This document shows positions 1-64,000 of a DNA stretch of 64,000 nucleotides, piece after piece. The DNA comes from Kineococcus rhizosphaerae (GTDB taxonomy: Bacteria; Actinomycetota; Actinomycetes; Actinomycetales; Kineococcaceae), in assembly GCF_003002055.1 (NCBI RefSeq), contig NZ_PVZF01000001.1, positions 186,001-250,000 on the forward strand. The letters are read 5' to 3'. The notes beneath the pieces are model-generated. The model worked only from the letters and a program-made list of their open reading frames with translations. It did no database searches and had not been told where the DNA came from. The number at the start of each line of letters is the position of its first letter. Within the stretch, counting starts at the first letter, position 1. The translations under genes and the position numbers were made by a program.

Positions 1-902
1 CCGGAACCCCCGACGTCGCCGTCCCCGCCCTCGACGCGCTGCTCGCCAGCCGCCACGACGTCGTCGCCGTCCTCACCCGTCCCGACGCCGTCGCCGGCCG
101 GGGCCGCAAGCCCGTCGCCTCCCCCCTCGCCCAGCGCGCCCGCGAGGCCGGACTGCCCGTCCTGCAACCGGTCAGGCCCCGCGGCGAGGAGTTCCTCGCA
201 CAGTTGCGGGACCTCGAACCCGACGCCTGCCCCGTCGTGGCCTACGGCGCGCTCGTGCCCCGCGAGGCCCTCGACGTGCCCCGGTTCGGCTGGCTGAACC
301 TGCACTTCTCGCTGCTGCCCGCCTGGCGCGGGGCCGCCCCCGTCCAGCGCGCCGTCATGCACGGCGACGACGTCACCGGCGCCTGCGTCTTCGCCCTCGA
401 GGAGGGCCTGGACACCGGGCCCGTCTACGCGCGGTTCACCGAACCCGTCGGCCCCCGCGACAGCGCCGGCGACCTGCTCGGCCGGCTCGCCGTCACCGGT
501 GCCCGGACCCTCGTCGACGTCCTGGACGCCCTCGAGGACGGCACCGCCGCGGCGGTCCCGCAGACCGGGGACGTGAGCCTGGCCCCGAAGATCACCGTCG
601 AGGAGGCCCGCGTCGACTGGACCCGCACCGCCGCCGAGGTCGACCGGCACGTGCGCGGCTGCACCCCCGAACCGGGCTCGTGGACGACGTTCCGCGGGGA
701 GCGGTTCAAGCTCGCCCCCGTGACCCCCACCGACGAGGACCTGCCCGCGGGCCGGATCGTCGTGGAGCGCAAGCGGGTCCTGGTGGGCACCGGCGCCGGG
801 TCGGTCGAACTCGGCCCGGTCCAGCCCGCGGGCAAGAAGCTGATGGGCGCGACCGACTGGGCGCGCGGGACCCGGCCGCAGCCGGGGGAGGAGTTCGCGT
901 GA
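1..902 (+). CDS. fmt: Methionyl-tRNA formyltransferase, 5' end cut off by the window edge
   Basis: Fmt formylates the amino group of Met-tRNA(fMet) with 10-formyl-tetrahydrofolate so that translation can initiate. The reading frame is open from base 3 and begins [14 protein letters not shown], which matches the family N-terminus from about residue 7, so only a few residues are missing. The family signature [20 protein letters not shown] is present and includes the formyl-transfer region, followed by a C-terminal domain for tRNA binding. The stop codon overlaps the start of rsmB by 4 bases, so the two are co-transcribed. The fmt-rsmB pair is a common bacterial arrangement. Confidence 0.95.
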
Positions 903-2350
903 CCGGCCGGACCATCCAGGGTCAGAACAGCCCCCGCCGGGGCGTCAAGCAGGACCGCTTCACGCGCGTCGACGAATCGCGCAAGGTCGCCTACGAGGTG
1001 CTGCGCGCGGTCTCGGCCGACGACGCCTACGCCAACCTCGTGCTGCCGAAGCTGCTGCGCGCCAGGAAGCTGAACGGCCGCGACGCCGCCTTCGCCACCG
1101 AGCTCGCCTACGGCGTGCTGCGCGGGCAGGGCACCTACGACGCCCTGCTGGCCACCCTCGTCGACCGGCCCCTGGCCGACCTGGACGCCGGCGTCGTCGA
1201 CGTCCTGCGCATGGGCCTGCACCAGCTCCTGGCCATGCGCGTGCCCGACCACGCCGCCGTCGCCACCAGCGTCGCCCTGGCCCGCAACGTCCTCGGCGGC
1301 GGCCCGGCCGGCCTCGTCAACGCCGTGCTGCGCAAGGCCTCCGGCCGAGACCTGGACCAGTGGCTCGCCGAGGTCGCGCCCGGGGACTCCGACGACGACC
1401 TCGCCGTGCGGTACTCCCACCCCCAGTGGGTCCTGCGCAGCCTGCGCGAGGCGCTGCGCGCCCACGGGCACGACCCGGCCGAGCTCGAGGACCTGCTGCG
1501 CGCCGACAACACCCCCGCGCACGTGGCGCTCGCCGCGCTGCCGGGCCTGGCGAGCCCCGACGACCTCGTCGGGCGCGACGCCCACCTGGAGATCGGCACC
1601 GGCCGCTGGGCCCCCACCGCCGCGCACGTCGTGCACGGCGACCCGGGCAAGCTCGCCGCCGTCCGCACCGGCCGCGCCCGCGTCCAGGACGAGGGCTCGC
1701 AGGTCGTCGCCCTCGTGCTGGCCGCCGCCGACGTCGAGGGCCGCGACGAGCGCTGGCTCGACCTGTGCGCCGGTCCCGGCGGCAAGGCCGCGCTGCTGGC
1801 CGCCACCGCGGCGGGCCGCGGCGCGACGCTGACGGCCGTCGAGGTCGCCGGCCACCGCGCCGAGCTCGTGCGCCAGGCGTTGAGCGCCGTCCCGGGCCTG
1901 GCCGACGTCCGCGTCGGCGACGGCCGCGAGGTCGGCACCGACGAACCGGGGGCGTACGACCGCGTGCTCGTCGACGCCCCCTGCACGGGCCTGGGGGCCC
2001 TGCGCCGGCGTCCGGAGGCCCGGTGGCGGCGCACCCCCGCCGACCTCGGCTCGCTCGCCCCGCTGCAGCGCGAGCTGCTCGCCTCGGCGCTGGACGCCGT
2101 GCGTCCCGGCGGGGTCGTCGCCTACGCCACGTGCTCGCCCGTCCTGAGCGAGACCCGGCTCGTCGTCGACGACGCCGTCAAGGCCGCCGCCAAGCGCGGC
2201 GTCGAGGTCGAGCGCCTCGACACCCCGGCCGTCCTGGAGCGGGTCGTGCCCGGGATGCCCTCGGCCGCGGCCGGTGCGGCGGTGCAGCTGTGGCCGCACA
2301 CGCACGGGACCGACGCCATGCACGTGGCCCTGCTGCGCCGCGTCAGCTGA
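899..2350 (+). CDS. rsmB: 16S rRNA (cytosine-967-C5) methyltransferase RsmB
   Basis: RsmB methylates C967 of 16S rRNA using S-adenosylmethionine. I place the start at GTG 899, which overlaps the fmt stop and gives 483 residues. The N-terminal half is a NusB-like RNA-binding domain (reads [20 protein letters not shown]). The C-terminal half is a Rossmann methyltransferase with the SAM motif [14 protein letters not shown] near residue 287. The two family cysteines are VDAPCTGLG near residue 361 and YATCSP near residue 410. The 3' end overlaps a convergent gene by 8 bases. Confidence 0.95.
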
Positions 2351-3542
2351 CCCCGGGCACCAGGCGCCCGCGGACCTCGGCGAAGAACGCCGGTCCGCCG
2401 GCGTGGCCGCGGCCCACGGCGTCGACGGCCCCGATCGCCGCCCGCGCCGGGTGCTCGTCCGCCGCGAGGGTCACGGCGTCGACGACCGTGGCCTCCGGGG
2501 CCACCGGAGGCGGGGGAGAGTCGTCGCCGAACGTGATGACGGAGAACCCCAGTGTGACCTGGGGGTCGTCGCCCCCCGGCGCGGGTGGGTTCAGGACCTC
2601 GAAGGCACGCGCCCAGTCGCCCCACACGGCCGCGTCGAGCGCCCGGCCGGAGTCCAGGGCGCCCAGCGCCTCCACGACCTCGGGCAGGTGCTCGACCCCG
2701 GCGTCCACGCACGCGCGCCGGGCCGCCCACGCCGCCAGCCGCCGCTGGACCTGCGGCGGGGCGTCGAACACCTCGTCCACCAGGGCCCGGTCCTGCGCGG
2801 CCAGCATCGAGGCCCGGCCCTCCAGCGCCTCCAGCTCCGGACGCGGCGCGACCCCGCCCCAGAGCTCCTGCACCAGCCAGGCCCGGTGGCCCTCCTCGAA
2901 CTCCAGGCGCTCCCGGTCCCGCTCGGCCTGTCGCAGCCGGTGCCGTTCCGCCCGGCCCGGCGACGGGGGCGGCGCGGGCTGCGCGCGCGCCGTCTCGTGC
3001 CAGCACCGAGCGGTCTCGCTCCCCTCGCGCAGCACCGCGTCCGGGGACCACGGTGCCGGCCACAGCTGCAGCAGGTACCGCTCGACGTCCGGGTCGGCCT
3101 CCGAGCGGACGTCCGCCGCGTTCCCGGCGTCCATCCCGAGCCCGTGCCAGCGCGCCCGGTAGGTGCCCGGTTCCAGCACCGCGACGTCGTGGGCGTCCTG
3201 GAAGGTGCTCAGGACGTACAGCGGTGGACCCGCCGGTTCGACGTCCGACAGCCCAGCCCACTCCGGGTCGGGCTCGTCGCTCAGCTCCACCGTGAGCGAT
3301 GCCTCGACGACGTCCTCCCACTCCGGCGCGGGCGCGCCGGGTGCCTGGTCGCCGGTCTCCACCCGCACGCTCACCCGTCCGGTGTGCAGGCCGGTCACCA
3401 CGTGCAGGAACCGCAGCTCCTGGGCGCCGAGCAACCCGTTGCGCTGCCCCGCACGTGGCTCGCCCTCGGGGAACTCGTCCTGCGGCCTGAAGTGCACGAA
3501 CCCGTAGTGGACGTCCACTTCACCGTCGAAGACCACGATCAC
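2343..3542 (-). CDS. Hypothetical protein, two-part, 399 aa
   Basis: I do not recognise a named family. The N-terminal part (about residues 1-160) looks beta-rich, begins MIVVFDGEVDVHYGFVHFRP, and contains PGTYRARWHGLGMDAG followed by ERYLLQLWPAP. That pattern occurs, as I recall, in uncharacterised and possibly immunity-like actinobacterial proteins. A charged linker near residues 185-205 (RAERHRLRQAERDRERLEFE) leads to an alpha-helical C-terminal part of about 200 residues. There is no signal peptide or membrane segment. It overlaps the rsmB 3' end by 8 bases tail to tail and is divergent from the next gene. Coding is supported by its length and actinobacterial third-position GC pattern; function unknown. 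Confidence 0.75.
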   Translation of the reverse strand: MIVVFDGEVDVHYGFVHFRPQDEFPEGEPRAGQRNGLLGAQELRFLHVVTGLHTGRVSVRVETGDQAPGAPAPEWEDVVEASLTVELSDEPDPEWAGLSDVEPAGPPLYVLSTFQDAHDVAVLEPGTYRARWHGLGMDAGNAADVRSEADPDVERYLLQLWPAPWSPDAVLREGSETARCWHETARAQPAPPPSPGRAERHRLRQAERDRERLEFEEGHRAWLVQELWGGVAPRPELEALEGRASMLAAQDRALVDEVFDAPPQVQRRLAAWAARRACVDAGVEHLPEVVEALGALDSGRALDAAVWGDWARAFEVLNPPAPGGDDPQVTLGFSVITFGDDSPPPPVAPEATVVDAVTLAADEHPARAAIGAVDAVGRGHAGGPAFFAEVRGRLVPGVS

Positions 3543-3601
3543 CGTCCCACTGTGCCCGCCCCACTGCCCCCGTCGCGGCCCTTCGTGAGAGGTTCACTCC
3601 C

Positions 3602-4378
3602 GTGAACTCCGCTGAGAAGGCCGCCCGGCTGCGGCACCTGCACGAAGACCCCGAGCTCCTCGTCCTCGTCAACGTCTGGGACGCCGTGTCGGCGACCGTC
3701 GTCGCGGGCGAACCCCAGACCAAGGCCCTGGCCACGGCCGGGCACTCCATCGCCGCCACCTTCGGCTACGGCGACGGCGAGCAGATCCCGCTGGAGCTGG
3801 GCCTGTCCCTCGTCGAGCGCATCGTCGTCGCGGCCGGGGACCTGCCGGTCTCCGCCGACCTCGACGGCGGCTACGGCGACGCCGGCGAGACCGTCCGCAA
3901 GGCCATCGGGGTCGGCGTCGTCGGCGCCAACGTCGAGGACCGGCTGCGGCCGCTGGACGAGTCCGTCGCCCGCGTCGAGGCCATCGTCGCCGCCGGCGAG
4001 GCCGAGGGCGTGCCCTTCGTCCTCAACGCCCGCACCGACGCCCTGGCCCGCGGCGGCGACCGCGGCCGCGACGTGTGGCTGCCCGACGCGATCGAGCGCG
4101 GCAAGGCCTACCTCGACGCCGGCGCCACGAGCGTCTTCGTCCCCGGCCCCCTCGACGAGGACGCCGTCACCGAGCTCGTCGCGGCCTTCGGCCCGCAGAA
4201 GCTGTCGGTCATCGGCTTCCCCGGCGTGCCCGACCAGGCCCGCCTCGCCGAGCTCGGCGTCGCCCGCATCACCTACGGCCCGCTGACCCAGCGCGTCGCC
4301 CTCACCGCCCTGCAGGACGCCGCCCGCGCCATCTACGCCGGCGGGGGCATCCCGGAGGGCACGCGTCCGCTGAACTGA
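3602..4378 (+). CDS. Isocitrate lyase/PEP mutase superfamily protein
   Basis: A 258-residue TIM-barrel enzyme of the PEP mutase/isocitrate lyase superfamily, whose members make or break C-C or C-P bonds next to a carboxylate. Recognisable superfamily pieces are LVNVWDAVSA at the N-terminus, the metal-site segment SADLDGGYG, GANVEDR, and NARTDAL. The KKCGH-type catalytic cysteine loop of true isocitrate and methylisocitrate lyases is not visible, so a classic lyase is unlikely and the substrate is unknown. The GTG start at 3602 has no strong ribosome binding site. The gene is divergent from the hypothetical gene upstream and separated by 69 bases from the oxidase downstream. Confidence 0.8.
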   Translation: MNSAEKAARLRHLHEDPELLVLVNVWDAVSATVVAGEPQTKALATAGHSIAATFGYGDGEQIPLELGLSLVERIVVAAGDLPVSADLDGGYGDAGETVRKAIGVGVVGANVEDRLRPLDESVARVEAIVAAGEAEGVPFVLNARTDALARGGDRGRDVWLPDAIERGKAYLDAGATSVFVPGPLDEDAVTELVAAFGPQKLSVIGFPGVPDQARLAELGVARITYGPLTQRVALTALQDAARAIYAGGGIPEGTRPLN

Positions 4379-4447
4379 CGAACCTGCCCGTGACCTTGGT
4401 CCCGTCGAGGGACCGGAGGGCACGGGGAGCCCGGCCGGTGGGCGAGG

Positions 4448-5500
4448 ATGAGGTCCGTGACCTGGATCGAGGACCTCGCCCGCCGCGCCGACGCCGTGCT
4501 GCCCGACTACGTGTCGGCCTACTACCACTCCAACGCGGGCGACGGCTCCTGCGACCGGGAGGGCATCGCCGACTGGAACGCGTTCCGGCTGCGGCCCAGC
4601 GTCCTGCGCGACGCCTCCGCCCAGGACCTCACCAGCGACGTGCTCGGCACCCCCGTCGCCGCGCCGATCCTCGTGGCCCCCATGGCCCAGCAGGTCGGGG
4701 CCCGGCCCGAGGGGGAGGTGCTCACCGCCCAGGGCGCGGCGAAGGCCGGCACCCTGCTCGGCGTCTCCACCAACACCGGCGCCCGCTTCGACGACATCGC
4801 CGCCCAGGGCGCGCCCTGGTGGTACCAGGTCTACGTCGCCCGCGACCGCGCGGCCACCCGCCTGCTCGTCGAGCGCGCCGCCACCGCCGGCGCCAAGGCG
4901 CTCATCCTCACCGTCGACACCACGCCACTGGGTCGCGAGATCCCCGCGATCGACCCCCGCAACTGGCCCGAGGGCCCGCGCAAGAACCGCACGGCCAACC
5001 TCACCGCGGCCGAGCTGGAGCGCTTCGGCAAGGACACCGACATGGCGCTGGACCTGACGCCGGACGTCATCGGCTGGCTCGCGGAGGCCTCCGGGCTGCC
5101 CGTCCTGTGCAAGGGCGTGCTCACCGCCCGCGACGCGCGTCGCTGCGTGGACGCCGGCGCCGACGGGATCATCGTCTCCACCCACGGCGGCCGCCGCCTG
5201 GGCAACTCCGTGACGTCGGCCTTCGCCCTGCCCGAGATCCTCGCCGAGGTCGGCGGCGAGGTCGAGGTCCACGTCGACTCCGGCATCCGCGGCGGCGCGC
5301 AGGCCGCCGTGGCGCTCGCGCTGGGGGCCAAGGCCGTGCACATCGGCCGGCCCGCCATGTGGGGCCTGGCCGCCGACGGCGCCGAGGGGGTGGCCACGGT
5401 GCTGGCGAACTACCAGGCCGAGCTGGTGACCACGTTGCGGCAGATGGGGATCGGGTCGGTCAAGGACCTGCGCCCCGCCGACGTCGTCGCCCGCTCCTGA
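4448..5500 (+). CDS. FMN-dependent alpha-hydroxy-acid oxidizing protein
   Basis: A 350-residue TIM-barrel flavoprotein of the glycolate oxidase/lactate oxidase/lactate monooxygenase family, which oxidises 2-hydroxy acids to 2-keto acids with FMN. Seen: the N-terminal YYHSNAGD segment, PILVAPMAQQ, WWYQVYV, the LILTVDTTPLG strand, the active-site loop STHGGRRLG containing the catalytic His and Arg, DSGIRGG and HIGRP for FMN phosphate. The active-site loop normally reads S-N-H-G; here the Asn is Thr. GTG 4457 is an equally possible start (VTWIEDLARR). It ends 6 bases before the convergent toxin gene. The substrate cannot be told from sequence. Confidence 0.85.
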   Translation: MRSVTWIEDLARRADAVLPDYVSAYYHSNAGDGSCDREGIADWNAFRLRPSVLRDASAQDLTSDVLGTPVAAPILVAPMAQQVGARPEGEVLTAQGAAKAGTLLGVSTNTGARFDDIAAQGAPWWYQVYVARDRAATRLLVERAATAGAKALILTVDTTPLGREIPAIDPRNWPEGPRKNRTANLTAAELERFGKDTDMALDLTPDVIGWLAEASGLPVLCKGVLTARDARRCVDAGADGIIVSTHGGRRLGNSVTSAFALPEILAEVGGEVEVHVDSGIRGGAQAAVALALGAKAVHIGRPAMWGLAADGAEGVATVLANYQAELVTTLRQMGIGSVKDLRPADVVARS

Positions 5501-5506
5501 CGCGCC

Positions 5507-5908
5507 TCAGTCGCTGACCCCGCGCTCGACGAGGCGGGTCAGGCGGGCCGCGATCTCGGGGACGTCGTCGAGGGTGCCCTCGGCGACGTCCCGGGTCAGC
5601 GCCAGGCCGGCCCGCGCCGACGTGGCCGCCACGCCCGTCCCGTTCAGGTGCAGCATCGCCAGCGCCGCGAGCAGGGCCGTCCGCTCGTTGCCGTCGACCA
5701 GCGGGCGGGTGCGCACGATCGAGTGCAGCAGCGCGGCCGCCTTGCGGGGCAGGTCGGGGTAGGCGTCGCGGCCCAGCACCTGCAGCTGCGGGCGCTCGGC
5801 GGCCAGGGCCAGCAGGCCGGCGTCGCGGACGTCGTAGGGGCCGTCGGGGAAGATCGCGGTGAAGCGGACGAGGTCGCCGACCGTCAGGTAGCGGACGGGG
5901 CGGATCAC
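5507..5908 (-). CDS. Doc-like Fic-fold toxin with altered catalytic motif
   Basis: A 133-residue protein with the size and layout of the Doc (death-on-curing) branch of the Fic fold. Doc proteins phosphorylate EF-Tu through a loop of pattern H-x-F-x-D-x-N-K-R. Here the loop at residues 68-76 reads RPLVDGNER: the catalytic His position is Arg68 (CGC, one base from CAC) and the Lys is Glu75, while Asp72, Asn74 and Arg76 are kept. The start overlaps the upstream antitoxin gene by 4 bases, the standard toxin-antitoxin arrangement. Either the toxin is inactive or it works differently. The assignment to Fic/Doc is confident; activity is not. Confidence 0.82.
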
Positions 5909-6147
5909 CCGGCCCGGACCGCGACGCCGTCCAGACCGGCGGTGAGGGCGTCGAACAGGTCCTTGTTCTCGGCGTAGATGGCGCGGGCGACGTCCTGGAC
6001 GTCGGCGCGGTCGGCGTCGTCGGCCTGCTCCAGCAGCCCTTCGAACAGCCGCTGGCGCGAGACGCCCGGGTGGCGGGACTGCAGGCGCTCGAGCATCGAG
6101 CGGTGCGCCGCGTCGAGCCGGAGGGTGAACGCGGTCGTCTCGGACAT
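5905..6147 (-). CDS. Antitoxin of the Doc-like pair, probable DNA-binding protein
   Basis: An 80-residue protein encoded just before the Doc-like toxin and overlapping it by 4 bases. I choose ATG 6147 ([20 protein letters not shown]). An upstream ATG at 6162 would add five residues but lies inside the palindromic operator. The N-terminal [15 protein letters not shown] fits a ribbon-helix-helix (Arc/MetJ-like) DNA-binding fold, and the acidic C-terminal half ([20 protein letters not shown]) would be the toxin-binding region. By analogy with Phd/Doc it should neutralise the toxin and repress its own promoter. The fold assignment is an inference from short motifs. Confidence 0.7.
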
Positions 6148-6183
6148 GACGTCACGGTACACCAGTGGTGCGTCGTGACGTCA
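6147..6183. promoter_or_regulatory. Concentric palindrome, probable toxin-antitoxin operator
   Basis: Two perfect 10-base arms (TGACGTCACG at 6147-6156 and its complement CGTGACGTCA at 6174-6183) flank an inner palindrome CACCA-g-TGGTG (6160-6170). Both palindromes are centred on base 6165. Each outer arm also contains the self-complementary octamer TGACGTCA. The site covers the antitoxin start and lies just upstream of the rpe -10 box, so it could affect both divergent transcripts. An operator role is inferred. Confidence 0.6.
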
Positions 6184-6204
6184 GATCCGCGCGGGGTCGC
6201 GGGG

Positions 6205-6210
6205 TACTGT
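6205..6210 (+). promoter_or_regulatory. -10 box of rpe, leaderless type
   Basis: TACTGT ends 6 bases before the rpe GTG, so transcription would begin at or next to the start codon. The -35 region would fall at about 6182-6187, at the edge of the toxin-antitoxin palindrome. Confidence 0.5.
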
Positions 6211-6216
6211 CGCGCC

Positions 6217-6894
6217 GTGCCCCAGGACCGCGAACCGCGCATCAACCCCTCCATCCTGTCCGCCGACTTCGCCAACCTGCAGGCGGAACTGGACCGGATC
6301 TCCACCGCCGACGCCGCCCACGTCGACGTCATGGACGGGCACTTCGTGCCGAACCTCACCCTGGGCCTGCCGATCGTCGAGGCGCTGCAACGGGTCTCGC
6401 CGATCCCGCTGGACTGCCACCTCATGATCGACGACCCCGACCGCTGGGCCCCGGCCTACGCCGAGGCCGGGGCCGCGGGCGTCACGTTCCACGCCGAGGC
6501 GGCGACCGCCCCCGTGAAGCTGGCGCGCGAGATCCGCAAGGCGGGGGGTCGGGCCGGGATCGCCCTGCGGCCGGCGACCCCGGTCGAGCCCTACGTCGAC
6601 CTGCTCGGGGAGTTCGACATGGTCCTCGTCATGACCGTCGAGCCCGGGTTCGGCGGGCAGGGGTTCCTCGACGTGACCCTGCCCAAGATCCGCCGGGCGC
6701 GCGCCGCCATCGGCGACTCCGGGTTCGACGTGCGGCTGCAGGTCGACGGGGGCGTCTCGGCGAGCACGATCGAGCGTGCCGCCGAGGCCGGGGCCGACGT
6801 GTTCGTGGCCGGCTCGGCCGTCTACGGGGCCGACGACGCCGCCGCCGCGATCGGTGAGCTGCGTCACCTCGCGGCCGCCGCCTGCCGGCACTGA
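6217..6894 (+). CDS. rpe: Ribulose-phosphate 3-epimerase
   Basis: Rpe interconverts ribulose 5-phosphate and xylulose 5-phosphate in the pentose phosphate pathway; the protein is a TIM barrel of 225 residues, normal for the family. Signatures seen are [24 protein letters not shown] with Asp40 and His42, [19 protein letters not shown] and LQVDGGV. The start is GTG 6217, supported by the -10 box 6 bases upstream. Its substrate ribulose 5-phosphate is also the substrate of RibB, encoded just downstream, which may explain the neighbourhood. Transcription is probably separate from the rib genes because a riboswitch leader lies between them. Confidence 0.95.
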
Positions 6895-6941
6895 ACCCGC
6901 TGCGTGGCACACTGGCCCGCAGCAAGACCGCACGACACGCG

Positions 6942-7062
6942 TGCTCCGGGGTCGGTGGAAACCCGAACCGGCGGTGACAGTCCGCGAGCCCCCACCTCGG
7001 TGGGCGGTTGATCCGGTGGAACTCCGGGGCCGACGGTGAAAGTCCGGATGGGAGGCAGCGCG
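6942..7062 (+). promoter_or_regulatory. FMN riboswitch (RFN element)
   Basis: The conserved blocks of the RFN element occur in order: CTCCGGGGTCGGTGGAAACC, GAACCGGCGGTGACAGTCC, a variable stem around GCCCCCACCTCGGTGGGC, GATCCGGTGGAACTCCGGG, and CCGACGGTGAAAGTCCGGAT with GGGAGGCAGCG closing. This aptamer binds flavin mononucleotide and lowers expression of riboflavin genes. It lies about 195 bases upstream of ribE on the same strand. The 362-base gap between rpe and ribE is otherwise non-coding. Confidence 0.95.
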
Positions 7063-7153
7063 CGGCGTCGTCGTCGCGCGCTTCGCCGACCCCGCACCGC
7101 GGGTCGTGCCGGCCGTCGACGTCGACGCCCCGGTCGACGGTCCGCCCCGGTCC

Positions 7154-7169
7154 GCCCTGCCCGCAGGGC
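7154..7169 (+). promoter_or_regulatory. Hairpin in the riboswitch expression platform
   Basis: GCCCTGC and GCAGGGC pair around a 2-base loop between the FMN aptamer and ribE. No U-tract follows, so whether it acts as terminator or in translation control is unclear. The rest of 7063-7256 shows no gene. Confidence 0.35.
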
Positions 7170-7256
7170 CACCCCGGCGCACCCGTCGTCGCCTCCCCGT
7201 GCCCCGCGGAGCTCGCTGGACCACCAGCTCGCAGCACCGTCCAGGAGGCAGTCCCC

Positions 7257-7883
7257 GTGTTCACCGGAATCGTGGAAGAGATCGGCGAGGTCGTCGCCGT
7301 GGAGTTCGGCTCGGAGTCGGCGCGGCTGACCGTGCGCGGACCCGTCGTGGTCTCCGACGCCGTGCACGGCGCGTCCATCGCCGTCGACGGCGTCTGCCTC
7401 ACCGTCGTCGACCAGCCCGAACCGGGCACCTTCACCGTCGACGTCATGCAGGAGTCGTTGCAGCGCAGCTCGTTGCACGACGTCGCCCCGGGCCGCCGGG
7501 TCAACCTCGAACGCGCGATGGCCGCGCACGGCCGCCTCGGCGGGCACATCGTGCAGGGCCACGTCGACGGCACCGGCACGCTCGTGGCGCGCACGCCGGG
7601 GGAGGCGTGGGAGGTCGTGCGGTTCGCGATCCCGGCCGACCTGGCCCGCTACGTGGTGGAGAAGGGCTCCATCACGATCGACGGCACCTCGCTCACCGTC
7701 TCCGGCGTCAGCGCCCCCGGCGTGGACGAACCGTGGCTGGAGGTCTCGCTCATCCCCGCGACCCTCGAACTGACGGTCCTGGGCACCAAGGGGCCCGGAG
7801 CGCAGGTCAACCTCGAGGTGGACGTCCTGGCCAAGTACGTCGAGCGGCTGAACGCCTTCGACCGGATCGGGGCGGGGGCGTGA
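7257..7883 (+). CDS. ribE: Riboflavin synthase, alpha chain
   Basis: Riboflavin synthase dismutates two molecules of 6,7-dimethyl-8-ribityllumazine into riboflavin plus a pyrimidine. The 208-residue protein starts MFTGIVEEIGEV and contains two similar beta-barrel lumazine-binding repeats (about residues 1-97 and 98-195), including GASIAVDGVCLTV and the second-barrel counterpart GSITIDGTSLTVSGV. The GTG start at 7257 has a good ribosome binding site (AGGAGG about 8 bases upstream). It is the first gene under the FMN riboswitch and overlaps ribB by 4 bases. This gene is called ribC in some organisms. Confidence 0.95.
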   Translation: MFTGIVEEIGEVVAVEFGSESARLTVRGPVVVSDAVHGASIAVDGVCLTVVDQPEPGTFTVDVMQESLQRSSLHDVAPGRRVNLERAMAAHGRLGGHIVQGHVDGTGTLVARTPGEAWEVVRFAIPADLARYVVEKGSITIDGTSLTVSGVSAPGVDEPWLEVSLIPATLELTVLGTKGPGAQVNLEVDVLAKYVERLNAFDRIGAGA

Positions 7884-8527
7884 GCGTGAGCACCACCACC
7901 GCCGTCGACGAGGCGCTCGTCGCGCTGCGCGCCGGCCGTCCCGTCCTCGTCTCCGACGACGCCGACCGCGAGAACGAGGGCGACGTCGTCCTCGCGGCCG
8001 AGCTCGCGACGCCGGAGTGGATCGGATGGACCGTGCGGCACACCTCGGGGATGCTCTGCGCCCCGATGAGCGCCGAGCGCGCCGACGCCCTGGCCCTGCC
8101 GCGGATGGTCGAGCGCAACGAGGACTCGCTGCGCACCGACTACACCGTCAGCTGCGACGCGGCCACGGGCGTCACGACGGGCATCTCCGCGGCCGACCGC
8201 GCTCGGACCGCCCGCGTCCTGGCCGACCCGTCCTCGGTGCCCGCCGACCTGATCCGCCCCGGGCACGTGTTCCCGCTGCGGGCCCGGCCCGGCGGCGTCC
8301 TGGAACGCCCCGGGCACACCGAGGCGGCCGTCGACCTGTGCCGGCTCGCGGGGCTCAGGCCCGTCGCGATCATCGCCGAACTCGTCGAGGACGACGGGTC
8401 GATGTCACGCTGGGACCAGATCGTCGCGCTGGGTGAGCAGCACGCGCTGCCCGTCCTGACGATCGCCGAGCTGCGGGCGCACCTGTCCGCGGCGGCAGGA
8501 CAGGACGCAGGAGAGGGGAACGCGTGA
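7880..8527 (+). CDS. ribB: 3,4-dihydroxy-2-butanone 4-phosphate synthase, stand-alone
   Basis: RibB converts ribulose 5-phosphate to 3,4-dihydroxy-2-butanone 4-phosphate and formate, supplying the four-carbon unit of the lumazine. Family motifs seen are [45 protein letters not shown] and [10 protein letters not shown] with GHTEAAVDL. The protein stops at 215 residues, just after the synthase domain. Many actinobacteria carry a RibBA fusion with GTP cyclohydrolase II, which is absent here. Two start codons are possible, GTG 7880 (overlapping the ribE stop) or GTG 7886. The end overlaps ribH by 4 bases. Confidence 0.93.
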
Positions 8528-9009
8528 GCGGGGACGGAAGCCCGGAGATCACCGTCGACGGCAGCGGGCTGCGGGTCGCGGTCGTCGCGGCGCGCTGGCA
8601 CGCCGAGGTCATGGAGGGCCTGCTGGCCGGCGCGCGCCGCGCCCTGGAGGCCTCCGGCGTCACCGACGTCACCGAGGTGCGCGTGCCGGGCGCCTTCGAG
8701 CTGCCCGTGGCCGCGGCCCGGCTGGCCCGCGCCGGCTACGACGCGGTCGTCACCCTGGGCGTCGTGATCCGCGGCGGCACACCGCACTTCGAGTACGTGT
8801 GCGACGCCGCGACGTCCGGCCTGACCCAGGTGGCGGTCACCACGGGCGTGCCCATCGGGTTCGGCGTGCTCACCGTCGACAACGAGGCCCAGGCGCTGCA
8901 CCGGGCCGGGTTGCGCGGTTCGCGCGAGGACAAGGGCGCCGAGGCCGTGGAGGCGGCGCTGGAGACGGTCGTCGCCCTGCGCGGCGTCGCGCCCCTGCCG
9001 ACGTCCTGA
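8524..9009 (+). CDS. ribH: 6,7-dimethyl-8-ribityllumazine synthase
   Basis: Lumazine synthase condenses the RibB product with 5-amino-6-ribitylaminouracil; the enzyme forms large icosahedral or pentameric assemblies. The 161-residue protein shows [46 protein letters not shown] and [16 protein letters not shown]. It is the last gene of the ribE-ribB-ribH operon, with 4-base overlaps throughout, and is followed by a long perfect hairpin. RibD and GTP cyclohydrolase II must be encoded elsewhere. Confidence 0.95.
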
Positions 9010-9016
9010 GGGTCCT

Positions 9017-9067
9017 GGCACGTTGACTCCCCGGTCCCGTTGAACGGGACCGGGGAGTCAACGTGCC
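9017..9067 (+). terminator. Very long perfect hairpin after ribH
   Basis: Arms of 25 bases (9017-9041 and 9043-9067) are exactly complementary around base 9042; sterically the loop would be about 5 bases. It follows ribH by 8 bases and has no U-tract, as is common for actinobacterial terminators. Confidence 0.8.
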
Positions 9068-9120
9068 GGAACGGACCGCCGCCGGGGGACCGCGTGGTCG
9101 GGGCGAGCAGCCCGACGGCC

Positions 9121-9126
9121 TAGACT
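9121..9126 (+). promoter_or_regulatory. -10 box of hisE
   Basis: TAGACT lies 8 bases before the hisE GTG, just after the ribH terminator, consistent with a new leaderless or near-leaderless transcript for hisE-hisG. Confidence 0.45.
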
Positions 9127-9134
9127 CCCTGCAC

Positions 9135-9398
9135 GTGAAGACCTTCGACGCCCTGTTCGCCGAACTGAGCGACAAGGCGCTGACCCGGCCCGCGGGCTCG
9201 GGGACGGTGCTGGAACTGGACGCCGGCGTCCATGCCATCGGCAAGAAGGTCGTCGAGGAGGCGGCCGAGGTGTGGATGGCCGCGGAGCACGAGTCGGGGG
9301 AGCGGACCGCCGAGGAGATCTCGCAGCTGCTGTACCACCTGCAGGTGCTGATGATCGCCCGCGGTCTGACGCTCGACGACGTGTACTCCCACCTCTAG
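9135..9398 (+). CDS. hisE: Phosphoribosyl-ATP pyrophosphatase
   Basis: HisE hydrolyses phosphoribosyl-ATP to phosphoribosyl-AMP, the second step of histidine synthesis. It is a small all-alpha MazG-like protein of 87 residues with [18 protein letters not shown] and [14 protein letters not shown] carrying the acidic metal ligands. I choose GTG 9135 ([11 protein letters not shown]) because it matches the family N-terminus and sits 8 bases after a -10 box; an earlier GTG at 9063 lies inside the ribH terminator. It precedes hisG by 10 bases, and the hisG ribosome binding site overlaps its stop. Confidence 0.93.
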
Positions 9399-9408
9399 GA
9401 GACCCCCC

Positions 9409-10266
9409 GTGCCCACCGAACCGCTCCGCATCGCCGTCCCCAACAAGGGCTCGCTGTCCGAGGCCGCCTCCGCCATGCTGCGCGAGGCCGGCTACAACCA
9501 GCGTCGCGAGGCCAAGGAACTCCTCCTCGACGACCCGGACAACAACGCCCAGTTCGTCTTCCTGCGCCCGCGCGACATCGCGCTGTACGTCGGCTCCGGC
9601 ACCCTCGACGCCGGCATCACGGGCCGGGACCTGCTGCTGGACTCCCGCGCCCCGGCCGACGAGGTCCTGCCGCTCGGCTTCGCCCGCAGCACCTTCCGCT
9701 TCGCCGGTCGCCCGGGGGTCGCCTCCGGGGTGGGCGACCTCGAGGGCCGCCGGATCGCGACGAGCTACTCCGGGCTGCTGGCCAAGCACCTCGCCGACCA
9801 CGGCGTCACCGCCGACATCGTCCACCTCGACGGGGCCGTGGAGACCGCGGTCGCTCTCGGCATCGCGGACGTGATCGCCGACGTCGTCGAAACCGGCACC
9901 ACGCTGCGCGCCGCCGGGCTGGAGATCTTCGGCGAACCGATCATGCGCTCGGAGGCCACCCTCGTGCGCCGCGCGGGGGCCGAGGCCGACCCGGCCGTCG
10001 AGGTCCTCGTGCGCCGGCTGCAGGGCGTCCTCGTCGCCCGCCAGTACGTGATCGTCGACTACGACTGCCCCAAGGCCCTCGTCGAGCGGGCCTTCGCGAT
10101 CACCCCGGGCCTGGAGTCGCCGACGGTCTCCCCGCTGGCCAACGACGAGTGGGTCGCCGTGCGGGCCATGGTCAAGAGCTCGGAGACCAACCGCGTCATG
10201 GACGAGCTGTACGACCTCGGCGCCCGCGGCATCCTCGTCACGAGCATCCACGCCTGCCGGCTGTGA
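9409..10266 (+). CDS. hisG: ATP phosphoribosyltransferase, long form
   Basis: HisG joins ATP and PRPP, the committed and feedback-inhibited step of histidine synthesis. The 285-residue length shows the long form with a C-terminal ACT-like regulatory domain (about residues 210-285), so it should not need HisZ. Seen: LRIAVPNKGSLSEAASAML, DAGITGRDLL, RIATSYSGLLAKH, and the PRPP-binding stretch ADVVETGTTLRAAGLEIF. The GTG start follows AGGAGACC. It forms an operon with hisE and overlaps the PH-domain gene downstream by 4 bases. Confidence 0.95.
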   Translation: MPTEPLRIAVPNKGSLSEAASAMLREAGYNQRREAKELLLDDPDNNAQFVFLRPRDIALYVGSGTLDAGITGRDLLLDSRAPADEVLPLGFARSTFRFAGRPGVASGVGDLEGRRIATSYSGLLAKHLADHGVTADIVHLDGAVETAVALGIADVIADVVETGTTLRAAGLEIFGEPIMRSEATLVRRAGAEADPAVEVLVRRLQGVLVARQYVIVDYDCPKALVERAFAITPGLESPTVSPLANDEWVAVRAMVKSSETNRVMDELYDLGARGILVTSIHACRL

Positions 10267-10715
10267 CCGCGGTGGTGACCCAGGGGGAACGCGCCGACTT
10301 CCGGCCCCGGCGGGCCCGGGTCGTCGGCTTCGGCTTCGCGATCGGGCTCGTCGTGGTCATGGTCGGCATGTCGATCGGGCTCTCCTTCGCCCCCGACTCC
10401 GGCTGGCAGCGCCAGGACAGCGTCTTCGCGGTGGTCTTCGCCGTCCTGTGCGCCGCGGTGCTCGTCCGGCTCGTCTCGGTGAACGCGCGGGTGACGGACG
10501 AGGCGCTCGTCGTGCGCAACGTGGTCTTCACGCGCGAGGTCGAGTGGGGCGCGATCGTCGCGGTCCGCTTCGGCGGGGCCGACCCGTGGCTGACCCTGGA
10601 CACCGACGACGGCGAGAACCTCGCCGTCATGGCCGTCCAGCGCGCCGACGGCGAGCACGCCCGGGCCGAGGCGCTGCGCCTGGCGCGCCTGGTCGAGGAG
10701 CGCGCGGGCCGCTAG
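10263..10715 (+). CDS. Small membrane protein with PH-like domain, linked to hisG
   Basis: A 150-residue protein with two predicted membrane segments (about residues 22-45 and 57-76) followed by a cytoplasmic PH-like (bPH/YdbT-type) domain: RVTDEALVVRNVVFTREVEW and then AIVAVRFGGADPWLTLDT. As I recall, a similar conserved membrane protein follows hisG in mycobacteria. It overlaps hisG by 4 bases, so it is co-transcribed. Its role is unknown; the link to histidine synthesis may only be positional. The convergent gene downstream overlaps its end by 4 bases. Confidence 0.8.
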   Translation: MTAVVTQGERADFRPRRARVVGFGFAIGLVVVMVGMSIGLSFAPDSGWQRQDSVFAVVFAVLCAAVLVRLVSVNARVTDEALVVRNVVFTREVEWGAIVAVRFGGADPWLTLDTDDGENLAVMAVQRADGEHARAEALRLARLVEERAGR

Positions 10716-11290
10716 GCCCAGGCCGGGACGGCGCCCGCCGCGGTGGCCGACCCGAACGTCACGTCCGGTCGCAAGGGCCTGCGGGAGAACAGCTCCGCCT
10801 CCTGCGCCGCCCACGCGTCCCAGTGCGGGGCGAAGGTGGCCCCGTCGCGCGCCAGGGCCCGGGCCCGGCGTACCGACGGGTCGGCGACGAGCTCGACGAG
10901 CAGGTCCACCGGCCCGGCGCACCCCGCCCCGACGCCCTCGAGCACGACCAGGCCGCTCGTGGGCAGCGCGACGGTGCGCGTGTAGGCGTGTGCGGACCAG
11001 TCCCAGACGGGCTGGTGCGCGACGGCCCCCGAGCGCAGGGTCGCCAGCAGCCCGGACAGCACGTCGACGGCGGCGGCCAGCCCCGACCAGCCCGGGTACA
11101 GGTCGTCCACGTGCACGACGACGGCACCCGTGCGCTCGGCGAGCGCGGCCGCCAGGTCGGTCTTGCCCGACCCGGAGCGGCCGTCGACCGCGACGACGGT
11201 GGGCCCGGCGGCCGGTGCGGGGACGGCGGCCAGCAGGGCCAGGACCTCCTGCACGACCTCGTGCGTCGGGCGCACCCCGCTCACCGCCAC
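10712..11290 (-). CDS. P-loop NTPase, uridine kinase-like
   Basis: A 192-residue P-loop protein with Walker A GRSGSGKT at residues 37-44 and VHVDDLYPGW, the nucleoside-kinase type aspartate pair. A possible lid region is SVRRARALARDG. This resembles the uridine kinase-like NTPases of actinobacteria that lack a proven substrate. It starts at GTG 11290, one base after the stop of the acetyltransferase gene, so the two form an operon on the minus strand. Confidence 0.75.
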   Translation of the reverse strand: MAVSGVRPTHEVVQEVLALLAAVPAPAAGPTVVAVDGRSGSGKTDLAAALAERTGAVVVHVDDLYPGWSGLAAAVDVLSGLLATLRSGAVAHQPVWDWSAHAYTRTVALPTSGLVVLEGVGAGCAGPVDLLVELVADPSVRRARALARDGATFAPHWDAWAAQEAELFSRRPLRPDVTFGSATAAGAVPAWA

Positions 11291-11291
11291 G

Positions 11292-12566
11292 TCAGAACCA
11301 CGTCGGGCACCACGGCTGCTCGGGCGTGGCCATGAGCGTGGTGAGGGTGTAGGCCGCAGCCGCCGAGCAGTCGATCCGGCCGGCCGCGTGCAGCGCCACC
11401 GCCGACGTCCCGCCGAGCAGCAGCGAGGACAGCTCGCCCACGGGCAGCACGACGTCGGGCTCGGCGTCGGTCGTGGTGACCTCGGCGCACACCCAGCCGT
11501 CCGCGCCGCAGCGCTGGGCGGCGACGTGCAGCCGCACGGTCGCCTCGGCCAGCCCGAGCGGGTCGACGACCTTCAGCACGAGCGTCCCGCACCCCAGGTA
11601 CCGCCGGGCGGCGAGCGCCCCGGGAACGTCCAGCGCCCGCAGCCACAGCAGGTCGTCCACGGGCCCGGTCTGCACGGCGCGGGGGTCGACGAGCAGGTGG
11701 GGGAGCAGCTCGTCCACGGGCCGGTTGCCCGCCCGTGTCGTGCGCACGAGGTCGATGGAGGTGACGAACTCCCACAGCGCCCGGTAGGCCGCCGGGGTGG
11801 CCGCGGCGAGGTCGCGCACGTGCGCGGTGCCGTCGGGCACGCGGCCCACGGACTCGTCGGTGACGTCGTAGGCGACGTACCCGTCGGCGACGCCGCGCTC
11901 GTCGCGGTGCAGCACGACGTGCCCGGAGTGGCCCAGCCAGCGGCCCGGACCGCGCCGGGCCGCGGCCTGCCACCACGCCTCGTCGCGCAGCAGCCCGCCG
12001 GGGCGGTGCCGGCGCGTGCGGTCGTGCACGGCGGCCAGCTCCGCGGTCCGCCCGTCGGGCACGAACTCCAGCGAGCCGGAGGCCGCGGGCGCGTCGGGCC
12101 GGAACCGGACGCGGGCGTCGTCGAGGACCAGGCTCGTGGCGCGGGTGGCCGCGCCGAACCCGAACCGGCCGTAGATGGGGGCCTCGGCCGCGATGAGCGC
12201 GGCGAAGGCGTGCCCGTCGTGCCGGGCCCGCTCGAGGTCGGCGGTGAGCATCCGCGTCAGCAGCCCGCGGCGGCGGTGGGTGGGCAGGACCGTCGCGGTC
12301 GAGACGGCGTCGACGCTCACGGGCCCCGAGCCCGGCACCGTCAGCTCGGAGTCGAAGGTGCGCAGCGTCGCCACGACCCGGTCCTCGCCGGCCACGGTGT
12401 CGTGGACGGCGCTCAGGCGGTGCCCGGTGACGGCTCGGCGCCGCTCCTGCAGGTCCTCCTCGGTGGGGGCCGACTGCAGGAACGCCGCGCGGCTGGGGAC
12501 CGACCAGGCGCGCAGGGCCTCCCGGTCCTGCGGATCGACCTGCGTCACGCGGAGTTCGGGGGCCAC
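11292..12566 (-). CDS. Eis-family GNAT N-acetyltransferase
   Basis: A 424-residue protein with the Eis layout: two GNAT domains followed by a sterol-carrier-like C-terminal domain, ending in Phe whose carboxylate is the general base in this family. Seen: [21 protein letters not shown] (acetyl-CoA loop), the [13 protein letters not shown] segment with the family Tyr, and the terminal PWCPTWF. Eis proteins acetylate amines, including aminoglycosides and lysines, and act as hexamers in the cytoplasm. The true substrate here is unknown. It is transcribed with the P-loop gene and is divergent from hisF with 23 bases between starts. Confidence 0.88.
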
Positions 12567-12577
12567 GGGGCCGACGG

Positions 12578-12583
12578 TACCTT
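12578..12583 (+). promoter_or_regulatory. -10 box of hisF, leaderless type
   Basis: TACCTT ends 6 bases before the hisF GTG. Confidence 0.5.
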
Positions 12584-12589
12584 TCCCCC

Positions 12590-13378
12590 GTGCCCGTTTC
12601 TCCCGCGACCGTCGCGGTCCGTGTCATCCCGTGCCTGGACGTCGACGCCGGCCGCGTCGTCAAGGGCGTCAACTTCGCCGACCTGCGCGACGCGGGCGAC
12701 CCCGTGGAGCTCGCGCGACGCTACGACGCCGAGGGCGCCGACGAGCTGACGTTCCTGGACGTCACCGCCTCCTCCGGCTCGCGCGAGACGACGTACGACG
12801 TCGTGCGCCGCACGGCGGAGCAGGTCTTCATCCCCCTGACCGTCGGGGGCGGGGTCCGGGCGGTGGCCGACGTGGAGAAGCTGCTGCGGGCGGGGGCCGA
12901 CAAGGTCGGGGTGAACACCGCCGCCATCGCCCGGCCCGAGCTGATCGCCGAGATCGCCGACCGCTTCGGGGCGCAGGTCCTCGTGCTGTCCGTCGACGCC
13001 CGGCGCACCCTGCCCGGCGAGCCCACGACGGCCTCGGGGTACGAGGTGACCACCCACGGCGGCCGGCGCGGCACGGGCCTGGACGCCGTGGAGTGGGCCG
13101 TCCGGGCCGCCGAGCTGGGGGCCGGGGAGATCCTGCTGAACTCGATGGACGCCGACGGCACCCGGCAGGGGTTCGACCTGGAGATGCTGCGCGAGGTCCG
13201 GGCCCGGGTCGGGGTCCCCCTGGTGGCCAGCGGCGGTGCCGGGGCCGTGGAGCACTTCCCCCCGGCCGTGGCCGCGGGGGCCGACGCCGTGCTGGCCGCG
13301 AGCGTCTTCCACTTCGGCCAGCTGACGATCGGGCAGGTCAAGGACGCCCTGCGCGCGACCGGGTCGCCGGTGCGCTAG
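12590..13378 (+). CDS. hisF: Imidazole glycerol phosphate synthase, cyclase subunit
   Basis: HisF closes the imidazole ring and releases AICAR, using ammonia supplied by HisH. The 262-residue TIM barrel shows [19 protein letters not shown] with catalytic Asp17, [35 protein letters not shown] for the second catalytic Asp, and [13 protein letters not shown]. hisH and hisA are not in the window, so the his genes are split over several loci. Its TAG stop overlaps the convergent TIGR03085 gene by 4 bases (CTAG read on both strands). Confidence 0.95.
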
Positions 13379-14028
13379 ACCGGGAACGCCTCGCGGAATC
13401 GCTGCACCGCAGCGGGTGCGCCGTCGACGCGGACGTTCGCGCGGCTGCGGCGGCCGAAGGCGTGCAGCAGCAGCTCGGCCGGGTCGCCGGTGAGGGCCAC
13501 CGAGTCCGCCCCCTGCTTGACCACGGCGCGCGGACCCTGCGGCGTCACGAGGACGACGCCGACCCCGGCGCGCCGGTAGGCGACCCGGCCCAGGACCTTG
13601 ACGGTGCGCCACAGCGCGGCCCGCTGGGCGCGGGGCAGTTCCCGGGGGGCCCAGTCGTCCTGCGCGCGCAGGATGTCCTCGTGGTGGACGAAGAACTCGG
13701 CGCTGTTGGTCAGGGAGTCCAGCGCCGGCAGCTTCAGCGGCCCGTGCGGGCCGTTGCGGACGCGCTCGACGAGGTCCTCGAACGGCGCGGCGCCCAGCTC
13801 GGACAGGACGCGCTCGCGGTGGCCCCGCAACGGCGGGACGGCCTCGCCGAGCACGACGTCGGGGCGGTTGTCGCGCACCGCCAGGTGCACCATCAGGTCG
13901 CGCACGTCCCAGCCGGCGCACAACGTGGGGGCGTCGGGGCCGACCCGCGAAGCGCTGTCGCACAGGCCGTCCCGTTCGCGGCGCGCGTCGCTGGGGTGCC
14001 GGTTCGAGGCGGTGGGGCGGGTGGGCAT
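13375..14028 (-). CDS. TIGR03085-type, DinB/mycothiol-isomerase-like protein
   Basis: A 217-residue protein resembling the actinobacterial TIGR03085 group, related to the metal-binding N-terminal domain of mycothiol-dependent maleylpyruvate isomerases. Seen: [35 protein letters not shown] with histidines that could bind metal, and a C-terminal [19 protein letters not shown] segment, which is typical. I take ATG 14028 as start; GTG 14058 would add ten residues without similarity. Function is unknown; some relatives handle thiol adducts. It lies between hisF and hisI on the opposite strand. Confidence 0.8.
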
Positions 14029-14081
14029 GACCCCGATCGTGCCACCCGGCCCGCGCACCGCGACCCCGGGGCGGTGAGACC

Positions 14082-14462
14082 ATGACGGGCGTGTCGCCGC
14101 TGAGTCTCGATCCGTCCGTCGCCGCCCGCCTCAAGCGCAACGAGGCCGGCCTGGTCTGCGCCGTGGTGCAGCAGCACGACACCCGCGAGGTGCTCATGGT
14201 GGCGTGGATGGACGACGAGGCCCTGGCCGAGACGCTCACCACCGGCCGCGCCACGTACTTCTCCCGCAGCCGCCAGCAGCTGTGGCGCAAGGGCGACACC
14301 TCCGGGCACGTGCAGTGGGTCAAGGAGGTCTCCCTGGACTGCGACGGCGACGCCCTGCTCCTGCAGGTCGAGCAGGTGGGGGCCGCCTGCCACACCGGGG
14401 ACCGCACCTGCTTCGACGCGACGAGCCTGCCCCTGGCCCGCACCGCCGCCCGGCCCGCGTGA
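14082..14462 (+). CDS. hisI: Phosphoribosyl-AMP cyclohydrolase
   Basis: HisI opens the adenine ring of phosphoribosyl-AMP, the third step of histidine synthesis, with zinc. The 126-residue protein shows [54 protein letters not shown] and [12 protein letters not shown] with the zinc-binding cysteines. It is separate from hisE, unlike the HisIE fusion of enterobacteria. The stop overlaps the Trp-associated membrane protein by 4 bases, so it leads into that gene. Confidence 0.95.
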
Positions 14463-15067
14463 GCGCCCCCGCCTCCCCGGCGCCCTCCCGGCCCCGCAGC
14501 CGCCGCGGGCCGCTGCTCCTGCTCGCCGCCCTCGGGGCGGTCCTCGCGCTGGGCGCGGGGGCGCCGACCTGGGTCAGCGGGGTGGCGCGGACCGCGTCGG
14601 GGACCAGCGCCGTCGTGGTGGACGGCCGCGACGCGGCGCCGGTCGCCACGGCCCTGGCCCTGGTCGCCCTCGCGGCGGTGGTGGCCTCGACGCTGGGCCG
14701 CCGGTTCGCGCGCCTGCTGGCCGCGCTCGTCCTCGTCCTGGCCGGCGCCGGGGTCGTCTCGGCGTCGGTGGGCACGCTGACGCACCCGGCCACCGCCCTG
14801 GCCGCCCCGGCCCGCGCGGTCAGCGGCACGACGCAGGCCCGCCTCGAGGGCGGGGCCGCCCTGCGCCCGTGGCCCGTCGTCTCGGCCGCCGGTGGTGCCC
14901 TCGTCGCCGTGGCCGGCCTCGGCGCGTTCGCCGCCTCCCGGCGCGCCGGCGCCCCCGCCGGGCCGACCCGGCACGAGCGCGACGCGACGCGGGTGGTGGC
15001 GACGCCGGCCGAGGACCCCGCCGCGGCCTGGGACTCCCTGACGCACGGCGACGACCCCACTCGCTGA
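14459..15067 (+). CDS. Trp biosynthesis-associated membrane protein (TIGR02234)
   Basis: A 202-residue integral membrane protein with about four hydrophobic segments (residues about 17-35, 62-80, 85-103, 140-160) and the family pattern [20 protein letters not shown] followed by WVS. Proteins of this actinobacterial family usually sit between trpE and trpC; no function is established. Here it directly overlaps hisI by 4 bases, so the expected trpE is missing upstream. The C-terminal tail is charged and probably cytoplasmic. Confidence 0.85.
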
Positions 15068-15167
15068 GCCGCCGCGCCCGCCGGCGCGGTGAGTCGGTAC
15101 GGTGTGCGTAGTACGTGTGCCGGACGGGGTGAGCCGACCGGCGCCCCAGACCTGCCGAGGAGCCACC

Positions 15168-15446
15168 GTGAGCACCCACCAGAACCCCACCGCCCACGGG
15201 GACGTCGACATCGCCGACGAGCACGGTCACGGCCACAGCGTCGCCGCCTGGGCCGGGGTCGCGGTCTGCCTCGTCGGCTTCCTCATCCTGTCCCTGGCGA
15301 TCGTCTTCCCCAGCTGGACCTGGGGGATCATCGGCGGCGTCGTCATCCTGGCCTCCCTCGTGGTCTCGGCGGTCCTGGCCAAGGCCGGCTACGGGGTCAA
15401 GGGCGCGGACGGCAAGCCCGTCGGCGCCGCCCGCCCGCGCCGCTGA
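15168..15446 (+). CDS. Small HGxxPAAW-type membrane protein
   Basis: A 92-residue protein with the motif [11 protein letters not shown], matching the HGxxPAAW family often found next to trp genes in actinobacteria (here Val replaces Pro). Two hydrophobic segments follow (about residues 27-47 and 51-71), then a basic tail. The GTG start at 15168 is preceded by a CGAGGAG ribosome binding site. Function is unknown. It lies 100 bases after the Trp-associated membrane gene and 58 bases before trpC. Confidence 0.85.
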
Positions 15447-15492
15447 CGTCCGGCGGGCGCGGGGGCGGGCCCTGGCGGCCCCCGCGCGGAGA

Positions 15493-15498
15493 TACCCT
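15493..15498 (+). promoter_or_regulatory. -10 box of trpC, leaderless type
   Basis: TACCCT ends 6 bases before the trpC GTG. No Trp-rich leader peptide or attenuator-like alternating hairpins are visible upstream. Confidence 0.5.
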
Positions 15499-15504
15499 CG
15501 ACGC

Positions 15505-16329
15505 GTGACAGTCCTCGACGACATCCTGGCCGGCGTCCGCGAGGACCTGGCGGCCCGCAAGGCCCTGACCTCGCTCGACGAGCTGAAGGAACGCGCCCGC
15601 CGGCAGGTCCCGGCCAAGGACGCGCACGCCGTCCTCAAGCCGCGCGACGCCGAGCAGCGCGGGGTCAAGGTCATCGCCGAGGTCAAGCGCAAGAGCCCGT
15701 CCAAGGGCGCGCTGGCCACCATCCCGGACCCGGCCGCCCTCGCCGGTCAGTACGAGCTCGGTGGCGCCAGCGTCATCAGCGTCCTGACCGAGCAGCGCCG
15801 CTTCGGCGGCAGCCTCGACGACCTGCGCGACGTCCGCCTGGCGGTGGACGTGCCCGTGCTGCGCAAGGACTTCGTCGTGGAGTCGTACCAGTTGTGGGAG
15901 GCCCGCGCCTGGGGAGCCGACGTCGTGCTCCTCATCGTGGCCGCCCTCGAGCAGGAGGCCCTCGTGTCGCTCATCGAACGCACCCACTCCCTGGGCATGA
16001 CGGCGCTGGTGGAGGTGCACACGGCCGAGGAGGTCGCCCGCGCCCTCGACGCCGACGCCCGGGTCATCGGGGTCAACAACCGGAACCTGAAGACCCTCGA
16101 GGTCGACAACGGCACCTTCGCCGACCTCGCCCCGCTCATCCCGGACACGAAGGTCAAGGTCGCCGAGTCCGGCGTGTCCGGCCCGCGCGACGTCGTCGAG
16201 TTCGCGCGCGCGGGCGCCGACGCGGTCCTGGTCGGCGAGACGCTGGTCCGCGGCGACGACCCGCGCCGCGCGGTGGCCGACCTCGTGGCCGCCGGTGCGC
16301 ACCCGGCCGTTCAGGCGGTGCGCCCGTGA
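15505..16329 (+). CDS. trpC: Indole-3-glycerol phosphate synthase
   Basis: TrpC closes the indole ring, making indole-3-glycerol phosphate from carboxyphenylaminodeoxyribulose phosphate. The 274-residue TIM barrel shows [15 protein letters not shown] (catalytic Lys and the conserved KSPSKG), [40 protein letters not shown] and [12 protein letters not shown]. It is the first gene of trpCBA and overlaps trpB by 4 bases. It is monofunctional, without a TrpF domain. Confidence 0.96.
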
Positions 16330-17639
16330 CCACCGCCGCCGGGGTGAACGAGACCCCGCTGACCACCTCCGGACGCTCCTTCTCCGCCGAGCGCGGGCCC
16401 TACTTCGGCGCGTTCGGCGGCCGCTTCGTCCCCGAGGCGCTCGTCGCCGCCCTGGAGGAGATCGAGGCGGCGCACACCACCGCGATGTCGGACCCGGCCT
16501 ACCTGGCCGAGCTGGCCGAGCTGCACCGCAGCTACACGGGGCGCCCGAGCATCCTCACCGAGGTGCCGCGCTTCGCCGCGCACGCCGGAGGGGCACGCAT
16601 CGTCCTCAAGCGCGAGGACCTCAACCACACCGGCTCGCACAAGATCAACAACGTGCTGGGCCAGGCGCTGCTGACCAAGCGGATGGGCAAGACCCGGATG
16701 ATCGCCGAGACCGGGGCCGGCCAGCACGGCGTCGCGACGGCGACCGCCGCGGCGCTCATGGGCCTGGAGTGCACGATCTACATGGGCGAGGAGGACACCC
16801 GCCGGCAGGCGCTGAACGTCGCCCGCATGCGCCTGCTCGGCGCGACGGTCGTGCCCGTCACCGCCGGCTCGCGCACCCTCAAGGACGCCGTCAACGAGGC
16901 CTTCCGCGACTGGGTGGCCTCGGTGGACACCACCCACTACGCGTTCGGGACGGTCGCCGGGCCGCACCCGTTCCCCGTCCTGGTCCGCGACCTGCAGCGC
17001 ATCGTCGGGATCGAGGCGCGCGAACAGGTCCAGGCCCTCACCGGCCGGCTCCCGGACGCCGTCGCGGCCTGCGTCGGCGGCGGGTCGAACGCCATCGGCA
17101 TCTTCCACGCCTTCCTCGACGACCCCTCGGTCGCGCTGCACGGCTACGAGGCCGGCGGCGACGGGCTCGAGACCGGCCGGCACGCCGCCCCGATCTCGGC
17201 CGGGGCCGCAGGGGTGTTCCAGGGCGCGCGGCAGTTCGTCATGCAGGACGAGGACGGCCAGACGGTCGAGTCGCACTCGATCTCGGCCGGCCTGGACTAC
17301 CCGGGCGTGGGTCCGGAGCACTCCTGGCTGGCGGCCAGCGGCCGCGCGACGTACTCGCCGATCACCGACACCCAGGCCATGGACGCCTTCCGGCTGCTGT
17401 GCCGCACCGAGGGGATCATCCCCGCGATCGAGAGCTCGCACGCCCTGGCGGGCGCCCTGGACCTCGGCAAGGCCCTCGGCCCCGAGTCCGTGATCCTCGT
17501 CAGCCTGTCCGGGCGCGGGGACAAGGACGTCGACACCGCCGCCCGCTGGTTCGGGCTGGTCAGCGACGCCGACCTCGTCGCCTCCGAGGCCGAACGGGTC
17601 TCGGACACCCCCGAGAACACCGAAGGGTCCGGCTGGTGA
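16326..17639 (+). CDS. trpB: Tryptophan synthase, beta chain
   Basis: TrpB joins indole and serine with pyridoxal phosphate. The 437-residue protein shows [31 protein letters not shown] with the PLP lysine at about residue 106, [17 protein letters not shown] with the catalytic Glu, [11 protein letters not shown] for the phosphate, and [11 protein letters not shown] near the C-terminus. The start is GTG 16326, overlapping the trpC stop. No trpM-like gene lies between trpC and trpB. It overlaps trpA by 4 bases, fitting equal production of the two subunits. Confidence 0.96.
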
Positions 17640-18487
17640 GCACCTCGCAGACCGACGTCCAGGTCGACGGGCAGACTCCCGTCCGAGCCGGCGGGGCCGC
17701 CGCGGCGGTCGACCGGGCCAAGGCCGAGGGCCGCGCCGCCCTCGTGGCGTACCTGCCCGTCGGGTTCCCCGACGTGGAGGGGTCCGTCGAGGCCGCCAAG
17801 GCCGCCGTCGCCGGGGGCGCCGACGTCGTCGAGCTGGGGTTCCCCTACTCGGACCCGACGATGGACGGTCCGACCATCCAGCGGGCCGCCGAGGTGTGCC
17901 TGGCCAACCGCACGCGCCCCGCGGACGTGCTGCGCGCCGTGGAGGCCGTCGCCGCCACGGGCGCCGCGGTGCTCGTCATGACGTACTGGCCGCCCGTGGA
18001 CCGCTACGGCGTGGACCGCTGGGCCGCCGACCTGGCGAGCGCCGGGGGAGCCGGGCTCATCACGCCCGACCTCATCCCCGACGAGGCCGGGGCGTGGATC
18101 GCCGCCAGCGACGCCCACGACCTCGAACGGGTCTTCCTCGTGGCCCCCAGCTCGACCGACGCCCGGTTGGCGACGACGTCGGCCGCGTGCCGCGGGTTCG
18201 TCTACGCCGCCTCGTTGATGGGAGTCACAGGAACGCGTGCGAGCGTGGGCGCCGGTGCGGCCGACCTCGTCCGCCGCACCCGGGCCGCCGGCGCCGAGCG
18301 GGTCTGCGTGGGTCTGGGGGTCTCCACCCCGGCCCAGGCGACCGAGGTCGCCGGGTACGCCGACGGCGTGATCGTCGGTTCCGCGTTCGTCCAGCGCCTG
18401 CTGGACGCCGACTCGATCGGCGCGGGGGCCAAGGCCGTCGGTGAGCTCGCCGAGGCCCTGGCCGTGGGCGTCCGCACCCGTCCCTGA
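17636..18487 (+). CDS. trpA: Tryptophan synthase, alpha chain
   Basis: TrpA cleaves indole-3-glycerol phosphate and passes indole through a tunnel to TrpB. The 283-residue TIM barrel shows [19 protein letters not shown] with catalytic Glu66 and Asp77, and [16 protein letters not shown]. The [10 protein letters not shown] form differs from the commoner PFSDPLADGP but keeps both catalytic acids, and is an actinobacterial variant as far as I recall. The start GTG 17636 overlaps trpB. A G+C-rich hairpin follows 6 bases after the stop. Confidence 0.95.
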
Positions 18488-18492
18488 CCCCG

Positions 18493-18512
18493 GGGCCCCG
18501 TCCGCGGGGCCC
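18493..18512 (+). terminator. Hairpin after trpA
   Basis: GGGCCCCG and CGGGGCCC form an 8-base stem around TCCG between trpA and the thioredoxin gene. It lacks a U-tract and may attenuate rather than stop transcription. Confidence 0.5.
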
Positions 18513-18535
18513 TGACCCACGAGGAGATCGACGAC

Positions 18536-19357
18536 GTGAGCACCAGGAAGCCCGGCGGTCACCCGGCCCGCGCGGCGGCGGCCGAGGACGCCCGCGAGGC
18601 GCGCCGGGCCAAGGCCGCGGCCATGCGGCAGCGCGAGCTGGCCAAGGAACGCAGCCGGCGCGTGCTGCTCATCAGCGTCGCCGTCGTCGTGGTGCTCGCG
18701 ATCGTGGCGGTCGTCGTGGTCGTCATCGACCGCTCCCGCCCCGACACCGTCGCCACCGCGGCCCAGGTGAACCCCCCGAGCGCGGGCGCAAAGGCCGCCG
18801 GCTACGTGCTGCCCGGCACCGCCGCCGTGGGGGCACCCACGGTCGACGTGTGGCTGGACTACCAGTGCCCGTACTGCAAGCAGTTCGAGGCCGCGGCGGG
18901 CTCGACCGTCGTGGACCTGGCCGCCAGCGGCAAGGCGAAGGTCGTCGTGCACACCCTGACCTTCCTCGACGGCAACCTCGGCAACACCGCCTCGCAGCTG
19001 GCCGCCGAGGCCGCCGCGGCCGCGGACGCGCAGGGCCGGTTCGCCGAGTTCACCACGGCGACGTTCGCCGCCCAGCCGAAGGAGGGCGTCGGGTACACCG
19101 TCGCCGACCTGCGGAAGATCGCGCAGACCGCGGGCGTGCCCGACCTCGACGCCTGGCAGAAGGCGGTCGAGGGCCACGCCTACCGCGACTACGTGCAGTC
19201 GGTGCAGGACTCGATGGAGGCCGGCGGCGTGAGCGGGACGCCCACCGTCACGGTGACGCCCCAGGGCGGTCAGAAGCAGACCCTGACCAACGAGCAGGTC
19301 CTGGGCTCCGACCCCTCAACGGCGCTGACCCAGGCCGTCGCTGCGGCGACGACGTGA
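18536..19357 (+). CDS. Membrane-anchored DsbA-like thioredoxin-fold protein
   Basis: A 273-residue protein with a basic cytoplasmic N-terminus, one membrane anchor (about residues 43-64) and an extracytoplasmic DsbA-type domain. The redox motif CPYC is at residues 111-114 and the cis-proline loop is GVSGTPTVTV. It should catalyse or shuffle disulfide bonds in exported proteins; relatives are common in actinobacteria. The GTG start has a GAGGAGA ribosome binding site. It overlaps lgt by 4 bases, so an envelope-assembly pair is co-transcribed. Confidence 0.9.
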   Translation: MSTRKPGGHPARAAAAEDAREARRAKAAAMRQRELAKERSRRVLLISVAVVVVLAIVAVVVVVIDRSRPDTVATAAQVNPPSAGAKAAGYVLPGTAAVGAPTVDVWLDYQCPYCKQFEAAAGSTVVDLAASGKAKVVVHTLTFLDGNLGNTASQLAAEAAAAADAQGRFAEFTTATFAAQPKEGVGYTVADLRKIAQTAGVPDLDAWQKAVEGHAYRDYVQSVQDSMEAGGVSGTPTVTVTPQGGQKQTLTNEQVLGSDPSTALTQAVAAATT

Positions 19358-20319
19358 TCCCCGCCGCGTTCGGGACGGCCATCCCCAGCCCGACGGTCGC
19401 CGTCTGGCACCTCGGGCCGCTGCCGGTGCGGGCCTACGCGCTGTGCATCGTGGCCGGGATCGTCCTCGGCGTCCTGGTGGCCGAGCGCCGCTGGCGGGCC
19501 AAGGGCGGACGGCAGGACTTCATCCTCGACGTCGCCGTGTGGGCCGTGCCCCTGGGTGTCGTCGGGGCCCGGCTCTACCACGTGATCACCTCCCCGCAGG
19601 CCTACTTCGGGGCCGGCGGCGACCCCGTCCGGGCGTTGTACGTCTGGGAGGGCGGCCTGGGCATCTGGGGCGCCATCGCCGGGGGAGCGCTGGGGGCCTG
19701 GATCGCCTGCCGTCGCGGCGGGTACCGGTTCTGGCCGCTGGCCGACGCCATGGCCCCGGGGCTGCTGGTGGCCCAGGCGGCGGGCCGGTGGGGCAACTGG
19801 TTCAACAACGAGCTGTACGGCCGGGCCACCGACGTGCCCTGGGCGCTGACCGTGCACCGCTGGGACGAGTCGGCGGGCCGGGCGGTCCTGGACGCGAACG
19901 GGGACCCGCAGGTCCTCGGCACGTTCCAGCCGACGTTCCTCTACGAGTCGTTGTGGTGCCTGCTCGTGGCGGGCTTCATCGTGCTGGCCGACCGGCGCTG
20001 GACGCTGCGCCACGGTCAGTCGTTCTTCGCGTACGTGGCGCTGTACTGCGTCGGGCGCAGCGTCTTCGAGGCCCTGCGCATCGACACCGCGAACCACTTC
20101 CTGCACCTGCGGGTCAACCAGTGGGTCGCGGCGCTCGTCTTCCTGCTCGCGCTCGTCGCCTTCGTGCGCTCGCGGCGGCGGCACTCCGGGCGCCAGGACG
20201 TCGAGGACCTCGAGCGTGAGGGCGCCCGGTCCCCGTCCAGTGACGATGAGTCGTCTGCTCGTGACTCGGAGTCGCTCCCGACCGTGGACTCGCCCACCGA
20301 GGAGCCCGACCGGCGCTGA
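19354..20319 (+). CDS. lgt: Prolipoprotein diacylglyceryl transferase
   Basis: Lgt transfers a diacylglyceryl group from phosphatidylglycerol to the lipobox cysteine of prelipoproteins, such as LivJ of this window. The 321-residue polytopic protein has about seven membrane segments and the family signature GRWGNWFNNELYGR, with the catalytic-region PVRAYAL and VGARLYHVI earlier. It ends in an acidic, Ser-rich cytoplasmic tail of about 45 residues. The start GTG 19354 overlaps the thioredoxin stop. The lgt-gltB order is common in actinobacteria. Confidence 0.95.
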   Translation: MIPAAFGTAIPSPTVAVWHLGPLPVRAYALCIVAGIVLGVLVAERRWRAKGGRQDFILDVAVWAVPLGVVGARLYHVITSPQAYFGAGGDPVRALYVWEGGLGIWGAIAGGALGAWIACRRGGYRFWPLADAMAPGLLVAQAAGRWGNWFNNELYGRATDVPWALTVHRWDESAGRAVLDANGDPQVLGTFQPTFLYESLWCLLVAGFIVLADRRWTLRHGQSFFAYVALYCVGRSVFEALRIDTANHFLHLRVNQWVAALVFLLALVAFVRSRRRHSGRQDVEDLEREGARSPSSDDESSARDSESLPTVDSPTEEPDRR

Positions 20320-20359
20320 CCGCGACGATTCCGTGATCGTTCGTGGCGAGAACGTGAAG

Positions 20360-20387
20360 CTGAGCACGGCATCCCGGGCGTTACAGT
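20360..20387 (+). promoter_or_regulatory. Predicted gltB promoter and leader
   Basis: CTGAGC (20360-20365) and TACAGT (20382-20387) are spaced by 16 bases. A short inverted repeat CGTTC-n7-GAACG (20338-20354) lies just upstream and could be an operator. The transcript would have a leader of about 170 bases before the gltB ATG; I see no known riboswitch in it. No gene is evident in 20320-20562. Confidence 0.4.
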
Positions 20388-20562
20388 GAGGTGAACGCGG
20401 GCCAGCGCCGCCCCTCGTTCGGGGTGCGTCCCCGCCAGGTACGCGCCTCCTCTCGAAGAGATCGACACCGGCTCGCGGGTGCTCCCAGCCCTCGCGGAGA
20501 ACCGGGGCCCCCTGTCCACTCGAGGTTCCCTCAGGACCTCTCTCCGAGGACGGTGCACCTGC

Positions 20563-23500
20563 ATGTCGCAGACCCCCGCGTCGCACCAGAACACCACGAC
20601 CCAGCCCACGGACCGGCGCACGCAGGCGGTCCGCCCGCTGCCCTTCACGAGCTTCCCGGCCGACGCCGGGTTGTACGACCGCGCCAACGAGAAGGACGCC
20701 TGCGGCGTCGCCTTCGTGGCGACCATGCGCGGCGAACCCGGGCACGACATCGTCGAGCACGCCCTCACGGCGCTGCGCAACCTCGACCACCGCGGCGCCG
20801 TCGGCGCCGAGGCCAACACCGGTGACGGCGCCGGCATCCTCACCCAGGTCCCCGACGAGTTCCTGCGCGCCGTCATGGCCGAGCAGGGCGTGACGCTGCC
20901 CCCCCAGGGCGCGTACGCAGCCGGCAACGTCTTCCTGCCCGTCGAGCAGGACGAGCGCGCCGCGGCCGTGGCGCGCATCGAGGAGATCGCGCAGGCCGAG
21001 GGTCTGGACGTCCTGGGCTGGCGCGACGTGCCCGTCACCGCCGACCTCGTCGGCGCCCAGGCCCGCGCGGCCATGCCGCACTTCGCGCAGCTGTTCCTGG
21101 CCACCGCGACCAACGGCCTGGCGGCGCTGGAGACCGGCATCGACCTGGACCGGCGCGTCTACGCCGTGCGCAAGCTGGCCGAGCGCGAGCTGGCGGTCTA
21201 CTTCCCGTCGCTGTCGGCCCGGACCATGGTCTACAAGGGCATGCTCACCACCGGGCAGCTCGAGCCGTTCTTCCCGGACCTGTCCGACCGCCGGTTCACC
21301 TCCGAGCTCGGCCTGGTCCACTCGCGGTTCTCGACCAACACCTTCCCGAGCTGGCCGCTGGCGCACCCCTTCCGCACCATCGCGCACAACGGCGAGATCA
21401 ACACGGTCAAGGGCAACCGCAACTGGACCGCGGCCCGCGAGTCCACCATGAGCACCCCGCTCATCCCCGGTGACGTCCAGCGCCTCGGTCCCGTCTGCGC
21501 GACCGAGGGCTCGGACTCGGCCTCCTTCGACGAGGTGCTCGAGCTGCTGCACCTGGCCGGCCGCTCACTGCCGCACGCGGTGCTGATGATGATCCCCGAG
21601 GCGTGGGAGAACAACACCGAGATGGACCCGGCCCGCCGGGCCTTCTACGAGTTCCACTCGATGTTCTCCGAGCCGTGGGACGGCCCGGCGAACCTCACCT
21701 TCACCGACGGCACCGTCATCGGCGGCGTCCTGGACCGCAACGGCCTGCGTCCCTCCCGCTACTGGGTGACCGACGACGGCCTCGTCGTGCTCGCCTCCGA
21801 GACCGGGGTCCTCGAGCTGGACCCGAGCTCGATCGTGGCCCGCGGCCGCGTCGCGCCCGGCAAGATGTTCCTCGTCGACACGGCCAAGGGCCGCATCGTC
21901 GACGACGAGGAGGTCAAGGCCGAGCTCGCCGCCGCGCAGCCCTACGCCGAGTGGCTCAAGAACGTCGTGCGCCTGGGGGACCTGCCCCCGCGCGAGCACG
22001 TGGTCCACTCCCACGCCTCGGTCACCCGCCGCCAGCAGACCTTCGGCTACACCGAGGAGGAGCTGCGGCTCATCCTGGCCCCGATGGCCCGCGCCGGCGC
22101 CGAGCCGATCGGCTCGATGGGCTCCGACACCCCGCTGGCCGTGCTCTCGACCCGCCCGCGGATGCTGTTCGACTACTTCACCCAGCTGTTCGCGCAGGTC
22201 ACCAACCCGCCGCTGGACGCCATCCGCGAGGAGCTCGTCACCTCGCTCATCAGCACCACCGGCCCGCAGCAGAACCCGCTGTCGGAGTCGGCGGCGCACT
22301 GCCACCAGCTGGTGCTGCCGTTCCCGGTCATCGACAACGACGAGCTCGCCAAGATCGTCCACATCGACCGCGACCGCCGCAACCCCGGCCGCACGACCCA
22401 CATCGTCAAGGGGCTCTACAGGGTCTCCGGCGGCGGGGCCGAACTGGCCCGGCGCATCGAGGAGATCCGCGCCGAGGTCTCGCGCGCCATCGCCGACGGA
22501 GCCGTCTTCGTCGTGCTGTCCGACCGCGACTCCAACGCCGAGTTCGCGCCCATCCCCTCGCTGCTGCTGACCTCGGCCGTCCACCACCACCTGGTGCGCC
22601 AGAAGCTGCGCACCCAGGTGGGGCTGGTCGTGGAGGCCGGTGACGTCCGCGAGGTGCACCACGTCGCGCTGCTCATCGGCTACGGCGCCGCGGCGATCAA
22701 CCCCTACCTGGCGATGGAGACCGTCGAGGACCTCGTCCGCCGGCAGGTCCTGACCGACGTCGACGCCGAGAACGCCGTGGCGAACCTCATCAAGGCGCTC
22801 GGCAAGGGCGTCCTGAAGGTCATGTCCAAGATGGGCATCTCGACCGTCGCCTCCTACCGCGGCGCGCAGGTCTTCGAGGCTCTGGGCCTGTCCCAGACCC
22901 TCGTCGACGAGTACTTCACCGCCACGACCTCGCGCCTGGGCGGCGTCGGTCTCGACGTGCTCGCCGAGGAGGTCGCGCAGCGGCACCGCCTGGCCTACCC
23001 CGTGGAGGGCCAGGAGCGCGCCCACCGCCGGCTGGAGACCGGCGGGGAGTACCAGTGGCGCCGCGAGGGCGAGCCGCACCTGTTCGACCCCGAGACGGTC
23101 TTCCAGTTGCAGCACTCCACGCGCCAGCGCAACGAGGCCCTCTTCCGCAAGTACACCAGCCGCGTCGACGAGCAGTCCGAGCGCCTCATGACGCTGCGCG
23201 GTCTGCTGCAGCTGAAGAAGGGCACCCGCGAGCCCGTCCCGCTGGACGAGGTCGAACCCGTCTCCGAGATCGTCAAGCGGTTCGGCACCGGGGCGATGAG
23301 CTACGGCTCGATCTCCAAGGAGGCGCACGAGGTCCTCGCGATCGCCATGAACCGCCTCGGCGGCCGGTCGAACTCCGGCGAGGGCGGGGAGGACGTCGAG
23401 CGCCTCCACGACCCTGAGAGGTCCAGTCGGGTCAAGCAGATCGCCTCGGGCCGCTTCGGGGTGACGAGCAACTACCTCACCTCGGCGACCGACCTGCAGA

Positions 23501-25188
23501 TCAAGGTCGCCCAGGGCGCCAAGCCCGGTGAGGGCGGGCAGCTGCCCGGCCACAAGGTCTACCCGAACATCGCGAAGACCCGTCACTCGACGCCGGGCGT
23601 GGGGCTCATCTCGCCGCCGCCGCACCACGACATCTACTCGATCGAGGACATCGCCCAGCTCATCCACGACCTGAAGAACGCGAACCCGGCCGCCCGGGTC
23701 CACGTGAAGCTGGTCTCGGAGGTCGGGGTCGGCACGGTCGCGACGGGCGTGTCGAAGGCCAAGGCCGACGTCGTGCTCATCTCCGGGGCCGACGGCGGGA
23801 CCGGGGCCGCACCGCTGACCAGCCTGAAGCACGCCGGTGGTCCCTGGGAGCTCGGCCTGGCCGAGACCCAGCAGACGCTGGTGGTCAACGGGCTGCGCGA
23901 CCGGATCGTCGTGCAGGTCGACGGGCAGTTCAAGACCGGCCGCGACGTCGTCATCGCCGCCCTGCTGGGCGCCGAGGAGTTCGGGTTCGCCACCGCCCCG
24001 CTGGTCGTCTCGGGCTGCATCATGATGCGCGTCTGCCAGCTGGACACGTGCCCGGTCGGCGTCGCGACGCAGAACCCCGAGCTGCGCGCCCGGTTCACGG
24101 GCCAGGCCGAGCACGTCGTGAACTTCTTCGAGTTCATCGCCGCCGAGGTCCGCGAACTGCTGGCCTCCCTGGGGTTCCGGTCGATCCAGGAGGCCGTGGG
24201 GCAGGTCGACGTCCTCGACACCCGACGCGCCGTCGCGCACTGGAAGGCGTCGGGTCTGGACCTGGCGCCGATCCTGCACGCGCCGGAAGCCCCCGAGGGC
24301 TCAACCCTGTACAACTCCACGACGCAGGACCACGGTCTGGAGAAGGCGCTCGACCACGTGCTCATCGAGCGCGCCGCCGACGCCCTCGTCACCGGGAACC
24401 CCGTGCGGATCGAGCTGCCCGTGCGCAACGTCAACCGCACGGTCGGCACGCTGCTCGGGCACGAGCTGACGAAGGAGTGGGGCGAGGAGGGTCTGCCCGA
24501 GGGCACGATCGACGTCTCCCTCACCGGGTCGGCCGGTCAGTCCCTGGGGGCGTTCCTGCCCCGGGGCATCACGCTGCGCCTGTTCGGCGACGCGAACGAC
24601 TACGTCGGCAAGGGCCTGTCGGGCGGCACGATCGTGGTCCGGCCGGACAAGGCCGCCGGAACCCGCGACCGGGACATCATCGCCGGCAACGTCATCGCCT
24701 ACGGCGCCACGACGGGAACCCTGTTCCTGCGCGGTGAGGTCGGCGAGCGGTTCTGCGTGCGCAACTCCGGGGCGACCGCCGTCGTGGAGGGGGTGGGCGA
24801 CCACGCGCTGGAGTACATGACCGGGGGTGAGGTCGTGGTCCTCGGCCGCGTCGGCCGCAACGTCGCCGCGGGCATGTCGGGCGGGTTCGCCCACGTGCTC
24901 GACCTGAAGGAGACCCGCGTGAACCGCGACATGGTCGACGTCGTCCCGATGGACGACGAGGCCGCCGCCCGCGTGCACGACCTGCTCGTGCGCCACCGGG
25001 AGAACACCGACTCCACCGTCGCCGCCAAGCTCCTGTCCGACTGGGGAGCGGCGCGGCAGCGCTTCTCGACGATCGTCCCGCGGGACTACGCCCGGGTGCT
25101 CGAGGTGCGGGCCAAGGCCGTCTCCGACGGTCTGGAACCCGACTCCGACGCCGTGCTCACCCGCATCATGGAGGCTTCGCATGGTTGA
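20563..25188 (+). CDS. gltB: Glutamate synthase (NADPH), large subunit
   Basis: GltB transfers the amide nitrogen of glutamine to 2-oxoglutarate. Domains run in order: a short propeptide, an N-terminal glutamine amidotransferase whose nucleophile is Cys47 in [10 protein letters not shown], a central domain, the FMN barrel ([14 protein letters not shown] onward) with the 3Fe-4S ligands in [15 protein letters not shown], and a C-terminal beta-helix with many GG repeats. I choose ATG 20563, giving 1541 residues, because the propeptide then has 46 residues; a GTG at 20479 is possible. It overlaps gltD by 8 bases. Confidence 0.96.
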
Positions 25189-26638
25189 TCCCCGGGGGTT
25201 CTTGCGCGTCCGCGAGCGCGAACTGCCGCCCCGCCGGCCCGTCCCGCTGCGCCTGATGGACTGGCGCGAGGTCTACGAGAAGCAGGACCAGGCGCAGCTG
25301 CAGCGGCAGGCGGGCCGCTGCATGGACTGCGGCATCCCGTTCTGCCACAACGCCTGTCCGCTGGGGAACCTCATCCCGGAGTGGAACGACCTGGTGAGCC
25401 GGGGCGACATGCGCGAGGCCATCGAGCGGCTGCACGCGACGAACAACTTCCCGGAGTTCACCGGGAAGCTGTGCCCCGCGCCGTGCGAGTCGGCGTGCGT
25501 GCTCGGCATCAACCAGCCGCCGGTGACCATCAAGCAGGTCGAGGTGATGATCGCCGAGCACGCCGCGGAGTCCGGCTGGATCACGCCGCAGGTGCCCGAG
25601 CGGCTGACGGGCAAGACCGTGGCCGTCGTGGGGTCCGGCCCCGCGGGCCTGGCCGCGGCGCAGCAGCTCACGCGCGCCGGGCACACCGTCGTCGTGTACG
25701 AGCGCGACGACGCGATCGGGGGGCTGATGCGCTACGGCATCCCCGAGTTCAAGATGGAGCGCGCGGTCCTGGACCGGCGCCTGGCCCAGATGGAGGCCGA
25801 GGGCACCCGCTTCCGCGCGGGGGTCGAGATCGGCGTCGACATCACCGGCGAGCAGCTGCGCGACAGGTTCGACGCCGTCGTCGTGGCCACGGGGGCGACC
25901 CAGTGGCGCGAGGTCGACCTGCCCGGTCGCGAGCTGGCCGGCATCCACCAGGCCATGGAGTACCTGCCCCCGACCAACCGCGTCGCGGTCGGCCAGGAGC
26001 GCCCCGACGACCACATCGACGCCGCGGGCCTGGACGTCGTCGTCATCGGCGGCGGGGACACCGGCTCGGACTGCTACGGGACGGCGCTGCGCCAGGGGGC
26101 GCGCTCGGTCACCCAGCTCGACATCTACCCGATGGCGCCCGAGGACCGGGCCGAGCACGAACCGTGGCCGACGACGCCGAAGGTCTTCTCGGTGTCCTCC
26201 TCGCACGAGGAGGGCGGGCAGCGGAAGTTCTCCGCCTCCACCCGGGCCTTCGTCGGCGAGGACGGGAAGGTCACCGGCCTGCGGGTCGTGGAGGTCACCA
26301 AGGTCGACGGCGTCTGGACGCCCGTGGAGGGCACCGAGCAGGACCTGCCCGCGCAGCTCGTGCTGCTCGCGATCGGGTTCGCCGGCCCCGAGCACGGCGA
26401 GATCGTCGAGCAGCTCGGTCTGGCCGCCGACGCCCGCACGCGGTTCACCCGCACCCCGGGCTACGCGACGGGCACGCCGGGGGTCTACGTGGCCGGCGAC
26501 GCCGGCCGCGGGCAGTCGCTCATCGTGTGGGCCATCGCCGAGGGGCGGGCCTGCGCTGCCGCCGTGGACGAGCACCTCATGGGGGACACCGCGCTGCCGG
26601 CGCCGATCCGCGCCGACGCCGTGCCGCTGACGGCCTGA
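25181..26638 (+). CDS. gltD: Glutamate synthase, small subunit
   Basis: GltD passes electrons from NADPH through FAD and iron-sulfur clusters to GltB. The 485-residue protein has the N-terminal cysteine clusters [17 protein letters not shown] and [12 protein letters not shown] for 4Fe-4S centres, the FAD motif [17 protein letters not shown], and an NADPH motif [13 protein letters not shown]. The C-terminus contains [20 protein letters not shown]. The ATG start lies inside the gltB end. A very long hairpin follows immediately. Confidence 0.96.
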
Positions 26639-26696
26639 CCGGACGCGGCGAGGGGGTGGGCACCGGGACGGTGCCCACCCCCTCGCCGCGTCCGGT
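26638..26696. terminator. Very long perfect hairpin after gltD, bidirectional
   Basis: Bases 26638-26664 pair with 26670-26696 without a mismatch (27 bases) around GGGAC. It begins within the gltD stop codon and lies between two convergent genes, so it can serve both strands. Confidence 0.8.
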
Positions 26697-26701
26697 GCCG
26701 T

Positions 26702-27082
26702 TCACCAGGTGGCGATCTGCTCCGCGTCGTAGGTCCACACCGAGGCGTCCGACAGGACCGTCACGTCCGCGGCGTGCCCGGACAGGCCCCGGGCCGAGGC
26801 CGCGGCCGCCACCTTGCCCAGGGCGTGCCGGGCCGCGCCCTGGGCGTCCAGACCGTCCCCGTCGACGCTGAGGACGACGTCGTGCTCCGGGGCGTCCACC
26901 CGCTCCACCCGGGGGTGGCTGGCGTGCAGGTCCGCCACGAGCCCGGCCAGCGCCCCCTCGGGCCACCCGCCGTCCTCGTGCAGGCGGACGTAGACGGCGT
27001 ACTCGTGCTCGAGGGACTCCTCGACCATGTCCTCGACCTCGTTCTCGAAGTCGTTCTGCTGCGGTCGTTCCTGCGCGTTCAC
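26702..27082 (-). CDS. Hypothetical acidic protein, 126 aa
   Basis: No family is recognised. I start at GTG 27082 (VNAQERPQQNDFENEVEDMV). Longer forms are open upstream but run over the pyk promoter. The N-terminal region is strongly acidic and probably helical. The rest, beginning YAVYVRLHEDGGWPEGALAG, looks like a small alpha/beta fold with two similar halves. There is no signal peptide or membrane segment. It is convergent with gltD and divergent from pyk. Confidence 0.6.
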   Translation of the reverse strand: MNAQERPQQNDFENEVEDMVEESLEHEYAVYVRLHEDGGWPEGALAGLVADLHASHPRVERVDAPEHDVVLSVDGDGLDAQGAARHALGKVAAAASARGLSGHAADVTVLSDASVWTYDAEQIATW

Positions 27083-27206
27083 GCGGTCATCGTGGGACCT
27101 GCCGGGCGTCCGCGCACCCCGGGGGCGCGGGCGACCGGAGGGTGAGCGTCCGGTGACGGCTCGGGGTCCGGCACGCCCCGTGCGCCGATCACGACCGGGG
27201 GCGCAA

Positions 27207-27212
27207 TAAGGT
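27207..27212 (+). promoter_or_regulatory. -10 box of pyk, leaderless type
   Basis: TAAGGT ends 6 bases before the pyk ATG. Confidence 0.5.
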
Positions 27213-27218
27213 CGGTGC

Positions 27219-28658
27219 ATGCGCAGAGCGAAGATCGTCTGCACCCTCGGACCCGCGGTCGCGGGCCCCGAAGGGTTGCGGTCACTGGTGGACGCCGGGA
27301 TGGACGTCGCCCGGATGAACCTGAGCCACGGCTCCCACGACGACCACCGGGCGAACTTCGAGGGGGTGCGGGCGGCCGCCGGGGCGTCGGGCCGCGCCGT
27401 GGCGATCCTCGCGGACCTGCAGGGTCCGAAGATCCGCCTGGGGAAGTTCGCCGACGGCCCCCACGACCTCGCCGTCGGGGACGTCTTCACCATCACCACC
27501 GAGGACGTGCTGGGGACCAAGGAGCTGTCCTCCACGACCTACGAGGGCCTGACCGGTGACGTGTCGGTGGGCGACCGGATCCTCATCGACGACGGCAAGG
27601 TCGGCCTGGAGGTCACGGCCGTCGAGGGCCCGCGGGTGACCACGAGGGTCACGGTCCCCGGCCCGGTGAGCAACAACAAGGGCATCAACCTCCCCGGCGT
27701 GGCCGTCAGCGTCCCGGCGCTGTCGGAGAAGGACAAGGAGGACCTGCGGTTCGCGCTGCGGCTGGGCGTGGACATGGTCGCGCTGTCCTTCGTGCGCTCG
27801 GCCGCCGACGCCGCGGACGTGCACGCGATCATGGACGAGGAGGGGATCACCGTCCCCGTCATCGCCAAGGTCGAGAAGCCGCAGGCCGTGGAGAACATCC
27901 GCGAGGTCGTCGCCGCCTTCGACGGCATCATGGTCGCCCGCGGCGACCTGGGCGTCGAGCTGCCGCTGGAGGAGGTGCCGCTGGTCCAGAAGCGCGCCAT
28001 CGAGCTGGCGCGCCGCCAGGCCAAGCCCGTCATCGTGGCGACCCAGATGCTCGAGTCGATGATCACCGCACCGCGCCCGACGCGGGCCGAGGCCTCCGAC
28101 TGCGCCAACGCCGTCCTCGACGGCGCCGACGCGCTCATGCTCTCGGGCGAGACGAGCGTCGGGGCGTTCCCGTTCGAGGCCGTGCGCACGATGGCCCGCA
28201 TCATCGAGAACACCGAGACGCACGGCGCGGACCGCATCGCGGCCCTGGGCACCGTCCCGCACACCAAGGGCGGGGCCATCACCCTGGCGGCCTCGGAGAT
28301 CGGCAAGCAGCTCGACGCCAAGCTGCTGGTGACCTTCACCCAGTCCGGCGACTCCGCCCGCCGCCTGTCGCGGCTGCGTTCCGGCATCCCGCTGGTCGCC
28401 TTCACCGCCGAGGAGACCACCCTGCGGCGCCTGGCGCTGTCGTGGGGCGTGGACTCGCAGTACGCGGCGTTCATCTCCACCACGGACGAGATGGTCAAGG
28501 AGGTCGACCGCCGCCTGCAGGAGATGGGGCGCTGCGCCGTCGGGGACCTCGTCGTCATCGTCGCCGGTGCCCCCCCGGGGATCGTCGGCTCCACCAACGC
28601 GGTGCGCGTGCACCGCATCGGGGACGCCACCTCGGGGGTCTCGGCCGCCTACGCCTGA
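27219..28658 (+). CDS. pyk: Pyruvate kinase
   Basis: Pyruvate kinase makes pyruvate and ATP from phosphoenolpyruvate and ADP, the last step of glycolysis. The 479-residue protein shows the start AKIVCTLGPA, MNLSHGSHDDH, VIAKVEKPQAVENI with the catalytic Lys, IMVARGDLGVELPLEEVP, ATQMLESMI and the C-terminal allosteric domain. It starts at ATG 27219 just after a leaderless-type -10 box and is followed by a 17-base hairpin. Confidence 0.96.
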   Translation: MRRAKIVCTLGPAVAGPEGLRSLVDAGMDVARMNLSHGSHDDHRANFEGVRAAAGASGRAVAILADLQGPKIRLGKFADGPHDLAVGDVFTITTEDVLGTKELSSTTYEGLTGDVSVGDRILIDDGKVGLEVTAVEGPRVTTRVTVPGPVSNNKGINLPGVAVSVPALSEKDKEDLRFALRLGVDMVALSFVRSAADAADVHAIMDEEGITVPVIAKVEKPQAVENIREVVAAFDGIMVARGDLGVELPLEEVPLVQKRAIELARRQAKPVIVATQMLESMITAPRPTRAEASDCANAVLDGADALMLSGETSVGAFPFEAVRTMARIIENTETHGADRIAALGTVPHTKGGAITLAASEIGKQLDAKLLVTFTQSGDSARRLSRLRSGIPLVAFTAEETTLRRLALSWGVDSQYAAFISTTDEMVKEVDRRLQEMGRCAVGDLVVIVAGAPPGIVGSTNAVRVHRIGDATSGVSAAYA

Positions 28659-28672
28659 GCGGTCCCGGACGC

Positions 28673-28708
28673 CGAAGAGCCCCGCAGCGGTCGCTGCGGG
28701 GCTCTTCG
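28673..28708. terminator. Terminator between pyk and tRNA
   Basis: CGAAGAGCCCCGCAGCG (28673-28689) pairs perfectly with 28692-28708 around a 2-base gap. It separates convergent pyk and tRNA transcripts and could serve both. Confidence 0.85.
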
Positions 28709-28714
28709 CGCCGG

Positions 28715-28788
28715 TGCCCTGGGTGGGATTCGAACCCACACTGGTGCGAGTTTGAGTCGCATGCCTCTGCCGGTTGGGCTACCAGGGC
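28715..28788 (-). tRNA. tRNA with CAA anticodon (Leu by anticodon), short variable loop
   Basis: Read on the minus strand, a full cloverleaf forms: acceptor GCCCTGG/CCAGGGC, a D-arm starting TAGCCCAACCGGCAGAGGCA, anticodon stem TGCGA/TCGCA with loop CTCAAAC, a 5-base variable loop CCAGT, and T-arm GTGGG-TTCGAAT-CCCAC. The anticodon CAA (28752-28754) reads the Leu codon UUG. Bacterial tRNA-Leu normally has a long variable arm, so this 74-base class I shape is unusual. The discriminator is A, and the bases after it (CCG) show that CCA is not encoded. Confidence 0.85.
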
Positions 28789-28919
28789 TGCTCGCGCACG
28801 GCCCGCGAGGGCTGTCCGCCAGGCGCGACGATCACCCTACCGGGGCCGGGGGAGTGGTTCCGACGCAGCGTGCCACGACGTGTCGTAGTAGCCCGTCGTG
28901 CCGCCGCCGGGCGACCGTC

Positions 28920-28925
28920 TAGGAT
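28920..28925 (+). promoter_or_regulatory. -10 box of pdtaR, leaderless type
   Basis: TAGGAT ends 6 bases before the pdtaR GTG. Confidence 0.5.
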
Positions 28926-28931
28926 GCCGGG

Positions 28932-29549
28932 GTGACGAACACTGCCGACACCCCCGCCGCCTCCTCCACGACCACACGTCGGGTGGTCGTCGCGGAGGAC
29001 GAGGCCATCATCCGTCTCGACATCGTCGAGATGCTCACCGAGGCCGGCTACGACGTCGTCGGCCAGGCCGGTGACGGTGAGCAGGCCGTGGCCCTGGCCG
29101 AGGAGCACAAGCCCGACCTCGTCGTCATGGACATCAAGATGCCCGTCCTGGACGGCATCTCCGCCGCCGAGCGCATCGCCAAGGCCCGCATCGCCCCCGT
29201 CGTGCTGCTGACGGCCTTCTCGCAGGCCGAGCTCGTCGAGCGGGCCCGCGACGCGGGTGCCATGGCGTACGTCGTCAAGCCCTTCACCTCCGCCGACCTG
29301 CTGCCGGCCGTCGAGATCGCCGTGAGCCGCTACCAGCAGATCATGGCCCTGGAGGACGAGGTCGCCGACCTCGCCGACCGCTTCGAGACGCGCAAGCTCG
29401 TCGACCGCGCCAAGTCCAAGCTGCAGACCCAGTTCGGGATGACCGAGCCGGAGGCCTTCCGCTGGATCCAGAAGACCTCGATGGACAAGCGCCTGACGAT
29501 GCGCGAGGTCGCCACGACCGTCATCAGCGCCGGCGACGACCGCGGCTGA
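28932..29549 (+). CDS. pdtaR: ANTAR-domain response regulator, PdtaR-like
   Basis: A 205-residue two-domain protein. The receiver domain has Glu22/Asp23, the phospho-acceptor Asp67 in LVVMDIKMPVLDG, Thr94 and Lys116. The C-terminal ANTAR domain (about residues 140-200, with RAKSKLQTQFGMTEPEAFRW and MDKRLTMREVATTVI) binds RNA hairpins and allows antitermination. The mycobacterial homologue works with the kinase PdtaS, which is not in this window. It is monocistronic: a leaderless-type promoter precedes it and a 17-base hairpin follows. Confidence 0.92.
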   Translation: MTNTADTPAASSTTTRRVVVAEDEAIIRLDIVEMLTEAGYDVVGQAGDGEQAVALAEEHKPDLVVMDIKMPVLDGISAAERIAKARIAPVVLLTAFSQAELVERARDAGAMAYVVKPFTSADLLPAVEIAVSRYQQIMALEDEVADLADRFETRKLVDRAKSKLQTQFGMTEPEAFRWIQKTSMDKRLTMREVATTVISAGDDRG

Positions 29550-29566
29550 CCCCTCCCGACCGGCCC

Positions 29567-29603
29567 CGACGACCCCACCCCCGCACCGGGGGTGGGGTCG
29601 TCG
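29567..29603 (+). terminator. Terminator after pdtaR
   Basis: CGACGACCCCACCCCCG pairs perfectly over 17 bases with 29587-29603 around CAC. Confidence 0.85.
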
Positions 29604-29722
29604 TCGTCGCGGACGGTGCCGGGCGTTCCGTCTGCGCAGCCGGGGTGCCGCCGGGTGGACGATGTGTGTAACGACCCGGTGAACTCGCGCACGGAATGCA
29701 CCCGATCGCGTCGGTGGCCCCC

Positions 29723-29728
29723 TAGTGT
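29723..29728 (+). promoter_or_regulatory. Possible -10 box of the liv operon
   Basis: TAGTGT in CCTAGTGTTC lies 97 bases before livJ. I see no convincing -35 box. The same CCTAGTGT string recurs at 34945-34952, upstream of the GNAT gene. Confidence 0.35.
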
Positions 29729-29819
29729 TCACTCCGGCTCCACCGCTCCCGGGTGGTGCTCACGGGGACGCGCGTCGTGGCGCGTGGGTCCGTGCCCTCT
29801 CCACCAGGAGGACTAGCCA

Positions 29820-30995
29820 GTGCGCTCCCTCGTCAAACTCGCGGCCCCCGCCGCGGCGGCCGCCCTCCTGCTCGCCGCCTGCGGCACGACCGGTGGTGAC
29901 GACACGTCGTCCGGTGCCGCCTCCTCCGGGGGCAGCAGCAGCTGCCCCGACGGCATCAGCATCGGCTTCTTCGGCGCTCTCACCGGCCCCAACGCCAACC
30001 TCGGCGTCAACGAGCAGAACGGCGTCAAGCTCGCGATCGACCAGCACAACGCCGAGAGCGGTGCCTGCCAGGTCAAGCTGACCCCGTACGACTCCCAGGG
30101 CGACCAGAACCAGGCCCAGGGCCTGGCCCAGCAGGTCGTGGGCGACGAGAAGGTCGTCGGCATCGTCGGGCCCGCGTTCTCCGGCGAGTCCAAGGTCGCC
30201 GACCCGATCTTCAACGAGGCCGGCATCGTCGGCATCAGCCCCTCGGCGACGAACCCGGCGCTGGCCGACAACGGCTGGAAGACCTTCTTCCGCGTCCTGG
30301 GCAACGACGCCTCGCAGGGTCCGGCGGCCGCGAAGTACATCACCGACACCCTCGGCAAGCAGAAGGTGTACGTCATCGACGACGCCACCGAGTACGGCAA
30401 GGGGCTCTCGGACATCGTCCGCAAGAACCTCGGCGCCAAGAAGGTCAAGGACAACACCGTCCAGACCGGGCAGACCGACTTCTCCGCCGTCGTGGCCGAC
30501 GTCCAGGCCTCCGGCGCCGACTCGGTGTTCTTCGGCGGGTACTACCCCGAGGGTGGCCTGCTCCTCAAGCAGCTGCGTGAGGCCGGCCTGAGCGCCGACA
30601 AGCTCGCCTTCGTCACCGACGACGGCGCCAAGGACGAGGGTCTGGTCACCGCCGCCGGCGCCGAGAACGCCGAGGGTGCGCTCATGACCTGCCCGTGCCT
30701 GCCGCCGGACAAGGCGGGCGGCACGTTCGTGGCCGACTACACCAAGGCGTACGGCACCGCGCCGGCCACCTACTCGGCCGAGGCCTTCGACGCCGCGACG
30801 ATCCTGCTGAACGGCATCGCCGAGGGCAAGGTCTCCCGCGAGGACCTGCTGTCGTACGTCAAGAGCTACGACAAGCCGGGCGTCACCAAGCAGCTGAAGT
30901 TCGACGACAAGGGCGAGCCCAGCGAGGTCTCCGTCTGGGCCTACAAGGTCCAGGGTGGCCAGATCGTCGCCGACCAGGAGATCAACGCCTCCTGA
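29820..30995 (+). CDS. livJ: Branched-chain amino-acid ABC transporter, substrate-binding lipoprotein
   Basis: The extracellular receptor of a LIV-type importer, 391 residues. The N-terminal signal ends in the lipobox LLLAAC, so Cys21 would be lipidated by Lgt and the protein anchored to the membrane. A Ser/Gly/Thr-rich linker follows, then a type I periplasmic-binding fold with IGFFGALTGPNANLG, VVGIVGPAFSG and SPSATNPAL. The GTG start has AGGAGG at 29806-29811. A hairpin after the gene should let the binding protein be made in excess over the permeases. Confidence 0.93.
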   Translation: MRSLVKLAAPAAAAALLLAACGTTGGDDTSSGAASSGGSSSCPDGISIGFFGALTGPNANLGVNEQNGVKLAIDQHNAESGACQVKLTPYDSQGDQNQAQGLAQQVVGDEKVVGIVGPAFSGESKVADPIFNEAGIVGISPSATNPALADNGWKTFFRVLGNDASQGPAAAKYITDTLGKQKVYVIDDATEYGKGLSDIVRKNLGAKKVKDNTVQTGQTDFSAVVADVQASGADSVFFGGYYPEGGLLLKQLREAGLSADKLAFVTDDGAKDEGLVTAAGAENAEGALMTCPCLPPDKAGGTFVADYTKAYGTAPATYSAEAFDAATILLNGIAEGKVSREDLLSYVKSYDKPGVTKQLKFDDKGEPSEVSVWAYKVQGGQIVADQEINAS

Positions 30996-31004
30996 TCCGC
31001 CGCG

Positions 31005-31035
31005 CGACCCCACCCGCCCCGTGCGGGTGGGGTCG
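31005..31035 (+). terminator. Intercistronic hairpin between livJ and livH
   Basis: CGACCCCACCCGC pairs over 13 bases with GCGGGTGGGGTCG around a 5-base loop. Its position suggests partial termination or 3'-end protection of livJ mRNA. Confidence 0.6.
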
Positions 31036-31087
31036 TCGCGCGTTCCGACCCTTCCCCCGTACGCACCCCTCACCCCGGGGAGTTCCC

Positions 31088-32068
31088 CTGTCCACGTTCT
31101 TGAACCTGACCTTCACGGGTCTGGTGGTCGGCGCGATCTACGCCCTGTTCGCCCTCGGCTACACCCTCGTCTACGGCGTCCTCCGCCTCATCAACTTCGC
31201 GCACTCCGAAGTCTTCATGTGGGGCAGCTTCGGGGCGGTCTGGGCGATGACGCTGCTCGGCGCGCGCACGGGCATGAGCTGGCCGGCCGCCATCGGGCTG
31301 CTGCTGGTGGCCCTGGTCGCGGCGATGGCCGTCAGCGGCGGCGTGGCCCTCGTCGTGGAGCGCATCGCCTACCGCCGGTTGCGGGAGAAGAACGCCCCGC
31401 CGCTGGTCGCCCTCATCTCCGCCATCGGCGCGTCCTTCATGCTCTCCGAGATCATGGGTCTGCGGGACCGGATCGCCGGCTGGCTCAACCTGGACACCGT
31501 GCTGGCGCCCTACGTCCGCCAGGCCCGGGAGAACACCGCGTTCGTCAACCCGCTGCCGAACGTCCAGGTGCTGGAGGTCGCCGGGTTCCAGATCCGCAGC
31601 AACCAGCTCATCGTGCTCGTCGCCGCGATCCTCATGATGGTCGCCCTGGACCAGTTCGTCAGCCGCTCCCGGCTGGGTCGAGGGGTGCGGGCCGTGTCCC
31701 AGAACCCCGAGGCGGCCGCCCTCATGGGCGTGAACCAGAAGCGCGTCGTCCAGCTCACCTTCTTCATCGGCGGCCTGATGGCCGGCGCCGCGGCTCTGCT
31801 GTACCTCGTCCACATCGGGGTGACCCGCTACAACGTGGGCTTCGTCCTGGGCATCAAGGCCTTCACGGCCGCGGTCCTGGGCGGCATCGGCAACATCCGG
31901 GGTGCCCTCGTGGGTGGTCTGGTCCTCGGTCTGGTCGAGAACTACGCGACGTTGCTCGGGCTCGCCTCGTCCTGGAAGGACGTCGTGTCGTTCCTGCTGC
32001 TCGTCGTCGTCCTGCTGTTCCGGCCCACCGGCATCCTCGGTGAGTCCCTCGGGAAGGCCCGCGCATGA
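31088..32068 (+). CDS. livH: Branched-chain amino-acid ABC transporter, permease LivH
   Basis: One of two membrane subunits of the importer, about 326 residues with roughly eight membrane segments (TFTGLVVGAIYALFALGYTL onward). No ATG, GTG or TTG occurs in frame between the end of livJ and the family N-terminus. The best start is CTG 31088 (read as MSTFLNLTFTG), 5 bases after GGGGAG. TTG 31100 is the alternative but lies too far from that ribosome binding site. It overlaps livM by 4 bases. Confidence 0.9.
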   Translation: MSTFLNLTFTGLVVGAIYALFALGYTLVYGVLRLINFAHSEVFMWGSFGAVWAMTLLGARTGMSWPAAIGLLLVALVAAMAVSGGVALVVERIAYRRLREKNAPPLVALISAIGASFMLSEIMGLRDRIAGWLNLDTVLAPYVRQARENTAFVNPLPNVQVLEVAGFQIRSNQLIVLVAAILMMVALDQFVSRSRLGRGVRAVSQNPEAAALMGVNQKRVVQLTFFIGGLMAGAAALLYLVHIGVTRYNVGFVLGIKAFTAAVLGGIGNIRGALVGGLVLGLVENYATLLGLASSWKDVVSFLLLVVVLLFRPTGILGESLGKARA

Positions 32069-33207
32069 GCACAGCGACCACTCCCGCCAAGCCCACGTTC
32101 GCCGAGCGTTGGACAGCGCTGCCGAAACCGGTCCAGATCGTGGTCTGGACCCTCATCGCGCTCTTCTTCTTCGTCCTGCCGCTGCTGAACCTGCCGATCA
32201 TCTCCACCGAGGACGCCGAGTTCGGCGCCGTGCTGGCGACCGTGGCGAACTACGCACTGGTGGCCCTCGGGCTGAACATCGTGCTCGGGTACGCCGGTCT
32301 GCTGGACCTGGGGTACGTCGGCTTCTACGCCATCGGCGCCTACACCGTGGGCGTGTTCGGGTCCCTGCACGGGCAGGTCCCGTGGTTCGTGCTCATCGTC
32401 ATGGCCGTGACGATCTCCACCGCCAGCGGTCTGCTGCTCGGTGCGCCGACGCTGCGGGTGCGCGGCGACTACCTGGCCATCGTCACGCTGGGGTTCGGGG
32501 AGATCATCCGGCTCACGGCGCTGAACACCGAGTGGCTCAACGGGGCCCGTGGCATCACCGGGATCCCGCGGCCGCCGTCCAGGGAACTGTTCGGGGTGCC
32601 CAGCCTGGTCTGGGACGGGGCCGTCGCGAAGGTCGACCTCGGGCAGGGAGCCCGTTCGATCTTCCTGAAGTTCGGTCTGCTGGACGCGGTCCCGTACTAC
32701 TGGCTCGCGCTCATCGTCATCATCCTGGTGCTCATCGCCGACCGGCTGCTGCAGAACAGCCGCGTGGGACGGGCCTGGGAGGCGACCCGCGAGGACGAGG
32801 AGGCCGCTGAGCTCAACGGCGTGCCCACGTTCCGCTTCAAGCTGCTGGCCTTCGCCATGGGTGCGTTCGTCGGCGGGTTGTCGGGAGCCCTCTACGCCTC
32901 TCGCGTCGGGGCCATCAACCCGGACTCCTTCATGATCCAGCTGTCGATGATGTTCCTCGCAGCCGTCGTCATCGGCGGACAGGGAAACCGCTGGGGTGCC
33001 ATCGTCGGCGGTGTCGTCGTGGCCTACCTGCCCGAGCGGTTCCGCGAGTTCGCCGACTTCCGCATCGTCGTCTTCGGCCTGCTCCTGCTGCTCCTGGCCA
33101 ACTTCCGGCCGCAGGGCCTGCTGCCGCCGCGGCGAGCCCGGCGCGCCCAGCGCGCGGACGTGGCCACCAAGGAACTCGAGGGGACGGAGGAGGGCGCTCG
33201 TGCCTGA
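32065..33207 (+). CDS. livM: Branched-chain amino-acid ABC transporter, permease LivM
   Basis: The second permease subunit, 380 residues. After a cytoplasmic N-terminus of about 30 residues come 9-10 membrane segments with family stretches NYALVALGLNIVLGYAGLLD, FYAIGAYTVG and GDYLAIVTLGFGEIIRL. The loop RVGRAWEATREDEEAAELNG is the coupling region that contacts the ATPases. It starts at ATG 32065 inside the livH end and overlaps livG by 8 bases. Confidence 0.94.
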   Translation: MSTATTPAKPTFAERWTALPKPVQIVVWTLIALFFFVLPLLNLPIISTEDAEFGAVLATVANYALVALGLNIVLGYAGLLDLGYVGFYAIGAYTVGVFGSLHGQVPWFVLIVMAVTISTASGLLLGAPTLRVRGDYLAIVTLGFGEIIRLTALNTEWLNGARGITGIPRPPSRELFGVPSLVWDGAVAKVDLGQGARSIFLKFGLLDAVPYYWLALIVIILVLIADRLLQNSRVGRAWEATREDEEAAELNGVPTFRFKLLAFAMGAFVGGLSGALYASRVGAINPDSFMIQLSMMFLAAVVIGGQGNRWGAIVGGVVVAYLPERFREFADFRIVVFGLLLLLLANFRPQGLLPPRRARRAQRADVATKELEGTEEGARA

Positions 33208-34042
33208 ACTGATGGAGGACAGCCCGGTGGCCGCACCACGGGAGTTCGGTCCGCCGCTGCTGCGGATGGAGGGTGTCACGCTGCGGTTCGGGGGTGTCGT
33301 CGCCCTCAACGACGTCTCCTTCGACATCCGCGAGGGTGAGATCCTGGGGCTCATCGGCCCGAACGGAGCCGGGAAGACCACGTGCTTCAACGCCCTCACC
33401 GGGGTCTACCAACCGACCGAGGGGCGCGTCGTCTTCGACGACCAGCCGCTGGGCAAGCGCAAGCGGTACCAGATCAACCGCCTGGGGATCGCCCGCACGT
33501 TCCAGAACATCCGACTGTTCGGGAACATGACGGCCCGCGAGAACGTGCTGGTGGGGGCCGACTCCCACCACCGCTCGGGGGTGCTGAACTCCCTGTTCCG
33601 GCTGCCCCGGCACCGGCGGGAGACCCGCGAGGGGCACGCCCTGGCCGACGAGCTGCTCGACATGATGGACCTCGGTCACCGCGCGGACGACCTGGCCCGC
33701 AACCTGTCCTACGGCGAGCAGCGCCGCCTCGAGATCGCCCGCGCGCTGGCGACGAGACCCAAGCTGCTGTGCCTGGACGAACCGGCCGCGGGGTTCAACC
33801 CGGTCGAGAAGCAGCGGCTCATGGACCTCATCCGCAAGGTCCGCGACCTCGGCAACACCGTCCTGCTCATCGAGCACGACATGCGCCTGGTCATGGGGGT
33901 CACCGACCGGATCGTCGTGCTGGAGTTCGGCAAGAAGATCGCCGAGGGTCTGCCCGCCGACATCCGCAACGACCCGGCCGTCATCGCCGCCTACCTGGGC
34001 GTCGAGGACGACCAGCTGTCCGAGGGGGACGAGAACCTGTGA
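33200..34042 (+). CDS. livG: Branched-chain amino-acid ABC transporter, ATPase LivG
   Basis: One of two ATPases, 280 residues. Walker A is GPNGAGKTT, the LivG-type insertion includes TFQNIRLFGNMTARENVLVG, the signature is LSYGEQRRLEIARALA, and Walker B is LLCLDEPAAGFNP with the H-loop in LLIEHDM. The GTG 33200 start has GGAGG upstream and overlaps livM. The N-terminus is about 20 residues longer than the E. coli protein. Confidence 0.95.
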   Translation: MPELMEDSPVAAPREFGPPLLRMEGVTLRFGGVVALNDVSFDIREGEILGLIGPNGAGKTTCFNALTGVYQPTEGRVVFDDQPLGKRKRYQINRLGIARTFQNIRLFGNMTARENVLVGADSHHRSGVLNSLFRLPRHRRETREGHALADELLDMMDLGHRADDLARNLSYGEQRRLEIARALATRPKLLCLDEPAAGFNPVEKQRLMDLIRKVRDLGNTVLLIEHDMRLVMGVTDRIVVLEFGKKIAEGLPADIRNDPAVIAAYLGVEDDQLSEGDENL

Positions 34043-34764
34043 GCGACCAACTCGTCGTGGAGGACCTCAGCGTCAACTACGGGCGCATCGAGGCCATCCG
34101 CAACGTCTCGTTCTCCGTGCCGCAGGGCGCTATCGCCACGCTCATCGGCGCCAACGGCGCGGGCAAGACGACGACCCTGAAGACCGTCTCGGGCCTGCGC
34201 ACCGTGCGCACCGGCTCGATCGTGTTCGAGGGTGAGGACATCACCAAGGTCCCCTCGCACAAGCTCGTCGCCAAGGGGCTGTGCCAGGCCCCCGAGGGCC
34301 GCGGGACGTTCGTCGGGATGACCGTCGAGGAGAACCTCGACATGGGCGCCTACACGCGCAAGGACCGGCGCACGGCGGCGTACAAGCAGGACCTCGAGCG
34401 CGTCTTCACGCTGTTCCCGCGGCTGCTGGAACGACGCTCGCAGTTCGCCGGGACGATGTCCGGCGGCGAGCAGCAGATGCTGGCCATCGGGCGCGCGCTC
34501 ATGTCCCGCCCGCGGGTGCTGCTGCTGGACGAGCCGTCCATGGGGCTGGCCCCCAAGCTCATCCAGCAGATCTTCTCGATCATCGTGGAGATCAACCAGC
34601 AGGGGACCACGGTCCTGCTGGTGGAGCAGAACGCCGCGCAGGCCCTGCGCATCTCCGACGTCGCGTACGTGCTGGAGACCGGGACCGTCGTGCGGTCGGG
34701 GACCGGCGCCGAGCTCGCCTCCGACGACTCGATCCGCGCCGCCTACCTCGGCGGGGACGTCTAG
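34039..34764 (+). CDS. livF: Branched-chain amino-acid ABC transporter, ATPase LivF
   Basis: The second ATPase, 241 residues. Walker A is GANGAGKTTTLK, then the Q-loop region CQAPEGRGTFVGMTVEENL, the signature MSGGEQQMLAIGRALM and Walker B LLLLDEPSMGLAP. It pairs with LivG in the nucleotide-binding dimer. It is the last gene of livJHMGF, overlapping livG by 4 bases, and is followed by a 19-base hairpin. Confidence 0.95.
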   Translation: MSDQLVVEDLSVNYGRIEAIRNVSFSVPQGAIATLIGANGAGKTTTLKTVSGLRTVRTGSIVFEGEDITKVPSHKLVAKGLCQAPEGRGTFVGMTVEENLDMGAYTRKDRRTAAYKQDLERVFTLFPRLLERRSQFAGTMSGGEQQMLAIGRALMSRPRVLLLDEPSMGLAPKLIQQIFSIIVEINQQGTTVLLVEQNAAQALRISDVAYVLETGTVVRSGTGAELASDDSIRAAYLGGDV

Positions 34765-34780
34765 ACCGGCCGCCTGCGCC

Positions 34781-34837
34781 CGACGGCGGGCCCGCACCGC
34801 GCAGCGACCCCGTCGCGACGGTGCGGGCCCGCCGTCG
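34781..34837 (+). terminator. Terminator of the liv operon
   Basis: CGACGGCGGGCCCGCACCG (34781-34799) pairs perfectly with 34819-34837. The 19-base loop holds its own small stem, GCGAC-ccc-GTCGC. Confidence 0.85.
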
Positions 34838-34870
34838 TCGTGGTGGTCATGGTGATCGTCGACTCCGCCG

Positions 34871-34952
34871 GGTGAGTCGTTCACCACGGCGAGTGAAGGT
34901 CACGGTCAGATCGCGGCGGGATCTTCCCCCGGCGCCCGCGGTGCCCTAGTGT
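34871..34952 (+). promoter_or_regulatory. Overlapping inverted repeats and -10 box upstream of the GNAT gene
   Basis: GGTGA-n5-TCACC (34871-34885) overlaps TTCAC-n8-GTGAA (34880-34897). A -10-like TAGTGT lies at 34947-34952, about 100 bases before the start. The stretch 34838-35052 holds no gene I can support. An operator role is a guess. Confidence 0.3.
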
Positions 34953-35052
34953 CCGGCGCAGCCGCTCTCGCCTTCGTGAGCGGTCACCGGAGCGGGGGCC
35001 CGGTCTGCTTCGTCGTGCGCACTGTGCGGTGCGCTGCGCGGAAGGGGATCAC

Positions 35053-35640
35053 GTGGCACGACCCGCAGTGGAGGTCCGCGACGCCGGCACCACCGACGTC
35101 GACGTCCTCATGGAGCTGTACGCCTCCGCCCGCTTCGACCAGGCCCAGCTGCGCGCCTCCGTCGACAACGTCCGGGCCAAGCTCCTGCGCTCCCTGCAGA
35201 ACGGCGACGTGCGCGTCCTCATCGCGCACCTGGGCAGCGAACCCGCCGGCTACGCCCTCATCACCACCACCCCGCTGCTGCCGCTGGGCAACTGCGCCGG
35301 CCCCAGCATCGAGCACCTGCACGTCGTGCCCCACCTGCGCCGGCGCGGGGTCGGCCGGGCCCTGCTGCGCAAGGCCGTCCACGTGGCCGAGAGCGAGGGG
35401 GCCGAGCAGATCGCCTGCACCGTCCTGCCGGGCGACCGCGACTACACCCGCTACCTGGCCCGCCTCGGCTTCGCCCCCGTCGTCGTGCGCCGCGCCGCGC
35501 CGCTGGCGGTGCTGCGGCGCAGGCTCTTCGACGGGCCCGACAGCGCCGCGCACGCCACCGACGTCGTCGCCCGCCGGCGGTCCCTGCGGGCCCGGTTGGC
35601 CCGCGCCGGCGACACCCTGGGCGTGCCGACCGCCAGCTGA
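35053..35640 (+). CDS. GNAT-family N-acetyltransferase
   Basis: A 195-residue acetyltransferase with a single GNAT domain. The acetyl-CoA binding motif is HVVPHLRRRGVGRALLRKAV, preceded by GPSIEHLHVV and followed by YTRYLARLGFAPVVVR. A basic C-terminal tail extends about 35 residues beyond the domain. The substrate is unknown. The GTG start at 35053 gives the family N-terminus VEVRDAGTTDVDVLMELY. It stands 37 bases before the GGDEF gene and could be co-transcribed with it. Confidence 0.82.
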   Translation: MARPAVEVRDAGTTDVDVLMELYASARFDQAQLRASVDNVRAKLLRSLQNGDVRVLIAHLGSEPAGYALITTTPLLPLGNCAGPSIEHLHVVPHLRRRGVGRALLRKAVHVAESEGAEQIACTVLPGDRDYTRYLARLGFAPVVVRRAAPLAVLRRRLFDGPDSAAHATDVVARRRSLRARLARAGDTLGVPTAS

Positions 35641-35677
35641 GGCTCAAGGGGCGCCCGGGACGGCCGAAGCAACCAGG

Positions 35678-37330
35678 GTGACCCCCGCCGCAGCCACCGC
35701 CGTCGTCGCGGCCATGCGGGTCAACCAGCAGTCGCAGGTCTTCGCCCTCGACGTGGGCGGCGCCGTGGTGGACGTGCCCGCGTCCCTGGCGCTGCCCGCC
35801 GAGCGCGCGGTCGTGCCGCCCGCCCACCGCGTCACGATCGCCCACTTCGTCGACCCCCGTGACCTCGAGCAGGTCCTGCGCCTGTGGGAGACCGCGCTGG
35901 CCGACGGCGTGGGCACCGGCGTCGTCCGGGCCCCCGGCACCACCGAGCAGTTCGCCCTCGCCGTCGCCGACGCCCGTTCCGAGCACGGCTGCCTGCTGGC
36001 CTCTCTGACCCCGCTGGGCGTGGCCGCCCCCGACCGCCTCGCCGGCCGCACCGTCACGAAGGTCGCCGGCGAGCTGCGCCCGCGGACCGCGACCCTCACC
36101 AAGAGCCCCCAGGCCCTCATCACCGCCGTCTCCCCGCGCGCCGAGGCCCTGCTGGGCTTCCCCGCCGACGCCCTGCTCGGACACCGCTCCACCGAGTTCC
36201 TGCACCCCGACGACATCACCACCTCCCTGGACGCCTGGATGGAGATGCTCGCGACGGGTACCGCCTACCGCTCGCGCGTGCGCCACCGCCGCCCCGACGG
36301 CGGATGGCTGTGGATCGAGGTCCTGCACCAGCCGGTCCCCGGACCCGACGGCTCCGTCGTCGTCCACGCCGATGTCACCGACATCAGCACCGAGATGGCG
36401 GCCCTGGAGGAGCTGCGACGGCGCGAGCAGCTGTTCCGGCGCACCCTCGAAGCGCTGCCCGTCGGCCTGCTGCGGCTCGACGTCACCGGCCGCGTCGTGC
36501 AGGTCAACGCCCGCTTCGGCGCGCTGCTGGGCTCGGCCCCCGACCTGCCCGCCGGCGCCGGGCTCGGTGAACGGCTCAGCGGGTGCGGGCCGGACTGCCG
36601 GCGTCGCGTCCTGGACGCCGTCGACGCCTGCCTGGACGGCGGCGGCGACGGCCGCGTCCAGGTCTGCGTCGGCGGCGACGAGTGGTCCGGCGGCCAGCAC
36701 TGCTCCATCGACGTCACCCGGCTCGGCGACGACGACGGCGAACCCGGCGTCGTCCTCGTCGTGCAGGACGTCACCGAGGCCGTCCGCTCCCAGCGGCTCC
36801 TGGCCCGCCGGGCCACCACCGACGCCCTCACCGGCTGCCTGAACCGCTCCGCGGCCCTGGCCGCCCTCGAGGCCGACCTGGCCGCCGACCCGGGACCGGA
36901 GCGCTCGCCCGCCGTCGTCTTCCTGGACCTCGACGGGTTCAAGGGCGTCAACGACCGGCTCGGGCACGCCGTCGGGGACGGCCTGCTCGTCAGGGCCGGC
37001 GCGATCCTGCGCGAGACCGTCGCCGGCTGGGCCGGCGGCGCCGACGTCTGCCGCCTCGGCGGCGACGAGTTCCTCGTCGTGCTGCACCGCAGCCCCGACG
37101 AGCGGTCCGTGCAGTCCCTGGCCGAGGAGCTGTGCGCCCGGCTGCGCACGGGCCTGGAGGCCGGCGCCGACCTCGCCGGTCACCACCCGCTGCCCGTCGG
37201 CGCCAGCGCCGGAGCGGCCCGCGCGGTGCCCGGCGACACGACCGGCACCCTCGTGGCCCGCGCCGACGCGGCCATGTACGTCGCCAAGCGGGCCGGGCGC
37301 CGGGCCGACTGGAGCGACCCGGCGCGCTGA
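35678..37330 (+). CDS. PAS-domain diguanylate cyclase (GGDEF)
   Basis: A soluble signalling protein of about 550 residues. An N-terminal PAS-like region comes first, then a clear PAS/PAC (about 140-250, with SPRAEALLGFPADALLGHRS and WIEVLHQPVPGPDGS), a second PAS (about 255-365) and a C-terminal GGDEF domain. RLGGDEFLVVL is intact, as are DLDGFKGVNDRLGHAVGD residues, so it should make cyclic di-GMP. The inhibitory RxxD site upstream of GGDEF is absent. There is no EAL domain or membrane segment. The start may be GTG 35678 or ATG 35714. Confidence 0.88.
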   Translation: MTPAAATAVVAAMRVNQQSQVFALDVGGAVVDVPASLALPAERAVVPPAHRVTIAHFVDPRDLEQVLRLWETALADGVGTGVVRAPGTTEQFALAVADARSEHGCLLASLTPLGVAAPDRLAGRTVTKVAGELRPRTATLTKSPQALITAVSPRAEALLGFPADALLGHRSTEFLHPDDITTSLDAWMEMLATGTAYRSRVRHRRPDGGWLWIEVLHQPVPGPDGSVVVHADVTDISTEMAALEELRRREQLFRRTLEALPVGLLRLDVTGRVVQVNARFGALLGSAPDLPAGAGLGERLSGCGPDCRRRVLDAVDACLDGGGDGRVQVCVGGDEWSGGQHCSIDVTRLGDDDGEPGVVLVVQDVTEAVRSQRLLARRATTDALTGCLNRSAALAALEADLAADPGPERSPAVVFLDLDGFKGVNDRLGHAVGDGLLVRAGAILRETVAGWAGGADVCRLGGDEFLVVLHRSPDERSVQSLAEELCARLRTGLEAGADLAGHHPLPVGASAGAARAVPGDTTGTLVARADAAMYVAKRAGRRADWSDPAR

Positions 37331-37364
37331 GGAGCGCCCGGCCGGCCCGCGGCGTGGGCGCTGG

Positions 37365-37386
37365 TGTCGCAGGGGCTGACTACCCT
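37365..37386 (+). promoter_or_regulatory. RecA-NDp/PafBC-type promoter of polA
   Basis: TGTCGCAG (37365-37372), 8 bases, then TACCCT (37381-37386), with the polA GTG 7 bases later. This matches the known TTGTCRGTG-N8-TANNNT architecture except for the first T and some inner positions. The same layout occurs before uvrB, uvrA and uvrC. Confidence 0.55.
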
Positions 37387-37393
37387 GGCCGAC

Positions 37394-40186
37394 GTGACAC
37401 CGCCCGCTGTACGCAAAGCAGCCGCCACGAAGAAGACCGCTGCCAGGGGCGGCTCCGCCGCCCGGCCCGCGCCGACGCGGCCCCGGTTGCTGCTGATCGA
37501 CGGGCACTCCATGGCCTACCGCGCGTTCTTCGCGCTGCCGGTCGGCAACTTCGCCACCACCACCGGCCAGCCCACCAACGCCGTGTACGGCTTCACGTCG
37601 ATGCTCATCAACCTGCTGCGCGACGAGGACCCCACCCACTTCGCCGTCACCTTCGACGTCTCGCGGCACTCGTTCCGCACCGACGAGTACCCCGAGTACA
37701 AGGGCACCCGGACCAAGAGCCCCGACGAGTTCCGCGGCCAGGTCGAGCTCGTCAAGGAGGTCCTCGCCGCCCTGCGCGTGCCCGTGGTCGAGAAGGAGGG
37801 CTACGAGGCCGACGACGTCATCGCCACCCTCACCACCCAGGCCGTCGAGCAGGACTTCGACGTGCTCGTCTGCACCGGCGACCGCGACGCCCTGCAGCTC
37901 GTGCGCCCCGAGGTCACCGTCCTGTACCCCGTCAAGGGGGTCTCGGAGCTGGCCCGCATGACGCCCGAGGCCGTGGAGGAGAAGTACGGCGTCCCGCCCC
38001 AGCGCTACCCCGACCTCGCCGCCCTCGTCGGGGAGACCTCCGACAACCTGCCCGGTGTCCCCGGCGTCGGCGCCAAGACCGCGGCCAAGTGGATCGGCCT
38101 GTACGACGGTCTCGACGGCGTCATCGGCAACGCCGACCTCGTCAAGGGCAAGGCGGGGGAGAGCCTGCGCGCCCACCTCGACTCCGTCATCCGCAACCGC
38201 CGCCTCAACGCCCTCGTCACCGACCTCAGCCTCGGGGTGACCGTCCCCGAGCTGGTCCGGCGCGCCTGGGACCGCGAACAGGTCCACACCGTCTTCGACG
38301 GCCTGGAGTTCCGCGTCCTGCGCGACCGCCTGTTCGCCACCCTGGAGTCCGCCGAACCCGAGGCCGAGGAGGGCTTCGGCGTCGACGGCGCCGTCCTGCT
38401 CGCCGGAGAGGTCGCTGCGTGGCTCACCGACCACGCCACCGGGGCCACCGGCCTGCACGTGCAGGGCGAGTGGGGCCGCGGCACGGGGGAGGTCACGGGC
38501 CTGGCGCTCGCGGGCGGCGACGGCGTCGCCGCGTGGATCGACCCGGTGACCCTCGAGGCGGCCGACGAGCAGGCCCTGGCCGCCTGGCTGGCCGACCCGG
38601 ACCGGCCCAAGGTCGCGCACGACGTCAAGGGCCCCTCGCACGCCCTGCGCGCCCGCGGCTGGGAGCTGGCCGGGGTCACCTTCGACACCGCCCTGGCCGC
38701 CTACCTGTGCCGGCCCGACCAGCGCAGCTACGACCTGGCCGACCTCGCCGTGCGCCACCTCAAGCGCGAGCTGCGCGCCGAGGGGTCCCTGCCGCAGGCC
38801 CCCGCCGACGAGCAGCTGACCCTCGACGGCGGCGACGGTCCCGTGGGCGGGGACCTGCAGGCGCGCGCGGAGGAGGGCATGGTCCGGGCGCTGGCGATCT
38901 CCGAGCTGGCCGCGGTCCTGGCCACCGAGCTCGACGAGCGCGGCGGGACGCGGCTGCTGGCCGAGGTCGAGCTGCCGCTGGTGGACGTCCTGGCCCGCCA
39001 GGAACGGGTCGGCGTCGCCGTCGACCCCGAGCTGCTGGCCGACCTCGAGGCGCACTTCGCCGACCGCGTCGCCCAGGCGCAGACCCTCGCCTACGAGGTC
39101 ATCGGGACCGAGATCAACCTGGGCTCGCCCAAGCAGCTGCAGACCGTGCTGTTCGAGCAGCTGCAGATGCCCAAGACCAAGCGCACCAAGACCGGGTGGA
39201 CGACCGACGCCGACGCCCTCGCGGCCCTGTTCGTCAAGACCGAGCACCCCTTCCTGGCCCACCTGCTCGAGCACCGCGACGCCTCGCGGCTGCGGCAGAC
39301 GGTCGAGGGGCTGCGCAAGTCCGTGGCCGACGACGGCCGCATCCACACGACGTACCAGCAGATGATCGCGGCGACCGGGCGCCTGAGCTCGACCGACCCG
39401 AACCTGCAGAACATCCCCATCCGCACCGAGGAGGGGCGCCGCATCCGGCAGGCCTTCGTCGTCGGGCCGGACGGGGCCGGGGGCGGGTTCGAGTGCCTGC
39501 TGACGGCCGACTACTCGCAGATCGAGATGCGGATCATGGCGCACCTGTCGGGCGACGAGGGCCTCATCGCGGCCTTCACCTCGGGGGAGGACCTGCACCG
39601 CTTCGTCGGCAGCCGCGTCTTCGGGGTCGCCCCGGCCGAGGTGACGTCCGAGATGCGCGCCAAGATCAAGGCGATGTCCTACGGCCTGGCGTACGGGCTG
39701 TCCGCGTTCGGCCTGTCGAACCAGCTGAAGATCTCCACCGAGGAGGCCAGGGGCCTCATGGACGACTACTTCGAGCGGTTCGGCGGCGTGCGCGACTACC
39801 TGTACGGCGTCGTCGACGAGGCCCGCCGGGTGGGCTGGACCGAGACCATCCTGGGGCGGCGGCGCTACCTGCCGGACCTGGCCAGCGACAACCGGCAGCG
39901 CCGGGAGATGGCCGAGCGCATGGCGCTGAACGCCCCCATCCAGGGCTCGGCCGCCGACATCATCAAGGTGGCCATGCTCGACCTCGACGCCGGGCTGCGC
40001 GCCAGCGGGCTGCGCTCGCGGCTGCTGCTGCAGGTGCACGACGAGCTCGTCCTCGAGGTGGCCGCCGGCGAGCGCGAGGAGCTCGAGGCGCTCGTGCGCT
40101 CGACCATGGGCGGGGCCGCCTCGCTGGCGGTGCCGCTGGAGGTGTCGGTGGGCGTCGGGCGCAGCTGGCACGAAGCGGGGCACTGA
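37394..40186 (+). CDS. polA: DNA polymerase I
   Basis: PolI fills repair gaps and removes RNA primers. The 930-residue protein has an intact 5'-nuclease domain (LLLIDGHSMAYRAFFALP onward, EGYEADDVIATL, CTGDRDALQLV). The central 3'-5' exonuclease domain lacks the DxE motif (LHVQGEW at that place), as usual in actinobacteria. The polymerase domain is complete with TADYSQIEMRIMAHLSGD, the O-helix AKIKAMSYGLAYGLSAFG and VHDELVLEV. I prefer GTG 37394 over 37364 because the earlier codon lies in the promoter. Confidence 0.95.
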   Translation: MTPPAVRKAAATKKTAARGGSAARPAPTRPRLLLIDGHSMAYRAFFALPVGNFATTTGQPTNAVYGFTSMLINLLRDEDPTHFAVTFDVSRHSFRTDEYPEYKGTRTKSPDEFRGQVELVKEVLAALRVPVVEKEGYEADDVIATLTTQAVEQDFDVLVCTGDRDALQLVRPEVTVLYPVKGVSELARMTPEAVEEKYGVPPQRYPDLAALVGETSDNLPGVPGVGAKTAAKWIGLYDGLDGVIGNADLVKGKAGESLRAHLDSVIRNRRLNALVTDLSLGVTVPELVRRAWDREQVHTVFDGLEFRVLRDRLFATLESAEPEAEEGFGVDGAVLLAGEVAAWLTDHATGATGLHVQGEWGRGTGEVTGLALAGGDGVAAWIDPVTLEAADEQALAAWLADPDRPKVAHDVKGPSHALRARGWELAGVTFDTALAAYLCRPDQRSYDLADLAVRHLKRELRAEGSLPQAPADEQLTLDGGDGPVGGDLQARAEEGMVRALAISELAAVLATELDERGGTRLLAEVELPLVDVLARQERVGVAVDPELLADLEAHFADRVAQAQTLAYEVIGTEINLGSPKQLQTVLFEQLQMPKTKRTKTGWTTDADALAALFVKTEHPFLAHLLEHRDASRLRQTVEGLRKSVADDGRIHTTYQQMIAATGRLSSTDPNLQNIPIRTEEGRRIRQAFVVGPDGAGGGFECLLTADYSQIEMRIMAHLSGDEGLIAAFTSGEDLHRFVGSRVFGVAPAEVTSEMRAKIKAMSYGLAYGLSAFGLSNQLKISTEEARGLMDDYFERFGGVRDYLYGVVDEARRVGWTETILGRRRYLPDLASDNRQRREMAERMALNAPIQGSAADIIKVAMLDLDAGLRASGLRSRLLLQVHDELVLEVAAGEREELEALVRSTMGGAASLAVPLEVSVGVGRSWHEAGH

Positions 40187-40218
40187 CCGACCGCCGGTGG
40201 TGCCGGCCGCTCCGTCGC

Positions 40219-41034
40219 TCAGGGGCGGTCGGCGACCAGCACGAGCGTGCCGGGCAGCAGCTCCCCGCGCAGGCGGCTCCAGCCGCCCCACTCGGCGTCC
40301 CCGGAGCGCCACGCGGGTTCGACGAGGTCGCGCACCACGAACCCCGCGGCCACCAGCAGCCGGACCCAGTCGCCGACCGTGCGGTGGTGCTCGGCGTAGG
40401 TCACGGTGCCGTGCTCGTCGGCCTCCACGTAGGCGCGGCGGTCGAAGTAGGAGTGGGTCGCTCTGAGCCCCTCGGGGCCGGGGACGTCGGGGAAGGCCCA
40501 GCGCACCGGGTGCGGGACGCTGGCCGCGAACCGGCCCCCGGGCCGCAGGACGCGGGCCGCCTCGGCGAGGACGCGGTCGGCGTCGGCGACGAAGGGCAGG
40601 GCGCCGTAGGAGGTGAAGACGACGTCGAAGCTCGCGTCGGCGAAGGGCAGGACGCGGGCGTCGCACTGCGCCAGCGGGACCCCGGCGGCCCGGGCCGGTG
40701 CCAGTCCCTCGCGCAGCATGCCGAGCGACAGGTCGGTCGCCACGACGCGCGCGCCGCGGCCGGCGACCCAGCGGGCGCACTGGGCGGCGCCGGCGCCGAC
40801 CTCCAGGACGGTGGCGCCGTCGAGGTCGCCGAGCAGCACGGCCTCGGCCTCCCGCAGCCCGTCCGGCCCCCAGACGAGGTCGGACCCGGTGCGGTCGTCG
40901 CCGAGGAAGGCGCCGTGCTCGCGGCGGTACTGCGCCGCCTCGGCGTCCCACCAGCTCCTTTGCGCCGCAACGGTTTCAGCGGCACTCACGCCGCGGCGAC
41001 CGACGGTGGGCTGGGGTTGCGCGAAGTCCTCCAC
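40219..41034 (-). CDS. Class I SAM-dependent methyltransferase
   Basis: A 271-residue Rossmann methyltransferase. Motif I is VLEVGAGAAQCARWVA, motif II includes VVATDLSLGMLREG, and the post-II acidic CDARVLPFADASFDVVF is followed by LRPGGRFAASVPHPVRWAF. This last stretch and SYFDRRAYVEADEHGTVTY resemble actinobacterial methyltransferases of unknown substrate. GTG 40989 (VSAAETVAAQRSWW) is an alternative start that removes 15 residues. It is convergent with polA and divergent from rpsA. Confidence 0.82.
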   Translation of the reverse strand: MEDFAQPQPTVGRRGVSAAETVAAQRSWWDAEAAQYRREHGAFLGDDRTGSDLVWGPDGLREAEAVLLGDLDGATVLEVGAGAAQCARWVAGRGARVVATDLSLGMLREGLAPARAAGVPLAQCDARVLPFADASFDVVFTSYGALPFVADADRVLAEAARVLRPGGRFAASVPHPVRWAFPDVPGPEGLRATHSYFDRRAYVEADEHGTVTYAEHHRTVGDWVRLLVAAGFVVRDLVEPAWRSGDAEWGGWSRLRGELLPGTLVLVADRP

Positions 41035-41065
41035 GGCCCGATCCTGTCAGTCCGGCCGGGCCGCT

Positions 41066-41094
41066 TTGCCCCCTCCTGCCCCCGCCGGTAGGCT
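41066..41094 (+). promoter_or_regulatory. Predicted rpsA promoter
   Basis: TTGCCC (41066-41071) and TAGGCT (41089-41094) are spaced by 17 bases, giving a leader of about 120 bases before the rpsA ATG. Confidence 0.5.
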
Positions 41095-41223
41095 TGGCAG
41101 GCGCGCGTCTGCCCGTTGCCCACGGGGATCGTCCGAGAACCGGCTCAGCAGGTGGTCTCGCGTGACGGCCGGGAACCCCCGCCCGTGACACCCACGATTG
41201 TCCTTGACGGAGCCCCTACCTCC

Positions 41224-42732
41224 ATGACGACCACCACGACCGCGCCGGCGGGCACCACTCCTCAGATCGCGATCAACGACATCGGATCGGCTGAGGACTT
41301 CCTTGCCGCGGTCGACGCGACCATCAAGTACTTCAACGACGGTGACATCGTCTCCGGCACCATCGTGAAGGTCGACCGTGACGAGGTCCTCCTCGACATC
41401 GGTTACAAGACCGAGGGCGTCATCCCCTCGCGCGAGCTCTCGATCAAGCACGACGTCGACCCCAACGAGGTCGTCGGCGTCGGCGACGAGGTCGAGGCCC
41501 TGGTCCTCCAGAAGGAGGACAAGGAAGGCCGTCTGATCCTGTCCAAGAAGCGCGCCCAGTACGAGCGCGCCTGGGGCACCATCGAGGCCAAGAAGGAAGC
41601 CGACGAGGTCGTCGAGGGCACCGTCATCGAGGTCGTCAAGGGTGGGCTCATCCTGGACATCGGCCTCCGCGGCTTCTTGCCCGCGTCGCTGGTCGAGATG
41701 CGTCGCGTCCGCGACCTGCAGCCTTACGTCGGCAAGACGATCGAAGCCAAGATCATCGAGCTGGACAAGAACCGCAACAACGTGGTCCTGTCCCGCCGCG
41801 CCTGGCTCGAGCAGACCCAGTCCGAGGTCCGCCAGAACTTCCTCACGACCCTGCAGAAGGGTCAGGTCCGCTCCGGCGTCGTCTCCTCGATCGTCAACTT
41901 CGGTGCGTTCGTCGACCTCGGCGGCGTCGACGGCCTGGTCCACGTCTCCGAGCTGTCCTGGAAGCACATCGACCACCCCTCCGAGGTCGTCGAGGTCGGT
42001 CAGGAGGTCACCGTCGAGGTCCTCGACGTCGACATGGACCGCGAGCGCGTCTCGCTGTCGCTCAAGGCGACGCAGGAAGACCCGTGGCAGCAGTTCGCCC
42101 GCACCCACGCGATCGGTCAGGTCGTGCCGGGCAAGGTCACCAAGCTCGTCCCGTTCGGTGCGTTCGTGCGCGTCGACGACGGCATCGAGGGCCTGGTCCA
42201 CATCTCCGAGCTGGCCGAGCGCCACGTCGAGGTGCCGGAGCAGGTCGTCCAGGTCAACAGCGACATCTTCGTCAAGGTCATCGACATCGACCTCGAGCGT
42301 CGCCGCATCTCCCTGTCGCTGAAGCAGGCCGACGAGTCCCTCGCCGCGGCCGGCGAGGAGTTCGACCCCTCGCTGTACGGCATGGCGGCCGACTACGACG
42401 AGCAGGGGAACTACAAGTACCCCGAGGGCTTCGACCCCGAGACCAACGACTGGCTCGAGGGCTTCGAGGCGCAGCGCGAGGAGTGGGAGGGCCAGTACGC
42501 CCTTGCGCACGAGCGCTGGGAGCAGCACAAGAAGCAGGTCGCCGACCGCGCCGAGGCCGAGGCGAAGGCCGAAGCCGAGGGCACCACGGCCACCTCGAGC
42601 AGCTCCAGCTCCTCGAGCAGCAGCTCCTCGGCTCCCTCGTCCTACACGTCGGAGGCTCCGGAGGCCGCGGGCACGCTCGCGTCCGACGAGGCCCTCGCCG
42701 CGCTGCGCGAGAAGCTGACCGGCGGGAACTGA
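41224..42732 (+). CDS. rpsA: 30S ribosomal protein S1
   Basis: S1 binds mRNA and helps it load on the ribosome. The 502-residue protein has four S1 RNA-binding repeats (FNDGDIVSGTIVKVDRDEVL; VVEGTVIEVVKGGLILDIG; VRSGVVSSIVNFGAFVDLGG; VVPGKVTKLVPFGAFVRVDD), typical for actinobacteria. The start ATG 41224 gives the conserved INDIGSAEDFLAAVDATIKY. The C-terminal tail holds 12 serines in a row coded by mixed AGC/TCC/TCG triplets, then an acidic end. Its T-rich codon use at third positions is higher than that of neighbours, consistent with high expression. Confidence 0.96.
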   Translation: MTTTTTAPAGTTPQIAINDIGSAEDFLAAVDATIKYFNDGDIVSGTIVKVDRDEVLLDIGYKTEGVIPSRELSIKHDVDPNEVVGVGDEVEALVLQKEDKEGRLILSKKRAQYERAWGTIEAKKEADEVVEGTVIEVVKGGLILDIGLRGFLPASLVEMRRVRDLQPYVGKTIEAKIIELDKNRNNVVLSRRAWLEQTQSEVRQNFLTTLQKGQVRSGVVSSIVNFGAFVDLGGVDGLVHVSELSWKHIDHPSEVVEVGQEVTVEVLDVDMDRERVSLSLKATQEDPWQQFARTHAIGQVVPGKVTKLVPFGAFVRVDDGIEGLVHISELAERHVEVPEQVVQVNSDIFVKVIDIDLERRRISLSLKQADESLAAAGEEFDPSLYGMAADYDEQGNYKYPEGFDPETNDWLEGFEAQREEWEGQYALAHERWEQHKKQVADRAEAEAKAEAEGTTATSSSSSSSSSSSSAPSSYTSEAPEAAGTLASDEALAALREKLTGGN

Positions 42733-42760
42733 GTCCCCCGCTGATCGGCTGACGATCCGA

Positions 42761-42795
42761 CGAAGGCCCCGACCGGGTTCCGGTCGGGGCCTTCG
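42761..42795 (+). terminator. Terminator after rpsA
   Basis: CGAAGGCCCCGACCGG pairs perfectly over 16 bases with 42780-42795 around GTT. Confidence 0.88.
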
Positions 42796-42807
42796 TGCGT
42801 CCGGGAG

Positions 42808-42813
42808 TAGGTT
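42808..42813 (+). promoter_or_regulatory. -10 box of coaE, leaderless type
   Basis: TAGGTT ends 6 bases before the coaE GTG. Confidence 0.5.
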
Positions 42814-42819
42814 CGGCCC

Positions 42820-43704
42820 GTGCTGCGCGTGGGGCTGACCGGTGGGATCGGGGCGGGCAAGTCGACGGTGGCCCGGCTGCTGGCCGGGCACGGCGCGGTG
42901 CTCGTCGACGCCGACGTCATCGCGCGCGAGGTCGTGGCCCGCGGCACGCCGGGTCTGGCTGCGGTCGTGGAGGAGTTCGGGCCGGACGTCCTGACGGCGG
43001 CCGGCGACCTCGACCGCCCGGCGCTGGGCCGTCGCGTCTTCGGCGACGAGCGGCAGCGGGCGGCGCTCAACGCGATCGTGCACCCGCTGGTCGCCGCGCG
43101 CCGGGCCGAGCTGGCCGCCGCGGCCCCGGCCGGGTCCGTCGTGGTCGAGGACGTGCCCCTGCTCGTCGAGACCGGGGCCGCACCGGGCTACCCGCTGGTC
43201 GTGGTCGTGGACGCCGACGCGGCCGAACGGGTGCGCCGGCTGGTGACCGAACGCGGCATGAGCGAGGACGACGCCCTGGCCCGCCTGCGCGCGCAGGCCA
43301 CCGACGACGAGCGGCGCGCCGCCGCGGACGTGCTGCTGGCGAACCCGCGGCGGGCCGAGGACCGCCCCGACCCGCTGCCCGGGCTGGTCTCGGCCCTGTG
43401 GAGCGGACGGCTCCTGCCCTTCGAGGCCGCCGTCCGCGCCGGACGGCCGGCTCCCGCGCGGCCGGGTGTCCCGCCCGCCGACGCCGTCGAGCGCGCGCGC
43501 CGGCGCGTCGCCCACGCCACGGCCGGGCCGGTCGAGGTGGTCGACGCCTCGGCGTGGCCGGTGCGGCTGCGCGCGTCCGCCGAGGGCGCACTGACGACGG
43601 TCGGCTACGTCGACGCAGGTCAGGGCCGGTTCGCGAGCGCCGACCCGGGCGCCCCGGTCGCCGTCGAGCTCGTGCGGGAGGCTCGTGTCGGAGGTCCCGC
43701 CTAG
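42820..43704 (+). CDS. coaE: Dephospho-CoA kinase with C-terminal extension
   Basis: CoaE phosphorylates dephospho-CoA, the last step of coenzyme A synthesis. The kinase part (about residues 1-200) has Walker A GGIGAGKS, then [19 protein letters not shown], and [20 protein letters not shown] with the lid [19 protein letters not shown]. About 90 more residues follow, beginning [20 protein letters not shown], of no known function. Some actinobacteria carry a longer GrpB-like domain here; this tail is shorter and I do not recognise it. Its 3' end overlaps the uvrB promoter. Confidence 0.93.
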
Positions 43705-43707
43705 GCT
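43686..43707 (+). promoter_or_regulatory. RecA-NDp/PafBC-type promoter of uvrB
   Basis: TGTCGGAG (43686-43693), 8 bases, TAGGCT (43702-43707), then 7 bases to the uvrB ATG. It lies inside the last codons of coaE. It agrees with the uvrA site at 20 of 23 positions when the preceding G is included. Confidence 0.65.
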
Positions 43708-43714
43708 GCGACCC

Positions 43715-45862
<2,148 letters not shown>

Positions 45863-45904
45863 CCGGCCGCACCCGTTCCGGCGGACGGGCCGGTGCCCGC
45901 CTGC

Positions 45905-45958
45905 GGGGCGCCGCCGCGCCGGCCGTCCCCTCCCGGCCGGCCGGCGCGGCGGCGCCCC
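45905..45958. terminator. Terminator between uvrB and the MarR gene
   Basis: GGGGCGCCGCCGCGCCGGCC (45905-45924) pairs perfectly with 45939-45958. It lies between convergent genes. Confidence 0.8.
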
Positions 45959-45980
45959 CGCGTCGCCCCTCGGGGTGGGC

Positions 45981-46568
45981 TCAGCGCTGGTCGAGGCGGG
46001 CGAGGACGTCCTGGACGCCGGGGACGGGCGGGACGCTGCCCGTGGCGGTCAGGTGCTGCAGCAGGGTCGTGCTGATGGAGCGCAGCTGGTCCACCTGCTC
46101 GGGGCTGAGCTGGTCGAACAGCGCGTCCCGGACGGTCTCGACGTGACCGGGGGCGGCGGCCGCGAGGGCCTCGTGGCCGGCGTCGGTCAGGACGGCGATG
46201 AACCCGCGGCCGTCGGTGGGGCAGGACTGCCGGCGCACCCAGCCGCGTTCCTCCATGCGGGCCACGGCGTGCGAGACGCGGCTGCGCGAGGACAGCGAGG
46301 ACTCGGCCAGCTCGCTCATGCGCAGCGAGCGCTCGGGGGCCTCGGACAGGCGCACGAGCATCTCGTAGTACGTCAGCACGATCCCGGAGTCGTGCTGCAG
46401 CTGACGGTCGAAGCGGTCCAGCAGCAGCTGCACCGTCGACAGGAAGGTCCGCCAGGTGGCCTGCTCGGCCTCGTCGAGCCAGCGGACCGGCGCGGCCCCG
46501 GGAGGGGGGTCGGACGCGGCAGCGGGGTCGACGGAATCGTGCTCGAGAGTCGATGCGGATGGAACCAT
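45981..46568 (-). CDS. MarR-family transcriptional regulator
   Basis: A 195-residue winged-helix regulator. The DNA-binding region is [20 protein letters not shown] followed by the wing [20 protein letters not shown]. Helices at both ends form the dimer interface ([39 protein letters not shown]). MarR proteins usually repress neighbouring genes and respond to small ligands; no obvious target lies next to it except uvrA, divergent, 176 bases away. A short repeat ATGCA-n9-TGCAT (46567-46585) overlaps its start and might be an operator. Confidence 0.87.
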
Positions 46569-46715
46569 GCACAGAGCGTATGCATCGCGTTCAACTACCG
46601 TCGTCCCCCGAACGGTGGACGATGGCCCCGCCGTCCTGCGGGTGCGTCCCGGCGCGCTCCCCGACCTGCGTCGGACCGTCCCCGGACCAGCCCCGGGCGG
46701 GCGTCTGGAGGCCGG

Positions 46716-46737
46716 TGTCGGAGGTGGCGCCTAGGGT
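46716..46737 (+). promoter_or_regulatory. RecA-NDp/PafBC-type promoter of uvrA
   Basis: TGTCGGAG (46716-46723), 8 bases, TAGGGT (46732-46737), then 7 bases to the uvrA GTG. It has the same layout as the uvrB, uvrC and polA sites. Confidence 0.65.
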
Positions 46738-46744
46738 TGCCCCC

Positions 46745-49717
<2,973 letters not shown>

Positions 49718-49740
49718 CGACCAGGCGTTGCCCAGGTGGG

Positions 49741-49768
49741 GGATCGGGACTGCGAACGGTCCCGATCC
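49741..49768 (+). terminator. Terminator after uvrA
   Basis: GGATCGGGAC pairs with GTCCCGATCC around 8 bases, 24 bases after the uvrA stop. The rest of 49769-49954 shows no gene and no convincing promoter. Confidence 0.7.
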
Positions 49769-49954
49769 CTCACGGGCAGTAGCGGATCCCGGGGTGCGAC
49801 CCCGCACCGCGGGTGATGCGCGTGGAACCCTGCGTGGTATTCGTGCGGCGTTCGGTGAAGACCCTCCGGAGCGTGCCCGCGGACTGCCACACTCGGCGGC
49901 GATCACGACCCGGGACGGGGGAGACGCCCGGGTCGTCACCGACGAGGGAGACGC

Positions 49955-51223
49955 ATGAGCCAGACCGCGGAGCGCACGCACGGACACGCCGAGGGGCCCC
50001 GCACGCTGGGCACCGTCCCCCGGCCTCGCAGCAGCGAGGCGGTGCCCGCCCTGGCCGCCGCCCGGCGCGGCGTCCGCTGGCTGCAGGAGTCCGGCATCCA
50101 GAGCGCCACCGGTGGCTACCACTCCTGGTTCGACCGCACGCGCGGCGACTACCCCTTCGAGTACTCCGAGGTCACCGGCTACCAGGTCACCCTCGCCGCC
50201 TGGCTCGCCGCCCGCGAGGACCTCGCCCCCGCCGGTGACCCCCTGCTGCGCGAGGAGGTCCTCGCCGCCGCCGACCGCGCCGTCCGGTGGCTCACCACCG
50301 CCGTCCAGCCCGTCCCCGGCGCCTTCCGCTGCCTGGAGGCCTCCCGCACCGCCGGCGCGGTGGGCCGTTTCGCGGGCAAGGCCGAGCGGCTCTACACCTT
50401 CGACGCCGGGATCATCCTGCAGGGCCTGGTCGCCCACCACGTCGCCACCGGCAGCACCACGGCGCTGCGCACCGCGCTCGACACCGGCGAGTGGCTGCTG
50501 CGCCACGTCGACGCCACCGGCGTCGTCGCACCCTGGCCCGCCACCGCCGAGGCCGGCCGCTGGCAGGACGCGCCCGCCGACTGGTCCACCCGCCCCGGCG
50601 TGCACCACGCCAAGGTCGGCATCGGCCTGGCCGCCCTGGGCGAGGTGAGCGGCGACGAGCGCTTCACCCGCGCCGCCGTCGCGGTCTGCGAGAACGCCCT
50701 CGAGCTCCAGCTGCCCTCGGGCCGCTTCGTCACCAACCCCACCACCGCCGGCACCAACATCCACCCCCACAGCTACGCCGCGGAGGCGTTGTGGGCCGTC
50801 GGCACCGCCACCGGCCGCGACGACCTCGTCGCCGCCTCCGAACGCGCCGCCCTGTGGGCCCTGGCCGCCACCGACCGCGACGGGCTGCCGCCGCGCCGCT
50901 ACGCCCGCGCCGGCGACGGGACGGTCAGCGTCGTGCGCCACCCCCGCGTCGACGGCGTCGCCCAGGTCCTGCGCCTGGCCGCGCTGCACTCCGCCCACGG
51001 CACCCGCGCCGCCCAGCGCCTCGTGACGACCCTGTTGGACCGGCAGGTCCAGGCCCCCGACGAACCGCGCGCCGACGGCGGCTTCGCCTTCGGCGCCGGC
51101 ACCGACGGCACACCCCTGCCCCACGCCAACGTGTGGGTCACCGCCTTCGCCGTCCAGGCCCTCGTCCTGGCCGCCGGTGAGCGCCGCGGCACCGCGGTCC
51201 TCGACTGGCGCCACCTCGTCTGA
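49955..51223 (+). CDS. Alpha/alpha-toroid (terpenoid cyclase/prenyltransferase-like) protein
   Basis: A 422-residue soluble protein made of repeated helical hairpins, as in alpha/alpha toroid or six-hairpin folds. Repeating pieces include YSEVTGYQVTLAAWLA, RLYTFDAGIILQGLVAHHVA, GVHHAKVGIGLAALGEV, INPHSY-like NIHPHSYAAEALWAVG and ANVWVTAFAVQALVLA. The DxDD motif of class II terpene cyclases is not seen. Such proteins occur in polysaccharide clusters; the activity is unknown, possibly epimerase- or hydrolase-like. It precedes the glycosyltransferase by 14 bases, so they form an operon. Confidence 0.7.
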   Translation: MSQTAERTHGHAEGPRTLGTVPRPRSSEAVPALAAARRGVRWLQESGIQSATGGYHSWFDRTRGDYPFEYSEVTGYQVTLAAWLAAREDLAPAGDPLLREEVLAAADRAVRWLTTAVQPVPGAFRCLEASRTAGAVGRFAGKAERLYTFDAGIILQGLVAHHVATGSTTALRTALDTGEWLLRHVDATGVVAPWPATAEAGRWQDAPADWSTRPGVHHAKVGIGLAALGEVSGDERFTRAAVAVCENALELQLPSGRFVTNPTTAGTNIHPHSYAAEALWAVGTATGRDDLVAASERAALWALAATDRDGLPPRRYARAGDGTVSVVRHPRVDGVAQVLRLAALHSAHGTRAAQRLVTTLLDRQVQAPDEPRADGGFAFGAGTDGTPLPHANVWVTAFAVQALVLAAGERRGTAVLDWRHLV

Positions 51224-51237
51224 GGCGGACCGCACCC

Positions 51238-52557
51238 GTGGCCAGGATCCTGCTCCTCATGACCCGCCCGCTGGCCGGCGCCGGCGGTCGCGGACTGGTG
51301 CTGCGCACCATCGTCGACTCCCTCACCGGCAGCGGCCACGACGTGGTCTGCGCCGTCGTCGGCGGCCCGAGCCCCGCCGTCCCCGTCGACCGCTCGGTCG
51401 CCACCCACCGGCTGCCCGACGTCCGCTGGTGGGAGGTCGCCTCGCCCGCCGCCCGCCGGCGCGGGCTGCGCTCCCTCAACGAACGGCTCTACTGGTCTCC
51501 GCGGGTGGCCCGGCACGTGCGCCGACTCGTCGAGACCGAACGCATCGACGCCGTCGTGGCCGACGGGCTGCGGCTGGCGCCCTACGCCCAGGACTCCGGA
51601 CGTCCCTGGTTCGTCGACCTCGACGACCTGCTCTCCGACCGCTACGACCTGTGGCGCTCGCGGTCCATGGACCTGCACCAGCTCCTGGGGCACCGGCGGC
51701 CGTCCTCGGCCCTGGCCGGCGCCGTCCTGCGGCGCGTGCCGGTCGGGGCGCTGCTGGCGCGCGAGGCGCGCCGGCTGCGCGAGCGCGAGGAGGTCCTGGC
51801 GCGCACCGCGCACGGCACCTCACTCGTGTCCCCGATCGAGGCGGCCCGGCTGTCCGAGCGCGCGGGCGTCCCCGTGCAGGCGCTGCCCATGGCCGTCACG
51901 GCCGGCGTGCGCCGCACGTGGACCGGCGGGGCACCGCTGGACCGGCGGCTGGCCTTCCCCGGCTCGCTGACGGCCTACGCCAACGAGGAGGCCGTCCGCT
52001 GGTGGGTGGACGAGCTGGAACCGGCGCTGCGCGCCGCCGGGCTGACCGGGTGGGAGCTGCACGTCTACGGCGAGGTGCCGCCCTCGGTGCGGGCCCGCGT
52101 CAGCGCCCCCTCGGTCGTCCTGCGCGGCGCCTTCGACCGCGAGGCGCTGCACGCCGAGCTAGTGCAGCACTCGTTCCTGCTGGCTCCGCAGCGCGAGGCC
52201 CTGGGCCTGACGGTCAAGGTCGTCGAGGCCGCGGTGCTCGGTCTGGTCCCGCTGACGACCCCGCAGGGGGCCTCGGGGATGGCGGTGACCCACGGCGAGC
52301 AGGTGCTCCTCTTTCGCGACGGCCCGGAACTGGCCGAGGCGCTGTCCACCGTGGAGCGCTGGGCCGCCGAGGGCGGGCGGCAGACCGCCGCCCTGGCCGC
52401 CCGGGCCCGGGCGTGGGCCCGCGACAGCTTCGCCGCCGAGGTCCTGACCCGGCGCTGGGGCGCCGTGGTGCAGCAGCTGGTCCCCGGGGGCGCGCCGCGC
52501 CCCCGGACGCAGGTGGACGGCCCGGACGGGCTCGTGGGGGAGAGGACCCAGCGGTGA
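51238..52557 (+). CDS. Glycosyltransferase, GT4-like (GT-B fold)
   Basis: A 439-residue protein with the two-domain GT-B layout. The N-terminal domain starts ARILLLMTRPLAGAGGRGLV. The C-terminal domain has the sugar-nucleotide-binding pattern GLTVKVVEAAVLGLVPLTT and QGASGMAV, as in GT4 enzymes that transfer a sugar with retention. A cluster of W/R-rich residues (DVRWWEV; NERLYWSPRVARHVRRL) may mediate membrane association. The acceptor and donor are unknown. It overlaps the flavoprotein gene by 4 bases. Confidence 0.78.
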   Translation: MARILLLMTRPLAGAGGRGLVLRTIVDSLTGSGHDVVCAVVGGPSPAVPVDRSVATHRLPDVRWWEVASPAARRRGLRSLNERLYWSPRVARHVRRLVETERIDAVVADGLRLAPYAQDSGRPWFVDLDDLLSDRYDLWRSRSMDLHQLLGHRRPSSALAGAVLRRVPVGALLAREARRLREREEVLARTAHGTSLVSPIEAARLSERAGVPVQALPMAVTAGVRRTWTGGAPLDRRLAFPGSLTAYANEEAVRWWVDELEPALRAAGLTGWELHVYGEVPPSVRARVSAPSVVLRGAFDREALHAELVQHSFLLAPQREALGLTVKVVEAAVLGLVPLTTPQGASGMAVTHGEQVLLFRDGPELAEALSTVERWAAEGGRQTAALAARARAWARDSFAAEVLTRRWGAVVQQLVPGGAPRPRTQVDGPDGLVGERTQR

Positions 52558-53927
52558 GCACGGTGAGCGTGGACGACAGCCCGCGACGGGCCGAGGTGGA
52601 CGAGCCGGTCGTCGTGATCGGCGCCGGGCCGGCCGGCCTGGCCGCGGCTGAGCACCTGCTCGACGCCGGGCAGCAGGTCGTCGTGGTCGACGGCGCGCCC
52701 GGGGTCGGGGGCCTGAGCCGGTCCGTCGAGCTGTGGGGGCACCGCTTCGACCTGGGCCCGCACAGCTTCCTGTCGAACTCCCACCCGGAGTCGGTCACCC
52801 GGTGGCTGGACCTGGCCGGGGCCGCCGGCGGGATCGAGCGGACCGAGGCCGTCCGCTCCGCGGTGTGGCGCGGCCGCGTCGTGGGGTTCCCGCCCGGACC
52901 CGCCGACGTGCTGCGGACCGCAGGCCCGCGGCGCACCGCGCAGCTGGCCGCCTCCCGGGTCCGCTCTCGGGTGCGCCCCCGGGTGCGCCCCGATGCCCCG
53001 GCGGTCTCGGCGCACGACGCGCTCGTCGCCCGGCACGGCGCGGCCGTCGTCGAGGAGCTGTTCGTCCCCTACTGCCGCAAGTACCTCGGCGTGCACCCGG
53101 CGGAGCTGTCCCCGGCGTTCGCCGACAAGCTGCAGGGCACCCGCCGCGGCTGGCGCGGTCCGGTCGAGCTGCTCACCCCGCGCGAGGGCACCGGCGCCGT
53201 CTGGGACGAGCTGGCCCGCCGGCTGCGGGCGCGGGGGGCGCGGATCCTGCTCGGCACCGCGGTCGTCGGCCTGGCCACCGAGGGGGAGCTGGTCACCGGT
53301 GTCCGGGTCCGCGACGGGGCCGGGACGGCGACGCTGCCGGCGCGCGCGGTGGTCTCCAGCGTGCCGACCCCGGTCCTGCTGCGCTGGCTGCCGGGCACCA
53401 CCGCACCCGCCGGCCCGGTCCTGGGCTCGCGCGACACCTACCTCGTGCACCTGCTGCTGGAGGGCGCACCGGGCTCGGGCGCGGTCGGGCAGGACAGCCA
53501 CTACGTCACCGCCTACGACGAGGCCCTGCGGGTGGGCCGGCTGACCAACACCCGCGTCTGGCGGCCCCGGACGTTCGCCGCCGACCCCCGCACCGTCCTG
53601 TGCGCGGAGTTCTGGAGCTCCGGCGACGACGACCTGTCGGCCCGCGGCGACCGCGAGCTGGCCGAGCTCGCCGTCGCCGAGCTGTCCCGCTTCGGGGTCG
53701 ACCCGCGGGTGCGGGTCGTGGACCACGACGTCCTGCGGCTGCCGCGCAGCGTGCCCGTCCTGACCCGCGGCGTCGAGCAGGCCCGCGCCGCCGTCGACAC
53801 CCAGCTCGACCGGTTCGCCAACCTGGCTTGCGTGGGACGCCACGGCCGCCACGACTGGGACGGGCAGGAGGACGCCCTGCTGACCGGGCGCAGCATCGGC
53901 GCGCACGTGCTGGCCACCCGCGGCTGA
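52554..53927 (+). CDS. FAD-dependent amine oxidase/protoporphyrinogen oxidase-like protein
   Basis: A 457-residue flavoprotein with the dinucleotide motif [21 protein letters not shown] and the second glycine motif GGLSRSVELWGHRFDLGPHS. The rest, including FVPYCRKYLGVHPAELSPAF and the C-terminal GRHGRHDWDGQEDALLTG, follows the pattern of COG1232-type proteins found in polysaccharide clusters. Some of these are related to UDP-galactopyranose mutase. A haem role is unlikely from context. The start is GTG 52554 overlapping the glycosyltransferase stop; GTG 52563 is also possible. It is the last gene of the three-gene unit. Confidence 0.75.
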   Translation: MSTVSVDDSPRRAEVDEPVVVIGAGPAGLAAAEHLLDAGQQVVVVDGAPGVGGLSRSVELWGHRFDLGPHSFLSNSHPESVTRWLDLAGAAGGIERTEAVRSAVWRGRVVGFPPGPADVLRTAGPRRTAQLAASRVRSRVRPRVRPDAPAVSAHDALVARHGAAVVEELFVPYCRKYLGVHPAELSPAFADKLQGTRRGWRGPVELLTPREGTGAVWDELARRLRARGARILLGTAVVGLATEGELVTGVRVRDGAGTATLPARAVVSSVPTPVLLRWLPGTTAPAGPVLGSRDTYLVHLLLEGAPGSGAVGQDSHYVTAYDEALRVGRLTNTRVWRPRTFAADPRTVLCAEFWSSGDDDLSARGDRELAELAVAELSRFGVDPRVRVVDHDVLRLPRSVPVLTRGVEQARAAVDTQLDRFANLACVGRHGRHDWDGQEDALLTGRSIGAHVLATRG

Positions 53928-53939
53928 GCCCGGACGCAC

Positions 53940-53975
53940 CGACGCCGCCCCGGCTCCCGACCCGGTGCGGCGTCG
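53940..53975 (+). terminator. Probable terminator after the glycan cluster
   Basis: CGACGCCGC pairs with GCGGCGTCG over 9 bases around an 18-base loop. The remainder of 53976-54158 shows no gene. Confidence 0.55.
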
Positions 53976-54158
53976 CGGCGCCCGGTGGCGCAGCGCTGAG
54001 CGAGCCGCGTCACCCCGTCCGCACCGGGCCCTGGAACGGGTCGGGGCACAGGGCCCGTCCTGCCGATCGCGGGCAGCCGAGAGCAGGCCCGGACGGCGGG
54101 ATGAGCGGGCGATCGTGCTGAGCTGCCGCGGCGATCCCCGTTCTGCCAGGGTGATCGC

Positions 54159-54683
54159 GTGGCCGACACCGTCATCCTCGTCAACGGCCTGCCCGGTGCG
54201 GGCAAGACCACCTTGGCTCAGCAGCTGAAGGAGGCCTCCGGCTGGCCGCTGCTGTCGAAGGACGCGGTCAAGGAGGCGCTGGCGCTGATCGCCGACGGCG
54301 CCGTGGGCTCGGGCCGGTTGGGCGCGGTGGCGATGGACACGGTGTGGTCGATGGCGGCAGCCGTGGACGGTGAGGTGATCGTGGAGTCGTGGTGGTTCCG
54401 TCCACGCGATCTCGGCTTCGCCCGGGCGGGCGTGGCCCTCGCCGGGGCGGTGCGGGTGGTGGAGGTGTGGTGCGACGTCGCTCCGGCGGTGGCGCGGGAG
54501 CGCTACGCCGGACGTCACCGGGCGGCGGTGCACGACGACGGCGCGCGGCTGGCCACCGACTTCGACCGGTGGGTCGCCGAAGGGGTGCCGTTGGGGATCG
54601 GTTCGCTGGTGCGAGCGGACACCAGCGGACCGGTGGACGTCAACGGGCTGGTGGCCCGGGTGCGCGCGGCAGCGTCCGTCTGA
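54159..54683 (+). CDS. Small P-loop kinase-like protein
   Basis: A 174-residue P-loop protein with Walker A GLPGAGKTTLAQQL (residues 10-17 for the loop) and SWPLLSKDAVKEAL-like GWPLLSKDAVKEALALI, as in AAA/zeta-toxin-type or shikimate-kinase-like phosphotransferases. The conserved WWFRPRDL and VEVWCDVAPAVARERYAGRH follow the pattern of uncharacterised actinobacterial nucleotide kinases. The GTG start has a -10-like CAGGGT ending 6 bases before it. It stands alone, and its substrate is unknown. Confidence 0.72.
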   Translation: MADTVILVNGLPGAGKTTLAQQLKEASGWPLLSKDAVKEALALIADGAVGSGRLGAVAMDTVWSMAAAVDGEVIVESWWFRPRDLGFARAGVALAGAVRVVEVWCDVAPAVARERYAGRHRAAVHDDGARLATDFDRWVAEGVPLGIGSLVRADTSGPVDVNGLVARVRAAASV

Positions 54684-54733
54684 CGTCGTGGGAGCTGGCG
54701 CGCCACGCCCGCGCACCGCGGGACGACCGTGCG

Positions 54734-55195
54734 TCAGTGACGAGCGGGTCCGTCGATCCCTCGAGCGAGGTGCTCGGCGGCGTCGCGGGTCAGGCCGATC
54801 AGCGGGACCCGACGTCCGTCGGTGGTGCGCGCGGTGCTCTGGGCTTCGAACCGGCCCTGCACGTCGATGCGCGCGAGGTCTGCCCAGGGCACGAGTGGGC
54901 CGGGCACGAGCACCTTGCGCACCCGCAGTCCTTCGGCGCTGACCGACGTGGCGGGCGGGCGCCAGAACTGCATCAGCACGCCGAGGACCACGAAGGCCAC
55001 CAGCACGACGGCGGCGGCCCGGGCCGGCCAGGAGCCGGAGAGCAGCTGGGGGACGGCGGTGACGAGTGCGAGCACCTGAGCGGCGAGCACCGTCCAGCGC
55101 AGGGTGCCCGTGAAGGGGCGGGGGTACTCCTCGCGCAGGCCGGTCAGGTCGATCCCGGCGTCGTCCGGGGCGCGCGGCAGATCGTCGGAGCTCAC
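54734..55195 (-). CDS. Membrane protein with PH-like domain
   Basis: A 153-residue protein with two membrane segments (about residues 32-54 and 58-78) and a C-terminal PH-like stretch TSVSAEGLRVRKVLVPGPLV followed by PWADLARIDVQG. This is the same layout as the gene after hisG at 10263. I choose GTG 55195 (VSSDDLPRAPDD); a start at 55219 would add eight residues. The function is unknown. It is convergent with the kinase gene, and 125 bases separate its start from wecB, which lies upstream on the same strand. Confidence 0.7.
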   Translation of the reverse strand: MSSDDLPRAPDDAGIDLTGLREEYPRPFTGTLRWTVLAAQVLALVTAVPQLLSGSWPARAAAVVLVAFVVLGVLMQFWRPPATSVSAEGLRVRKVLVPGPLVPWADLARIDVQGRFEAQSTARTTDGRRVPLIGLTRDAAEHLARGIDGPARH

Positions 55196-55320
55196 TCCAG
55201 CAGCGTCTCCCCGCCGCACGCCGTGCGCTCACGATCGAGCGGTCTCGACCGTCGTCGGACACGCGCACCTCGGCGATGACCGGACGCGTCAGGCACCCGT
55301 CGTGATCCGCTGGACGGTCC

Positions 55321-56529
55321 TCAGAACGGGGCGACGAGCTTGACGATCGACTCCACGACGACGCGGCTGGCCGACCCGTCGCCGTAGGGGGAGGGCACCT
55401 CGCGCAGCGCCGCGGGGTCCTCGGCCAGCGCGGCGCGGACCGCGGCGCCCAGCCGCAGCCCGGCGGGCACCAGCGAGGCGAACGTCCCCACGACCTCCGG
55501 GCGCTCGGTGGAGCGGCGCACCACCACGAGCCGCTTCTTCAGGACCGAGACCTCCTCCTGGACACCGCCGGAGTCCGACACGACGATCCGGGCCCGGTTC
55601 AGCAGGGCCAGGAACTGCGCCGGCGGCTGCGGGGCGATGACCGTGAGGCGGTCCAGCAGGTCGCCCAGCCCTGCGCCGCGCAGCCGGTCCAGCGTGCGGG
55701 GGTGGGCGGGGAAGACGACCGGCAGGCCGTCGTCGACCAGGCCGACGACCTCGTTGAGGATCTGCCGCAGCACCGCCGGGTTGTCGGCGTTCTCCGGGCG
55801 GTGCACCGTCAGCAGCAGGTACCGCTCGGGCAGCCCCAGCGCGGCCAGCACCGCGTCCTGCCCGGCCTCGTCCGGCAGCAGGTGCAGCACGGACTCCACG
55901 ACCGTGTTGCCGGTGAGCAGGATCCGCTCGTCCGCGATCCCCTCGGCGCGCAGGTTCGCCACCGCCACCGGTGTCGGTGCGCAGCACAGGTCGGCGAGGT
56001 GGTCGATGAGCACCCGGTGGTGCTCCTCGGGCATCCGCCGGTCGAAGCTGCGCAGCCCGGCCTCCACGTGGACCAGGGGCACGCCGGCGGCGTTGGCGGC
56101 CAGCGCCCCCGCCAGCGCGGCCGTCGTGTCCCCCTGCACGAGCACGGCGCTGGGGCGGTGCCGGGCGAACGTCTCGTCCAGGCCCGCGACGGCCGCGCCG
56201 AGCTGCTGCCCGCGCGAGGTCCCCCCGACCCCCAGCGCCACGGCCGGCGGGCCGAACCCCAGCTGGGCCGTCACGTCCGCCCACAGGGCGGCGTCGTAGT
56301 GCTGACCGGTGTGCACCAGCAACCCGGCCGCCCCGAGCCGGCGCACGATCTCGGCGACCTTGATGGCCTCCGGGCGCGTGCCCACCACGACGGCCACGGG
56401 GCCGGGCGCCCCCTCGCCGACGGGGAAGCCCAGCGGCCGGCGCACCGTCTGCGGCGGCACCTGCGCGGCCGCGGAGGCGGCGGGCAGGGAGCCGGAGGGT
56501 CCGGGGGAGCTGAGCGTCGGCGTGGCCAC
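55321..56529 (-). CDS. wecB: UDP-N-acetylglucosamine 2-epimerase, non-hydrolysing
   Basis: WecB interconverts UDP-GlcNAc and UDP-ManNAc, a precursor of wall teichoic or capsular sugars. The 402-residue GT-B-like protein shows VVVGTRPEAIKVAEIVRRLG, VLVQGDTTAALAGALAA, VHVEAGLRSFDRRMPEEHHR, LLTGNTVVESVLH, LLLTVHRPENADN and VSDSGGVQEEVSVL with RRSTERPEVV. An N-terminal Ser/Ala/Pro-rich stretch of about 45 residues precedes the domain when GTG 56529 is used. No wecC-like dehydrogenase lies next to it. It is divergent from uvrC. Confidence 0.93.
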   Translation of the reverse strand: MATPTLSSPGPSGSLPAASAAAQVPPQTVRRPLGFPVGEGAPGPVAVVVGTRPEAIKVAEIVRRLGAAGLLVHTGQHYDAALWADVTAQLGFGPPAVALGVGGTSRGQQLGAAVAGLDETFARHRPSAVLVQGDTTAALAGALAANAAGVPLVHVEAGLRSFDRRMPEEHHRVLIDHLADLCCAPTPVAVANLRAEGIADERILLTGNTVVESVLHLLPDEAGQDAVLAALGLPERYLLLTVHRPENADNPAVLRQILNEVVGLVDDGLPVVFPAHPRTLDRLRGAGLGDLLDRLTVIAPQPPAQFLALLNRARIVVSDSGGVQEEVSVLKKRLVVVRRSTERPEVVGTFASLVPAGLRLGAAVRAALAEDPAALREVPSPYGDGSASRVVVESIVKLVAPF

Positions 56530-56670
56530 GCACGGGACGGTAGGGCCGCCGTTCCCCGCGGCGGGGCCCGTCGCACCCGGTCGGCGGGCAGCACCACACG
56601 ACTGCCGTCCTGGTGTCGCAGAACGTGGCCGGGCCAGCACGGCGGGTCGTGCGGCGGGGCGGCGGGCCCG

Positions 56671-56692
56671 TGTCCGGACCGCGACCTAACCT
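56671..56692 (+). promoter_or_regulatory. RecA-NDp/PafBC-type promoter of uvrC
   Basis: TGTCCGGA (56671-56678), 8 bases, TAACCT (56687-56692), then 7 bases to the uvrC GTG. This is the weakest of the four matches in the upstream element, but spacing is identical. Confidence 0.5.
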
Positions 56693-56699
56693 CGTACCC

Positions 56700-58709
56700 G
56701 TGCCCGACCCCGCCACCTACCGCCCCAAGCCGGGGGAGATCCCCGTCGAGCCCGGGGTGTACCGCTTCCGCGACCCGCAGGGGCGCGTCATCTACGTCGG
56801 CAAGGCCATCAGCCTGCGCGCCCGGCTGGCCAACTACTTCCAGGACCTGTCGGCCCTGCACCCGCGGACCATGGCCATGGTCACCACCGCGGCGAGCGTG
56901 GAGTGGACCGTCGTGTCCACCGAGGTCGAGGCCCTGCAGCTGGAGTACTCCTGGATCAAGGAGTTCGACCCGCGGTTCAACGTCAAGTACCGCGACGACA
57001 AGTCCTACCCCTACCTCGCCGTGACCATGGGTGAGGCCGTGCCCCGCGTCCAGGTCCTGCGCGGGGCCAAGCGCAAGGGCACCCGCTACTTCGGCCCCTA
57101 CACCCACGCCTGGGCCATCCGCGAGACCGTGGACCTGCTCCTGCGCGTCTTCCCCGTGCGCACCTGCTCCACCGGCGTCTACAAGCGCGCCGGTCAGGTC
57201 GGGCGCCCCTGCCTGCTCGGCTACATCGACAAGTGCTCCGCACCCTGCGTCGGCAAGATCTCCGCCGAGGACCACAAGGCGCTCGCCCAGGACTTCTGCG
57301 ACTTCATGGCCGGCAACACCGCCCGGTTCGTCCGCCGCGCAGAGCAGCAGATGAAGACCGCCGCCGCCGAGATGGACTACGAGCGCGCCGCCCGCCTGCG
57401 CGACGACCTCGGCGCCCTGACCAAGGCCCTGGAGAAGTCCGCCGTCGTCCTGCCCGACGCCACCGACGCCGACGTCTTCGCCATCGCCGACGACGAGCTC
57501 GAGGCCGCCGTGCAGGTCTTCCACGTCCGCGGTGGCCGCGTCCGCGGCCAGCGCGGCTGGGTGTCGGAGAAGGTCGAGGACGTCGGCACCCCCGAACTCG
57601 TCGAGCAGCTCCTGCTGCAGGTCTACGGCGGCGAGAGCGGCGAGGGCGTCCCCCGCGAGGTCCTCGTCCCCGCCCTGCCCGCCACCGTCGAGTCCGACGT
57701 CGAGGACTGGCTGTCCGAACTGCGCGGTTCGCGCGTCGACCTGCGGGTGCCCCAGCGCGGGGACAAGAAGGCGCTCATGGAGACCGTGCACCGCAACGCC
57801 ACCCAGGCCCTGGCCCTGCACAAGACGCGCCGCGGCGGGGACCTGACCACGCGCAGCCTGGCCCTCACCGAGCTGCAGGAGGCCCTCGGCCTCGAGGATG
57901 CCCCGCTGCGCATCGAGTGCTACGACGTCTCGCACACCCAGGAGACCAACGTCGTGGCCTCCATGGTCGTCTTCGAGGACGGCCTGCCCAAGAAGAGCGA
58001 CTACCGCCGCTTCGCCGTCCGCGGCGACGAGGGCGGCGTCGACGACACCCGCGCCATGCGCGAGGTCCTCACCCGCCGGTTCAAGCGGATGCAGCACGAC
58101 GAGCAGATCACCGAGACCGCCGACGGTGTCGAGGTCGAGACCTCCGGGCCCCTGACCGGGGGCACCGGGGGGGAGGTCCTGGCCGGCGTCGACCCCGACA
58201 CCGGCCGCCCCCGCCGCTTCGCCTACGCCCCCAACCTCGTCGTCGTCGACGGCGGCCGCCCGCAGGTCGAGGCCGCCGCCCGCGCCCTGGCCGACGTCGG
58301 CGTCGTCGACGTCGCCCTGTGCGGCCTGGCCAAGCGGCTCGAGGAGGTCTGGCTGCCGGGCGAGGACCACCCCGTCGTCCTGCCCCGCACCAGCCAGGGC
58401 CTCTTCCTGCTGCAGCGGGTGCGCGACGAGGCCCACCGGTTCGCCATCACCTACCACCGCAGCAAGCGGTCCAAGGCCATGACGACCTCCGCCCTGGACG
58501 GGGTCCCCGGTCTGGGCCAGGCCCGCAAGAGCGCGCTGCTCAAGCACTTCGGTTCCGTCAAGCGCCTGCGCGCCGCGACCGCCGACGAGGTGGCCGCCGT
58601 CCCCGGCATGGGCCCGCGCACCGCCGCGGCCGTCGTGGAGGCGCTCGCGGGCCAGGCCGCGGCGAGCGAGCCGGCGGTGAACACCGCGACGGGTGAGCTC
58701 CTCGACTGA
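56700..58709 (+). CDS. uvrC: Excinuclease ABC subunit C
   Basis: UvrC cuts the damaged strand on both sides of a lesion. The 669-residue protein has an N-terminal GIY-YIG nuclease ([20 protein letters not shown]), a cysteine-rich segment ([15 protein letters not shown]), a UVR motif that binds UvrB ([17 protein letters not shown]), an RNase H-like nuclease ([10 protein letters not shown] and [13 protein letters not shown]), and C-terminal helix-hairpin-helix motifs ([30 protein letters not shown]). GTG 56700 is chosen over GTG 56613, which lies upstream of the promoter. Confidence 0.96.
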
Positions 58710-58759
58710 ACTCCCCGGCCGAACTCCCCGACCGAACACCTCGCCGAACACCGGAGGTG
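58709..58759 (+). repeat. Four imperfect 12-13 base tandem units at the uvrC stop
   Basis: AACTCCCCGGCCG, AACTCCCCGACCG, AACACCTCGCCG and AACACCGGAGGTG follow one another. ACCTC and GAGGT within the last units can also pair into a weak hairpin. The stretch 58760-58825 shows no gene. Confidence 0.6.
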
Positions 58760-58825
58760 ACCGTGCGACCGCGACGCGTACCCACCTCGTCGCGGACGAC
58801 ACGCCCGGGATGACAGGATGAGCGG

Positions 58826-59745
58826 GTGCACGAGACGGCAGAGGGCGCGAACCCCGGCGGCAGCGGGGGGAACGGGCCCGACAAGCCACGACGTCCCGAG
58901 CTGCTCATCATCACCGGCATGTCCGGGGCCGGCCGGTCCACCACGGGCAAGGCCCTCGAGGACCTCGGCTGGTACGTCGTCGACAACCTGCCGCCGCAGA
59001 TGCTCGAACCCCTCGCCGAGCTCGCAGCCCGTGCGGGACAGGCGATCCCGCGCCTGGCCGTCGTCGTCGACGTCCGCGGCCGCAGCTTCTTCGCCGAGCT
59101 GACGGGGGCGCTGGCCACGCTCGACACCCGGCACGTCTCGCCGCGCGTGCTGTTCCTCGACGCCACCGACGACGTCCTGGTGCGCCGCTTCGAGGGCGTG
59201 CGCCGGCCGCACCCCCTGCAGGGCGACGACCGGATCGTCGACGGCATCGCCCGCGAGCGCTCGCTGACCGGTGAACTGCGCGCCCGGGCCGACGTCGTCG
59301 TGGACTCCAGCTCCTTCAACGTCCACCAGCTCGGGGCGCTGGTGGCCTCCCTCTTCGAGGCCGAGCGCGCCGACGACCTGCGGGTCACCGTCATGAGCTT
59401 CGGGTTCAAGTACGGCACCCCGGCCGACGCCGAGCACGTCGCCGACGTCCGGTTCATCCCGAACCCGCACTGGGAACCGGAGCTGCGGCCGCTGACGGGG
59501 CGCGACGCGCCCGTCGCGCAGTTCGTGCTCGCCGCCGAGGGGGCCACGCCGTTCCTGGACCGCTACGAGTCCGCCCTGCACCCCGTCTTCGACGGCTACC
59601 GCCGGGAGAACAAGCGCTACGCGACGATCGCCATCGGCTGCACGGGCGGCAAGCACCGGTCCGTGGCCATGGCCGAGGAGCTCGGCGCCCGGTTGCGGCG
59701 CGACGGGCTCACCGTGCGGGTGCTGCACCGCGACCTGGGTCGGGA

Positions 59746-59749
<4 letters not shown>
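58826..59749 (+). CDS. rapZ: RapZ-family nucleotide-binding protein
   Basis: A 307-residue P-loop protein of the RapZ/YvcJ family. Walker A is GMSGAGRST (residues 31-39; Arg where many P-loops have Lys, as is usual in actinobacterial members), then [24 protein letters not shown], and the C-terminal domain with [19 protein letters not shown] and [20 protein letters not shown]. coli RapZ controls GlmS through small RNAs; the actinobacterial role is not known. The GTG start has CAGGAT 6 bases before it. It overlaps the next gene by 4 bases. Confidence 0.93.
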
Positions 59750-63076
<3,327 letters not shown>

Positions 63077-63092
63077 GCCTGGAGACATGATC

Positions 63093-63127
63093 CGGCCCGG
63101 GCCCTCCACGACGGAGGGTCCGGGCCG
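63093..63127 (+). terminator. Hairpin between gap and pgk
   Basis: CGGCCCGGGCCCTCC pairs with GGAGGGTCCGGGCCG over 15 bases with one G-U, around ACGAC. It may terminate partly or protect the gap message. Confidence 0.65.
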
Positions 63128-63182
63128 TCGTCCGTCCACCGCGCCCCGCCGGGGACGGACCCGACAGCAGAAGGGAACGTCC

Positions 63183-64000
63183 GTGAAGACCATCGACGAC
63201 CTCGAGACCCAGCTCGGCGGGTTCGCCGGCAAGCGCGTCCTCGTCCGCAGCGACCTCAACGTCCCGCTCGACCACTCCGGCGGGGCGCCCGCCATCACCG
63301 ACGACGGCCGCATCCGCGCTTCCGTGCCGACGCTGCGGCGCCTGCTCGACGCCGGCGCCCGCGTCGTCGTCACCGCGCACCTGGGCCGACCCGAGGGCGT
63401 CCCCGAGGCGAAGTACTCCCTGGCCCCCGTCCACGCGCGCCTGGCCGAGCTGCTGCCCGGGGTCCACGTCGGGTTCAGCCCCGAGACGGTCGGAGCGCAG
63501 GCCAAGGCCGCCGTGGCCGCCCTAGAGGACGGGCAGCTGCTGCTGCTGGAGAACATCCGCTTCGCCCCCGGCGAGACGAGCAAGGACGACGGCGAGCGCG
63601 GCGCGTTCGCCGACGAGCTCGCGGCCCTGGCCGACGGCTTCGTCTCCGACGGCTTCGGCGCGGTGCACCGCAAGCACGCCAGCGTCTTCGACGTCGCCCG
63701 CCGCCTGCCGCACGCCGCCGGACTGCTCGTCGCCGCCGAGGTGGCCGTGCTGCAGCGCCTCACCACCGACCCCGAGCGCCCGTACGCGGTCGTGCTCGGC
63801 GGGTCGAAGGTCTCCGACAAACTCGGCGTCATCGACAACCTGCTCGGCACGCTGCTGACCGAGGGCGACCGGCTCCTCGTCGGCGGCGGCATGGTCTTCA
63901 CCTTCCTCAAGGCCGTCGGCCACGAGGTCGGCAAGAGCCTGCTCGAGGCCGACCAGCTGGAGAAGGTCAACGAGTACATCGCCACGGCGAAGGCCAAGGG
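63183..64000 (+). CDS. pgk: Phosphoglycerate kinase, 3' end beyond the window
   Basis: Pgk makes ATP from 1,3-bisphosphoglycerate. The first 272 residues are present: [71 protein letters not shown], and [18 protein letters not shown]. The frame is open to the last base, so the nucleotide-binding C-terminal domain continues outside. GTG 63183 follows AGAAGGGAAC as ribosome binding site. Expected next is tpiA. Confidence 0.95.

What the first reader, a model, noticed from the sequence alone, without database searches (positions are those of the whole stretch)
37365..56692. polA, uvrB, uvrA and uvrC share a LexA-independent DNA-damage promoter layout
Each of the four genes has TGTC heading an 8-base element, then exactly 8 bases, then a TANNNT box, then exactly 7 bases to the start codon (elements at 37365, 43686, 46716 and 56671). 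The upstream elements are GTGTCGCAG, GTGTCGGAG, GTGTCGGAG and GTGTCCGGA when the preceding base is included. The architecture matches the published RecA-NDp/PafBC promoter (TTGTCRGTG-N8-TANNNT), with G replacing the first T in all four. The other leaderless promoters in the window (rpe, hisE, hisF, trpC, pyk, pdtaR, coaE) lack TGTC at that place, and most have 6 rather than 7 bases before the start. This suggests a coordinated excision-repair regulon including gap filling by PolI.
Basis: partly seen in the sequence, partly recalled or inferred. Interest (0 to 1): 0.75.

Follow-up and report, generated by a model that had tools for sequence, protein, structure and literature searches.

The report
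PafBC-type promoters on excision-repair genes
In this unnamed actinobacterium the genes that cut out and refill damaged DNA share a promoter layout that in mycobacteria answers to the damage-sensing activator PafBC, which makes it a new, slightly altered example of a known alarm system and suggests that the system is spread wider than mycobacteria.

Summary
TGTC-N12-TANNNT occurs 4 times in the window against 0.34 expected and 42 times in the genome against 7 reversed; wrong spacers average 9. Of the 42 sites 15 head repair, recombination or replication genes, recA among them, against 0 of 39 wrong-spacer sites judged by eye. pafA, pafB and pafC are present. The motif precedes polA in 25 of 30, uvrB in 25 of 30 and uvrC in 12 of 30 regions of the genome and its relatives, and across 246 genomes of the phylum enrichment goes with PafC. 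These are most likely PafBC (RecA-NDp) promoters, a known kind, in a lineage form GTGTCGGAG. Corrections: the 7-base gap is not diagnostic, uvrC's element departs from TGTCR, and the regulon is wider than excision repair. Testable extensions: polA as a conserved target, and the motif before Streptomyces uvr genes. Damage induction could not be tested.

The parts
37364..37372 (+). polA upstream (-26 type) element GTGTCGCAG
   Evidence: motif in 8 of 9 same-genus polA loci (own included) and 25 of 30 regions in all
37381..37386 (+). polA -10 box TACCCT, 7 bases before the start codon
37394..40186 (+). polA, DNA polymerase I (930 aa, GTG start)
   Evidence: Pfam DNA_pol_A 7.2e-146 and 5'-3' exonuclease domains
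43685..43693 (+). uvrB upstream element GTGTCGGAG
   Evidence: motif in 11 of 11 same-genus loci (own included) and 25 of 30 regions in all
43702..43707 (+). uvrB -10 box TAGGCT, 7 bases before the start codon
43715..45862 (+). uvrB (715 aa, ATG start)
   Evidence: NCBIfam UvrB equivalog over cut-off
46715..46723 (+). uvrA upstream element GTGTCGGAG
   Evidence: motif in 46 of 77 uvrA upstream regions of named loci; not examined in the window's own genus
46732..46737 (+). uvrA -10 box TAGGGT, 7 bases before the start codon
46745..49717 (+). uvrA (990 aa, GTG start)
   Evidence: NCBIfam UvrA equivalog over cut-off
56670..56678 (+). uvrC upstream element GTGTCCGGA, the most divergent of the four (C where the published core has A or G)
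   Evidence: motif in 8 of 11 same-genus loci (own included) and 12 of 30 regions in all
56687..56692 (+). uvrC -10 box TAACCT, 7 bases before the start codon
56700..58709 (+). uvrC (669 aa, GTG start)
   Evidence: NCBIfam UvrC equivalog over cut-off

Best explanation
The four sites are PafBC-dependent (RecA-NDp) promoters. Shown here: the two-part site with a fixed 12-base distance between TGTC and TANNNT, its genome-wide enrichment at repair genes, its conservation, the presence of pafB and pafC, and the lack of a usual -35 hexamer at these four sites by inspection. Inferred from mycobacterial work: single-stranded DNA made by damage binds the WYL domains of PafBC; PafB's helix-turn-helix reads the TGTC element near -26 and PafC's binds SigA domain 4, so that the housekeeping polymerase starts at the TANNNT box without a -35 box. 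Also inferred: the start codon sits 7 bases after the box, so the mRNA starts at or next to the start codon (leaderless). The outcome would be joint induction of UvrABC incision and PolI refilling, with recA, ruvA, recO, recR, radA, mfd, pcrA, dnaE1 and dnaX, apart from LexA.
For: Exact layout and chance test. Genome: 42 vs 7 reversed; spacers 8-16 together give 114 matches, so spacer 12 has 42 and the other eight average 9. 15 of 42 sites head repair, recombination or replication genes, and a further one heads tlyA-nadK-recN, against 0 of 39 wrong-spacer sites judged by eye (Fisher 1.2e-5). PafA (E 6.4e-229), PafC helix-turn-helix (1.8e-42); PafB and PafC match the solved PafBC structures 6sj9 and 7p5x (E 2.4e-66 or better and 1e-59 or better). 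In upstream regions of the genome and its relatives, spacer 12 counts are 25 of 30 (polA), 25 of 30 (uvrB), 12 of 30 (uvrC), every other spacer from 6 to 18 at 0 or 1; in named loci 46 of 77 uvrA, 15 of 27 uvrB, 16 of 50 uvrC. Across the phylum, enrichment in 48 of 132 genomes with a strong PafC match against 4 of 114 others. Published: mechanism in passages of PMC11804915; UvrABC, RecA and RuvA in the M. smegmatis regulon in passages of PMC8223512; uvrB transcript down 37% in an M. smegmatis pafBC deletion in a passage of PMC5656591; M. tuberculosis core TGTCGG-N10-TANNNT in section 17 of PMC8151990.
Against: No expression, transcript-start or binding data. polA (TGTCGC) and uvrC (TGTCCG) do not match TGTCRG exactly. 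The motif is missing before uvrC in 18 of 30 regions and 34 of 50 named loci, and before uvrA in 31 of 77. 84 of 132 PafC-positive genomes show no significant enrichment (83 of them outside the class) and 4 genomes without a strong PafC do; relatedness was not corrected for, and the PafC family model also rings in well-known genomes such as E. coli. 27 of 42 sites head genes with no clear tie to repair, and some are probably chance.
Confidence: 0.86

Rival explanations
1. They are ordinary leaderless SigA promoters of this genome, constitutively active, and TGTC is incidental.
For: The TANNNT plus 5-8 bases plus start layout is common here: 9 other sites in the window and 14 of 39 wrong-spacer control sites have it.
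Against: TGTC at exactly 12 bases is enriched, linked to repair genes and conserved at that distance only.
Confidence: 0.05
2. LexA/SOS control, with the TGTC element unrelated to regulation.
For: uvrA has a LexA ChIP peak in Streptomyces venezuelae (passages of PMC9380542); a lexA gene is present here.
Against: No CGAAC-N4-GTTCG-like site with up to 2 mismatches lies within 400 bases upstream of any of the four starts; the nearest before uvrC is at 56253. For comparison, one-mismatch sites lie upstream of recA (L022:1594) and of the LexA domain (L064:1275), and an exact one at L064:812; the totals in those loci are 3 against 2.9 expected and 6 against 2.4 (11 of 200 shuffles reach 6), so this comparison is weak.
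Confidence: 0.03
3. Another regulator (ClgR, or one of the other WYL proteins) reads the same element, alone or with PafBC.
For: PMC5656591 cites a study in which ClgR recognises the M. smegmatis recA P1 region (passage); the genome has 10 WYL-domain matches, PafB and PafC among them.
Against: Motif enrichment goes with PafC across the phylum; the M. smegmatis PafBC motif closely resembles RecA-NDp (passage of PMC8223512). ClgR was not tested here.
Confidence: 0.06

Closest known systems
RecA-NDp / PafBC promoters of mycobacteria (tTGTCRgtg-N8-TannnT)
   Same: TGTC, 8 bases after the 9-base element, TANNNT, no usual -35 box; the same target classes (UvrABC, RecA, RuvA are named for M. smegmatis in passages of PMC8223512)
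   Different: Here the element is GTGTCGGAG-like: G for the weak first t (34 of 42 sites, by eye) and mostly A where the published form has t (10 of 15 repair sites). The four window sites lie directly before the start codon; how often that is so in mycobacteria was not checked, nor whether polA, recO, recR, mfd, dnaE1 and dnaX are targets there
RecA-NDp promoter of the Streptomyces macrodomain gene SCO6735 and of S. coelicolor recA (passages of PMC5087735)
   Same: The same promoter type outside mycobacteria, before DNA-damage-related genes
   Different: Single genes in another lineage in the passages seen, not a genome-wide set
LexA/SOS regulon
   Same: Overlapping kinds of genes induced by damage
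   Different: Repressor with a palindromic box, which was not found near the four starts

Membership tests
PafBC (RecA-NDp) promoter | TGTC element, 12 bases from TGTC to TANNNT | tested here: met
   4 of 4; spacer 12 stands out genome-wide and in other genomes
PafBC (RecA-NDp) promoter | TGTCR core (TGTCGG, TGTCAG or TGTCAC in M. tuberculosis, PMC8151990) | tested here: inconclusive
   TGTCR in 3 of 4; uvrB and uvrA TGTCGG, polA TGTCGC, uvrC TGTCCG. Same-genus sites with TGTCG: polA 7 of 8, uvrC 5 of 8
PafBC (RecA-NDp) promoter | no usual -35 hexamer | tested here: met
   by inspection no TTGAC-like hexamer 17 bases before the -10 box in the four upstream stretches printed
PafBC (RecA-NDp) promoter | genome encodes both PafB and PafC | tested here: met
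   L062:6735-7760 and 7780-8751, downstream of pafA at L062:2620-3981
PafBC (RecA-NDp) promoter | sites enriched at DNA repair genes, recA included | tested here: met
   15 of 42 sites, recA among them
PafBC (RecA-NDp) promoter | transcription induced by damage through PafBC, transcript start just after TANNNT | not testable with these tools
   needs RNA-seq and a pafBC mutant
LexA/SOS operator | CGAAC-N4-GTTCG box near the promoter | tested here: not met
   none within 400 bases upstream of the four starts with up to 2 mismatches; the box itself is recalled, not taken from a call

The most novel reading that the evidence does not exclude
PafBC is the ancestral, class-wide general DNA-damage regulator of Actinomycetes (and of some lineages outside the class), of which the mycobacterial regulon is one local version. 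Its old core joins nucleotide excision, PolI gap filling and fork repair on largely leaderless mRNAs, and reaches Streptomyces, where it has been left unproven, and uncharacterised operons such as SWIM-DUF5691-DUF5682.
Probability: 0.5. Interest if true: 0.62.

Novelty: new member of a known kind. Interest (0 to 1): 0.42.

Why it matters
It turns a four-gene hunch into a specific regulon prediction outside mycobacteria and bears on a stated open question: a 2022 paper on Streptomyces venezuelae wrote that an initial search suggested the M. smegmatis PafBC motif is not conserved there and that a RecA/LexA-independent response remained to be shown (PMC9380542, passage). In the Streptomyces and Kitasatospora loci held here the motif precedes uvrA in 9 of 14 (a fifteenth was too short to scan), uvrB in 3 of 3 and uvrC in 6 of 7. 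It also points to polA as a conserved target, so that incision and refilling would be raised together.

Tried and rejected
Chance: rejected. The 7-base gap as a signature: rejected; among the 42 sites 14 have 6 and 11 have 7, wrong-spacer controls also have 5-8 (14 of 39), and uvrB of relatives uses both 6 and 7. G at the first place as a general rule: rejected for named loci, which have T, C, G and A. SOS control: not supported.

Weak points kept in view: the control sites were judged by eye only, and 39 were used of 60 wrong-spacer matches listed (72 counted); I fetched 40 and dropped one cut by a contig end. The hypergeometric figure rests on assumed totals (5000 genes, 100 of them repair or replication) and is not used as evidence. 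Many downstream proteins were scanned as pieces of at most about 500 residues, so several (mfd, pcrA, the GyrB-type protein, the ClpC-like one) score below the cut-off of their model. 40 of the 42 downstream genes went through a family library; of the other two, recA (L022) was placed by a genome search and L058 has no coding-like frame nearby. The phylum pattern TGTCRG would miss the polA and uvrC elements of the window. One search missed motifs where the protein match ran upstream of the true start; one search repeated the scan. Matches to polA were found in only 4 of the named loci, at 37-47% identity (0 of 4 with the motif); its conservation rests on unnamed relatives. The organism, its class and its phylum are not named by any search; Actinomycetota and Actinomycetes are inferred from the named UvrA relatives. 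ClgR was not tested.

Full report
What is there. Each of the four genes has the stated layout, base for base. TGTC-N12-TANNNT occurs 4 times in the window on both strands against a mean of 0.34 in shuffles, 0 of 100 reaching 4, and all four places are these promoters. Of 13 leaderless-type sites in the window the 9 others lack TGTC there; 7 have a 6-base gap and 2 a 7-base gap.

Genome-wide. The window lies in an unnamed 5.6-Mb genome of 63 contigs. The pattern with the 7-base gap and a start codon has 11 matches against 2 for the reversed pattern. The pattern without the start codon has 42 against 7. With the distance left free from 8 to 16 there are 114 matches against 99 reversed, so the eight wrong distances average 9 and distance 12 has 42. 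Genes after the 42 sites: recA, ruvA, polA, uvrB, uvrA, uvrC, a GyrB-type topoisomerase subunit, recO, a DEDD exonuclease with UvrC-like part, a DNA polymerase III alpha subunit (here called dnaE1), radA, dnaX, recR, mfd, pcrA: 15 of 42. A sixteenth site heads tlyA-nadK-recN. Others include clpC-like, ftsH, rimO, lipA, ispH, S-(hydroxymethyl)mycothiol dehydrogenase, an ADP-ribosylhydrolase, two SWIM-domain proteins, glyoxalase-like proteins, transporters and unknowns; 27 of 42 have no clear tie to repair if tlyA is counted with them. Among 39 sites with the wrong distance I saw no repair gene (by eye); 15 of 42 against 0 of 39 gives Fisher 1.2e-5.

The regulator. pafA lies at L062:2620-3981. 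Downstream are two adjacent WYL proteins; the second carries the PafC helix-turn-helix of Pfam (1.8e-42). The first matches a chain of 7p5x and of 9fnd and the first half of PafBC 6sj9 (E 2.4e-66 or better); the second matches PafC of 7p5x and the second half of 6sj9 (E 1e-59 or better). A LexA gene is present, but no SOS-like box with up to two mismatches lies within 400 bases upstream of the four starts. recA has a one-mismatch SOS-like site about 70 bases upstream of its TGTC site, which would fit the two-promoter arrangement of mycobacterial recA (PMC11804915, passage), though that locus has no more such sites than chance (3 against 2.9).

Conservation. In 80 loci around UvrA with named records, nearly all of them actinobacterial, the motif was found in 46 of 77 uvrA, 15 of 27 uvrB and 16 of 50 uvrC upstream regions, with every other distance from 6 to 18 at 0 or 1. 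In the window's own genome and unnamed relatives of its genus, family and order, it was found before polA in 25 of 30, uvrB in 25 of 30 and uvrC in 12 of 30 regions (30 loci each were cut, out of 36, 38 and 39 genomes with a match). In the same genus, own genome included: polA 8 of 9, uvrB 11 of 11, uvrC 8 of 11. A start codon 5-8 bases after the box is present at all 62 of these polA, uvrB and uvrC sites and at 14 of 15 uvrB and 16 of 16 uvrC sites of the named loci, but at only 11 of 46 uvrA sites there. The leaderless pattern with the 7-base gap is present in 38 of the 39 genomes searched, own included.

Across the phylum. In 246 genomes of the window's phylum, own included, TGTCRG-N10-TANNNT exceeds its reversed control (binomial p < 0.01) in 20 of the 21 genomes of the window's class (1154 matches against 204). 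Overall it does so in 48 of 132 genomes with a strong PafC match (E 1e-15 or less, my cut; the family model also rings in well-known genomes such as E. coli) and in 4 of 114 others (Fisher 4.5e-11, not corrected for relatedness). One family outside the class, f31, has 325 against 39 in 16 genomes, all with PafC. Against the simple picture, other PafC-bearing families (f25, f38, f45, f63) show no enrichment.

Mechanism. From published work on mycobacteria (passages of PMC11804915): single-stranded DNA activates PafBC; PafB's helix-turn-helix reads the -26 motif and PafC's binds SigA domain 4. I infer the same here from the regulator's presence and the promoter's anatomy. The element of this genome is GTGTCGGAG-like: first base G in 34 of 42 sites (by eye) and 14 of 15 repair sites, eighth base A in 10 of 15. 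The published consensus quoted in PMC5656591 (passage) writes the first t in lower case, and the M. tuberculosis form is TGTCGG-N10-TA-N3-T with variants (PMC8151990, section 17 read), so the G lies outside the core. The uvrC element (TGTCCGGA) is the weakest of the four, and uvrC is also the least conserved of the three targets compared.

Known or new. That UvrABC, RecA and RuvA belong to the PafBC regulon of M. smegmatis is in print (PMC8223512, passages), and that RecA-NDp promoters extend to other Actinobacteria is stated there too. Of the papers cited I saw search listings and passages, and one section of PMC8151990; the primary papers by Gamulin 2004, Mueller 2018 and Mueller 2021 were not read (the last is not held). 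polA as a PafBC target: the listing for PafBC with polA (18 papers, 10 listed) also counts other words that begin so. In six papers whose main text I searched for it, five have no hit and PMC8151990 has three, of which the passages shown read as the country name; I cannot say that it is unpublished. For Streptomyces, PMC9380542 (passages) says an initial search suggested that the motif is not conserved in S. venezuelae; here the Streptomyces and Kitasatospora loci have it before uvrA in 9 of 14, uvrB in 3 of 3 and uvrC in 6 of 7. S. venezuelae itself was not among them.

Verdict. A correct observation and, in the main, a correct interpretation: a new member of a known kind, with a lineage-specific motif form, a wider regulon than claimed, and two testable extensions (polA, Streptomyces).

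Noticed in passing
L030/L217 (G000:C4:29447-29478, - strand): GTGTCGGAG-N8-TAGAGT-N7-GTG, with the same upstream element as uvrB, uvrA and recA, heads a SWIM zinc-finger protein followed by DUF5691 and DUF5682 genes: an uncharacterised run of genes predicted to be damage-inducible.
   Followed up: partly
L040 (G000:C5:280748-280769, +): A second SWIM-domain protein (464 aa) heads another site with a 6-base gap.
   Followed up: no
L059 (G000:C17:21186-21207, +): An ADP-ribosylhydrolase-like gene has a site and, just after it, a near repeat of it; compare the RecA-NDp promoter of the Streptomyces macrodomain gene SCO6735 (PMC5087735, passages).
   Followed up: no
L215:3310-7144 (G000:C1): tlyA-nadK-recN run with a site, 7 bases before a 68-aa frame ahead of tlyA.
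   Followed up: partly
G000:C4:320345 and C4:322606 (L035, L036): dnaX and recR, sites 2.3 kb apart, each have their own site.
   Followed up: no
family f31 (same phylum, other class): 16 of 16 genomes bear PafC and together have 325 motif matches against 39 control, although outside the window's class: PafBC-type regulation may be older than the class.
   Followed up: no
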